Below the pieces are notes generated by a model, which worked only from the letters and a program-made list of their open reading frames with translations, had not been told where the DNA came from and made no database searches. A program made the translations under genes and the position numbers. Positions 1-64,000 of a stretch of DNA of 64,000 bases are shown here, piece after piece; position 1 is the stretch's first letter, and each line of letters opens with the position of its first letter. The stretch comes from Asterias amurensis (Eukaryota > Echinodermata > Asteroidea > Forcipulatida > Asteriidae): NCBI RefSeq assembly GCF_032118995.1, contig NC_092648.1:19062450-19126449 (forward strand), written 5' to 3'.

Positions 1-700
1 TCGTAATTGTTAGAAGAAAAAAATTGTTAAGAAACCAATGGACCCTCAAAGGCCTGAAGCAACCTCAGACTGTAAGGAAAATGTTTAACAAATGTCGGCT
101 TCAGAAGCGGGAGGGAACCACAAATAGGGAGACCTATGCACTTGGGTGTAGAGGCGAAAACCCAATTTGCATGCAAGGCTCCACTCCAGTACATGATTGG
201 AACTGGGGTCACAAGATGGTGTACATGCCCGGTCACACAGGCCTCGATAACGAGAACGGCGAGAATGTCAACAATGCACGCCTTCGATTGGTTGAATGTG
301 CGTGGGCGTGTTCTGATTGGAGCATTTAAACCAATAGAATGCGTTCTCTTTGCGTCGTGATCGTTATCGTTTTTGTTATCGCTGCAAATAAATCACTGGT
401 CCAACCTATACAATGGCAGTAAATTAAGCTCTGCTTAAATACAACTTCCTACATGTCTGAGTATTTAGTCTGTAATTAATCATCGATAATGATAGTCCGC
501 GCTGGGCACAACTTCCAACCAATCATAGTTATTCATTGACCTCAGTAAGGGCGCTGTTACGGACTTGTGAGGTCCGCTGTATAATTATCACTTCCTTACA
601 TGTCTGAGTATTCATTCTGTGCATAATAATCATCAAAGCTTTTCTTGGTTTTGAAGAGGTCTTCTGAAGACACTGTATCGACTGTAAGTTAAAACGAAAA
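1..700. other. Flank with no recognised gene
   Basis: Short open frames on both strands overlap each other and match nothing I know. No tRNA, tandem repeat or splice-supported exon was seen. It may be 3' flank of CATSPER1. Confidence 0.5.
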
Positions 701-721
701 AGGAGAGAGTACAATAATTAT

Positions 722-779
722 AACAACTCCGGACTTCCACTATTTATAATTTGTTGATATTTTCGACAAGATCGTCCCA
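722..779 (-). CDS. Possible alternative CatSper1 terminal exon
   Basis: Downstream of a pyrimidine-rich CCCCCCAG acceptor, one frame reads CADDLLWDDLVENINKL followed by a TAA near 722. The acidic tail looks coding, but its phase does not join cleanly to the preceding tentative exon. It could equally be chance. Transcript data would decide. Confidence 0.2.
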
Positions 780-1056
780 AAGAAGGTCATCGGCACACAC
801 TGGGGGGAAACTGAGACATACAAACTTTAGGAAAGCTGAATTAGGAATCGATGTTCCTAATTTAAATTTGACATGATTGGTCACAGCATGCACCAGGCAA
901 GAAGTTCCAAAGAGATACAATTGGAAAGGTTAATAAAATGGCTTTGTTCTACATCTCATCAGGCTTGAGTATGTGGTTAAGAACAATTAAGCATCTAGTT
1001 GAGTAATCTAGTGGAACATTTACCATGAAAGTATATGTAAAACAGACGGAGGCTGG

Positions 1057-1139
1057 CTACAGATAAACAGTGATAAAGAGGTTGTGATGGTGAGCCAACT
1101 CTTCATCACCAACCTGGTTAAACAACTCCTCGCTTTGAG
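1057..1139 (-). CDS. CATSPER1: Tentative CatSper1 C-terminal exon
   Basis: Following an AG acceptor at 1141-1140, the frame that continues the exon ending at 1332 (phase 1) reads AQSEELFNQVGDEELAHHHN and a few more residues before a TAG at 1059-1057. The acidic and His-rich composition and the E-L-L-F-like core recall the cytoplasmic tail of CatSper1, but similarity is weak. No strong GT donor is visible before the stop, so either the protein ends here or a weak donor leads to another exon. Confidence 0.4.
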
Positions 1140-1331
1140 CTATGGAAAAGAGTATATTATTCCTCGTCATGACAGACTGCCATGACGATAGTATATAATC
1201 ACACAAAATATCCCTCGAAATTGTGTGCATTTCCTTCCAGAACTAACATTGTAATTTTGTGGAGTCAGTCGAATTTTTGTTATTTATTTCAAAAGATAAT
1301 ATCAAGTATTTTGGGGAACGAATGTCCTGAC

Positions 1332-4300
1332 CTAAAGCAGGTTGAACATGTGGATGGTCGTCGTCTGGGTCTTCCTCTTCCAATATCTATAAAGAAATTA
1401 ATCGAATTGGTTAAGATCGGATATTATGGTCCAAGCATTGCTCTATGGTCCAAGCCATGGTAAAATTCTCTCCTGATAATTGAATCCTGACTCGTCTCAT
1501 CCTAATTGTGTTTGGAGTACGATGCTATGGTACCTGTCTAAACTAACCCAAGACAGTGGCAATCAAATCCAACGGTATTAAACGTTGGATTTGAACTTGC
1601 CCATGTGCCATGTGCTTGCATTCCCATTTAAAGAAAACAAATTAAGGGGTGTCATTTTTGTGTGTCGCCTATATACATACATACAGGATTATGATAAGTG
1701 AGGAAGGCTTGCATATTTTGCAGCTGATTATAACGTGGGTTGTAACCGTAATTTAATATCATTCATGATTTGAAGTTATATTCACCACAGCTTCCTTGCG
1801 TTCAGCTTCCTTTGCCGCTGCTGCCTCCAGGGTAAGCTGGAAGTTATCCACCAGTACAGCCACGAATAAGCTAAGCAAAAGTCAATTTAATCATTTGTTA
1901 AGTGAAAATTGAAGAAAACAAGTTCGTTTACAGTTTCTTTGCTTTGGTTTGAAAAATAAAAAACATCGTCTGTAAAGTTATGACAATTAAAAGCAGCTCC
2001 GTCATGTTCAATATACATTAACGTGGTAACAATATTGTTTAGACCCAATCATTTTACTGGCTTAACTTCCCTTTAAGGCAATTTCGGTGCCCCAAAAATA
2101 TGTTTAACTGCATATAGGCCCATTGAAATTTGTGCATGGGTGAATACTTACTTCAGGAATATGAAGTACTCCAGTGCAATGTACAGTACCAGAAAGAAGA
2201 TGATGTGAAAGTAACCTGCAACACGGAAAATAAGCAGCAACAATACGTTTCCGTTGAATAAATTTAAAGTCTTCATGAACTTTAAAAATTGGCGTCAGGA
2301 TAATGGCGTAACCTCAGGGGAGGGAGCCCGCCGGAACCATGATACCCCCCCCCCAAACATTGGTTAAAAATGCATATGAAAGGTTCTATACACAGTGAAG
2401 GCCCGCATAAATATGTCTTTGTCCCCTCGTGTCCCCTAAAATACTATGGCCTCTTTGTAATTCAAGGCCATCATGTTTCCATGATATGAACGTTTTACAC
2501 TCATACAGACCTGGGTCTTTGGCGACGGCATCCGAGTAGATGTAGAACCAGTCGTCCAACGTTAGAAGCTGAAAGAGGGTGAACATCGCCGAGCCGAGGT
2601 TACCAAATCGCTTCGGGTCTACATCGGCATACAGACCTCTGCCAATCACGGCAAACATATCTGACGATAACTAGAGTTAAGGAATCTTTCCATTTCTCTA
2701 AAACATTCTCAAAAAAATTTCAGAATGAAATTTTAAACTTCATAATCATTGACATTTACTCATTGATTTCAAAACACACACACGATTTTACTAAAGCCTC
2801 CGATAAAAAAAAATCACACAAGTTGTTGAACTCAACAATTATATGGGCCTAACTTGGCAAAATAAATTTCGAAAAACTCAAGGTCCCACCGAGATTTGAA
2901 CTCGGATCGCGAGATTCAGAGTCTCGAGTGCTAACCGTTACACCATGGGGCCGATGGAACATATGCCAAAGTATTGCCTCTGGGCATTTCTGTGTTATCC
3001 TTTGAGCAAAAAAGTTTGAACTTTTAAAACCCTTCTTGTAAACCACTGCTTCAGTTTGACCCAATTATAGGTCATTTTGATTCAGAGTCAGGTGACCCGC
3101 ACAGGGTCAGCTCAAAGTTTTAAGAGTGGTGAGCAAAGCATGCAAGACGTATCCTTGCAAAAAATGTTATGCCTTTATTGTGTAACTAAGACTTGTTCCC
3201 AGTGGAGGTCTATTTTCTCCTCACCACTGAAATCGAACTTGAAATAAATAGGTTGTTTTTTCAATCGTCATGTTTTATGGTTCAATGGTAACATTGCAGA
3301 ACATTTCAAAGTGCTGACAAAATGGCGAGCATTTCTGTGTTATCCTTTGAGCGCAAAAAAGTTGGATTGTAAAACCCTTCCTGTAACCCCTTGCTTCAGT
3401 TTGACCAAATTCTAGGTCATGTTGATTCAGATTTTGGGCCATACTGACCCCGATATGAGTCAGGTGACCCCTATATCCGGGTCAACTCAGACTCGAAAGT
3501 GTTAAGAGTGGTTAGATTAGCAAAACAGTAGACGTCCTTGCAAAAATGTTATGACCAGTGTTACTTAGACTTGTTCTCAGTGTCATTTGGCCCAATTCTA
3601 GACATGTTGATTCAGATTTTGGGCCATACTGACCCCAAAATGGGTCAGGCCCACGTGACCCGCATCCGGGTCAATTCAAACCCAAAAATATTTAGAGTGG
3701 TGAGCAACAAAAATGACGTATCCTTAAAAAAATGCTATACCTTAGTGTTTTAAAGATTTGTTCTCAGTGTAGGTCTATTTTCACCTCACAGAAATTGAAC
3801 TAAAATCAATAGGTTCTTGTTTCAATCGTCATATTTCATGGTTTGGTTCAAGGGTAACATTGTAAAATACATTGTACCTTTCTTTACCAACTCAAATAAT
3901 CAATAATTTATTGTTTCATAGAAAGAAAAATATAGGTCACAACTTTATATTTAACTATAAGTAACCATGGAGGCTACCTCCATGAAGTAACTACCTAAAA
4001 TATCAAATATATATTTTAACTTTCTGCGTTTTCTCAATAATTTAGAGCCTATTGAGTGACTCTTATTCTTTGTAAGCAATGGGCCTGTGTCGGAAAATCA
4101 GTTTGAAGTGTTGGAAAAAATATTAAAGAATCTTTAGGTGTCATATGTTTCGCATTTTATCAGTTTAGTGACCTCTGTCCGTTAACGCTGTATTCGGCAT
4201 TTTAACGTAGGTATGATATGCAGGCCGCGTGGCCTAATGGATAAGGCGTCCGACTTCGAATCGGAAGATTGAGGGTTCGAGTCCCTTCGCGGTCGATCTT

Positions 4301-7300
4301 TTTTTTTCCTCCTTCTTTTTCGCTGATCTTGTTTTAAAATAATATTAAAGGGACAATGCCTGCGGTAAAAATGATTTTAAAACACTTTTTCATTAAAATT
4401 TCCGTTAAAAATGTTTACAATTTGTTAAACTGCAATATCCCTATATAGGTATTTATGATTATTTTGCAAAATACATTTTGAAAACTGAAGGTCCCACCGA
4501 GATTTGAACTCGGATCGCGAGATTCAGAGTCTCGAGTGCTAACCGTTACACCATGGGGCCGATGGAATACAAGAAAAACTATTGCTTTCCGAGCCTTTGT
4601 GTGATCTATGAACTGTTTAATGAATGGGGTGATTCTAATAACGTTCCTAAGCGACGAGTGTGCATTGACAAAAGGCCTGCGCAAGAGCCCCCAACCTGTG
4701 TTTGTTCGATCGGATCCTTTCGGAAATGTTTGTGTTTTTCACCCCATCAGCGGTAAATATGAACAGAAACAAGCAAATCGGTACATCATTTTCGCTTTGT
4801 GATATTTGATTAATTTATCCTTCATTCCATCGGCCCATGGTGTAACGGTTAGCACTCGAGATTTTGAATCTCGCGATCCGAGTTTAAATCTCTATGGGAG
4901 CTTCATTTTTTAAAGTCATCTTTTGCCAAACTATAATATTGCTGAATGCATTCGGAAACTTTTGTCATTTTTATCGGCAATTTAGATGACAGAATGTTTG
5001 TTTTCCAAGATTGGTTAGGAATCGTTTGGAATTCGTTGGGAATTGTTAGGACGATTTAGGAATCGTTAGGAATTGGATAACACTTGTTAAGAATTGGTTA
5101 GGAATCGTAAAGGAATTGGTAGCACTTGTTAGGAATTGGTTAGAAATCGTTATTGGTTAGGAATCGTTTGGAATTGGTTGGACGTGTTAGAAATCGTTAG
5201 GATGTGGTTAGCACTTGTTAGGAATTGATTAGGAGTCGTTGGAATCGTTATGAATTGGTTGGACGTGTTAGGAATCGCTATGAATTGGTTAGCACTCGTA
5301 AGGAATAGGTTGGGAATCGTAAGGAATTGGTTAGGAGCGTCGTTAGGAATTGGTAAGCACTTGTTAGGAATTGGTTAGGAATCGTTAGGAATTGGTTAGG
5401 AGAGTCGTTAGGAATTGGTAAGCACTTGTTAGGAATTGGTTAGGAATCGTTAGGAATTGGTTAGGAATCGTTAGGAATTGGTTAGGAATCGTTAGGAATT
5501 GGCCGGACGTTGTTAGGAATTGGTTAGGAATCATTAGGAAGTGGTTAAGAATTGTTTAGGAATCATAATGAAGTGGTTAGGAATTGGTTAGGAATCATTA
5601 TGAGTGGTTAGGAATTGGTTAGGAATCATTAGGAATTGGTTAGGTGTTTGGAATTGATTAGGAATTGGTTGGACGTTGTTAAGAATTGATTATGAATCAT
5701 TAGGAATTGTTAGGAATTGGTTAGGAATCGTTAGGAAGTGGTTAGGGTTGTTAGGAAGTCGTTAGTAATTGTTAGAAATCGTTAGGAATTGTAAGGAATC
5801 GGTTATGACTTTGGTTGTAGTCCGGTCGCTGGTGATGGGAGGGCCAGAAACCGAAAGATTACAAGTTCAAAAGATAACCCGTAAAGGTTCGGGGGTTTCC
5901 TTCCACATCTAGAACTGAAATTTCTCCATCTCTTCGCGTTTAGAATATTTATCAATGATACGTTGAAACTAAAGTTGCAGGGGCCCTGAAGCGGACCTGG
6001 TCCCAACGCTGTTTCAGTTCAACCATCAAAATGATTATATTAAGACGCCTTAATTAATAAGGCGTCTGACTTCAGATCGGAAGATTGGGGGTTCGAATCC
6101 CTTCGTGGTCGCTTTTATTGTACCGCTTAGTTTCAAAGAGGATGGATCTAAGATTCATCTCAGGTGTGTCGATTCACTCTTTGCCATTATTCTAAACTGT
6201 CCTCTTGTTTTTAGGTCTTTATATTAGGCATAATATTTATTTTTCAAGGTTGTCTTATTAACTCCTTGATATATAATATATATTGTTAATGTTTAAAACC
6301 ATTTTTACTGTCTTGTTCTGTTCTGGCACTTAAACTAATTTTAGATTTCAAATTTTGTTATCGCTTATCTTGTTTTCAAACAATTAAAGGGACAATACCT
6401 GCGGTAAAAATTGTTTCAAAAACAGTTTTTTGTGGGGCTGCATATATAGTGCGGGTAAGAGTGGTTCATTCTACTTTTGCAGCCCCTGACCCACATAGCC
6501 GTTTCTTTTGTTTTATTTTTTGCATTTTGGTTCGTCTTTGGTTAGTTGTATTATGTTGTATTGGCCTGTTTAAGTTTAAGTTGTTAATAGGTGTACTTCT
6601 TTTGTTTGCTTTTCTGTTATTTTGTACATATTTATTATTTTGTGCTGTTATACATATTTTTGTACATTTTGTGTTGTTCTGGTCGAATAAATAATAATAA
6701 CAATAAATGACTGAAGGTCCCACCGAGATTTGAACTCGGATCGCGAGATTCAGAGTCTCGAGTGCTAACCGTTACACCATGGGGCCGATACAATGGGCCT
6801 ATCTAATCAAACTATTGACTGTTGAGCCTTTCTGTATTTTATTTTGAGCAAAAAGAAACAGTTTTGAACTTGTAAAATCCTTCGCTTGTTTGAGTGAGCG
6901 CAACTTATGGAGAGGGTGCAAAAGTCGTGGTCAAGACGCCTGCTCGATCCTCAATGACCCTGAAAGTTTGTTGTTGATAAAATAACCTCGCTTGTGCGTT
7001 CTGGTCCTTTCTGTGTGTTTCTTTCGAGCATGGAGTTGTTTGTGTTTTAAGCAAGTTAAGACATTCCGCATTGTGATTTTTGGTTCAGTTGCTCACACAT
7101 TCCATCGGCCCCATGGTGTAACGGTTAGCACTCGAGACTTTGAATCTCGCGATCCGAGTTCAAATCTCGGTGGGACCTTAAGTTTTTTTTTCAAAATATG
7201 TTTCGCCGAACTAATTGCTGCATACATTTTCTTTCTGTATCATTTTCAGGGGCAATTTAAATGACAAATATTAATTGGCATATATTAATTAGTTTTAAAA

Positions 7301-10300
7301 AGTGGTCGCGTTTTCGAGATATCTCCAAAAAATCCATAGGGAAAAATGTCGACGTATAAAGAATAATCCTATATGAATACACAATCTGAGAAGTGTTACG
7401 CGGTAATACATTCATTATATTTTCAATTCAAACTCAAGATCTATAAAAGAACACAAAGAGGATACCCAATGAATAATGTCTTAGATGTAACAAGAATTCA
7501 TATAAATTCAATTTATTTAATCACTATACCTGAGAGAGGAGTAGCATTTTAAAAGAAAAGACGGCACAACGGCACAATATTTTTGTCGTCTTTATAACAA
7601 TAACAAACAACACAATTATAAAAGGATACAGAGAAACAGTGAGATGAGCATGGTGATGGCGCCCATAGACTGCACTGATTGGAGACACGTATTCATTATC
7701 ACCTGAAGACTCTTTAAAAATCTTTAAGGCGGGAAAAACAAAAACACGAGGAATAAGGTGCAAATGGAACCCCTGCATTGGCCGCTATCTTTGATGGGTT
7801 GTGATCATTAGCTAAGAATCGAACGCAGCGCGTTTACACACGAGGGTACTTTTCCCTTGTTTCACATCAAAGATGGTGGTCGATGACGTCATGTGCAATT
7901 CATCTATTTTGGTTAACAAGTTGTTTGATTTGTTGTTAAAGAAATCTTACCTAACTGTGCGGAGTACTCGCAGAGCTCTCAGCGCCCTCATCGCTCTAAA
8001 GATGCCAATAAAGTGGAGAATGTTGACGTCATTACCAACCAAAGTGGAAATGCTGAAGTCGGCAAGGTTAACAACTACGATTGTAAAATCTTAAAATCAA
8101 ACATAAAGTTAAAATGTTAATATATGGCCACAATAACGTTAGTCTACACATTTTATTCGATTTGTTCCGCTTTCTTTTACACCGTTGAAATTCATCGATA
8201 GACCTGCCATAATACAACTCCTTGAATAATCGGTGTGGCTTTATTTTGACTTTCCTCGAAAACTTATACGAAAACTGACCAATTGGGCAGTCAAGTTAAC
8301 AATAACGGGCGATACTTGAGACGAGTTCTTTGGCGAATTTAAACGCCCGAACGTCCGTATACGTCAAGCAAAACACTGAATAATTTGCTCATTAAAAAAA
8401 AAAAAAAAAAAAAAAAAAGAGTTTAAAAGTTAATATCATTTCAGGTTCAAATGAACATTTTCGTTTCTTAAAATGCCGATAAAAATTATACAAGTAGGTG
8501 AATGCAACAAACTAATTTGGCAAAATGCAAAGGTCCCACCGAGATTTGAACTCGGATCGCGAGATTCAAAGTCTCGAATGCTAACCATTACACCATCGGG
8601 CCGATGGGGGCTTAATCTTATATCACGCAATGAAATGTCTAAATGTCCTGCTGAATTTAGTTTTCATTTTTCACATTTCATGATTCAATTAATACTAACC
8701 AATTATATTCCAGTGCTCTCTGAAATAGTCCAATCGCCACACGTACAACTTGAGGACACATTCTATGAAATAGATTACCAGAAACACGTGGTCCAACACA
8801 ACGGCATGCCATCCTGAGGGAAATAGATCGCAAAAAAATAATCGGTGTTGTTTGGCAAAGCAGATCTCTACACTTCATGGATTTTGTGTAAGAACAGAAT
8901 TGTTCACACGAATGTTTGCAAAGGCCTATACAATGTTTAAGTGGGTTGGCGTATAGTGGTATTTTGCCTCGCTACGCCTTCTTCACCTCTAATTACCTGG
9001 TTCGAATCCCACCAGGGCCCTATATTTTCAATTCCTATATACCCGATGGCTTGGGTTTTCTTTTGAGTAAATCTCGGGTTTTTTCCTCCCATCACAACTG
9101 TTAAAAACTTAAACTCCTTTCCTTGTGTTTCTCTCCATGTTTCGAGGTAATAAAGTGATTTAAACATTGACTCCTCTGAGAGTCATCGGCTTCACAACCA
9201 GAATAACTTAAAGAAATAAAACGAGTAATTTAATTCATTTAAAGACACTGGACACTATTGGTAATTGTCATAGACGAGGTTTTTCACTTGCTGTATCTCA
9301 ACATTATGTACAAAATAACAAACCCGTGAAAATTCAAACTCAATTGATCGTCGAAGTTGCGAGATAATAATATTAGGAGAAAAAACCTTGCCACGCGAAG
9401 TTGTGCGCTTTTGTATGCTTGAATTTGAGACCTTAAAATCAAACTCTGAGGTCTCGAAATAAAATTCAAATATTTTTATGAGAAACTTCTTTCTCGAAGC
9501 GACATTACTTCAGAGGGAGCCGTTCCTCACACTGTTTTATACTATATCAACATCTGTCTCTCCATTGATCGCTAACAATTAAGTTTTCTTGCTGACAATT
9601 GTTTTGAGCAATTGCCAAAAGTAGCCAGTTCCTGTTATAAGAAACTCAAACTTGTTTCTTTCTTTCAGCATTACCTGCCCGAACGGCAACCATGTCGTAG
9701 GTAAGAGCACACATGATTCCTGTATTGAGTAGAATCACACCCAAGATGAGCCCGTTAAAAGCAATGGACTCTGTTAGGTCGTACATGTGGAGCCGGAATG
9801 TTCCGGCTGTATTCAGGATCTTTTTCTTCCGGAGTTCTAGAGCCAGCTGTTCCCGGGTCTCCTTGTCGTTCAGGCCGGCCGCCTCAAAGGCGTGAGCGCT
9901 CTGTAGAGACTTGGGGATTTGAACATATTTGTTTTATTGATGTAAGTTTCACCGATGGCAATGCATTCTGTGGTGGTATGACAAGGAGGATGACCCCACC
10001 TTTTTGTTCTTCTTAAAATTTAGGTAATATACAAAAATGTAAAGTGCAACTATGTCTGCCAATGAAAAAAAAACATGTTGCATTCAACTTGCTCGAGCCA
10101 TGACCTTTAAGATAAACATTCAAAATATATGTATATTATCATACAGGCTTCCTCATAATCAAACTTTAAATTGGGACAGAACAAATTATGCGTTGTAAAC
10201 AATTAGACATGAGTGGGGTACCAGATGCATGCAACAATGCTAATGATATTTTGGCTGGTGAACTATTTTTGCTAAGTGAGAGTTTTCTGTGATTAGCAAG

Positions 10301-10615
10301 TTGTTGTGCCCACAGCCTTTGTGGTGTTGAGCCATTGGCTATATTCCATAAAGGTACCTCTGAGATGTCAGATGTAACATCGTTGTAGTTATGCACCGAT
10401 CCTAATGCATTGGCCGCAGCAGTAGCTGCTTCGGCCGTCTTCTTGAGCTGGGCGGCTGATGGGGGCGGAAGGTGCGAATGACGGGCAAGCTGGTCCCGAC
10501 GACTCTTCACCTTATCCTTGAAGAAAGAGAGGGTATCGGGGCTGATCGCACCGGAGGACCCCTCCTGGGTTTGGCTCGGCTTCCCAGTGGTACCTGGCAC
10601 TTGAAGAGTATTCAT
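1332..10615 (-). CDS. CATSPER1: CatSper1 sperm cation channel pore subunit
   Basis: This encodes a pore-forming subunit of the sperm flagellar voltage-gated calcium channel CatSper. Exons in transcript order: 10615-10358, 9900-9675 (S1), 8813-8700 (S2), 8089-7951 (S3-S4), 7721-7630 (S4-S5 linker and S5), 2660-2511 (pore), 2215-2152 (S6), 1870-1786, 1386-1332. All have GT/AG borders and compatible phases. Seen: S4 has six arginines at every third position (about residues 231, 234, 237, 240, 243, 246). The filter reads T-L-D-D-W at 310-314, the CatSper TxDxW motif. S6 continues into an IFLNLFVAVLVDNFQ stretch. FGNLGSAMFTLFQLLTLDDW around the pore resembles CatSper1 more than CatSper2-4 (from memory of the family). 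The first ATG at 10615 is preceded by an open frame and an AG at about 10647, so an upstream exon is possible; mammalian CatSper1 has a long His-rich N-terminus that is absent here. The last exon is less certain. Confidence 0.92.
2881..2952 (-). tRNA. tRNA-Gln (CTG)
   Basis: On the minus strand a 72-nt cloverleaf runs from GGCCCCATGG to GGTGGGACC plus a T. The anticodon arm is CGAGA-CTCTGAA-TCTCG, giving anticodon CTG. The B box GTTCAAATC and T stem CCGAG/CTCGG are intact. The acceptor stem has a C:A mismatch at the third pair, shared by most Gln copies here and known from vertebrate Gln tRNAs. It lies inside the CATSPER1 intron between the S5 and pore exons, in the same orientation as the host. 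Confidence 0.9.
3000..3850. repeat. Diverged tandem duplication flanking tRNA-Gln
   Basis: A block beginning near 2985 (CATTTCTGTGTTATCC then TTGAGC, then TTCAGTTTGACC and GGTCA with TTGATTCAG) recurs near 3328 and partly near 3590. A related piece follows the tRNA-Gln at 6820. The pattern suggests that tRNA copies spread with flanking DNA. No coding sequence is seen. Confidence 0.6.
4223..4295 (+). tRNA. tRNA-Arg (TCG)
   Basis: A 73-nt cloverleaf: acceptor GGCCGCG pairs with CGCGGTC with one G:U; A box TGGCCTAATGG; anticodon loop CTTCGAA gives TCG; B box GGTTCGAGTCC. A run of eight or more T follows from 4299, a normal RNA polymerase III terminator. It is antisense to the host CATSPER1 intron. 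Confidence 0.93.
4299..4308 (+). terminator. Pol III oligo-T terminator of tRNA-Arg
   Basis: An uninterrupted T tract begins a few bases after the tRNA-Arg 3' end, as expected for RNA polymerase III termination. Confidence 0.75.
4489..4560 (-). tRNA. tRNA-Gln (CTG), second copy
   Basis: It is identical over the mature region to the copy at 2881-2952, with anticodon CTG. Identity of the mature part and divergence of the flanks fits active copies kept uniform by selection or gene conversion. Confidence 0.9.
4832..4902 (+). pseudogene. tRNA-Gln (TTG) pseudogene
   Basis: It starts GGCCCATGG (one C lost from the acceptor), keeps the D arm and a TTTTGAA anticodon loop, but the T stem is broken (CCGAG against CTCTA) and the 3' acceptor strand has changed. 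It is probably not functional. Confidence 0.75.
5010..5806. repeat. Minisatellite, units near GTTAGGAATTG / GTTAGGAATCG
   Basis: About 800 bp consists of diverged head-to-tail units of roughly 10-11 nt, mostly TTAGGAATTGG and TTAGGAATCG, with higher-order groups containing TAGCACTTG and TGGACG. It resembles neither a telomere (TTAGGG) nor a CRISPR array. It lies in the CATSPER1 intron between tRNA loci. Confidence 0.93.
6041..6111 (+). pseudogene. tRNA-Arg-derived pseudogene
   Basis: From AAGGCGTCTG onward it follows tRNA-Arg (3' acceptor strand CGTGGTC, B box GGTTCGAATCC), but the first 20 or so bases are unlike a tRNA 5' half. The anticodon loop would be CTTCAGA (TCA). Without a paired acceptor stem it is unlikely to be functional. 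Confidence 0.7.
6715..6786 (-). tRNA. tRNA-Gln (CTG), third copy
   Basis: Its mature sequence is the same as the copies at 2881 and 4489, with anticodon CTG and intact D, anticodon and T arms. It lies in the same CATSPER1 intron and orientation. Confidence 0.9.
7107..7178 (+). tRNA. tRNA-Gln (TTG)
   Basis: This plus-strand cloverleaf has anticodon loop CTTTGAA (TTG) and is otherwise almost identical to the CTG copies. A T-rich stretch (9 T) follows at about 7183, suitable for Pol III termination. It is antisense to CATSPER1. Confidence 0.9.
8396..8419. repeat. Poly-A tract
   Basis: An uninterrupted run of about two dozen A, probably a retroposon tail or simple repeat within a CATSPER1 intron. 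Confidence 0.8.
8531..8602 (-). tRNA. tRNA-Gln (TTG), diverged copy
   Basis: Anticodon loop CTTTGAA and an intact T arm, but several changes in the 5' half (GGCCCGATGG, AATGGTTAGCATTCG). The acceptor stem then has two mismatches. It may be decaying. It lies in the CATSPER1 intron between the S2 and S3-S4 exons. Confidence 0.65.
8936..9110 (+). mobile_element. tRNA-derived SINE, family B
   Basis: It has A-box-like GGTTGGCGTATAGTGG, then TTTTGCCTCGCT, then B box GGTTCGAATCCCACC, followed by a body with GGGTTTTC blocks. Related copies occur at 23057 and 35690. It sits in the CATSPER1 intron between S1 and S2. Confidence 0.75.
9239..9620 (+). mobile_element. TTAA-flanked MITE, family 1
   Basis: It starts TTAA-AGACACTGGACACT, contains the conserved TGCGAGATAATAAT and a hairpin of GAGACC/GGTCTC type, and ends in a degraded terminal repeat (GAGCAATTGCC). 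Other copies are at 12040-12554 (minus), 12772-13147, 50930-51299 and 57705-58055. Confidence 0.75.
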
Positions 10616-11547
10616 GTTTCCTCTAGGATAGCTTTCGTTTGACAACCTGTTCAGTAAAATTAATGTTTAGAACACGTCTGTCGTGTCTTTCCCTGTTAAT
10701 TTTGTTTAAGTAAACAAATAAATTAATAAAAAATAAAGCAGTTAATGGTTTGACGTTTTGACCCCATAGATAGGTCTTTCTCGAGTGTTGAATGACAGTA
10801 TAATATAACATCATTAATGTACTTTTAATAAAAATCATTATTATTTACACTTACAGCCTGATTTTCTAAATTCCTGATAAAGTTTTAGAACTTTTATTTA
10901 ACTTGGCTTTTTCAATTCATCAAATAGTAAATATTTTTATTTCATAAAATAGGCTTACATAGGCCTTAAATAATGCAAAGTTTAGACGAGTCAAGATAAA
11001 CATTAGGTGATATATCTAACACTGTAACAACCTTTGGAAAGGGTAAAAAGGAGTAGAACATGTATTTCTCATGCAGGCAGCCTACGACCACGTTGAAACG
11101 GTTCTGAGAAATGTTCGATACGCGATCCAGATTTGAAAAAGAATCATCATTGATTTTTTACCTTCGCTTCGGACGCCTTTCCCTCTGTTTTCAGCCACGA
11201 TCCCGTGTCATTACAGTTTAACACAATGAACTGGTAGATTACATCATTATTTTATCTTGGACGAGTAAAAACAGTCAAATTTCGCGCTCTGCAGATTGCC
11301 GACCTTCGTGTCGCGTGTAAAGAAATTCGTAAAAGTAATCGTCACGTGCGCGCTGTTTACCTTCCCGTCATGCCCTTTCTGATAAATGACGTCATGTGTC
11401 AAAGGTCACGAAGGCACTGACTGATGTTGGCGAGTGCACTATTTATTGAACAACGATGCAATTACCGTTCTGTTTTTACTGATTATACTGTAATTTGTCA
11501 GATTTGAACATTTTTCTGGGAAGGTGTGTCTTCCTTACAAAACAAAG
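10616..11547. promoter_or_regulatory. Divergent CATSPER1 / alpha-SNAP promoter region
   Basis: About 930 bp separate the two start codons, which face away from each other. The alpha-SNAP-proximal half (11100-11500) is richer in CG and holds an E-box (CACGTG, 11343-11348) and a perfect CRE palindrome. The CATSPER1-proximal half is AT-rich and could contain an upstream non-coding or coding exon. Confidence 0.6.
11387..11394. promoter_or_regulatory. CRE palindrome TGACGTCA
   Basis: A perfect cAMP response element consensus lies about 155 bp upstream of the alpha-SNAP ATG. CREB/CREM family factors bind this site; use here is inferred. Confidence 0.55.
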
Positions 11548-14500
11548 ATGGCAGAAAACGAGGCAAAAGGGAAGGCTTTACTGGATGAAGCTGACAGGAA
11601 ATTAAAATCGGCGACAGGATTTTTCGGAAATCTTTTCGGGTATGTTACTCACTGTATCAGGTATCCATCACGCCATTGGCTGTGTGACACCCACTTGACC
11701 ACTGTGTTGTGTTGTCGCTGGCTTAAAAACACTGCTCAGCATCAACACAGCCTCACACTTTTTTTGTGGAAAAGTGTCCGTGTGGCGCCACCACTTTTTC
11801 ATTCGATATGAAATAATCTAGTATCTAATTTACCTCACCCTCATTTGAGATAGGCCCTATCCCTTTTTTTTTGTAAATTAAAAATGAGTGAAAAAGTGGT
11901 GGTGCCACAGTAATATTATTAAATATTAGTAACCTGGTGTCATGTGTTTTCAGTAGGATAATAGGAAACCAATCTATGATATTTTCTCTTTAATGTACAC
12001 CTAACATTTATTACGCATCGGAATTTATCACAGTATGCAGTAAATAAAATTTAAATTTTTTTTTGTCATTTTCACTCAACCAATGGGGAGAGGTTGATGG
12101 TATAAAACATTGTGAGAAACGGCTCCCTCTGAAGTGACATAGTTTTCGAGAAAGAAGTAATTTTCTATGAATTTGATTTCGAGACCTCAGATTTAGAATT
12201 TGAGGTCTCGAAATCAACCATCTTAAAGCACACAACTTCGTGTGACAAGGGTGTTTTTTCTTTCATAATTATCTCGCAACCAGGACGACCAATCGAGCTC
12301 AATTTTTCACAGGTTTGTTATTTAATGCACTATAGACCCCTTTACAAATAGGAAAAAACAATGATTCTCGAATAGGATGCGATGTTTTGGGATGTTCGTC
12401 TCGCTTAAAACGTGCATAGCTTACTTGCAACTCTCCCAAAATGCATCATAATCACCACTTGCGGCCTATCTGTAAAGGGGTCTATGTGATGTTGAGATAC
12501 ACCAAGAGAGAATACTGGTCTTTGACATTTACCAACAGTGTCCAGTGTCTTTAAGAAATGTGTTGTCTGCCTCTGCGGTCTAGCCATACCTATCCTGGTC
12601 ATAGGAAGAGTCTGATTAACAGATTCAGCTTTGTGTTATGCTCTATATGCATAGGGTAAGGCTCTATAGAATAGCCATGTATCTGCACAAAACTCTCAAT
12701 ACAGAAGAGACCATATCTTGTGTTTCTATTTTGAAATTTTGCACTGACTGATAAGGGAATTTTAAAGACACTGAACACTATTGGTAATTGTCAAAGACCA
12801 GTCTTCTCACTTGGTGTATCTCATCATATACATAAAATAACAAATCTGTGAACATTTGAGCTCAATCGGTTGTAGAAGTTGCGAGATAATAATGAAAGAA
12901 AAATAACCTTTGTCACACGAAGTTGTGTGCATTTAGATGGTTTATTTCGAGACCTCAAGTTCTAAATCTGAGGTCTCTAAATCAAATTCGTGGAAAATTA
13001 CTTCTTTCTTAAAAACTATGGCACTTCAGAGGGAGCCGTTTCTCACAATGTTTTATACCATCAACCTCTCCCCATTACTCGTCACCAAGAAAGGTTTTAT
13101 GCCAATAATTGTTTTGAGTAATTACCAATAGTGTCCACTGCCTTTAAGTATTTGCCAAACTGCAGACCGCGCTGCTAATTTAATTTTAACAAATTTTTTA
13201 CTTTGATTTCTCCTTTAATTTTCATGGAGGCATGAAAATAATTATGTATCAGAATTTAATTGAATGTCGGGTTTCGCAAGTTGCACATTTTATGTCAAAA
13301 TGCAACATTCGACTTTCAATATGAGTAGAAAAGTGGCAGTGATATAGAAGTATACATCATTTTCCCTCCGCATTTTAGAAGTCAGTCGAGAAGTAGGTTT
13401 TACTAAGTTTTAACCACATTGATATGACATGTCCAGGTTGTACTTCTGAAAACTATTTATGATTCTAGAAGTATCCAGGCTGGGGATGCTTGTATTGTAG
13501 TAGCCACACAGTCCAGCACAGCTAAAGTAATGATGAACGTAACACTCCGTTATCCCGACGGTCGCAGCGACCACCGCTAGGAGGATGGAGGGTTACGATC
13601 ATCGCAAATAGCACAGCTAGAGATTACATTTTTCAGCAGCCGGTCATCAGAACATAAACACCGTATGCTTCTTAACAATTATGTTTTACTTTTTCTTGCA
13701 GTGGTTCTCAGAAGCAGGAAGATGCCTGTGAATTGTACAGTAGAGCAGCAAACATGTTCAAAATGGCCAAGAAATGGAATGGTAAATAATGATGTTAAAA
13801 TCTTGAAAAAAGTCAACACCATTGATGAAGTATTAAATCTAAAGAGGGGCATACCTTTGATATTTACTCCAAAAATTAATGACCATAAAAACTTACTTAG
13901 ATTGAGGGCACCAAGGCCAGAAGCAGGGCAACGAAGGCCCTGGCCTAAGTGTAATTCCAGGCCACCATTACAGGTCTCACACTCTTCAGTCTCCTGATGA
14001 TGACTGGAGCAAGCTAGTTGAAACACTGAGACCAGTTAAGAACTCACTCGGCAGCAGTGAAAACAAAAGTAGAAGTAGTAGTCCCAGCCGCTTTTCCTAC
14101 CTTCTACCCAGGTAAAATGTAGTAGATAATTAGCAAGTCAGCTTTTTTTAAGAACCAAGTAGTCTCCCGAATTTCAAAATTTACTCTGCTGCAGTAGAAT
14201 AAAAAGCCAGACCTATTAGTTCCCAGAGAACAAAAATCTACCCGGCAAAGTAGATAGTATAATAATACACAATCCCTAAGGTGTTACCACAAACCGGATA
14301 TAACATTGATACCTCAACATGCATTGCCCTGAAAAAATATGCAAACTAATATTATTTTTATAATGTATCCATATTGCAGATGCAGGTAAAGCATTCTGCA
14401 GTTGTGCTGAGATTCAACTTCGTCTGGAGTCCAGGCACGAGGCAGCCACAAGCTATGTGAATGCTGGAAACTGCTTTAAGAAGAGTGACCCACAGGGTAA

Positions 14501-17500
14501 GTAATGCAGGCTTGCTTCTTTGTTTAGAGTTGATCTTAAGGTATTCACCGAGAACCCCCTTAAAATAACGGGAGGTTATGGTTTACCTTGGTTAATTACT
14601 GCAAAAATTTAAAGCCATTGGACCCTTTTGGTAAACAGTATTGTCCAAGGCCCACACTTCGTGTATCACAACTTCTATATGAAATAACAAACCTGTGGAA
14701 ATTTAGGCTCAATCGGTCATCGGAGTCGGGAGAAAATAACGGGAAAACCCACCCTTGTATCCGCACAATTCGCCATGTCATGACATGTGTTTAAAATAAA
14801 TCCATAATTCTCGATATCGAGAATTGATATTGTTTTACTGTTTTCTCAAAAAGTTAAGAATTTTACGGAATAATATTTCAAGAGAAGTCTTTCACCACTA
14901 CCTTCTGTAAACCCTGTAAGTCATGTGTAAATCTGTGAACTTTTTTTTCTTCTCTGTACCGAAAGGGTCCAATGGCTTTAAACGACCATAAAAACTTATT
15001 TGGTAAGAAGCAGCTTTTGAAAATGTGTAACATTTTGAGAAACGGTTCCCTTCTCAGGAATAAGGTTTTAGATGGTACTGTTAATTTTTTTGGCATCGGG
15101 GATAAAAAATATCGTTTGATTTTTACCCTTACATCGATGTGTATGAAGCACTGTTATACTCAGTACTTTCCCAAGTTCTGTGAACATCCACTAAATCACT
15201 GCCCGCTGCTCAGTCTTTTCGACTTGCTTGCCTTCGGGATAGCTCGTTGGTCTATTGGCAAGACATCTGCTCTAGCAATGTAAAGGTCGTGGGCTCGAAT
15301 CCCACCCGAGTGATTTGCCGGTGAATATTTTCACAGAACTTGGGGAAAGAGTAACTGAGTATACAGTGCTTAATACATATTGGTGTCAGGGTAGAACCAA
15401 ACTAGATGTCAAGAAGTTGAGGTGCTTGACGAAGACAAAATTACATGATGTTGTGACGATATTTTAGTTTTTATTTTTTTTTTCTTCTCATTGTAGAAGG
15501 TGTCAAAGTACTCTTGAGAGCAATTGAAATCTACATCGACATGGGACGATTCACCATCGCTGCTAAGCATCACATCTCAATTGCGGAAATCTACGAGAAC
15601 GAGATGGTTGACCTCGAGAAATCTGTTGAGAACTATGAGAGGGCAGCAGACTACTACAAAGGGGAGGAGTCAAACAGGTAGGAATCAGATCGGGGAAGGG
15701 GGGGTAAGGACTGGTTGGCTTGCTTTGGAAGAGTTAAAACATGGTGTTTTTAAATGTGTGGGCGCTCTACCAACTGAGCTATCTAGACCTATGTTGGCGG
15801 TCTCCTTATGTTGTCAATATCTTTGTTCGTGTGGCCAGTTAGAAGCCATACAACCATTAACTGCTGTGTAGCCAGGGATCACACCCTAGTTTACGATACA
15901 CCCTGGGAACAGCAGCCAGGGGATCACTTAAAGGGGATGTGACTTTTTATTTCAAATATCAGTTAATAAACCACAAGGGAAACTGACTTGGTGGATTCAT
16001 TAGTAATTTGGGGTTGAGTTTAATACATGTTAAATTTGCATAGGGGATAAAGAATTATTTTCATTTTGGGTTTTTACCCATACATGGGTTATACACCGAT
16101 GTGTGTTATCACTGTATACTCAGTACTTTCCCAATTTCTGTGAACAAAATCACAGGCATGTTAGTCAGGTGGGGTTCCCACTCACGACCTTTGCAATTCT
16201 ATTGCAGTGTCATACCAACTTTGGGCTGAACAAAGAAAGTGTCTGGTCAGAACTCGGTTTCCCTTTGTGGTTTATTACTTGATAATTAAAATTTTAAGCA
16301 GACTTTATTAAATGTTGCTCTCTATTTTGTTATACTTTCAGCTCTGCTAACAAGTGCTTACTGAAAGTAGCAATGTATGCTGCACAGTTGGAAGACTACG
16401 CAAAAGCCACAGAAATCTACGAGGAGGTTGCCAAAACCTCCATGGAAAACCCACTGCTCAAATACAGTGCTAAAGACTACTTCTTCAAGGTAAGTGGTTC
16501 AATAGGTGTGATGTTCCTTGAGGTTGCACTTTGCCTCATCGTGGTGTTCCGTGGTGTTTTGTCGAAGCTCCCATAGAAGCAATTGGCTACTGGAGTCATA
16601 ATGGGTGTTCAGTGTAAACAAACCAAGCAAGCGATGCGTAGTGTGCATGGAAAAGCATTGCTGTTTCTAAGGGCTTTTGCCATTATGTGCGGAAGAAGCC
16701 ATGCTTGAATACGCGCACTGGGCGTGGCTGTTTGGTTTGTTTACATTGTTTACCCACCTATGAATCAAGTGACTTGTTGGACCGTATTTTTTCAAAATTC
16801 TGAAAAGTCTCTCCTAAGATTTTATTGCATTTATCACTTCTTTTGCTTTTCACTGTATTTATTGAAGCCATAAGGCCATGTCACGTGAGGTAATTTACTG
16901 GCAACCAGTTCCAGGCAATCTCTGATAAGTAAATTCATTCACATTTCAATGTTCTCATTATTTTTCTGGGGATAGTGAGTTTTTTGTTGTGTTACTGAAC
17001 TGTTAGCTTTTGCATATGCACAAGTGGTTGCCTCCAAAATTTCCCAATGTGACATGGCCTTAAACCAATTTGTCTAAACCCCTCATACTGTCGGGGAGAT
17101 TTTGCCTCAGCGATTGTGGTGGATTCTTAATTGCAATTCCCCATAAACAGATTCCCTTTCCTTGCACCTTATACCTTCTTTTTATGTTTGATAAGTTTGT
17201 ATGATTGATATGTTTTTATGAATGATGTTTATACTGACTTACTGAAACAACTTGCTGATCGTTTAAAATGTATCTTATTGTTTCTCTTGAGTCTTTAAGA
17301 TTGCCTGAAATGTTCATGTACTATTGATCACTTTGTGTATTATATGATTGTACTGTACACGTGCCAGCAGTGTCGATGTCAAGGCTGACAGACATGGTGC
17401 ATTATAAATGCTCACTATTATTATTTTTATTACGTACATTTATTGCTGTTAATATTGTTAATGATGTCTTTCACTGAGACCCATTGGTACCTGTGCTTGT

Positions 17501-19499
17501 CACTGAATGGACCAGCCAGTGTTACAAGCAAGGAACCTAGTACACACTATGTAGAAGGGGATTTCTGTGTTACTGGCATGCTTTGATGATATTTGTCACT
17601 TTGCCTGGTAGTCTCTGATGGTGTGATAACAGATACCCCGTTTAATATTTCTTTCAGAGATAGTTTACACCACTTACACAGAGTTGCCTTTAAAAGCAAC
17701 ACAAATATATGCCAATAATTTGTTGGTACCAGTACAAGGTACCAGTCACAGATTGATGCTGCATGGTATTTTGGCTGGTAACCTTATTCTGCTAAGCATA
17801 ATTTTGTTGTGCTTAGCTACTTTGTGTGCTTAACCAGCTTCATGAAATTTGGCCCTCTTGTAAAAGCTGTGTCATGTGTCATTTGCCAATTTGAATGAAT
17901 AATTTATTGATTAATTTAAGTCAAGGAATTAGTCAAGGTCTTTTAGTGTGTTTATTTTTTTGCCTGTTTCATTTTAACTAATTACCTTTCTCATTTTAAT
18001 GAATTATTGAATATTATTAATTTTATGATGAAGTGTATTGCTGTTATTGTTACCATTTGTTTTTACATTCTTCCTTTTCGCACTCCTTTTAGTAGTTAAA
18101 AGGTTTCACGTTTTTTTAAAGGGGGTCAGGAATTTTTTATGTTTTATTTTTAAGGTATGCTTTGATTGTCTTCTTGTTTTACATAATTAATTCTGTAAAG
18201 TACCTCAAGCATAATGTAGTTCTAGGCTTATTTCTGCGCTATATGAATACCATTGTTATTCTTAAAAGTCTAGGAATAGAGAGTGTTAAATCACCTTGGG
18301 TATTAACTTGCTAAATTATCTCTTGGGGACATCTTCACTGATACTAACCCCAAGTCCCTATTCTCTCTACACAGGCTGCTTTATGTCATATGTGTGTAGA
18401 TGTGCTGAATGCCCAGCTTGCTGTGGAGAAATATGATAAGATGTTCCCAGCGTTCACCGACAGTAGAGAACATAAACTCCTCCTTGTGAGTATCAGTAAC
18501 ATCAATTAAATAATGAGTAACTCACATAAAATGCAGGGCTCAAAATTGGGGGGAGTGGGGGAATCCGCAAGACCGTAGGGCTTGTATCATTTCATTGTGT
18601 CTCATAAAATTATTATTCTTGTAGTTCTTTATATATCTTTGTTCAGTAGACTGTTCAGTAGACATTATTTAAAGCTACTTGTACACATACATTTTGCAAT
18701 GAAGAAATAAAAATTGAATTGAATTGAAAATATTTTTCTGCACCCGAATTGTTTTCACGAAACCAGAATCAAAATGATAATTTTTGTTTTAAATCTCATT
18801 GTCTTATGGATAAGTATACTTCAATACTCAGACCATGATCAGACTTAAGGTCAACATTTGGACCTCTTAAAAAAGGGGGTATATTTTAAAGATATTACAA
18901 ATTGAGGTATTCATTCTCAATTGAAAAAAGACTGATGGATAACATTGTCTGTTTATTTTTGTCTTGACAGAAACTATTGGATGCCATTGAAGACCAAAAC
19001 GTTGACAACTACACCGAAGCAGTAAGTATAGGTTCTATTGATTGAAATCAAATAATTGTGAAAATCAATTATAACTTGTTTTTTCTTATAACAGGTCTGC
19101 AAAAAACATAGTTAAGGTGTTTGCTGGGTCTTAAGCAGTTTATGTAAAATTGGCTAGAACCTGTGTAATTGCTGATCACTATTTTTGTGCGCCTAACGAG
19201 CATGTCTACTTAGCAGCTTCTTCAACTTTTTCATGAGCTCACTAACTGCCCGTCTTCGAGCAAATAGCCCCAGAATTCAAATAGGTTTGGTTTTCAAATG
19301 TGACTAACTTCAAGACTACTTTCATCATTTGAGTGACACCATTTCAAAGTCCTAGTAGTTGTCATTCTCATTTACATAAATAATTGTGATTGGTCCACAG
19401 GTGAAAGATTATGATTCCATCTCCCGATTGGACCAATGGCTGACCACCATTATGTTAAGGATTAAGAAGAGTATTAATGAAGATCCTGATCTACGGTAA
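11548..19499 (+). CDS. NAPA: Alpha-SNAP (NSF attachment protein)
   Basis: It is the adaptor that recruits NSF to SNARE complexes and stimulates their ATP-driven disassembly on cytosolic membrane faces. Eight exons: 11548-11639, 13702-13781, 14380-14496, 15497-15677, 16342-16489, 18375-18485, 18971-19021, 19401-19499. All borders are GT/AG, phases agree throughout and the product is 292 residues against 295 in human alpha-SNAP. Seen: the N-terminal hydrophobic membrane-attachment loop FFGNLFG at 25-31; [63 protein letters not shown]. It ends PDLR, keeping the penultimate leucine that in mammals is needed to activate NSF. It is head-to-head with CATSPER1. The helical TPR-like repeat fold is inferred from the family. 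Beta-SNAP is an alternative name, because invertebrates usually have one alpha/beta gene. Confidence 0.97.
12040..12554 (-). mobile_element. TTAA MITE family 1, inverted, with nested insert
   Basis: In minus orientation, the terminal repeat ends AGTGTCT-TTAA at 12554. The body carries the GGTCTCGAAATC hairpin and ATTATCTCGCAA. It is split by a short inverted-repeat element at 12331-12484; the left terminus is eroded. Confidence 0.75.
12331..12484. mobile_element. Short nested inverted-repeat element
   Basis: About 154 bp bounded by terminal inverted repeats ATAGACCCCTTTACAAATAG and its complement with one mismatch. It interrupts an older MITE exactly where the uninterrupted copies read through, so its borders are well defined. 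TA may be the target duplication. Confidence 0.75.
12772..13147 (+). mobile_element. TTAA MITE family 1, intact ends
   Basis: It runs from TTAA-AGACACTGAACAC to GTGTCCACTGCCT-TTAA, with TTAA on both sides and an internal hairpin around 12950-12985 (GAGACCTCA and TGAGGTCTC). It is the best-preserved copy in the window. Confidence 0.8.
13985..14320 (+). mobile_element. Foldback-family repeat copy
   Basis: CTCCTGATGATGACT, AGTAGTCCCAGC, AGTCTCCCGAA and GGTGTTACC blocks occur in the same order as in the element at 43644-44034. One terminus ends in TTGATACCTCAACATGC, which is the complement of the start of the other copy. Confidence 0.65.
14609..14981 (+). mobile_element. TTAA MITE family 2, copy 1
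   Basis: TTAA-AGCCATTGGACCC at the left and GGGTCCAATGGCT-TTAA at the right give about 25-bp terminal inverted repeats with TTAA on both sides. The interior has no coding capacity. It lies in alpha-SNAP intron 3. Sister copies are at 30611 and 39271. Confidence 0.85.
15065..15400. mobile_element. Inverted pair of family-A SINE pieces
   Basis: A minus-oriented SINE tail (15065-15180, ACTCAGTACTTTCCC) is followed by a plus-oriented copy (15232-15400) with A-box TTGGTCTATTGGCAAGAC and B box GGCTCGAATCCCACCC. Both lie in alpha-SNAP intron 3. Confidence 0.65.
16040..16230 (-). mobile_element. tRNA-derived SINE, family A
   Basis: Minus-strand copy with TATACTCAGTACTTTCCC, CACAGGCATGTTA and a mutated B box (TCGTGAGTGGGAACCCC on the complement). 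It lies in alpha-SNAP intron 4. Confidence 0.65.
16490..18374. other. Alpha-SNAP intron 5
   Basis: 1.9 kb without recognised exons. It has a LINE-like tail near 17390-17440 (GCATTATAAATGC then ATTATTATT) and a fragment of the GCTTA-rich palindromic repeat near 17740-17860. Confidence 0.6.
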
Positions 19500-21536
19500 T
19501 CTTACTGCAGCAACTCCTCCAGCGGATTTAAAGATAAGCCCCTTTTGATCTCTGTAAAAAGAAACAAAATTATACATTTAAGATCAGAATACTGTAATAT
19601 TAAGTGGACGATGATTCTCTAGATGTTAGTGATGCTCACAGTCATTGTTTACATCAATAATACCATTGAAAGTCAATGATTTGCTTTTATACTTTTTCTT
19701 CTCTTCGTGTCGCGGTCATTTTTAATGTGTCAGTTCCTCAAAATTAGTTACTCCTTTTAGATGAATTCAAAGTAGATTGACAATCGTCGATAGTATTTAT
19801 TATGATTCATATTGATGTATAATGTGCGGAGGTGAGGTTTTGTAATCGGGGCTCAAATTCTTTGAGGGGGAAAATCCCTAAGACTGCAGGGGCTTGTAGC
19901 TCAAAAGTTTTGCTGAATCAAAACTTCTTTTTACAAAACCAGGTGCAAAATGAGTTGAACAAGCACTAAAAGAAGATCTATCAAATTTGTCACGCTACTG
20001 CGGTACTCGACAGGAATCGAAAGATATCAGATTCATTGTATATTACAAGATACTACACAATAAGGTTTATCGGGATTCAAAACCACAATGCGTTATGGGT
20101 AAGCAGATGGGGCATTTGCTACCGCGGTGTATGTTGTCATGCACGATGTGCGCACACATGGCCTATATCTTCGTGTGGGTTCAACAGCGCCCTCTCTTGA
20201 TATTTTGCTATTCACGATAAACCTTTTGAGGTATTACTATTGTTAGTAAATTAAAAAACGCATGACCACCTCGGGCTTATCCTGTTGTGATTTTATTGAC
20301 CCAACTAGTCTCAGGCCTGGGATCCAGTGTTAATTTCGGGCTCTGCTACGAGATACCATCAACTCATACCACCTCACATAAAGGCATTTCCTTCTGCACT
20401 CCTTTGAATCGCCCAAAAGTCGTGTAGCTTAACTGGTATTACTTGTTGAACATTCAGGAGTTTATGCCTGGCACTTCTTTTCAGTTGAATAACGCTGTAT
20501 TTACTTGTTGGACATTCAGGAGGTTGTGGCTGGCCTTTTTTCAGTTTAATCACACTGTATTATACACATATTTTATGCACCATAAATCTAATTGGTTTTA
20601 TCTGACAGCTTTAACATTTTCCCCACCATGCATCAATTTCAAATTATGCTCATTTGACAAATTGCATCACATTTGCATGTTCTGATTGCAAAATGTTTAT
20701 TAAAATTCCTTGTGACATTCTTTCTCCCACAAAAACAATTCTTTATCTGTCAGGATACACTTTATAAAATAAAAAAATCTTCTTCAGAGATGGAAATGTT
20801 CAAGAGCATTTTAATTGTAGTTGATTACATTTGGTCATAGTCTTGAAGACAAATTTTCCTTCAACTCCTTTACGAAGCTGTTTAAATATTTACCTAAAAC
20901 GGCTTCAGTCCTGTTTATTAGATTGATAATGATAGATTCACGTTTGTACAAAACCAAAGCTATAAATGTAATATTTACACAACCTGTAAAATAAGTAAAC
21001 AAATAAAATGATCACCCAGTTTGTAAGTTATGAGAATTTGATTTTTTGCCATTATATAAGAAAAAGAACATGTACATTTTTTGTTTATGTACTTATGTGA
21101 GTGTTCCCATCCAAATAATCTCTGATTGATATTTTGATATAAGTGCTTGGTAGAGTAAAGTTGCTTCTCAAAGAAACTTTTCAATAGGAGAACGAGGGTA
21201 ACAACCAAGCTGTCTCCATATTGGATTTTTGTTTAAACTAATAATGAACGCTTTTGTAGCACTGGTACCTGGCAGTTTTGACACTTGTGCCATTCATGTA
21301 TGAATGTAAATACTCCTAGTCACTGGGCCATTTATTTCATTCCCTTGAAAGGAGTTTACAGCCTGTACTGCTAAGTACATGTATGTAGCGCACCAAGCTA
21401 AATCAAACAACAGAACCATCTCTGCCCTCACAGGTACCCATTTACCCCTGGGTGAAAAGAAGCAATTACAAAGTTGGGTGTCTAATGACTTAACTACCAG
21501 AACTTGAGTCCAGTGCACTAGACCGCCTGGCTAGTG

Positions 21537-21956
21537 GTGTGCGGTAACTTGGTCATAGTTAACGGTGGGATGCGGTAACTTGGTCATATTTAACAGTGGA
21601 ATGCGGTAACTTGGTCAAAGTTAACAGTGGGATGCGGTAACTTGGTCAAAGTTAACAGTTGGATGCGGTTACTTGGTCAAAGTTAACAGTGGGATGCGGT
21701 AACTTGGTCAAAGTAAACAGTGGGATGCGGTAACTTGGTCAAAGTAAACAGTGGGATGCGGTAACTTGTTCAAAGTAAACAGTGGGATGCGGTAACTTAG
21801 TCAAAGTAAACAGTGGGATGCATTAACTTGGTCAAAGTAAACAGTGGGATGCGGTAACTTGGTCAAAGTTTACAGTGGGATGCCGTAACTTAGTCATAGT
21901 TAACAGAGGGATGCTGTAACTTGGTCAAAGTTAGCAGGGGATGTGGTAACTTGGTC
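21537..21956. repeat. 31-bp minisatellite, about 14 copies
   Basis: The consensus begins TGCGGTAACTTGGTCAAAGT, continues TAACAGTGGGA, and repeats at a regular 31-nt step. Units differ by a few substitutions (TTAACA/TAAACA). There are no unique spacers, so it is not a CRISPR array. Confidence 0.95.
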
Positions 21957-22410
21957 GCTTTACATGTCGCTTGAATTCAGCTTTGTGTTCTTTTGCTACA
22001 TGTGCCCCCCCCCCCTTCAAATAGGTTTTGAAATAAAAATCATTCCTTGTTTGTTTCCGTTAGAAACTGTATTCAAGAAATTTTTAAATCTATTTGAAAA
22101 AAGTTTGCTCAATATAGTAAGCATTTCAGAACAAAGTTGTGGTGTTGTAGTAAATGTGAGTTAATCATATACTTGTAATTTATATTGAATCATCAGAACA
22201 TTTGTCTGTTGAATTTTATTGTAATGGTTTGCATGTTTTCTTGTCGAGAAGGAAGTATTAATCAATATAAACCAGGGTTGAATATGAAATGCAATATTAA
22301 ATCCTTATATTATTCAAAAACTAATTATGTAGCTTTCTTTTCTCTTATTCTGATTTAGTGAGTACAAGGCTGTAGTATTATTATGCGAGGCGTGCTCCAG
22401 TTTTAATGCC

Positions 22411-22423
22411 CCCCCCCCCCCCC
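22411..22423. repeat. Poly-C tract
   Basis: A run of more than ten C; a similar run lies near 22005-22015. Simple repeat. Confidence 0.8.
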
Positions 22424-22559
22424 GCCACCCAGGCATTGTAGTCTACATAGGAACATAGTTTTAATAGTTTTAATCAATGAGGGTGCTTTTTTATCCATCA
22501 TTCTAACGCAGACAGGAAATATGACAAAAACTGATGGTGGAACCAGGCAGCCTGAACAC

Positions 22560-22710
22560 ATCAGTAACATCAGTCAATTGCAAAGGTCATGGGTTCGAAT
22601 CCCACCCGAGTAACATGTCTGTGATATTTTTTCGCAGGACTCGGTGAAGTACTGAGTATACAGTGCTAACACACATCGGTGTATGGGTAAACACAAAAAT
22701 TAATATCAGT
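22560..22710 (+). mobile_element. tRNA-derived SINE, family A (partial)
   Basis: It has B box GGGTTCGAATCCCACCCGAG, then ACTGAGTATACAGTGCTAAC and ACATCGGTGTATGGGTAAA, matching the family-A tail. The A-box half is degraded. Confidence 0.75.
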
Positions 22711-23056
22711 AACGTGTGTTTACCAAAGTTTTGATTGGAGGTGAATTTAAATATGAAGTTGATAGAGTGGAAATATTGTTCAATCTTGCCTTTTTAAAGT
22801 TACTTTGATTTTCCCTGATTAGCTTTAGAACAGTAAGTGTTTTTCAATTCATACTCTATTTATTCTGTTGATTGTAACTATCAGTTACCAATTATTAAAT
22901 TTCATCAATTTTTCTTTAAACTTTGTATCACTTTTATAAGTAGAAGTTTGTTACACAGTACACAAAACGTTCTTGGCCACTGTCATAGTTAACCCAAGAG
23001 CTTAACACCAATATTGTGTTCATGGTTGCTGGGTGTACCAGAAGGTACATCTTTAT

Positions 23057-23225
23057 AGTTCAGGTTGGTGTAGTGGTGTCTTGCCTCGCTTTCCACCTCT
23101 GGACCGAGGTTCGAATCCCACCGGGGGCACTATGTGGATTGGGTTTTCAGCCCCTACTTGACTGCATGGGTTTTCCCTGGAATATTCTTGGGGTTTCCTC
23201 CAAAGTCTAAAACTGAGAATTTCTT
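23057..23225 (+). mobile_element. tRNA-derived SINE, family B
   Basis: GGTTGGTGTAGTGGTGTCTT (A box), CTCGCTTTCCACCTCTGGACC, then B box GGTTCGAATCCCACCGG, followed by the GGGTTTTCCC-rich body. It is the cleanest family-B copy here. Confidence 0.8.
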
Positions 23226-24919
23226 TATTGTCTTCTCTCTTCTTCAGATCCAGATCACACTTGCATAACAAATTTTTCTCTTGCACAACAAAATTGTCCT
23301 AACATTTGTACTGAAAATCAATAATATCAGCAACGTCTTAACCTATGGTGACAACTATACAGAAATGAATGGTCTCTAATATGGTGCAATTTGTGTTATA
23401 AGCAGATGCTTTTTTTAGCATAGAGGTATAAATCATTTTCAATGTATTTTATGTACATTGTACATGTATACTAGGAAAAGAAACTTGTTGTAAATATACC
23501 ATCATCATGGCACAGCCATTTTGTTTTTTTGTGAATCAGTGTGGTCAAATAGAGGCTGGAAACATAATTTAGTCAGTTCCCCGTTGTTACTGTACTTAGG
23601 GACAAGGCCAAGATGGTGACAGAACCATAGAGGACCAGGCTGTGTCTCTAATAAGTAATATGTTAGCAAGTAATTCCAGCTGCATTTTCTTTGAAGTACA
23701 ACGTTTTAGGTTCATAGTTAATACCTATTGATTATGCACATATTATAAATAGTAATCAATGGCAGTCAATGTTTCACATTTCAAGGGATGATCACTGTGA
23801 ATTAAGTTAGCTTGAATCGTTCTTGAAGACATGACGACAGATGTAGACATTATAAGCAATACCACAAATAAATTTGAGAACACAAATACAAGCATACAGT
23901 GTGTTTGTCACACATACTGTAAACACCACCTCCCCCCATTTTTTTTTTAATTAATAAATAATAAATCAAATAAACAAATAACTAACTTAATAAATAGATA
24001 AATAAACAAAATGAAAACATAAACAACAATTATAATCCACATAAAAAGAAAATGGGTTAAATATAACTAATCAGTCTCACTTTTTTCTTATTTTGTCTTT
24101 AATATTAAATTGTATATTAATTGAAATGAAATAAAAATGTGCTAGGTGAACATACATAAGAGATTCTGCCTTTGAATCCAGGTCTTTATTGTTAAAATGT
24201 GTCATCCTTAACTGTATGGTAAAAGTTCTTCCTTTTTACATTTTCTTTTTTATTATCACCGCTGTGATCTAAATGAAACAGCAGTATCAAAATGCCTTTT
24301 TGTATTGTTATGTTGTCGCATTAATCTGCGTGTGACATTGTATTTTGGTTGCTGTGTAAGGCAAGCATAATTTTTGCTGGTGCTTAGCAATACTCAAACA
24401 TAAGCAGCTCAATCAAATTTGGTCCTGTCTTTGTCTCTTACACAGTAAAACAAAACCTAGAGCAAGGACCAGGTTACACAATCTCCGATGTTTTCTAATC
24501 AATTTGTATTTCACTAGAATTCCATTGGGGTTAATTAAAAGCATTGATTCTAAAGTAATTTTATTCGAAGAGGCACGACTTCATCCTCATGAATAATTCA
24601 TTAAAATTCCATAGGGCTTTTATGCTAACTATAGACAAATAAATTATGCTACGCATGTTGGGGTCAGGTATGCATGATGGCTGGTATGTGTGAATGATGT
24701 CATATTCTGGGGGCAGATTCCAGAAAATTTAGGCTGTGAAGTTTGTATGTAGATATGGATGGAGTGCAAATTATCATGACAATCTTGTTTTAAAAATGTA
24801 GTCAATGAAGTAAAACCATTTAATACTGTGAGGTGAAGGTGAGACGCATTACAATTATGCAGCAACTGCAATAAATATATTATTCTTTCATTCATTCCCA
24901 ATGGCTTTCACCGGACATT

Positions 24920-25140
24920 TGTGATGGCTTTCCAAATGTTTCCGCCCAGCATGCAATTGCCTATGTCCTTATAGGTCAGGTTGGAGTCTTCACATAGTTG
25001 GTTGATGTATGTCTTGACAGGTCTTCCTCTGCTCCTCTTTGTAATGGTTCCCACAGCACCAAATGTGATATCACTTCATCCGTGTTTCTTTTGCAATGTC
25101 CAGCAAATTTGAGTCTCCTTTTTCTCGATTACTTGTATTT
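24920..25140 (-). pseudogene. Decayed LINE reverse transcriptase C-terminus
   Basis: On the minus strand a frame reads RRLKFAGHCKRNTDEVISHL then VLWEPLQRG. After one frameshift it continues RGRPVKTYINQLCEDSNL. This matches the conserved tail of non-LTR retrotransposon ORF2 proteins (RRLRFAGHC...WEP...RGRP pattern). Frameshifts and a stop show it is dead. Confidence 0.7.
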
Positions 25141-27384
25141 CTGAAGTACACTTGATAAATGTAAAATATGTTGAAAGCTAAATTTGTATGTAGGTCCCTA
25201 TGGATCTAGAGCACGAGTTGTGAAATCGGTGTTTTCTTGAAGTCCGTGTTTTCTTTCCAAAACAATGATAACAGAACATGTACAATCAGTTTTTTAATCT
25301 TTTTTTTGTACATGCCTTTTAATCATGCCTGTCAGTTATGAATGCAGCCTTGCAGCAATTGGTCTTTGTTGTGCTGAGGTTGGTCTAGCTAAGCAGATGT
25401 TGACACTTTAATTGATCCAAGCTAATTAATTCAGACTGAGGGCTTCTTGTGGGGAAGTTGATCAAGCTGTTTACTTCTTTACTGTATAGAACATAAATTC
25501 ACGTTGATTCATTCAAGGCTGGAAAACAGTGCATCAACTAATGGACACTATCAACTGATGGCCCCACTCAAATGAAAATAGTCCAAACTTCATCTTCTTC
25601 TTTTTTTGGGGTCTTCTTTAGGCCAAAATAAAAAGAGGTTAGAATTTCACAGAAACATAAATATCACACTTTGCAATCAAGAAAGAAATAACAAATTCAC
25701 CAAAACATCATTGAACTCTCACTGGAATGTTTTATTTTTTCCCCAGCAATTTAAGTGTACGTACAATGGGGCTGTACAATAAAGTGTTTATTAACAGACA
25801 AAGAAGATTTAAAAACAAAAAGAAAAGATTGATATGAATACACATTTAGACTGACGTATTTAAAATAAAACTAATTTTTTTAGCAGCATTAGCCCCTAGA
25901 CCCACTAGTTAAAAGCTTGGAGTGGGTGGGACTGGAAACTTTGACCCCGGCTTGGTACATGTAGGCAGTGGCAGAAAGGGGTGGGGGCATGGGTTAAGTT
26001 TGGCCCAGAACTGTATATGGAACACAATTTTTTTTACAGAGAAGATAAAAGGTTACACAATAAATAACAGCAATGCCAGCTACCATTAAAGTGTATACGC
26101 ACGTAGCTTTACAAATAAATGATGGTGACTGCAATACTGATCACACTAAAACCACCTATGTGCGATACATTCCCTGTCTGCAGTTATGAGTATAGCACTG
26201 TTACATAACAGGCTGCCAGACTATTCTTTTTTCCCTGCATTTTTTTTTTACCACAAACTCGGATTGCAGGATCACAGATCCAAGCTGAGAATTCATCCCC
26301 GTTTCGAAAACCTTTAATGGCCTTAATTTCAATATTTCCTATTTAAAGGCACCAACACAATAAAATTTAATAAAATCAACATTTGTTTTAAAATGGATAT
26401 TTGACATAAGTTCATTAAAGCATAAACTGTACATAAACTTCATAAATTAACACTAAAAATATCAACTCACTTCATTCCTTTTAATTAATCTAAAAAGCAT
26501 TTTCAGATACTTTTATAACAATATGATTTCAGGCTTATTAAAATCAACAGCACACAAATTATCTAATCTTTAAATATTTCAACTTAAAATTGTCAATATA
26601 AATCTTTGCATCCAGCTCTCTTAATTTCCACTTCAAAAAGAATCGTGGCCTAAACAGAAAATACAGTAAAAGGGAGACTTTTGAAACAAAAAAAACATGT
26701 TAAGTTTTACAAAAAGATGACAAATTCACAGTGATGTCAAATTCATAAAAGTCCTAAAACTAAATAACATATATTATTCTTTCATATCTTTATTACTCAT
26801 TCATATAATTTGTTTGTTTTTAAACATTTTATAAACATCTGCAAGACCCTGATTCTATTAACAAAAATAAAGATCACACATTCTTTAGTTTGTTTTTTAA
26901 AATTTCAACTAAACACCCAAAAAAAATCTGAATAAGAGAACCCCAGAGTACCGCACTGAACGTAGGGTCATAGATTGGATAGTGAAGGGGCTGCGGGTAC
27001 CAACCACATCTCTGGCTGCATCATTGTCAAAAGGACACCAACTCTCAGAAATCTAAAAAACGATTCATGCATGAAACGATTCCTGAATGAAACACTTCAT
27101 GCATGAATCGTTTCTCAGATTGACATAGTATGGTGTGAAAATTTAATTATACAAACCATATTACTTAAAAGGGAATTCTTTCTTAAAACAGTTTATACAG
27201 CTGCAGTGCTTCTCATGAAGTAAAGTTTTATGGTTGATCATTTTTGGAGTAGTTGATAATCTATGACCCTACCCATACAGTGGTGATCTCTCTATTCTTT
27301 AATTGACTTTGTTTTGGGTGAAACACTCCAACGCATCATACAGCCATCGCGGATCACCAATGGTGTAACCACACATTTTAACAT

Positions 27385-27550
27385 GGGTGGAGGAGGGGCA
27401 CCAGCACACCAACCACAAAACAAGATTTCCAACCTGATGAATATGCATGAGCTAATATACTGCTCTCTTGTTGGTGGGGCACCAGCACCAACCACAAAAC
27501 AGATATCGAACCTGATTAATATACAAGAGCTAATAATGCTCTCTGGTTGG
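27385..27550. repeat. Short tandem duplication
   Basis: GGGGCACCAGCAC, CCAACCACAAAAC and GAGCTAATA blocks occur twice in succession about 80 bp apart. The overlapping open frames are a by-product. Confidence 0.7.
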
Positions 27551-27918
27551 TGGAACAATAATGGCAAGCTGTTGATTTATTACCAGAATGTCTCTCTGCC
27601 CAACCATAACAAAATGAGACAAAATCCCAACACAAAATGAAGATATGTAGCTTGTAGAATTAAAACTATAAATTTCTTCATGTTGGATTTTCTCAGGCGG
27701 GGGGATGAGAATTAATGCAGTATATTTGTGCAAAACCTTTTGGTATCTTGCCAAACTTATTTTTAAAAAGAAGAAAACAAAAGATGTCCCCCATCACATT
27801 CTTGTGTGATGAAAACGTGGCTTTCAGATAAATAGATTGCTATTTTATATTATGCAGTATCCCCATTATGCTATTTGGTACAGAGTTTGCAAACCAAAAG
27901 GAATGGAGGCATTTAGCA

Positions 27919-27924
27919 TTTATT
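27919..27924 (-). promoter_or_regulatory. Candidate SLC7 polyadenylation signal
   Basis: AATAAA on the minus strand about 113 bp downstream of the SLC7 stop codon. Plausible, not proven. Confidence 0.4.
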
Positions 27925-28036
27925 TTCCTACGACTACCGCTTTATCAGAAATTATAGGTAAAAGCTTTACAGAGTTTTTTCCTTGAAGAATATTCTTGTT
28001 GTGGTATTGTGTCCGGGTGGTTCTTGAACTGTGTCA

Positions 28037-31000
28037 TCACTTCTTCTTCTCTTCATTGGTGACTAGGAACAGCTTTTGGCACCAGTGAGTGACACCAACT
28101 ACAGAAATTAAAACGTGAAACTCAAATTAAACATGTGCAAGTGTCAAAGCACAGGGAGTTCTGTCTAAAATTCCAGGCAAAAATGAATGCAAGAAGCAGT
28201 TCTGTACTTTTCCTCAAATCTCAGTTAAATGCATCTTTCCTCAAATCTCAGTTAAATGTATCGTTTCTCAAATCTCAGTTAAATGTATCGTTTTTCAAAT
28301 CTCAATTCTGTATCTTTCCTTCAATCTCATTTCGGTATCTTTCCTTTAATCTCATTACGGTACCTTGCCTCGAATCTCAATTCATATCTTTCCTTCTTTC
28401 TCAATTCAGTATATTTCCTTCATTCTCAATTCTGAATATTTCTTCTAATAACAACTCAGTTTCTTTCCTTCTTCCTCAATTCAGTATCTTCCCTTCTTTC
28501 TCAGTGAGTTCTGTATCTTTCCTCCAGTATCAATTCTGCATTCATCTCAATTCTGTTTTTCCTCTAAATCTCAACTCAAAACTTGTTCTCATCTCTGTAT
28601 CTTTCATCAAATCTCAAACTGGTATCTTCCCTTCAATCTCAGTTCTGCATCATTCCCAAACCTCAAGTCAGTATCTTTCACCAAATTTCAACTCTAAAAT
28701 ATCTATCCTCCAATCAAAGTCTCAACCTTGCTTACCTTCAATCTTATGGAGGAATTTCGGAATCTTAGCAGGTCTGATTAAGATGAAGTAGAATGGTACT
28801 CCCGTTAAGGTGATGGCAACCCCTATAAGGGTGTCTAACGGAGCCGAGATTGTCCCCAAGACAACCAGGGCAAATGATGCAATGGTGAAGAAGATAGGTA
28901 GACCAATGAAAACCTATGAGCAGGGAAGAATACATAATTACAAACCAATCTCATAGGACCCTTCTTCGTAAACCTGTTGGGAAAAAGTTAGCCTTTTACT
29001 CAGGTGGGATTTGAACCCAGGACCTTTTTATAATCATTCTAGAGCAGATGTCTTATCACTAGAACACATTTTACCAGGTAGCCAGAGGCAGTTTGAATCC
29101 TACGTTTTAGCAGCAAGTACTGCATTAATTTGTAAGATGTTAAATTTGTATCAGGGATAAAGAGCATTAATGCATGTTATTTTCCCAGTACAATCACTGT
29201 ACGCTGAAAACTTTCCCTGAGTCTTGTGAAAAAATCCACAGACAAATTACTCTGGTGGAATCTGCAGAGCGAAAACTGGAATTTCTGACCAGAACCAAGG
29301 CTTAAGGGTTAAGCCGTCATAACCAATCATATTTACCCATGTGAGCGTCTTTTAATAAACTTTATAAAAGTACTACAATTGTTTATAACAATTCTACAAT
29401 TTGCTGAAGGAAACTGCACGAACCTTGTATGGTCTTGACATTTCAGGTTTCTTCCATCGTAGATATAACAGTCCGGCAGACAGAGCCCCACTGGATGTCC
29501 ACAGGACAAAGTTGAAATAGTTGATGAGTGTGTAGACATCCTTGGCAAACACGTACACACATGTCAGGAATGTCTGAGGAAGTACAGAGATAACAAAGTT
29601 ATTCCAAATTTGAAGATAATTGGAGAATTAGATAATGGTTCCTGATGAAAACTTTTTACCTAGAGGTTGAATTTCAATTTGTTTTTAAAGCTGCCTAAGC
29701 ACAACAAGTAGCATGAAGCAAAATTATGCTTGCTAGAATAAGGTTACCAGCAAATATACTATGTCGCATCGCATGTAGAATCTGTGACTGGTATCCTGCT
29801 CATTTTCCCTAAAGCAGAATCAGTTTTTTTTTACTTAAGCAGCTCTATGTGTTTCGGCCGAGAATAGACCTGTAAATCTTAAATGTATTCAATCATCAAG
29901 ACCAATTCAGTACCAATTGTACCCTTTACAATGTCTCCAAGATAGAATAGCCTGTTCAAGATATAAGACCAAACATTTGGGTTTTGTGTTATTAAGAGTA
30001 GATTATTTTATAGGATTTAAGACAGCATATTGTCTCAATGCCTTGTGAATTATGGTTTACTATTACCCCTAAAGCAATTTCATGCTCAACTTTCCAGACT
30101 ACAAACTTTCCAGATGAAAAATCTACGAAATCTGTGTTGATTAATGGACAATCCAGTGAACGATTTCCTTCGAAGAGCAAAATGCTCCGCAAAATGTCTC
30201 AATTGCTACTCAAAAATCATCATTTGCTACTCAATATTATCATTCAGTGTGTACAAAACTTTCCACTCTAAATATTTTGCTCAGCAAAATTGCTGGACGA
30301 AAAATCGTTCCCTGCAATCTACAAAGAAATCTGATTGGACTGGAAAGGTTTGGATGATGTAATTTGTTGACATACCACGACGAGGAGAGAAGGCATAGGG
30401 GTCTTCCTCTTGATATCAATCATAGCAAGGACATTAGGCAGCTGTCTATCTCTCGCCCCAACGAAGAACATCCTACAACAAGAAAAACACATTGATAAAA
30501 AGAATGCAATCCGGTATCCAGTAACCCTAATTGTTAAATACTGAATCAATCCCAATAGCAATTGGTGTAATAAGAGTCTTTTGAATTCTGAGAAATTATC
30601 AAAAGTTTTTTTAAAGCCAATGGACCCTTTCGGTAAACAGTGTTGTCCAAGGCCCACACTTTGTGTACCACAACTTCTATATCAAATAACAAACCTGTGA
30701 AAATTTAGGCTCAATCGGTCATCAGAGTCGGGAGAAAACAATGGAAAAACCCACCCTTAATTCCGCGCGTTTCGCCGTGTCATGACATGTGTTTCAAATA
30801 AATCCGTAATTCTCGATATTGTTTTGCTGTTTTCTCAAAAAGTAAAGCATTTCATGGAATAATATTTCAAGAGAAGTCTTTCACCATTGCCTTCTGTAAA
30901 CCCTGTAAGTTATTTGTAAATCTGTGAGCTTTTTTATTTTTGTCTGAACCGAAAGGGTCCAATGGCTTTAAACCTTAGTCTGAACTCCAACCCACTACGG

Positions 31001-34000
31001 CTTACATTATTCAGCACAACTCCACAGCTTTCTTTATTGTAAGCAAAACTGTATGCCTAAGAATTATTAGTTTTTTGAATTCTGCAAGTGAATCTCTTTA
31101 AGATAATGTAATACTTGATTGCATCAGTTTTCTTCACTAATGATTGTTGGTTAACAAGTGGATTTTCAAACCTTAGGTTGATAATTGTGAACTAAGTGCA
31201 GAAAGCCACAGTTGAAAGTGCCATGCAATTTGGTTTAAACAAGAGGGTAAAATATAAAAAGTTCAATAGTTCAAAACTTGCAAAGTCATGTGTGGAAGCA
31301 TGGACTATATCAAGACCGTAAACCAAAGATCTCAGTTTTTCAAGAAATATATTTTAAGAAGTCAATGTTTTGAATCCAAACTTAAGTTTGGGTGTGCCTT
31401 TTTTTTAAACTGGACAATCAATTTTAAATCCACAGGTAATCCTGATAAAGTAAATCGCCTTTTGTTACGATTCAAAACAGATTAAAAACATTTTTAACCC
31501 ACCTTCCTCCATTAACTATTAGTTGTTGCTTGTTTTACCCTTTAATAATATTGTCAGTAGATCTAGACATAATTGATCAGTAAGTTTCCTACAGTGACAT
31601 TAAATATCACATAATCAGTAACATGTACCCATCTGTGATATTCAGTAGCATTGTGTTTGGAGTGCAAAGAATGAATGAAAAATTTAAAAGGTCAAAACTG
31701 AGTAAAGTTGTAAAGCATGATCTCGTTGCTGAAAATGAGATGCACTGAAGTTGGACTTGAATATGGTAACAAATGGACTGAACGAGTGTGAAAAATCAAA
31801 GTTAAATTGCCATTTCTTGTTCTGAACTTTGTGGTTTTGTTGAGTTTCAAATTTAAGTATCGTCGCCTTCCATACAGAGTGTTGGTAGAAAAACATTGAG
31901 TGAGAAGTAAAATTATGAGAGGTCAGTTCTTTAGATTTTGTTCAGATTTTTTTTCCAATCACAAAGCTTGAATTCATGTTATCATTTTATTTCTACAATC
32001 AAAAATTATAAGACATGAAACACAATAAAGCGGACGAGTTTGCATCAGTTTTCCCTAATTGTTATGTCAAGTACTTGAAACAACCCAAAAAGTGTTCCAG
32101 TATGTGAATAGACATGCAGGCTAATATTGAAAATGTTTGACTTGGTTATTCGGTAGCATGGACCCATCTGCGCTACTCAGGAGCATTATGTTTAGCGCTA
32201 TTCAGGAGCATTATGTTTAGAGTGCCCTTCATTTTCAATTAGTGGGCGTCATTGAGTCATCGGAGGGTGGGTTTGACTCCTGGTGATGACACTTGGGTCC
32301 TTGCAATGACCAGAGACTAATGTAAAGCAAACATTGATAGATTATTGTAAAATGCACTATGTAAGAACAACTTATTATTTATTATTATTATGAATATATT
32401 ATTGTAAATTTGTCATTCCATTAAGGAAAATTGAGGATGATTTAAAAAAGGAAGACTTTTAACAAATTTAATAAACTAAAACTATTTTCAGTATAGGCCT
32501 GCATGCCCCTTTATATTGAAATACTTATTTGGGTGGGTGGTTTCAGGTACTTGCACAAATTTACAACCACTGGAAGAGCTACTGATGTGGTGGATGCAAA
32601 GTGGTCCCCTTTGTTGCGTTTATTGTCATTACAGGAAACTTTGTTCTCTTTGTTTACAGTTATAGAATAGACTATTACACACACATACATGGCGGACCAA
32701 ATTTGCGTAAATTAATTACACGACAGCATCAGCAAAGTCTGTCATCTCTTGTAGGAAGCGCACAAAAAATGGATGTACTGGCATGTAAAGAATTTTAATG
32801 CGATTTCACTTCTGCAATGACAAAAGATTATCTCTAGTGTTTATTTTTTTACGTTTTAGATATTAAATATTTTTTAAAGAAGATAAATTCAGAATAATGC
32901 AACACATTTTGTGGCATTCCACTTTGGACACTGTAGGAGTTCAACAATCAGATTGTAATGTACTCTACCAACATTGAATTCAACCATCAGATAATCTGTT
33001 ACCATTGGTCTTATAATGATACGAGTTTGACAATATTCTTTTAAAACTGATGTTATTGTCAACTATGCCTTACAAATTACGCATAATCTGGCCTTGATCA
33101 TTATCAATGATTCGTTTGAAAAACAACCTCCGTGCATGTGTGTAATAGTCTACATTGGTCAACAATTACCTAGATAAGCCGAGAAGGCTTCCGTTATTTG
33201 AGCCAAATGTCGACATCGCAACGAACACTGGCATACACCATGCAAAGACCCCCAAGACCTTGATACCAAATGTCTGAATAAAACAGCCAAAAAAACAGCA
33301 ACAGTTTTTACATCGCTCTGATGATGGAAATAGTGATAAATGCTTACCTGGTTCTATCATGGAGGGAAAGGGGGACACGGGTCTTTCATTGTATTGTTGC
33401 TTTGGCAATGCAACTTACCTCCAATGTTCAATAGTTTTTGGCTGGCTTTTAAGTGAAACAAACATTTAAGCATGATTGCATAATGGAGACAAAAGCATGA
33501 AGTACAATATCTGTCAGGTCAATATACAATGATGGTAACCCTGGTTATAAAGCCCTGGCCCTCCTAGTGACTGATCAGTCAATATCATTCAACTTCATTC
33601 AGGGTTCAGAATTTGAAGGTTGCCTCAACTTTGATAATAAAAAAGGTTACAAAGAAATGCAAGTTGAAATGGAGGAAATAGAGATGTTTCTTATCTAACT
33701 GGAAAGCAGTCTTGTGTTTCTAAACGTGTGCTGTAATGCAAATGAGATTAGGAGCAGTATGATCAGAAGCAATTTGAAAAAGAAAAATTTTGAAGAAAGA
33801 AAATTGTAAAAGTAATGGCTGCATTGATACTGTAAAATTCATGATAACAGCAAGATGTATACCTTGGGTAAAATGAATCAAAAATGTAAAGATGCTATTA
33901 AATATTTGTGCAGTAGGTTTTTCAAGACACAAACGGAAGTAGTAATAGAAGATATTTCAGACAATACTGACAACAACAAAAAACAAAAAAATCAGACAGT

Positions 34001-37000
34001 CCCGGCCCAGATAACTTTGTTTTAGGTAATTTAAAAATGTAAGCCCACTTTCAATCCTCCAACCAAAAGTACACACCTTTTAAGTTTTACACTAAAATAA
34101 ACTATGACGAAAAAAAATGTGTTCAAGAGAATCTAATGAGTTGATTCAAAACTTCATACTTTGTCTATGTGTACATGATATGTATACCTTGAGAAAGACA
34201 GAAAACCCCCATTATTAGATCCCAAGGTTGACATGGCAACAGAAACCGGCAAAATCCAAGCAACAACTCCTAGTAGTTTCTGGCCGAATAGCTAATTATT
34301 GCACCAAAATAATAAAGGAAATTAGTAACTCGAATCACCTGGCTGAATACTATTTTGTTAAATTTGTGACGAACGTTGAGCTGCTTCTTGAAAAAACTTT
34401 ATAAGAAAACTTCTAATTGATGGACAGCAAGTTTGTATATTGCTTATTTTGGAATCTTGTCCCCTCAAAATTAATAAGTGTGCCTCAATAATCAAGATGA
34501 TGTGCCGTAAAAAATTGCTATCAATTTGTTCATATCTTGTATTAGGGCAAATTTTTAGTCAGGTGGTCCTGAAATGTACAAAGAAACGGCTGGAATTGCC
34601 TAGGTAGCCAAGGACGTTTGTTTAGAACACTTAGAAAGAAATTGACAATTGCCTTTGTTCACATAAAAACCCATTGGAATGATATCAACTGATCGGTTTA
34701 AAAAGGAGTGTCAGTGCTCAGTTTCTCATCTAACGGTGAGGTAGCCTTAAACAACTCTAGCAACCAAATGTTTAAATCTCTTTAGCCGTGTTTCCAAACT
34801 TGTGCTGGAATGTAAATAAGGTAAAAAGCATTTATAAGTAATATGATTAGAAGCAATTTTAAAAGGAGAAGAAGAAAAAAAGCTATAGAAAATTGCAAAT
34901 GTCATGGCTGCATTGATTTTTTTAATTCATGATAAAAGCCAGGAAAATACTTTTGGTAAAATGACTGAAAATTGATACAAAAAAAATGAAAACCCAATAA
35001 ATATTTGTCATCATTGGTACAATGGCACAAGATAACATTGTTTTTGTTTTTTGACTTCGCTCAGCAATTTTTCATAGCAAACAACTTGGACTGAACTTAT
35101 TTTGTTCAAACTGAATGCCAATATTGAGTTGCAAATAAGTTTTGGTTTTTTTTCCCCCCTACAGTTTGTATATATTTTGCTCTGAAACCGTTTGCTGGAA
35201 ACAACATACTTTAGTTACTGATCTCATAACCAAGACGCCATGACCAAACCAATCCATTCAGTAGAGGTCTGGTCAGAGTACAACCCGTACAAACCCCATG
35301 GCCTGATTGACTGATATTTGATACGAAATACTTCCTGCTGGATGTTTCTTGAAAACAAAAACCAATCTTCTTACCAAAAGCATTCATTTCACTTGATGAA
35401 TAAATTTAAATAAAAATATGATTGCATAAATATAAAAGATGTTTGAGAGAAGCGTAAAATTTATTAAAAAAAAAAATTGCTTGGTGTATATACCTTGAGA
35501 AGGCAAGGAAACTTCCATTATTAGATCCCAAGGTTGACATGGCAACAGACAGCGGCATTATCCAAGCAATAATTCCCAGCAGTTTTACTCCGAATTGCTA
35601 ACAACGTGGCCCCGATAAATAACAGAAGAAGTTAGCCACATAGAATCTCTGGCCCTGAACCACTTTAAAATGTTCACTAACTAGGGATCAGGTTAGTGGT
35701 TTTTGTTCCCTGTTTTTCACCTTTGTGGACCCCGGTTCGAATCCCACCTCAGACTGGAGCCATGTGGATCGGGTTTTTAGTCCCTACCTGGACATTGGTT
35801 TTCCCATTAGGGTTTTCCTCCCACATCTAAAACTGACATCCTTTTTTTCCTGTTATTGGTGCTAATTGTGCTGTTGGATGTGTAATCATTTTTTGCCGAC
35901 TGTTCTTCAAAGAAATAATGTCCAAATGATGGATTTTAGTTCTAGGAGTGATGACGCAAACAAGCATGTAGTTTAATTTACACTAACAAACATACAAATG
36001 ACTTGGGCATGAGTGTTTTGCATAATTAACCCAAAATGTAAAACAGAGTTTTAAATGTTGGAGTTTTTAAATCGTATGCTGAATGTGTCTTTATACCTTG
36101 AAAACGCAAGGAAGTTCCCATTATTGGATCCAAAGGTTGACATAGCAACAGAAAGCGGCATTATCCAAGCCAGAATTCCGAGAAGCTTAAGGCCATATGT
36201 CTAATACAGCCATAAAATAACAGAGGATGGAAACAATTCTGCAAACTAAATCTCCCCTCCACCCAAACCTTATCCTCAATTCAAAAGAGAAGAACTTAAC
36301 TGGAAAACTGGTGCAGCTTTAAGAGTCTACCCAAATCTAACATAATATTTGAGGTACCAGTTGAACAGATATTTGACTGTACCTCTTATGTTTAAGTTAA
36401 AGTATACTTCCACAACTTTGAAACAAAATTTGCCGAATCTTGCATTAAAGTCCTTGACTACCCAACCCTGTATCTTGCTATTTGAGGTTTGTGTCTTCCA
36501 TACTCCCAGGGATATTTGCTCCCATCTCAGTGTAGACTTGTGGGCAAGTTGTTCAATATTTGTCACGATGATAGCGTACCAACTCTCTCTGCGAATCCCG
36601 CATCACTGGTAATGTTCTTGTGAGACTGCTGGCTCCTGAGAGACTACTCCTCTCGCAAAAACAGTCCAATTTAGTTGTCGGAGTCAGCATCCCCACAAGA
36701 GAGCAGTAGTCTTGCGAGAGTAGTCTCCTCAGACAACAACAGTATCGTGCGAGTCCCCAAAAGGCTGTTACGCTATCACCGTAAGAAACATGTAATGACT
36801 TGTCCACAAGTCTAGTCTTAGTGTTACTTTCAAAGGTTGACCAACACATCTTCTATTATCATTTTCAGTCAACTATAAGTCTGGTTAGTGTGTAACAACA
36901 AAAACTGTTTATAATATAACATAGCTATTCAGTAGAGATCTTTCTTTTATTTTCAAAAGTCTGGAGTAATGATCTTCACTGCTGTTGTATTGGCAGTTTC

Positions 37001-40000
37001 TTCTGCAGCTGATCAGAACATGCACAGTGGACGCATCCAACTTGTGATCTGTATGTCCAAACATTTTTAACTATAAAAGAAAGATCTCCACTTGCTCAGT
37101 ACATAATGAAGTAAAATTTCAATCGCTTTCTCAAACAAAAACGCTTACCACAGCGACGGCATCAGATGCAAGTAACTCTTGAGGTGTCATTGCGGTGAAG
37201 TAGGCAACATTGGCAAAAACGTAAAATATTGTCACTATCGTCATGGTAATATAAATAGCACGGGGTAGATTTCTGCACATGAATTGAAACAAAAAAAGTT
37301 GAAATTTAATAAAATTCAAAGAAACAAGGTAATTTTAATTATGTTGGTGTAATGTTGAGTGGATGATATCGAACAAATAGACAAAGCCTGGTGAGATCTT
37401 AACTCATGTGTCAATACAAACCATGTAGATTTTATTCAGTGCTTTAAAATGATTGGAAAAGGAGCACTAGGCTGGAAATTCTTGGTTCAGACCTTGAATT
37501 ACACAACAGTCACAAATGTTTCCCATATTGTCCGCTACGTCTTGCATGAATTTAAACACAGTGCGCATGGACCATTCCCACCATTTAGAGGGTCAATTTC
37601 TTTGCATATATTTTGACTCCCATTATTATGGAGAGGATAGGCATTAAGCTTGGGCGATATCATGATATTATCGAATATCGCGATATTAATTTGGAAACGA
37701 TTTCGATATCGGATGGATTTGGTTGTAATCGAAACTGCGATATATCGTGATATCGATTAAATATCGAAATGTATTTGCTAGCTGAGACATCTTGCACCCC
37801 ATAGGTTTGGAGTAAAACCAGAAGAATAGGTCATAAGAACACCTCTCTTATGCTATGACTGTCTCTTCTACAACTTTCACTTGGAGTTTGAAGACTGATG
37901 ATGTCAAATTTAATTAATCGCGAATATCCCAATGTATTGTCGGCGATATATCGTGAATAAAATAAATCGATATCGCCCAAGCTTAATAGGCATGTGTGAA
38001 ATAATACAAGATTCTTGTATAGCACTTTATCATAACTGATGAGCATCTCATAGCACACAGATGTGTTGCCTAATCACTTACTTATATGGATTCTTTAGTT
38101 CCTCAACAACATTGTTCAAGTTATACCTGTAGCATGGAAGAGTAAATGAAACAACACAAACTAATTAATGGCAATTCACCAAACCAATGGAAGAACAATT
38201 ATCAACAGCAGCTCTCCCTTAGTGTGGTCCACTGAAAAAATGCTATTCACTTTTAACTTTTGCATTCCACTTTTGAATGTCCAGTGGTAAAGTTGGGTAG
38301 TTTAGTTTTGGAAAGCATACCCATCAAATGTAAAGTTCTGGACTAGTAAAAAGCTGGTTGACTATAATGACATAACAAGGTTAATACTGAAACTGGTCCT
38401 GCTTGCTTATCACTGAAAACGTTATGGGCAAACTTTGATCAGCGATGGTTTCAGGTGAATCCCAAGCTATAACTAACAAATAAAAACATTCATTCAAACA
38501 CATTCAACACACTCATTGTTGGGGTACCCGCTGCCAAAACATAGGATTCGAACTGCCTCTAGCCACCGGGCAACCTTGGTAGTCTAGTTGGTAAGACACT
38601 GCTCTAGAATTGCAAGGGTCGTGGGTTCGAATCCCACCCGAGTAACATGCCTGTGATATTTGTTCACAGGACTTGCGAAAGTACTGAGTATACAGTGCTA
38701 ACACACATCGATGTATTGGTAAAAAAAAAAAATTAACATTCATTCATGTACATATAAATGGTCAAGGAAGGTATTGGCTATCATACATGAGGTCAATCTC
38801 ATTAAAAAAAACTTGATTAATTAACACCCAACTTACCAGCCTGCATATGAGAAAAGGCCAGAGTATAAGGCATTTCCAAGGCCACCGTATGTTGTCCCTT
38901 CAAATGAATTCTCAAAACTGGTTGTATCACCTGCAATAAATAGACACACAAACATGCCTCTTTAATAGCAACACAGGTTAGCAGCCGTTATTTAGTGCAG
39001 GGACTAGACCTATTATTACACCTTAGTTTTGGCCTTTGTGCCCTTCAAAACTTGCTCAAAGACTTTAAGATTTTCCCAATTCCAGGCCAGAAATGTACAG
39101 CACTATTCTTTGCCACTCAAAAAAGATTTCTGTGAAGTTGCCCATCTGAGTCAGGGCTCAAATTTGGGAGAAAAATAATCAACAAGAACGCAGGATTTCT
39201 AACTCAAAATGTTTACTGTACAATACCAGAATCAAAACAAGAATGAACAACCTCCTGACACTGCTATAGTTTAAAGCCATTGGACCCTTTCGGTAAACAG
39301 TGTTGTCCAAGGCCCACACTTTGTGTACCACAACTTCTATATCAAATAACAAACCTGTGAAAATTTAGGCTCAATCGGTCATCGGAGTCGGGAGAAAATA
39401 ACGGGGAAAACCCACCCTTGTTTCCGCGCGTTTCGCCGTGTCATGACATGTGCTTAAAATAAATCCATAATAACGAGAATTTTTATTGTTTTGCTGTTTT
39501 CTCAAAAAGTAAAGCATTTCATGGAATAATATTTCAAGAGAAGTCTTTCATCATTGCCTTCTGTAAACCCTGTAAGTTATTTGTAAATCTGTGAACTTTT
39601 ATTTTTGTTCTGAACCGAAAGGGTCCAATGGCTTTAACATGCATAATGTTTTTGTTTGAACTATATAAAGCTTTTAGGAAAACATGTTACAAGAGAAGAT
39701 TTCTCTTATCTGTCTTTTGGAATATTATGTATACTTCATTACTCAATCAAATCAGACTCAAAGTCAACACTTGTGCATAAATATTTTGTTTTTGTTCATA
39801 ATATTACACAGTGAGGTATTTTTTATTCAATGAAATACACATGACCGCCAGACCTGTCCAATCATAAGTTAACTGGCCATCAACACTAAAACCATTGGCC
39901 TTAGGCCCGCAGTCCAGTGTATAATTCGAGCCATGTGAATGAAATGTCCTTATTTTACCTCTGAATATCTGCACTGCACCCATGACAATGATGATTGTCA

Positions 40001-43000
40001 GTGCCAGCATCTTGAACACGGTGAAGACGTTTTGCACGGCAGTCGTCAAGCGTACACTGAAGATGTTGAAGAAACCGCACAACACTACATGGAAACCAGA
40101 ATGTCCAATTTAGGATTTAAATCCCGATATGTGACCTGCTCCAATAAAAATTGGCATAAAGTCGAAAATGTTATTACAAGGAAGGGAACAGTTGAGCTCT
40201 TTAACCCATTTCAAAAAACACTCGACTTTTAAAAACCTTTTCCCTATATACAGACGCAGTCCAACAATATGAACACTGAGGGCGCACTTGGGTTCCCTAC
40301 ATTTGTATCATTTGTTCTTTCTAACTTTTTGTTCTCTCCTTTGAACCTCTCAGAGACTTTGTACACAAAATTCCTTGTTGAGCACCCCAGTCATTAAAGA
40401 ATTCCCCTATGGAGACCCTTTGTGTTTCCCTTTTCCTGTTTTCATCTCGTTCTCCTTAAAGGTAGTGAATATGAAATCATCCTCTCAGGGCCATCTTTAA
40501 CTTGGGTCTGAATAGTGGGATCATGATGCATGTGTCCTTAAGTAAGGCATTCTAACACCCTTCGCCCTCAGATAAATCTTACATCAACCTCTATGGCTAC
40601 TCTAAGGTTTGATACTTCACTGAGGCAACAAAGACAATTACCTCCATGCCCCATGGTCATTGCCTTGGTGCCCTTGAAATGATCCAGTAGATATTTACAA
40701 TTTCCTCATAGGGTGGTGCCCTAATCAAGTAAAAAATGTGTTGGTGCCCTTGCCCTTTAAAGGGCACCAAGGCCTGTACTCTACCTCTAAGCCTCTACTC
40801 CTAACATTCACGGTGCAATATACTCACACACTGAGTTCAAGGCAAGTAGCTGAATGGCAATGATCGGTGGTTCGCAATCCGCAGACGGGAAAAATGGCTG
40901 CACGGCATAACGCCCGAATGTGATCGCCACCACTGCACAAGAGGCTGGCACTTGCATAATAAGTGACACCCACAAAAACAGGAACGCAGCGAATTCACCG
41001 TAGATCTCTCTGAGATAGAAGTAGAACCCCCCAGACGATGGGAACATGGTGCCCAGTTCGGCGAAGCAGAGGGCACCCAGGAGAGAGATGATACCCGCTA
41101 GTACCCATACTATCACGGTCATTCCCACAGAGCTAACACCCAGCAGAACACCTGTTAACGAGGACAAAGGGAGGAAGCAATAGGTTAACAATACTCAAAC
41201 ATTGGTTTCATTCACTAAAACTCTACTAAGAATTCCAGTGCATCAGCTGTTGTTTCATTTTCATCCACCCTGCTGTCCCCTTATGGAACAGTCTTTGGGC
41301 AGGTCTTTATAGTCGGACGCGCAATGGACATTTTGACGTGCAATCATAAAAATCAGTTTATAGTCATCGCTGAAGCATATAAACTTTTTAAGATCGTCGC
41401 GTCAAGATTTCCATCACAAAACCATCACGCGACCGACTCTTACCCAGCCTTTCCAGTCTCTGTTGTTGGCAACATGACTGGGGAAGGGATTTAGTCCTTC
41501 ACGTGTGCATGAACACCTTCTTCTTCAATACATAAACCAGCAGAGTGTTTCCTGGGTACCATACATAAACCAGCAGAGTGTTTCCTGGGTACCATACACC
41601 TTTGTTTTCTGTTGTCTAGCAACTCTTGAGTTGCTGGGAATTATTTGATAAGCCAATCAGAGCGTTGAAACCCATTTCATTAGCCAATCACAATGTTTCT
41701 TTTAAGCTTTCAATCTGATTCTTATTTTAATTCTGTTCGTTGACCTTGTTAATGTCTGTTGGGCTATTGTTTACATTCACTCACTATTATATTTAAAAAA
41801 CAAAAACAAAAACAAGATCTTGGTTTTTGTTGTCAACAAGTTGATTTTCAATGGCTGGAGATTTACAGTTCCAATCTAACCTTTTTTCTTATAAATTGTG
41901 AGATGAGTTCAGAGAAATGTGATTTATTGCTTGATGAAAAAGTGTTCATGTGAGCATTGTTTTGAGACTTGGTATGATTGTGAAAGTTAGACTTTTCTTG
42001 ACAAACCTTTAGGGGATACAAAAATCCCGGACCCGATGATGGTGCCAACATTGATGGCTACTCCACTCAGCAAGGTTATCTGACGCTGTAATTTGACTGT
42101 GCTGCCATCTTCTGAATTACTCAACTGCAAAAAACAAATAGTAATAAATAATGATGAATCTATAAATGCAAAGAAATTTGAGCAATGGTGACAAAAATTG
42201 ATGAAAACTTCATCATAACATAATCTTTTCATAGGCTAGATGCTGACTTTTTCAAATGTCAATTTGATTGGAGTTATTTTTAAATACTATAAGGATGGGA
42301 CATGTATTTGCTCAGTTAAAGAAAATAACAATTTTTAGTTTCAAGTCAATTTGCATTAAATTTGCATCCCATAAAAAGCATGACTGCAGGTTTACTGTAG
42401 CAATGCGTTACAATGGTCCCACACTAAAACATGAAACTAACTTTTTGTTCATCGTTTTTTTAATTTTTTGTGTGTGTTGATTGTTTAAATTTTTAACTTT
42501 GTAAATAAGAATTTAGTCAGACTTTGGGTTGTTTTATAATACAAATAAACAAACCACATTATCTTGATCTAAACATGTACTGGGTACTAGGTAACAATGT
42601 AATTTAAAGGGTTTCCGAGGAATTCATATCTCCAAAATACAGGACACATAATATCATTTGTAGCCCAACCATTGGAACAATTTGAGGCACAGCTTCATTG
42701 GTATACAGTTAAACCACATGTTTCCCAAGGTTTTGTTGGTTTAGCCCACAGATTATTAGCCAAGCCAGGCCCACACTGAGTGGTAGATACAGGGGGCATG
42801 ATCTGTGAAGCCACCCTGTGCTGAAATCAATTCAACATCTGCTTAATTTAGTCAGGTCAATTGGATCCGAATTGTACTGAATCTTCTGTCCACTCCGTTT
42901 GTGGAATCTGATATGAATTAAATCAGACTTGCCGAACTTTAACTTATGGAACATCCCAAAACAGAACAGAAATTTGATAAGGCACGGGACAATAGCAAAT

Positions 43001-44171
43001 TGTTATCATGACAAAAGGTACAGTTGTCCTTGCCTAAGGTTTTTGTTACAAATCACTGGGCTTTATGTTTATGTTTTGGATCTTGTTGCATTTTCCAGAG
43101 TAAGATGCCTGGACAGGCTGTCTACAGGTCACTGTGTGTTACCTGAAAATGAAAAGGTGTTTAAATTGTTTATGTTGATCGAACACTATTTGAAGACATC
43201 AGATATTAAAAACCACTCAATTTTAATTTGAAAGTGTTCAAATTAGATAGAGTGGTTTTTAATAACTTTTAACTTGTTCCATGTTGAGCATACAACTGCA
43301 CAACTGGCTAAAAAGAACATAAAATCTATAAACAATGAAAAGACTTTGAATTTATTTTTCAAAGCAATCACATTACCTATAACTTGAGCCTAATAAAAAC
43401 CTTAGAGAAATTTTGTTTAAATCCTTTAATTAGGCCTAACAATCAATCAGTCATTGAAGTTCAAAAAGTCTGTGTTTTTCAAGAATTTTTTCTATGGACA
43501 AATTTTGACAGATGATTCTTTTTCAAAACATCAGACATAGCATCTAAAAATCAGACTTTGACTGAACTACACCCCATCCGGGGAATAATATTTCACACAA
43601 GCTTTTCTTTAAAAACGAAAGGGTAATTATAGGCAGGGCATGGTGAGGTATCAATATATATTTGGTTTGCAGTAACACCATGTGTGTATCTACTTGCCAA
43701 GTAGAGTTTGTTCTAGAGGTCTTGCTTTATTCTCCTGATGATGACTAGAGCAAGCTAGTCGAAATGTTGAGACCAATTTCAAGAACCGACTCCGCAGTAG
43801 TACAGTTAATTATGATCCTTTAAGCTAAAGTAGTATAGTAGTCCCAGCGGCCTATTTCTATACCATCCGCCCAGGTAATATAGTTAATACGCAGTACTTT
43901 TCAGAACTTAGAAGTCTCCCGAACACCCAAACAATCTACTCAGCGGTAGAAGAATAAAACAAGACAGTTGTCTAGAACAAACTCTACCCCGCAAGTAGAT
44001 ACACACATGGTGTTACCGCAAACCAAATATATAAAAGGCAAATTATTGAGTATAAAATCAACTTACGAGTAATTCCTTATCATCTTGTCCAATATCAATT
44101 TCATCGGAATCAGACAGGTCTTCCAATCCTATCTCTGAAATGTGTCCTTCCGACAACATGTTCGAAGACAT
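28037..44171 (-). CDS. SLC7A8-like: Heteromeric amino acid transporter light chain (LAT2/Asc-1-like)
   Basis: It is a 12-segment plasma membrane exchanger of neutral amino acids that works disulfide-linked to an SLC3 heavy chain. Exons: 44171-44067, 42124-42007, 41151-40828, 40084-39959, 38930-38837, 38126-38082, 37272-37149, then one of four alternatives (36200-36097, 35597-35494, 34291-34188, 33273-33170), 30472-30376, 29573-29424, 28913-28736, 28098-28037. Phases agree at every junction; each isoform has 508 codons. Seen: GSGIF of unwound TM1 at 66-70; [14 protein letters not shown]; conserved Cys167 in SADCEPP, the heavy-chain disulfide position; [46 protein letters not shown]; tail [10 protein letters not shown]. 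The TM8 and [13 protein letters not shown] regions resemble LAT2 and Asc-1 more than xCT, y+LAT or b(0,+)AT (from memory). Exact substrate range cannot be read from sequence. Confidence 0.95.
28205..28720. repeat. Minisatellite in the last SLC7 intron
   Basis: Diverged units of roughly 26-30 nt built on TTTCCTCAAATCTCA and AATTCTGTATC. It keeps a long open frame on the plus strand because stops are absent from the unit, but codon-level features of a protein are missing. It almost fills the intron between 28736 and 28098. Confidence 0.9.
28980..29250 (-). mobile_element. SINE family A, rearranged copy
   Basis: Minus-strand B-box-like GGTTCAAATCCCACC (complement of 28998-29015) and CTAGTGATAAGACATCTGC mark the head. 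TGTACGCTGAAAACTTTCCC and related pieces further right are tail-like. It lies in an SLC7 intron. Confidence 0.6.
30020..30360. repeat. Dispersed repeat, related to 46620-46870
   Basis: AAATCATCATTTGCTAC, CATTCAGTGTGTACAAA and a following TTCC...AATATTT block recur at 46635-46720. The type is not recognised. It lies in an SLC7 intron. Confidence 0.55.
30611..30971 (+). mobile_element. TTAA MITE family 2, copy 2
   Basis: TTAA-AGCCAATGGACCCTTTC at the left, GAAAGGGTCCAATGGCT-TTAA at the right. TTAA flanks and long terminal inverted repeats match copies at 14609 and 39271. It lies in the SLC7 intron downstream of TM8 exon D. Confidence 0.88.
30972..33169. other. SLC7 intron, nothing recognised
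   Basis: AT-rich intronic DNA between TM8 exon D and the next constitutive exon. I searched for a fifth TM8 copy by its conserved SNNG and MST segments and found none. Confidence 0.6.
33170..33273 (-). CDS. SLC7A8-like: SLC7 alternative TM8 exon D
   Basis: 104 nt with TTCAG acceptor and CTAG/GTAATT donor. It encodes [20 protein letters not shown] then [15 protein letters not shown]. It is the most diverged copy: Cys in AWCMP, Phe in PVFVAM, and LLGLSR. Its STFGS..GSL motif is closest to vertebrate LATs, so it could be the ancestral-like copy. Confidence 0.93.
34188..34291 (-). CDS. SLC7A8-like: SLC7 alternative TM8 exon C
   Basis: 104 nt with TTAG acceptor and CAAG/GTATAC donor. It encodes [20 protein letters not shown] then [15 protein letters not shown]. 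Gly at the LAT1 Ser342 position. Its upstream intron shares a block of about 220 bp with the intron upstream of exon D. Confidence 0.93.
35494..35597 (-). CDS. SLC7A8-like: SLC7 alternative TM8 exon B
   Basis: 104 nt with TTAG acceptor and CAAG/GTATAT donor. It encodes [20 protein letters not shown] then [15 protein letters not shown]. Same phases as A, C and D. Ser at the LAT1 Ser342 position; Leu replaces Phe in the STFG motif. Confidence 0.93.
35690..35840 (+). mobile_element. tRNA-derived SINE, family B
   Basis: B box GGTTCGAATCCCACC followed by ATGTGGATCGGGTTTT and CCACATCTAAAACTGAC. The A box is diverged. It is inserted in the intron between TM8 exons A and B, antisense to the gene. 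Confidence 0.7.
36097..36200 (-). CDS. SLC7A8-like: SLC7 alternative TM8 exon A
   Basis: 104 nt, AG acceptor at 36202-36201 and CAAG/GTATAA donor. It is phase-compatible with the exon ending at 37149 and the one starting at 30472. It encodes residues 313-347, [20 protein letters not shown] then [15 protein letters not shown]. Nearest to exon B (29 of 35 residues). It has Asn at the position aligned with LAT1 Ser342. Confidence 0.93.
37644..37986. mobile_element. MITE with GGGCGATATC termini, TTAA-flanked
   Basis: Ends TTAAGCTTGGGCGATATC and its exact complement GATATCGCCCAAGCTTAA. The interior is rich in ATCG/ATATCG and has no coding capacity. It lies in the SLC7 intron between 38082 and 37272. 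Confidence 0.88.
38545..38735 (+). mobile_element. tRNA-derived SINE, family A (good copy)
   Basis: A box TAGTCTAGTTGGTAAGACAC, B box GGGTTCGAATCCCACCCGAG, body TGCCTGTGATATTTGTTCAC, then AGTATACAGTGCTAACACAC and an A-rich tail. It is antisense in an SLC7 intron. Confidence 0.85.
39271..39637 (+). mobile_element. TTAA MITE family 2, copy 3
   Basis: TTAA-AGCCATTGGACCCTTTC to GAAAGGGTCCAATGGCT-TTAA, with TTAA on both sides and an interior nearly identical to the copy at 30611. High similarity suggests recent activity. Confidence 0.88.
40640..40790. repeat. Dispersed repeat related to 52240-52350
   Basis: TTACCTCCATGCCCC, GGTCATTGCCTTGGTGCCCTT and TTACAATTTCCTC match TTGCCTCCGTGCCCC, GGTCATTGCCTCGGTGCCCTT and GTAATTTCCTTG near 52250. 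Fragments with GGCACCAAGGCC appear elsewhere. Class unknown. Confidence 0.6.
41530..41600. repeat. 34-bp direct duplication
   Basis: ATAAACCAGCAGAGTGTTTC with CTGGGTACCATAC occurs twice in tandem without mismatch, so it is young. Intronic. Confidence 0.85.
43644..44034. mobile_element. Foldback element with about 70-bp inverted ends
   Basis: The left arm starts GAGGTATCAATATATATTTG and includes TTTGCAGTAACACCATGTGT and GTAGAGTTTGTTCTAGA. The right arm carries their complements in mirror order (TCTAGAACAAACTCTAC, ACACATGGTGTTACCGCAAA). It ends about 30 bp from the donor of SLC7 exon 1. Confidence 0.82.
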
Positions 44172-47100
44172 TGGAAAAGGCAAAAGACTCGATCCAAAAA
44201 CAATGACATGTGACCAGTTTGTTTTGTTTTTGTTTACGTTTTGGGGGAAGGGGGTGACGTAACTAAGTACTGGTGAATTTCCAGAGAGTACATTGATTTG
44301 TTTGTTGTGTTGTGGGTTTATCTTTATCTCAACCGCAAATAATTTTTGGGACCTGGGCAGGGGAATCCAGGACTAGGAGAGAGAAAAAAATTAAAATGTA
44401 AAATTTCTCAATTGTCCAAAAGCTTTCAACTTGAAAGATATTTAGTCGTTCGCCCCATCCAATATTCAAATCAACATTTCATAACTCCATGCAATAACTG
44501 AACACTGCCCATGCTGGCCGACACTGCCATTGACAGTAGAGTATAGTGCACTGTCCTGTATGCAGCATATCCGTACAAATACAGTCAATGTGATTGTCTA
44601 TTTTGCCACGTTTTAAAATGAAAGAGTCCTTGACCGTGCAATGCATGCACCGGTAAAGAATCGAAAGGTCCCACCATACATACGTCAACATTTAAAAAAA
44701 TCGTCTGGAGTTCAAAGCAAAGTCGGCAGTGAAATACCAACTAGTAGAAATCCACCAACACGGCGGCACTAAACTGACAGTGACATGATACGAAGGGCAT
44801 TCCCCACGATCGCTTTATTTTGTGAATTGTAAAACATCATAATCAGAATAGTCAGCATCCGCGTGGGTTTGCTACATATTTTTCGCATTGGAAATTAGGG
44901 TACAAGACGATGGGTTGAAACGTGTGATTGGTTGAACGAGAGAGGGCGTGTTTTCCCTGATGAAGCAGTTTAATGCCACACTAATGTGAAGCACTCCATA
45001 AAAGTGTTTCAAATATTAGTTTCAACTTGTGAACGGCCATCGACTGAACTGAAAATAGTTCGAGTTATTTTTAATTCCTCTGAAATTTAAATTATTGAAG
45101 GTGAAAATTATTACACGCATCGTCACTTTTTAAAGGAAATCTTGAGGACGGTGACAAGTGAAAAAATTGATAAGTTCAAACTCAACTTATTTTAGTACAA
45201 ATAACTTGTTCGCGTGTCCATTTTCCTACATGTTGAAACACTTATTGGGTGGTTTCAGTTAGGCCTATAGTATGGCTTCCAACCCCGCTCGAACAATGTA
45301 GATGCAAAAACTAATCTTGTCAGGAAGAAGGCTTTTTCCATTGTGGTACTATAGGCGGTCTACACTCCCTGTAGATTAGGCCTACATGGCTACTTAAAAT
45401 AACCACAGTTAGCCCATAGTAAACTTTAGCATCGCTAAGTTCAAGCAACTTTCAACCGCATGTAGGACTACCCCAGAAACGCATTCCTACCTCCATGGTT
45501 CAAGCAACTGTCAACCGCATGAACGCCAGAAGCGCGGGAATAACGCCCGTGAAGTTCACATTTTTGCATAATGCATATAAGCTCTGAGACCGTCGTGCAG
45601 TGATCTAAATTTCATTCAAACTAGGCCCTAGGTCGTTTCTTAAAGCACAGTTTTAAACAATTTGCACAAAAAAACACAAAGCGAAGACCTAAGGTAATGA
45701 TACCCATGCCGATTGCAGAGTCACTTTTTAGTCATAACAGCCACTGCACGTTTTACTGAATTTCAAAAGGGTGTCGGGGTCGCGCCGAAGAAAGAAAGCA
45801 GATCTCAGTGTATCAGCGCAACTGTGATCAAACAAAAGCAGTCTGGAATTTCCCACAGTCTCGGACTATAGCAATTATAGCAGCAAACCGAATAGTATGG
45901 ACCTACTATGTGTAATTTCCTGTCTATAAAGTAGAAATGATAGGAAATTGCTCTGTGACTTAATTTCCTGAAACGGTTGAGCTACCGAGGTGACCAAACA
46001 GTCAAGATGCTCCGGTGGGGGTAAAGCAAAGGTGACCTGGGCACTTTTGGGAACCTCTTCAATTTGGTTCAATGAATTGCAAAAATCCTAGATACTTTTG
46101 TGATTAAAACCATTGGATGACGTCCATGGTCAAACATAAACGCGTTGGCAAAGCGATTCCGGAACGTGGAGCCTATTTTAAGTATTTTCTCCCATTTCAA
46201 GTGGCACAACTTTTCATGGTTCGGAGGCATCATTTCATTATTTTTAATGACAATATCTCTCACTAACTCCAAATCAGTTGAAATATCTCACACTACATCT
46301 TTAAATATAAAGAATTAAACGCAAATCAAATCACACTCGACACGGTCTAATGACTTTTTTATTGCTTTTTTGTGATCGTTCTTCCAATCACGTAATCTTG
46401 TTTGCACAAACCTCATAAAGGTTTGTCGGTCTTTACATTATTGAGCGAGCGTGAAAATGAAGCTTGAAACACTATTTTAATACAGCCCTTTATTAACCTA
46501 TCACATAATAACTGGTTGTTTTACCTCACTGTTGACAAACATGCTTGAACATGAATTTTGAGTTATCAAAGTAACAGACTTTCCTTGGTAACAGAGCAAA
46601 TTGCTTCACAAAATGTACCATCAGTCACATACTCGAAAAATCATCATTTGCTACCCAATATTTATTAGCATTCAGTGTGTACAAACAATTTCCAGTCCAA
46701 ATATTTCGCTCTGAAAATTGCAGGACGGCCGGAACCACTCCCTGTATATCAACTCTTTTCCGAACGCTTCCAGATTTGTGATAAGTAATTTCAAAGCCCG
46801 TTTTGACATCCAAATAAAAAAGTTTGCTTATTATAGCTTTTACCGAACTGACTTTGTTCAATAATTCTCACATTCCACAGTTCAGGTTTTGTACATATAT
46901 GTTGTTCTTATTAGTTGTGGGATATAACAATTCTAGGAAACTTGTCTACATAAACTCCCCCGAAGCAGAAAAAAAAAATAGTATATATATTGATAACAGC
47001 ATTGAGCATCAACAGGAGGCCTGCGGCGACAATGATCCGCACAACAATAAGAAAACTCCTTTCCTTTTTACTAATAGTTGCACCACAGTCCGGATAGTTT

Positions 47101-50041
47101 GTTGCCCCGTATGTTGAAGTATGCCCTTCGCCAACCTGTTGACTTCAGTCCATAATCAGAAACCCATCTAATTATTGTCTGTATAGGAATACAATGGTTT
47201 CACATGGGTCAAACTTGACCTTTATCCGGCTATTCAAACAATGGCGATAAACAATACTTTTACAGCCGAGGGGTATATTATACTATGTGGAAATATTATG
47301 TGTATATTACTAACTGGACTGCTCAGCAAACACTTTTAAAAAAACATGAGTACAAACTAATTTGCTTTTAACTTGGGCTCGCGTTCAGCCTATATTAAAT
47401 GGACCGCTTGAATAAAAAGCCTGCACACAAGTATTTTTAGGCGGCCAACATTAATAAGGACTCTTGCATCAGTGCATCACGGTACACCAACGTTACTTCA
47501 GTTATAAGGACATTGAAACTGTGCATTGTCCTTCCTCCATAAAGGCATGAGAAGATGTAATTTCATGAGCACGTACGGCCGCAGATAAATTACCCAGCAA
47601 CAGGGTTCGGTAATTGTTACAAATTTAGCGCTTGTGTGATAGAAAGTACTCCTTGCACACATAAGCAAAATATAAACAGTTATAAAAGTTCACAACTTAT
47701 AATGTTGGCACAGCAAAGTCCCACATACCAGTAGGGCTACATTAACTTTTTCAGAGACATGTTACTATGTGTATAATGTGCAATTAACTTAAACGCATTT
47801 CATTGCATGTTAAATATTATCCGTATTGTATAATAACAAAACAGCAAAATCAGGAATTCCTTACGCTTCGACCATTTTGCCTAAACCAATGTCCTTACAT
47901 GGTCATTCCATGGAGATCATCCTACCTCCACGGTCCTCTTACCTTGGTTATTGTTTATTAGCATTTCATGTAAATGGTCAGGGTGTAAATGGTGATGGTG
48001 CAAGATATCAAACTGATAATCGGGCTCATTTTCTTATCATTATAAGCCATATTTGAACTGCCGAAGGCAAACACGTAACTGGTGGGTGTGTGAACCACGT
48101 GGGGTTCCATTTTCCCCGCCTTCCCCACGCCCTGGGTCACAAAAGGAGGGAAAACCACGGAGGAAGAAAGGAGGAAAATACTATAACTTCGCTAAATCCC
48201 AATGTCCGGGCTATTAAATCACAAGGGATTTAGTGGCGAATTCTTTGCATATTAATTTTGACGTGAACATTGTGTCACCCTGTGTGGTTACGTAAAACTT
48301 GAGTGGAATCTTCAGCAGCTGGTTGTAAAAGAAAATCAGACCATCTGTGAGGTTCATTGTTTTTAGCGAATGATTGACACAATGAGATATAGCCCCCCCC
48401 CCCCCCCCCCCCGATGATAAACTACTTTATCACTGTGGATTATAATATTAAAAGGGCATACAACAGTTCGAATGAAAACATTAAAAGTTAAACAACAATG
48501 GTTTAAGGACGCTATTTACCTTTTTTGTTGATGCAACATTAATACTATTGATATTTTTGTTATGATTTTCACCATCTTGGATTTTGTTGATGCACCATTA
48601 TACATTAATATTAATAACACACAATGATTAAACATAAATTATTTTATTACTTGTTATCAACAAGTTTCGTTAATTTTCTTCCATTTTCATTGCCATCTAG
48701 TTGTCTTCCTTTAGACAAATGTTTATGAAGATTCTTTGAAAAAAAAAATGACAATGATCGTGGTCAAATAAACTATTGTAACGGCACATACGATGAGATC
48801 GGGATCATGGAGTTCACATCGAAGTTGCAAAAGTGTTTCGAATATTTTGTGGGCCTAAACAATAAAAAATTAAAGGTACAACTTGGCAAGGACCTAAATA
48901 TATGTTTTCAGTTGACGGGTTCTGACTGGTTGTTGAAAAATCAAAACAAAAGAGTATGGAAGGGGGGTCATGTCAATAATGTATGGTTAAAACTTATTAG
49001 AGATTTTGTGGAATTGGGCCTATAAGGGTTTTTTTTATAACATCCAGTAAAGAATACATTGGTGTTCGTTATGATCTATTCCTTGCTCATCATGGTATGA
49101 CGTGTCCTACTTGAAGCTGTGTACTCATTGTGTGCTTGGAATCTTAGGAATTCCTTAGATAATTTTCGGTAGGCCTACGAGAGAATGGAGGTAGACCCTC
49201 TTTGCTCTATCTACCACTGAGCCGTGTATAAATGAACAAATTGAGGACCCTTTTAAGCATGGGATACACTCCTGGCATAATAATGTGAACAGAATCTATT
49301 ACGCAATCTACATAGGCCTATCAATACACTTATCAAGTGACCATGCATTAAAAACTCATGACCTATTTTGAAGGGCATAAATATTGATTCGGACAACATT
49401 TTGCCAATAGTAAAACGCTGCAATTTAATGTAGAGGGGTCTACAGTTATTATACCAGCAGCCTACCAGCCAATATAAGAAGCACTTTACTCGGTTTACTC
49501 ATGGGTGAATTGTTATTTCTACATCTGGAGGGAGGATGGTTTGCTCGAATGGTACCATGCGGTTCAAATGAAAGTCTTGCAATTAATTTTAGAACTGGCC
49601 CTAGCCTATGTGGACTCCTCCGGACGGTAACGATGTCGTCCTAACACAGGGCTACCTTGCTCTTTGACTAAACTAAACTGACCAACGAAAAGGGGCATCC
49701 TCCCACCCCTCAGCTCGATAATTAAGTCGTGTGTAAGGGGATGACAAAACCTTTTTGGTGCCCCATTTATATCAGCATATCTTTCCAGGCCATCCACGCA
49801 CTAACCTAACAGCCGTCGTGGGTAGATATCGACCTACGACCGTCCAGTCATGGAGAAACCTCCACGGTTAGACGGTCGATTGATGCTGGGCCCTTTTATG
49901 TACCTTGGCCCAAGGTTAACCCCCTACCAGAAACAGGTGCAAACCCGATAATCTACAAGTACAACTCAGTGCAAAATACTTCTCCATTATTGAAAATACA
50001 AATACATTCGTGTGAGATAACCTCTATGGTGTGTGACCTAC
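44172..50041. other. 5' region of SLC7, no exon recognised
   Basis: It separates the two candidate first exons. It contains a repeat related to 30020-30360 at about 46620-46870 and a 22-nt poly-C run at about 48391-48412. No other supported feature was seen; the short open frames lack splice context. Confidence 0.55.
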
Positions 50042-50134
50042 CCTAGATGTTGCATCTTCGTTGTCTGGTGATTCACGATGACCTGCTCCGTTCGTCTGGC
50101 CAGTTGAACCGTTTGCCGATTTAGGCTCCTCCAT
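50042..50134 (-). CDS. SLC7A8-like: Probable alternative first coding exon of SLC7
   Basis: ATG at 50134 opens MEEPKSANGSTGQTNGAGHR followed by ESPDNEDATSR, 31 codons, ending at an AGG/GTAGGT donor in phase 0. The exon at 42124 starts in phase 0, so it would join as DATSR-LSNSED. The first exon at 44171-44067 also ends in phase 0. The composition (polar, acidic, no membrane segment) suits a cytoplasmic transporter N-terminus. The upstream 200 bp are CG-rich, as for a promoter. No other minus-strand gene lies between it and exon 2, but assignment to SLC7 is inferred. Confidence 0.6.
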
Positions 50135-50420
50135 GATCGATGATGATGATGATAAATGATGCACGGAAACTATGCACAATGGGCAGCAAGAAAAGGTGAT
50201 TCCAAAGGCCTTTGTGGTTGTCTGTGTTGCTTAACGTTACTGGCCTGTAAGAGGTTGAACTGCTCGGACTAGCATACGGTCTTCGCCGGCAAAATGTTCA
50301 TTTTTCCGGGTTGAAACACAAGAACGTACCGCCGCCGGACAAAGCGCTACGGTATTCTACACTCGAGCAATGACAACAAACGCCTGGTGGTGGTGTATAT
50401 CTGCTGTGCAGCTTGAGGTT
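50135..50420 (-). promoter_or_regulatory. Candidate upstream SLC7 promoter
   Basis: Locally CG-enriched (GCCGCCGG, CGCTACGG) DNA immediately 5' of the 50134 start codon, contrasting with the AT-rich surroundings. Confidence 0.4.
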
Positions 50421-50929
50421 GCGTGTAGCCTCATGCGTCCAACTGTGCTTATGTGACAGACACAACGGCTGTTCTATGTTCACTTCCATAAAGTTCGTCT
50501 GGTCATCAAGAATGATTCAAGCGTCTTTTCGTTTGATGTTTGAAAAGAGTGATAGTACAAGCCAATATAATTTAGTTTATTATTTTTTTTTCACGTGACA
50601 ATATTGTCCGTTACTTTTCAAGCTGTGTATGGACAAACATTGTGTTTTCCAATCTCTAAAATGGTAAAATCACTCATATAAAATAAACAGTATTGTGTGA
50701 TTGGTTTATGCTTCAAATTCTCTTGTTTCGTGAACTCTAGAAGATTGAAAACTAGTCTTTTATGCCTAATTTCAAAAGTATAAGAAATTCCGTACCTTGA
50801 CCAACTTTTTACTAAAAATACAAAATTTTGAAGGTTTGTTGCACAATATTAATTGATGCATAGACATAAGACGTAATCAGAGGAAATAATAAAAGTTTAA
50901 AGCTGTGTGTTAATGAAACATCAATAGAA

Positions 50930-51299
50930 TGTGTACACACTGGAGACTATTCGTAATTGTCAAAGACCAGTCTACTCACTTGGTGTATCTCAACATGCAT
51001 AAAATAAGAAACCTGTGAAAATTTGAGCTCAATTGGTCGTCGAAGTTGCGAGATAATAATGAAAGAAAAAACACCCTTGTCACATGAAGTTGTGTGCTTT
51101 CAGATGCTTTATTTCGACCTAGTAAGAATTAGATTTTGAGGTCTCGAAATCAAATTCCTGGAAAACTATGTTACTTGACAGGGAGCCGTACTTCTAACAA
51201 TGTGTTATACTATCAACAGCTCCCCATTGCTCGTTACCATACCAAGTAAGGTTTTATGCTAATAATGATTTAGAGTAATCGCCAATTAAACTGCCTTAA
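50930..51299 (+). mobile_element. TTAA MITE family 1, copy
   Basis: ACACTGGAGACTATTCGTAA at the left (eroded end) and CTGCC-TTAA at the right. The body TTGCGAGATAATAATGAAAG and the GGTCTCGAAATC half-hairpin match other copies. Confidence 0.75.
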
Positions 51300-52051
51300 C
51301 GGATACACAATAAAACACCAGAATAAAACCAGGCCTTGTCTGTCTTATAATGGGCGTTATGATCTTTTTTACAACCGTCCGATGTCTGTTTGTGGAAACA
51401 AAGATGTCATGCAATATAAGATCCGACCAGACCGTCACTTCTTAATTACAACAAACGAGAAGATGCTATTTGTGTCTGTTATTCATTGTATTGATTAATT
51501 AATGTCTTGTCATTGAGTGAGGTCAGCGTCTTCTGGTGAAGGACAGTAAATACCACTGATTACGTAACCATATGTCAAACTCCTGAATAGTGTTTATGAT
51601 CCGCAGACGCCATCTTTTAAATTCAATTCAAATTCAATGTTGGTTTATTTTCATATAAAAATACAAGACCAAATAAAAAGTCATAGACTAATGGCATTTG
51701 GTTAACAATAAAATTACATCAAAAATATATGTACAAGTTTACATGATAAGACAATAATTATTATTTAAAATATTACTATAGTTAAACAGACAAACAGGAA
51801 TTGGGAAAACCGCTATGGACATGAGGGGGAACTTGTGGACACAAAATAAAAACAAAACAAGGGAGTTTAAAACAAAACAGCAACATTCTGTAGGCAAGGG
51901 AGGTTTGGACACAACATGAGCACAAAGGAAATGAAACGGAGCGGTTGTATGTATTGTTCTTTCTCTGTCTGATAATAATAGGCATTGTTTTTTTGGTCAC
52001 TGTTTACGCTAGGGCCATCGCCGCTCCGAGTGAAAGTTAGTGTGTGAACTT

Positions 52052-52182
52052 GGGTCGATTTCACAAAGAGTTAGGACAAGTCCTAATTAGGACTAGCCTA
52101 GGAGATATCAAAAGCGTATAGTCCTGAGTTAGGACTCTTCCTCGAGATAAGACAAGTCTTAACTCTTTGTGAAATCGATCCC
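52052..52182. mobile_element. Palindromic AGTCCTAA element (short)
   Basis: GGGTCGATTTCACAAAGAGT at the left and its complement ACTCTTTGTGAAATCGATCC at the right enclose repeated TAGGAC/GTCCTAA words. It is related to 57500-57668. Confidence 0.75.
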
Positions 52183-55100
52183 TGGTGATGTATGAAATAC
52201 ACAACTGAGTGTTCACGCCTGCATACTTCGGGAAGCATTGGAGGTAATTGCCTCCGTGCCCCCTGGTCATTGCCTCGGTGCCCTTGAAACACAATGGAAA
52301 TTTGTAATTTCCTTGCGGAGTGCCCTTTACAAGGAGAAATGGCATTGGTGCCTGGTTTGGCGTGCTCTATTATGGTGATTCATCCTCCATTGTCGGATGG
52401 CACATGGCATGCGTGCGGACTATAATGCAATTTTGCAAAACAATAATGAGAGAAAATGCAATTTGTATTATTCAAGGGGAAAAGAATTACGGTCAATATA
52501 AGTTATATAAGTTGAGAATAAAGTTCGAAACTAAATTGAGTAACTTGAAGACGGGTCGTGTATTTGTAAGTAGGTCATAACCATGGAGGTAGAACTGGTA
52601 CTCGCTTCATGTCAGTTATTACTATTAATTGTGCCTCCATTACAATTGTTTTCGTAAGTTATAGTAGAAATGACAGGGCCAAGGGTATAGTTGGGGTTTG
52701 GTCCGTCTGGCACGTAGCCCACACGCTGGGGTATGACCAGGTATGACGATGAGAAAGTTTTGAAAGCATGTTGGCACGCTACGGAGCAAAAAAAAAGTAC
52801 AATTCCGCACACTTAGGATCTGCATCGCAACAGGTGCGCATTCATCTTAATATGAAAGGGAACACAAAATATGCCACAGTTTGGTTCGTCAGTGAGGATC
52901 GTTTCTAGTGAACTTGTTCAAGGTCTTTACCTGATTTCCTATTCCTGATGGCTTTAAATGAAAGAAGATGATATATAATGGATTACTCGTCCCACAAGAA
53001 AAACCCTTTGTTTTGTATATGCCACTTTGAATAAAAAAAAAAAAGTTGGCCATATCTTTGAGGTTAAGTGTTCAATATAAAGTTAACATGCCTTATCAGT
53101 TATCCAGCAATCACTGAAAACGGCACACAGCATGGTTGAGGATGGTTTCTGATGAACTGTTTGTTCAAAGTATTTAGATGATTTCCTCTTCCTTCTGGCT
53201 TTATACATGTATGCCTCTTTGAAACAACATGTTGGCTACATATTTTTAGGTAAATCGTTCAATATGTGAAGGTTGAGTGTAAGTTTCAGCAATCACCAAC
53301 ATACACAAACATAACAATATACTTCCAGACGGGCATGGAGCAACACGATGCAATTAACTTCGACCTGCCCTGAAGAAAATATAGACTAAATACAAACATT
53401 TTATTTTGTATGAATGCCATTAATATCAACACATACTTATTGTAGACAATATTATCATTACACATAAATAAATCTATTATTTAGGTCATTATTTATTTAA
53501 TAAAGTGTAACAAATAAAAATAGTGCAATTAATATAACGTTAATGCTGAAAGTTTTACAGAATCAAATTTGGAGTAGCCTGAACACTTACAGCCGTGGAG
53601 TGAAAAAAACTTCGCTAGAAAAAAAACCTTCCCGTGACGCGATTTTGACGTTTACTAAAATGGGGTCGTGTGGATACAAGTTCAAACGAGGTTCGATTGA
53701 CGTCACTGTCTCACCTTGCAAAGCATCGCGGCGGGAACATGTCTCGAGACACACCTGTCAAACCCTACTCAATGATTGAATTTACAATAATGAAATAAGA
53801 AAAATGTATTCGACAAAGTTCAAATTAAATGGGGCTATTGCACTATTATTTTGTCAGAACACATTTCGGAAGGGAACGCAGGTAACAGAACCCGGTGCAC
53901 GTAACGAAAACAAAGTTAGGGTTCTCCCCGGTGTTCCTGCGTTTGATTGGCAGCATAATTATATTGCGCCACAGCACATTGTAAACCGTTACATGTCGCT
54001 ATGTAACAGGAGTATATATAGGTCTCGTACTTTCCAACGTAGTCCCACATACCTTGCAGAAAATTACCCACAGAGTGACTGAAAATTGTTATTCTTTTTT
54101 ACACGAAGTACATTTATTTGTACAATTTTGGGGAGGGCAGCCTATTTATTGAGTGTGACCATGTGACTATGTACGTTTGTTAAAAAATCATGTGACATGT
54201 AGCCTACACATCATTATCGCTCCATTTCCCAAATTGACAGACTTCCTTCTATTGTTTTTTTTTTCTTCTTCTTCTTTTTTTGGGGGGGAGGGGGGTGGAG
54301 GAAAAACTACATGCACACACAACTCTGCACAGAAAGCCTCATTCCGATTTGAACCAGTTTTCGTAGCAGTTACAAAATATCCAACTTCCGAAAACAGTCG
54401 TCGGACTCTAAAAACAAAGTCAACAGCCTCCCAGCTGATAGGAACAATGGACCCGTAAAACCACAACAGAAGGTCAAATAAAAAGAAGAAGTACAAAAGA
54501 CCGAATAATTACGCTAACGTACGTAACAGGACTATCCCGAATTACAGCATGAACTTCGACCTTTGTTTATCTTGACGCTATCGACCTAGAATGAGCTGTT
54601 GCTGTGTGCGCATAATTATAAATGTATTGCATGAGGAGGTTGGCCTACATCAGCTGTCTTTTGCGAGATCGGTGGTAAAGTAACAGCTTTGTTCACCTAA
54701 AGGTCATCGGACATCGCGCCACATTTCGTTATTTTATTGTTTTATTAGTGTATACCAACATTATAAAAACAGCAGGAACAATGGAGTATGCCTAATACAT
54801 TCAAATGCCGATTTGGTCTGCACTGTCTTTACTTTGCGCGATGCTGAAAAAGATCAATACTTGTGACACTGAATGGGATGTTTTATTGTCATTCAATGAG
54901 ATCACCTGCCTTATACAAACACCGGAGGACATTCTACAAAATGGCACCTTGGCGCTCAATTGGCACTCAACGTGGTGCTTCCCTTCCTTTTGTATCTTTC
55001 TGTGTTCTGAGAATTCCAGGAATTCTTTAGAGGGGACTACTAAAATAGTACTGCATCGGGGGGAAAGAAGTAGGCCTGGGAACGTGGGGGGTGGGGGCAC

Positions 55101-57499
55101 TTTTTTATGGCAATTATAAAAAAAAAACGGTCAAAGTTGAGCTGATTTCTTCCCTCACTCCTGGTCCAGTGAATCGTTAATATGTTTTGTTTTAATTGTT
55201 ACGAAAGAAGCCCAGATGAAAGAGTTAAACGAAAAAACGCTTCATCAAATAACATGAGTTCAATGATGGCGCGTGTTTTTATTTTTTAGGAAAACAAAAT
55301 GTATAAATTTACAAACCCACACACAGACGAAGATGCCTAGAAATGGAATTCCTCATTTTAATACTTCCGGTGCTAATGCATGTATGTAGACCTATCTGAG
55401 ATTTGTTAAACGATGCATTTATTATTACCATTTAGTTGTTGTACTTTGTGTTCATTCAAGTCTGGTGGTCATTACGAGTTGATGGCAAGTTCACGTTTTG
55501 TCTAAATCTACTAAGTAAAAGTTATAAAATGTACAATTACCCACCCGTACTACCAGTCTGTTTCTATCAGCCATCGGAAGAAGCAACTAAACATGTACCA
55601 GCAACTCAACAAACCGGAAACCCGGCAGTAAAGGCGATAGGCATACTTGGATGATACAGAAAATGCATAACTAGGCGATCTCATAAGGGGGCATCCATCT
55701 GTAAAATGTCTCCTTTTTTAAATCTTTGTAACCAAACAGAGATTGGGAGAGCAATTTTGTCAGTTGCATTTTGGACCATTGGTACATATTTGAATCCAAA
55801 TTGCATAGCCTACTCGGGACTTGAGGAAGATGGTGCCAGCATGTATGAAAATAGACCTGCAACTGCAAAAGAATTCTAAATTAAAAAATGGCAGCTTTAC
55901 AAGACAACCACTATTAAGATCAGACCTGTGTGTAGGCCTACCACTAGAGTGAACCTGTTAATCCATCATCCTATCACGCCCTACCCAAAAACGTAACTTG
56001 TTGTGCTCGTGCAAATAGGCCTTCTTAAAATATCACATTCCAAACATTTATTGAAATGAATTGATTATTTTTCTTAAAGGAAAATATATTGGCGTATGAA
56101 TGCTTTGGATGCGAATTTATTTTTGCAGCACATTCATGTAAAGTTTTTGTTACGTTTAAAGTCTGAATTTTGGTTCCACGGCCACTAATTATCATAGAGG
56201 AAGAATATTATGTATCATCTCCAAAGTGTATGCTGCGCCATATTTATTTATTCATTGCACAAACTGTTGATCTAGTTTTCATGATTATAAATGCAATTTA
56301 TTGTTTTATCAGTGACAACTTGTCCAATGACCTCTATAGTCTTCCTGAACATATCAAATGTTCACGCGAGGACAGAGTCCCTACTTTATGCTACCTTCCC
56401 TGACAGCACCACACAATGTGCACGACCACAACCCATGATCAACTCCAATGTCGTCGCTGCTCTCTGTGAACTTGATAAGCACTTTACAGCTGTAATATTA
56501 TGATATCAGCTGGTCAAGGTTCAGCCTGGCTAAACAGATAGACAATCCTGGATCTCATCACGAATCAGCATTGTGAATTGTTTCAGTCGGCTTGTATAGT
56601 CACTTTTATAGTATACGAAGAAACTAGGCATATAGGCCAACTCTTTTGAACATCTTTTTTTCCCAGGGTATCACCATTGGGGGAGATGTTTGGCCAAAAG
56701 GACTGCATACCGTTTGCAAACCCAGATATGGCCCGATTTTCGACGAAATAAGTTTTTTCTTCTCTTTTTGGCGAATTGTGACAGGTGATGCTTTTTAAAC
56801 TATAGAACACGGACAATGCACGAGCCATGCAAATTTGTCCGTTTTTAAAGTAGTTTGGCCTACATGGATCCCACCAATGACTCATTTTTCTGGTTTTTTT
56901 TTAATTAACCACGTTAATTTGCGATTTGTTCGTGTAACATCTTAACATTAAATCTTTCTTGAGTCTATAACGAATAGCTAATTAAAATTTTGTTTTGGGG
57001 TCAATCAGCCCCCCCCCCAAAAAAAAAACACAAAAAAAAACAAAAAAACAAAAAACAAAAAAAAACACAACAACAACAACAACATTGATGTCATTCAACC
57101 ATTTCAACCAAATGAAAGGACAATTTTCCAAGGGTATAGTTTCGGCTACTCGTGATGATCAGTGAAGGTTTTTTCCAATCTCGTGATACTCCATTCATGA
57201 TTTGTTTTTAGTTCAGGTGTGGCGGGAGATTCCGTATGACGAAGCGTGCAGGCGTTTCGTCTGATAGCGCCTTCTTTTGAATAAACTTCCTTCAGCACGT
57301 GTTCATCTACCGGGGTCACACACCCACACACACCGGGGACAAAGTCCCCTATGACTCCATCATATTGTAGGCACAAGGACGCAAACAATTAGTATGTTGT
57401 TATTAAACAAGCATTTGACAGCGCTCTTCCAAGGATTACATAAACCATGGAGGTTCTACCTCCATGTATAAACACTAAAGACAAAAATATTATCCCGGG

Positions 57500-57668
57500 G
57501 TGGATTTCACTAAGGTAGTCCTTACTTAGGACTAGTCCTATAGGCAATGCTAAGAGATAGGACCAGTCCTAAGTTAGGATGAGTTACTGGTCCTACCTTA
57601 GGACCAGTCCTATCTCTTAGCATTGCCTAGGACTAGTCCTAAGTTAGGACTACCTTTGTGAAATAGGC
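57500..57668. mobile_element. Palindromic AGTCCTAA element (long arms)
   Basis: Arms of about 60 bp (GGTAGTCC...AATGCTAAGAGATAGGAC and its complement) surround a short centre. The ends read ATTTCACTAAGG and CCTTTGTGAAAT. The whole would fold into one hairpin. Confidence 0.82.
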
Positions 57669-57704
57669 CTCTGAAAAGACAACTCACAAACACCTATAAT
57701 ACTG

Positions 57705-58055
57705 AGGTGAAGTGGATACCTTTGGTAATTGTCAAAGACCGGGGTGTATCACAAGCATAACATAACAAATCAGTGAACATTCGGAATCAAATTGGTCATT
57801 GAAGTTGCAAGAAAATAATGACAGAAAAACATCATTGTTGCACAAATTTGTGGTCTTTCAGATGCCTAAGGTCTTCAGGAAGTATTTTATCAGATTCAAA
57901 TATTTGAGTGAGCAATTATCTCAAAAACTACGCTACTTCAGAGAGAGCCGTTTCTCACAATGTTTTATACAATCAACAGCTCTCCGTTGCTCATTACCAA
58001 GTAAGTCCGTATGCTAACAATTATTTTGAGTAGTACCAAGTGTCCAGGTCTTTAA
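57705..58055 (+). mobile_element. TTAA MITE family 1, degraded copy
   Basis: TTTGGTAATTGTCAAAGACC on the left, GTGTCCAGGTC-TTTAA on the right. The middle retains GAAGTTGCAAGAAAATAATG. Confidence 0.7.
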
Positions 58056-58146
58056 GGAAAGTCAGAATTTGTTAAACACCATGACAATATCAAATAATAT
58101 AAAGTCATCCACGGGTAGTTGCAGCGAAGCATATCAAACAAGATCA

Positions 58147-58392
58147 GGGCCCAATTTCATGGAGCTGCTTAAGCACAAAATTTTGCTTAAGCAGAAAAAA
58201 TCCTTGCTTAGTAAAATCAGATAACCAGCCAAGACTCCACTCAATTGTTATGCTAAGTAAACAACAGCTAAATACCAGTCACAAGCAATGTATATGGCAT
58301 GAAAATTTTGCAAGTAACATGTGAAACATAAGCGAGCTATTTTCGTGCTTAAGCAAATTTTTTGCTTAAGCAGCTCTATGCAATTGGCCCCA
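58147..58392. mobile_element. Inverted-repeat GCTTAAGCA element
   Basis: GGGCCCAATTTCATGGAGCT with GCTTAAGCACAAAATTTTGC is mirrored by GCTTAAGCAAATTTTTTGC and AGCTCTATGCAATTGGCCCC. Fragments of the same family are at about 17740-17860, 24350-24430 and 29690-29850. Confidence 0.82.
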
Positions 58393-60985
58393 GGTTTGGG
58401 TTCAACCAGTGTGTGATCCGCGGCTCAAACGTGTCCTTATCAATTTGAATCATTTCAAATTGAGATAAATTTGTGTCAAGGCTGTGTATCTTGCTGGTTT
58501 TGTCCCATCGTGTCCCTGTCCCAACAGCAAAGTTCATTGAACGACACGAAGTGCAGCTTTTTGATAAGCACACACAGAGACAAGTTTTTTTTGTTATGCC
58601 ATAAAACAACATGGGATACAAACAAATGGTTTAGTTTTGTTAAATTAGTCCTCGGGTGTTTTAGCCAAACGTAGTAAGTTAAAACACCAGGAGACCGGTC
58701 AAATCCTCTCAAAGTGGTCCGGCTGCTTACTGGTTAGATCAGTTTTGAAAAACATTTCTTTTTAATGTGATATGGACTGGTGAAAAAGTTGGTGGAACAG
58801 TGAAGTGACAATCTAAAACTGGTCCTGCTGGCTAGCCACTGAAAAGGTTAAGGGCAATTCCTGGTTATAGTTCAGTTGATATTTCCATCCAATTGATTTG
58901 CTTACACAATAATACACATAATGGTACTTTAGATACACTTGTGGGGAAGAGAGAAGTTGCGGGTGTACCCTAAAAGCAAGCTTGTTTGGGTGGAGTCCCT
59001 CATATTCAGGTACTTGGGATAAGGAATTACCCAGGCGATAAGGAACCTTCAAGCAAAATGTAACATCAAATGATGTACTTGTATGCTTTCCTCATTGGTA
59101 CAGCTTGCTAATACTCTTGCTCCACAGTTAATTTTGTTTCCTTCTCATCATTATGGTTGATCATGGCTCATGGATGACATGGCCCTATACAGGGCTCGAA
59201 TTTAGGGGAGGGGGATTCACGAGACTGTAGGGGGCGTAGCTCAAAACTTTACTGGGCCAGGCAATTTCTTACAAAACCAACAAATCGAGTAAATTGAGAA
59301 GAAGAAGACAAACACTGTCATGATTAAACTGTTTTTATTTCAAAAACCACTAAGAGAAGGTTTATAACTCTCTTTTGTCTAATAAGTAAAACTACATAAT
59401 CAACAGAATTTAAAGAATTTCAGAAAGTACCGAGTATACAGTGCTATTGCACACATCCGTGTATATGGGTAAAAAAAAAATATTCTTCATCTCCGATGCA
59501 AATATAACATCTGTTAAAGAGTTGAAAGATATTTATAAGACTAAAATTCAACATTTGCACCTAATTTAAAAAATTTAAGATGATGTCAGGGATGTGTCCG
59601 GTTGTATTAAGTTTACTGGCCCGACGCTAAAAACACTGGCCTCACTCCTGTAGTCCAGTGTAACTTAGGTTCAAGCCCTGTAAGGTAATGGTATTCTGAC
59701 TAGCAGATACCCAAGTATCATTTTTCGCCCTCCTTTTTAGCATTTTAGTCCACATTGGCTCCATGCATGGATGGCCCAGTGGGACAAGCTTTCATATAAC
59801 CCTCTGTTCAAAGTAGATCCATGTACTGAGTATATACATGTATTGCTCATCTGCATAGGTGTATATGGGTTAAACCGAAGTGGGTTTTTTTCCACAGAGG
59901 AAATTATTCATAAAAACCAAAGTTAACACTCTTTATCCCACTGCAAATTTCTACCTATTAAACAGATCCTTGTCATTTTGTTTGAAGGTTTTTTTGTCAC
60001 CAGCGCAAACCATTCACAGTGCATTTGTTACTAAACTAACAAAGTGCATTTCCGTTACATCCTTCTTGACTATAATAACACTCAAGACCACATCATGCAC
60101 AGCAGTGTATGTAAAACGCCCTCACAGTGGGTGCCAGAATACATGCTTGTACAGTTTTACTAGATGGAAATTTGCATCCGGGATAAAGAATATTTGGTAA
60201 AACCAAAATCAACATTCCTGTACAGTTTGTTTTACTCTTACAGTTTTATCCCCCTGTAATTTTTGTTTTATTTTATTTTTTACTTTAACTAAAAAAGCTG
60301 TACTCTAAAAAATTATATCATATTTCAGCTACAAATATTACAGAGAACAAGGACCCACCTGCCCATTACTACATTATATTTACAGGGTGTGACGCAATTC
60401 ATCATTGAACGAGCCCACAAAACCAAAAAGCGAAATAATATGTCCAGGCAGGAAAAGATAATCTGTAATTGGAATATACAATCTGAGAAACTTTCCATGC
60501 AGTAAATTTACTCAGATTGAAATACGTTTTTTAACTCCCTTTCTCTAAAAGCACATTCTTTGGAAGGGAATCGTTTCTTAAAATGTTATTTATTATCAAC
60601 AGCTTTATCAACAAAATATTTTTGATGGTAATTAATTGTTAGAGATATTGCCTTCATTTAATATTCTCTATGCATCAAATTAATTACCAGACGCCTGTTT
60701 AATTAAACAAAATTCAATCAAGATATGTATAATAAATTCAACTTTGATAAAATTAAAATTACTTTAATAAATACGTATAAATTACTATACTATAAAAAAA
60801 ATCAGTGTATACAAAATTTGCATATAAATCCTAAACAATGGTACTGTTGTCAACAAGTCATAGTACAATTCATTCATTAACTGTCTGTGTTACAATAAAA
60901 CAAAGGAAAAACATCTGGGTTTCTTTCGTTAGCTTTAAAATTTGCAATTTTTCCGTATTGCCAATGACCTTAAAGTGGATGGAGT

Positions 60986-63701
60986 TTACTTACATATTTT
61001 AAGGTTTGCCTTTGGAATTACATAGAACCCATAGGTCAAAGGGGGAAGTTTGATCGTCTGTTTGGGTGTTAGGAGTCTCGAACTCAGCTCAGGGAACTGT
61101 CTGTCATTCAACATCTCCAGCTTGATGTTGTTAAGGCTCACATATCTAATGCAGAGGGGGTGAAGTAATAGAGGCTTGAGTTATGGTCTTTCATTCGGTG
61201 ACTGCTCTGCATTCTACAACCCTTTGTTGCGAAAACCCCTTGTGATCTCTACACGCGCTCTTTGCACAGATCTGCTGTGCATTGTGCTTCTTCTTTTTTC
61301 CCCCAAAAAATGCATTGAAGATGAAGACAGACCCATGCAAGGCAACAAGCTACTGGGCAATCTCGGTGGTCTAGTTGGTATGACACTTCTCTAGAACTAC
61401 AAAGGTCGTGGGTTTGAATCCCAACCGAGTGATATGCATGTGATTTTTCCACAGAACTCAAGTAAGCACCGAGTGCTACTAACCCACATCGGTGTATCAG
61501 GGTAAAACTAAATTGAGTATTCTTTATCCCTGATGCAAATTTAACATCTAGTGCAGTACCCGGTGCTAAAATATAGGATTTGAACTGCCTCTAGCTACCA
61601 GGCAATCTCGGTGGACAGTGTCTAGTTGGTAAGACAATGCTCTAGAATTGCAAAGGTCCTGGGTTCTAATCCCGCCCGACTAATATGCCTGTGATTTTTT
61701 TCACAGAGCTCAGGAAAGTACTGAATATACAGTGCTAACACACATCGCTGTATATGGGTAAAACCAACTTTTAAGTTGCCTCGGATATCCCCCATATTAC
61801 AGCCGAGCCTACTTACCTAGCCTGTATGCCATCCGTTCCACTAGGGGTCATCAGGTGCTCCTCTTTGTTGTTATTTCCAATGGTGCCTTGCAAATCGAGT
61901 TGATAGCTGTTTGATTTGTGCAGATTGATCACAATCAAAGTCACAGCTCCAGGACTGTACTTGCCATATCTGAAAGAGGAACGAAGCATTTTCAAATTCA
62001 TCAATGACGCAAATATAGCATTGCCTGCTAAAATGTTTGTCAAATCCGTACATTGAGGACTTCTCGCGTTGTTTTGACACAATTTTTAGCCATGTCTCCA
62101 TTGGTTTTGGAAAGCAAAGCATGAGACTCCTCGCTCTGTCAAAACACCCAAATCCAAATCCCTTTCATTTAAATCCTCAATGGGTAGCCCGTGCTCATGT
62201 TTGTTTGTCACACTGAACCCAGTGATATTCAGCTGTGAAATATTACTTTGACTATGGTGTCTTACAAGGTCTATTTGCCTTTTGGGGTTTCGTTTTGAAT
62301 TATAACACATTTTATGAGATTGTCACATCTTTTTTATGAGCAGGTTGAATCCTTTGGTTTTAGGAGTTTATATCAGTGTTATTGTTGTGATCCCGCAACA
62401 AGGGGTTAGAGTATTGTGTATATTATTGTTAGTGTAACGCCTAATCATACCACAGCACCAAGAGTCTCATTACCACTTTATGCAGATACAGTTAGTATTG
62501 ACCCCTTGCACGCGCGTCACACGCGCGACTGATCCCACTTACCATGTTGGTGGGCAGTTAGGTTTATGTGTATTAACGCCGCGTTGCCTAAAATGCGCAC
62601 TTCACTGCATAACGCACAGCATACTCTAGGCATAGAGATATATATGAAAACGCACAGTGAAATTTCCCACCAGTATGGCGCATTCAAGATTTTTTTCTGA
62701 TGATGACGTCAGGTGAAATGGGTCAATACTGTACTAATACTGTAACTCCTCTGCTGGTTTCAAACAACAATGAAGAAAACTGGACAAAGTTTCTCTACTC
62801 TCCACACATCTAAAGGCTTTTATGCAACACAGGCCCACCGGTGGCTCCATCAAGGAGCCTGGCAGGCTGGCGCCCTCTGCTGGCAGATTTGGGTACAGTT
62901 TGCATAGATTTTAGGTGTACTGTTCATACCTTGTTTGGGTGCGGTGGGCATAAAAGGTTTGAGGCCGCATTATAAATATACCTTGTTTGGGTGAAGAGGG
63001 TATAGGTTTTGGGTATGTACTGTACATACCTCATTTGGGTGCAGTGGGTGTAGAAATAAGAAGGTTTTGGAGACTGCATTATAAATATACCTTGTTTGGG
63101 TGCAGTGGGCGTAGATACGTAGAGTCTCAGTCTGTATGTTTGTTGATACATTCAGAACTCTCTCACCAACGAGCCGTTTGTGAATGTACGCCACCCAGTA
63201 AACCTAAAGAAGTCAAAATGACAATACTTAATTTGAAATGCTTTCATTAGAAGTGGGTTTTTTTATGAGGAATCACTTTTCAAATTGTTAATCCTTGGTT
63301 TAGAGGAAGTCTTCAAGGTATGGTCAAAGATTGGTAGATACTCCATAAACTGACGACCATAAAAACCCTGTAATTTACAGACATTTTGAGGGCCTCTGAA
63401 TTATTAGTGAGGTTCGTCAAAAAGAAGCAAATTGGTCAAGTGGGGTACTGGAGGAAACAAACAATGAGGCTAGAATAACAAGGATTCCAGCCCTTTCTTT
63501 AAATCTACAGGGCTGAAGTCCCGAATGAAAGGCTATTTAACAGAAATTGAAACTTTATTGTTAAATGGAAAAGAAGTTTTACTCACAGGTCTCGCCTCAG
63601 TATTGGTACTATCCACAAGTCCACAAAATCTTCCAATGAACTGCTGTTTCATGACTACATCTAAGCCATTCTTTGCCCCTGTTCCAAGTTTGTCTAAAAA
63701 G
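60986..63701 (-). CDS. HPSE-like: Heparanase-like GH79 endoglucuronidase, C-terminal part
   Basis: Heparanase cleaves heparan sulfate chains in lysosomes and matrix. Four exons: 63701-63587, 63203-63091, 61969-61817, 61145-60986, with consistent phases and 179 residues. Seen: FLDKLGTGAKNGLDVVMKQQ; VYWVAYIHKRLVGERVL, matching the DYWLSLLFKKLVG segment; LRIYAHCTQTR, matching LRVYLHCT; YGKYSPGAVTLIVINLHKSN, matching the YAINLHN segment; LPPLTYGFYVIPKANLKICK, matching the human AFSYSFFVIRNAKVAACI terminus. The catalytic glutamates belong to exons right of the window, so activity cannot be judged. It could be an HPSE or HPSE2-type gene. The first base of the 63701 exon completes a codon from upstream, so the gene continues. 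Confidence 0.93.
61350..61530 (+). mobile_element. tRNA-derived SINE, family A
   Basis: GGTGGTCTAGTTGGTATGAC (A box), GGTCGTGGGTTTGAATCCC (B box), then ACCGAGTGCTACTAACCCAC. It is antisense in the last heparanase intron, directly followed by another copy. Confidence 0.82.
61595..61770 (+). mobile_element. tRNA-derived SINE, family A
   Basis: AGTTGGTAAGACAATGCTCT, GGTCCTGGGTTCTAATCCCG and AATATACAGTGCTAACACAC. This is a second tandem copy in the same intron. The 61535-61595 stretch (ATCTAGTGCAGTACCCGGTG) joins the two. Confidence 0.82.
62918..63118 (-). repeat. Tandem repeat containing a splice donor
   Basis: The last about 25 nt of the heparanase exon and its donor (CACCCAAACAAG/GTAT) occur four times, with boundaries at 63091, 63030, 62982 and 62930. 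Flanks alternate between GTATATTTATAATGC and GTATGTACAGTAC, giving a dimer of about 100 bp present twice. Confidence 0.88.
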
Positions 63702-64000
63702 CTGATGAAGAGTAAAACAGAAAATAGCAGTATTGGTAAACATTTTCACATATTACTCAGAACAAAAGAAAGAGCTGCTTTGACTTGTGGGGTGGAACAT
63801 CCCACCTTGTTACATCAGCCTTTAGCATGCATGGCTCCTAGAGTCCCAGCACATCCCTTTTTTATACACGGACTCCAAAACTCAAAGTCCTACTTTGTGT
63901 TAATGGGATTTTGAAACAAACAATTCGCTCGAGTTGAAGTTTGCTCAAGTCTTGCACAACATTCACAGCGAAAAATAGATTTGTGGCGTCAAACAAGCTT
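63702..64000. other. Heparanase intron, no exon recognised
   Basis: I read all three minus-strand frames for the conserved GETSS or FAAGF segments expected upstream and found none. The preceding exon must be beyond the window. Confidence 0.6.

Follow-up and report, generated by a model that had tools for sequence, protein, structure and literature searches.

Four candidate mutually exclusive TM8 exons, likely to tune substrate handling, in a LAT-type exchanger gene of the starfish Asterias amurensis

Introduction

CAT2A and CAT2B, two forms of one SLC7 transporter, arise from mutually exclusive exons. In mammals, alternative splicing of SLC7A2 around TM8-TM9 alters 19 residues and yields both forms; according to the cited passage, these are distributed differently among tissues and differ in their transport characteristics (PMC7764698). 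Here we describe a starfish gene that also belongs to the SLC7 family and carries an exon cluster at nearly the place given for SLC7A2 in that passage. However, SLC7A2 lies in the CAT branch and yields two forms, whereas the starfish gene lies in the LAT branch and has four TM8 exons. The first-pass annotation of this DNA cited no described SLC7 case with four TM8 exons, a remark to be qualified by the two-way TM8-TM9 splicing of SLC7A2; we found no description of a LAT-type or four-way case in the open-licence literature searched.

The alternative exons of SLC12A1 encode a membrane helix, and the choice among them alters ion affinity. This gene (NKCC2) has three mutually exclusive exons in a tandem duplicated cluster (PMC9741552). 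As portrayed in that excerpt it resembles our locus in being a transporter gene whose tandem duplicated exons number more than two, but the two genes are unrelated. SLC25A3 and SLC39A14 have two mutually exclusive exons each. Both appear in the consulted section of a further source as solute carriers with mutually exclusive exons (PMC5740500). By that account they are solute carriers like the starfish gene, but of other families. In Dscam-type docking/selector clusters, one exon is picked from a tandem array; the starfish cluster would share the choice of one exon from such an array, but docking-site scans of its upstream and downstream introns gave no pair that we claim as docking/selector.

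Our analysis makes it highly probable that the starfish gene holds four mutually exclusive TM8 exons that tune the substrate handling of a LAT-type exchanger.

Results and discussion

The gene lies on the minus strand of the window (the whole stretch of 64,000 nt that was analyzed). Its coding exons outside the cluster are as follows.

44061..44171, minus strand: first coding exon region, from a protein-to-genome match (G000:C1:19106510-19106620) to P0001 residues 1-37; borders approximate
42007..42124, minus strand: constitutive exon, TM1 region, with AG/GT borders; translation of the joined exons yields part of P0001
40828..41151, minus strand: constitutive exon encoding Cys167 of P0001, the Cys conserved in the FPSADC stretch (joined-exon translation)
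39959..40084, minus strand: constitutive exon (joined-exon translation)
38837..38930, minus strand: constitutive exon (joined-exon translation)
38082..38126, minus strand: constitutive exon (joined-exon translation)
37149..37272, minus strand: constitutive exon directly before the cluster, ending in phase 0 at ...DAVAV (joined-exon translation)
30376..30472, minus strand: constitutive exon directly after the cluster (joined-exon translation)
29424..29573, minus strand: constitutive exon (joined-exon translation)
28736..28913, minus strand: constitutive exon (joined-exon translation)
28037..28098, minus strand: last coding exon, including the stop codon (joined-exon translation)

Exons 2-11, joined with copy 4 of the TM8 exon, translate to an exact stretch of P0001, the A. 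amurensis protein annotated as "Y+L amino acid transporter 2-like isoform X1." The product matches the amino acid permease family (PF13520, 206 bits; PF00324, 111 bits), and its closest solved relatives are LAT-type chains. The best 17 of the 33 matched distinct sequences, at 389-482 bits, are those of a consensus xc- light chain, y+LAT1/2, LAT1/2, Asc-1, xCT, and b0,+AT, whereas CAT1 scores at most 59 bits. Judged by these similarities, the gene product is a LAT-type (SLC7 light-chain) amino acid exchanger. Cys167 of P0001 is invariant across 50 aligned proteins, and would correspond to LAT1 Cys164, the extracellular cysteine bonding to the SLC3 heavy chain, and form that bond.

The cluster consists of four exons.

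36097..36200, minus strand: TM8 exon copy 1, 104 nt, AG/GT, open; acceptor tract with 10 of 16 pyrimidines
35494..35597, minus strand: TM8 exon copy 2, 104 nt, AG/GT, open; acceptor tract with 8 of 16 pyrimidines
34188..34291, minus strand: TM8 exon copy 3, 104 nt, AG/GT, open; acceptor tract with 8 of 16 pyrimidines
33170..33273, minus strand: TM8 exon copy 4 (the annotated one, as in P0001), 104 nt, AG/GT, open; acceptor tract with 12 of 16 pyrimidines

The first-pass annotation had described four minus-strand segments of exactly 104 nt, and we recovered them at the same coordinates, each open and each with AG before and GT after it. Equally borne out were the common phases of the copies (start in phase 0, end in phase 2), the motifs AW.(M/L)P, VAMST, and GSNNG shared by all four, and the in-frame joining of the flanking exons (37272-37149 and 30472-30376) with any single copy. 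When an ungapped 34-residue profile was run over the whole window in six frames, the four copies scored 169-178 and no fifth copy was found, the remaining scores being noise (at most 43). Pairwise, the copies are identical at 22-28 of 34 residues. An assembly artefact is ruled out, since they differ at 19-39% of 102 sites, far beyond haplotypes.

The earlier account of the reading frame stands in that a single copy keeps the frame and zero, two, or three copies do not, but it fails for the four copies together: the length modulo 3 is then restored, yet an early stop follows because a copy is read out of frame. Only 4 of the 16 inclusion sets stay open, namely, the four single-copy sets, and the other 12, the all-four set included, stop 372-724 nt before the last junction. 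Given this frame rule and the single-gene setting, the cluster is easily tested with public RNA data, among them run SRR26104401, which the A. amurensis genome paper names (PMC11090083).

Judged by the pattern of substitution, the four-copy set is under protein-sequence constraint, with the differences concentrated at synonymous sites. Among copies 1-3, 38-53% of synonymous sites differ, the uncorrected per-site frequency of replacement differences is 3 to 5 times lower, and the three pairs have dN and dS of 0.10 and 0.93, 0.19 and 0.85, and 0.13 and 0.52. Between these copies and copy 4, the proportion of differing synonymous sites reaches 0.87-0.91, with dN of 0.22-0.26. Fisher p values for the synonymous excess range from 4.6e-3 to 4e-10 over six pairs, which are non-independent. 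Taken by itself, the copy 3 branch, with 3 synonymous and 6 non-synonymous singletons (p 0.41), is without a sign of constraint.

Annotated proteins cover copy 4. The annotated orthologues in three starfish all carry copy 4 or its counterpart (3/3). Copies 1-3 were found in none of the matches listed (120 of 147) for a 173-column profile of the four joined exon sets, nor in any of the three matches, among four candidates, to a 64-column profile. The latter are two LAT-type fragments with GSLNG in place of GSNNG and P0139, also a match of the longer profile, an exon 8-9 fragment that continues into non-exon sequence and, starting after TM8, says nothing about the copies. The protein database is clustered at 90%, which hides isoforms: the clusters headed by P0001 and P0002 have 5 and 4 members, respectively. 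The names of these two proteins hold "isoform X1" and "isoform X2," which suggests that several isoforms are predicted, of an unspecified kind.

The mutually exclusive cluster proposed in the first-pass annotation is favored by exon length and phase, the frame rule, constraint, origin, and substrate-site variation, and opposed by the absence of copies 1-3 from the profile matches listed, by the restriction of annotated orthologues to copy 4 or its counterpart, and by the copy 3 branch, which by itself shows no sign of constraint. These last two points, together with the poor acceptor tracts of copies 2 and 3, would also fit the use of copy 4 alone, with copies 1-3 as duplicated relics whose decay is yet to come. 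We regard this as improbable. Copies 1-3 are open with intact borders despite the synonymous divergence given above, both mutual and from copy 4; replacement differences among them are scarce; and the tree described below suggests that they had split from copy 4 before Asterias, Patiria, and Acanthaster separated. The early stops in 12 of the 16 sets would also serve a poison-exon control, in which extra inclusion or skipping lowers expression and isoform diversity is secondary. This is very improbable as the main role of the cluster: such control could work with any protein sequence, whereas across the set few replacement changes are seen, and a single extra copy would suffice.

The four copies, judging by a TM8 tree and a rare residue, arose within the lineage of their own gene. 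In the tree they form one clade with the Patiria and Acanthaster segments (97/97), and copy 4 joins these segments (99/91), which suggests that copies 1-3 split from copy 4 before Asterias, Patiria, and Acanthaster diverged; a recent duplication, in which the four copies would group to the exclusion of the other starfish, is not rejected (AU p 0.174). All four copies have Asn at the LAT1 V339 site (the second-last Asn of GSNNG). Of 242 proteins scanned, 9 lacked the motif, and among the remaining 233 this Asn occurs in 3, all of them products of this transporter gene in three starfish. That copies 1-3 entered from a paralogous SLC7 gene, through insertion or conversion, instead of arising by duplication of the gene's own exon is hardly credible against this residue and the within-gene clade, even though these three copies share a Ser at the LAT1 F330 site and copy 3 is similar to segments like that of P0021 (VSVAMST...NGGFLSLSR).

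A genome search with copy 1 (E up to 1) gave 20 matches, 4 in the cluster and 16 elsewhere. Each of the 16 stands alone, so that no second TM8 cluster was found among them, and none ranks before copy 4 by score. The five inspected are all single 104-nt exons in the same phase.

Under the mutually exclusive reading, every isoform would retain the helix scaffold while 15 of 35 positions vary among the four copies. One of these positions corresponds to LAT1 S342, a substrate-site position near the substrate, and is occupied in copies 1-4 by Asn, Ser, Gly, and Ser, respectively. Because of this variation, differences between the isoforms in the substrates preferred or in transport rate are to be expected. 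The portion of a LAT1 review cited here doubts a gating role of S342, as the region is so variable (PMC5983779). In vertebrate LAT paralogues the site holds Ser in SLC7A8b (P0121) and YLAT2 (P0051), Tyr in an Asc-type transporter (P0129), Gly in a cystine/glutamate transporter (P0161), and Thr in b(0,+) (P0048). There the variation at TM8 is spread across separate genes, whereas in the starfish it lies inside one gene.

A broader scenario is plausible but tentative. One gene might set the substrate profile of the exchanger by swapping TM8 per tissue or life stage, as vertebrates do with separate LAT paralogues; the cluster might have been kept since before the forcipulate-valvate starfish split; and an element shared by two of its introns might be part of the choosing device. 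If four mutually exclusive exons are indeed used, nature has carried out in this gene a swap of a substrate-site helix, in a medically important transporter group with LAT1, xCT, and y+LAT among its members, giving four proteins that differ in one helix only, at 15 variable positions. It would then be the second SLC7 case, beside mammalian SLC7A2, of splicing that alters the TM8 region, and would hint that the TM8 helix is a favored place for tuning.

We propose that a single TM8 exon out of the four would be joined to the upstream exon and, at its other end, to the downstream exon. Messages with zero, two, three, or four copies would stop early and either be degraded by nonsense-mediated decay or fail to yield a working protein. 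The default would probably be copy 4, whose pyrimidine tract is the best among the four. Its 12 of 16 pyrimidines compare with 11-13 in ten other exons, whereas copies 1-3 (10, 8, and 8) have weaker acceptors and would need the help of splicing regulators.

Intron lengths, borders, and a docking-site scan revealed no mechanism by which splicing itself would enforce exclusivity. Steric blocking is excluded by the length of the inter-copy introns (499, 1202, and 914 nt), and every border is GT-AG, so that, judged by borders only, mixed intron types (U2/U12 incompatibility) are not present. The docking-site scan of the upstream intron was at chance, 12 of 40 shuffles being as good. In the downstream intron none of 20 shuffles matched the best site; the pairing of this site has large gaps, and in the first inter-copy intron the partner is a stretch holding the tRNA-like GGGATTCGAACC. 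Given these gaps and the tRNA-like motif, we do not claim the downstream pairing as docking/selector.

The last two inter-copy introns share an element.

34788..34974, minus strand: non-coding element in the copy 2-copy 3 intron, 72% identical to the 33714..33886 element over 188 aligned columns (E about 1e-25)
33714..33886, minus strand: partner element in the copy 3-copy 4 intron, aligned with the 34788..34974 element

It was not found in the other introns of the cluster and has no likeness to the exons. In the scenario of a tissue- or stage-specific swap, it would be part of the choosing device. A coding use was rejected, as every frame of either element copy contains stops, barring one frame of the partner stretch of the second element copy, which has short open runs only.

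TM8 exon cluster and reading frame

We consider it very likely that the four TM8 copies of this SLC7 gene form a mutually exclusive exon cluster. The window lies at G000:C1:19062450-19126449, and the gene was placed in it by exon joining and protein-to-genome match.

~44171 to 28037, minus strand, transporter gene
36200-36097, minus strand, TM8 copy 1
35597-35494, minus strand, TM8 copy 2
34291-34188, minus strand, TM8 copy 3
33273-33170, minus strand, TM8 copy 4
948, 499, 1202, 914 and 2697 nt, introns around the four copies, in order
34788-34974 (copy 2-copy 3 intron) and 33714-33886 (copy 3-copy 4 intron), shared non-coding element

The first-pass annotation had described four 104-nt segments, each with an AG acceptor and a GT donor, in equal phases and free of stops. 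Inspection of the borders bore out the splice sites, and the exact lengths, coordinates, phases and absence of stops held as well. An ungapped profile scan in six frames found only these four TM8-like segments within 64 kb (scores 169-178; the next, at 43, is noise).

Coding exons 2-11 were joined with each of the 16 ordered inclusion sets of copies. Only the four single-copy sets reached the normal stop; the other 12 met an early stop 372-724 nt upstream of the last junction (398 nt before it when all four copies are skipped), and decay of their messages would be expected. The frame rule proposed earlier thus stands for one copy, which keeps the frame, and for zero, two or three, which fail, but not for all four together, which also stop early.

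Exons 2-11, joined and translated, are an exact stretch of P0001, the annotated A. amurensis Y+L amino acid transporter 2-like isoform X1. The gene belongs to two amino acid permease families, PF13520 and PF00324. Among its 33 solved-sequence matches, the best 17 are y+LAT, LAT, Asc-1, xCT-like and b0,+AT chains.

Sequence constraint

Between copies, dN and dS were 0.10 and 0.93 (pair 1-2), 0.19 and 0.85 (1-3) and 0.13 and 0.52 (2-3); each of copies 1-3 differs from copy 4 at 87-91% of synonymous sites, with dN 0.22-0.26. Fisher tests on rounded counts gave p values of 8.5e-6, 2.8e-4 and 4.6e-3 for pairs 1-2, 1-3 and 2-3 and of 4e-10, 4e-10 and 2.8e-9 for the pairs with copy 4, the six being non-independent through common branches. 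Synonymous/non-synonymous singletons by branch, counted without 6 three-way sites, were 7/4 for copy 1 (p 0.005), 3/1 for copy 2 (p 0.05) and 3/6 for copy 3 (p 0.41). The set as a whole and copy 1 therefore show clear constraint, copy 2 alone is marginal, and copy 3's own singleton test gives no sign of any.

Splice signals and expression

Of the 16 acceptor-tract positions, pyrimidines fill 10 in copy 1, 8 in each of copies 2 and 3, 12 in copy 4 and 11-13 in ten other exons of the gene, which fits copy 4 as the default and copies 1-3 as regulated exons. TM8 in the three annotated orthologues is copy 4 or its counterpart only, and no product with copies 1-3 was among the matches listed in two protein-fragment profile searches. 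Isoform numbers in the protein names suggest that the A. amurensis and P. miniata annotations include further predicted isoforms.

The shared intron element (188 columns, 72% identity, E about 1e-25) was the only alignment found between its two introns and was found neither elsewhere in the window nor in five paralogue loci; it may be a remnant of the intron duplication, serve as a control element or represent a repeat. A search of the cluster's introns for docking/selector RNA pairing did not demonstrate such an arrangement. The intron before copy 1 contains imperfect palindromes at 36526-36821 (about 300 nt, 62% self-inverse) and 36931-37092 (about 160 nt, 66%), perhaps foldback elements. 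A dispersed ~370-nt element lies at 39270-39637, about 30610-30973 and 14608-14983; compared with the one in the intron that follows TM8 copy 4, identity is 88-93%.

Origin and uniqueness

A tree was built from the 35-residue TM8 segment of the four copies and 24 proteins hand-picked from 120 listed, mostly echinoderm, plus hemichordates and one amphioxus; other listed echinoderm matches were left out, e.g., P0013 and P0014, in which the TM8 motif found no segment. A single clade (support 97/97) unites the four copies with the segments from Patiria miniata and Acanthaster planci, and within it copy 4 groups with the latter two (99/91). This suggests that copies 1-3 diverged from copy 4 before Asterias, Patiria and Acanthaster parted; a topology holding the four copies together was not rejected on only 35 columns (AU p 0.174). 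Asn at the LAT1 V339-equivalent site occurs in all four copies and in 3 of 233 motif-bearing proteins (242 scanned, 9 without the motif), namely P0001, P0002 and P0003, the gene's annotated orthologues in three starfish.

Searching the assembly (491.5 Mb, 23 contigs) with copy 1 at E up to 1 returned at least 20 TM8-like matches, four in the cluster and at least 16 elsewhere, both lower bounds; the nearest pair among these 16 lies ~10 kb apart on contig C8 in opposite orientation. The TM8 exon has 104 nt and the same phase in all five paralogue loci examined among these 16, so its shape is common to paralogues; its multiplication seems special to this gene.

Substrate site and known clusters

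The copies vary at 15 of 35 positions. In LAT1 numbering (6irs chain; an offset of 20 places C335 and S342 as in papers), site 342 is Asn, Ser, Gly and Ser in copies 1-4, site 330 is Ser, Ser, Ser and Phe, and sites 336, 343, 345 and 346 also vary; every copy has Thr at site 335. A review, PMC8399266, equates S342 with AdiC W293, which it names as the main residue attracting substrate, and reports a markedly broadened substrate range for SteT K295C and GkApcT M321S at the same site. Another review, PMC5983779, reports reduced activity for LAT1 S342G and C335A but also calls a gating role of S342 questionable. Vertebrate entries listed carry Ser (SLC7A8), Tyr (Asc-type), Gly (cystine/glutamate) or Thr (b(0,+)) at site 342; because this residue varies among LAT-type entries and among the copies, splice choice would act where LAT-type transporters differ. 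We infer that it may alter transport in this gene; that exon choice tunes transporter function is a tentative proposal, somewhat short of an even chance.

According to PMC5740500, 377 of 629 human mutually exclusive clusters (60%) hold exons of length not divisible by three, 87% of structure-mapped exons begin or end within a secondary-structure element, and a transmembrane-helix exon pair is named as unlikely cassettes because topology would flip; the starfish cluster fits that description. Within SLC7, SLC7A2 offers a precedent, CAT2A and CAT2B differing at 19 residues around TM8-TM9 (PMC7764698), and PMC9741552 describes a third mutually exclusive exon in SLC12A1. No description of a four-way or LAT-type exon cluster was found in the open-licence papers searched, partly through short listings.

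Other features

At L010, a separate locus (G000:C10:1048001-1056000), a 146-nt tandem repeat at 5984-6854 (about 6 copies, 96% matching) draws out the TM1-TM2-coding stretch of another SLC7-like gene. As 146 is not a multiple of three and the frame read stays open for only about three units, the repeat could be a recent expansion or an assembly problem.

In the window, a minus-strand ORF at 2386-2658 encodes an ion-channel pore-like stretch, FGNLGSAMFTLFQLLTLDDWF, which we take to be CatSper-like; its PF00520 match (E 1.6e-4) is below the family cut-off. Nine tRNA-family matches lie at 2881-8602, 15241-15313 and 38573-38645; those at 2881, 4489 and 6715 are on the minus strand with equal score, and the one at 38573-38645, inside a transporter-gene intron, may be a tRNA-derived repeat. 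Minisatellites occupy 5010-5799 (42-nt period) and 21533-21956 (31-nt period).
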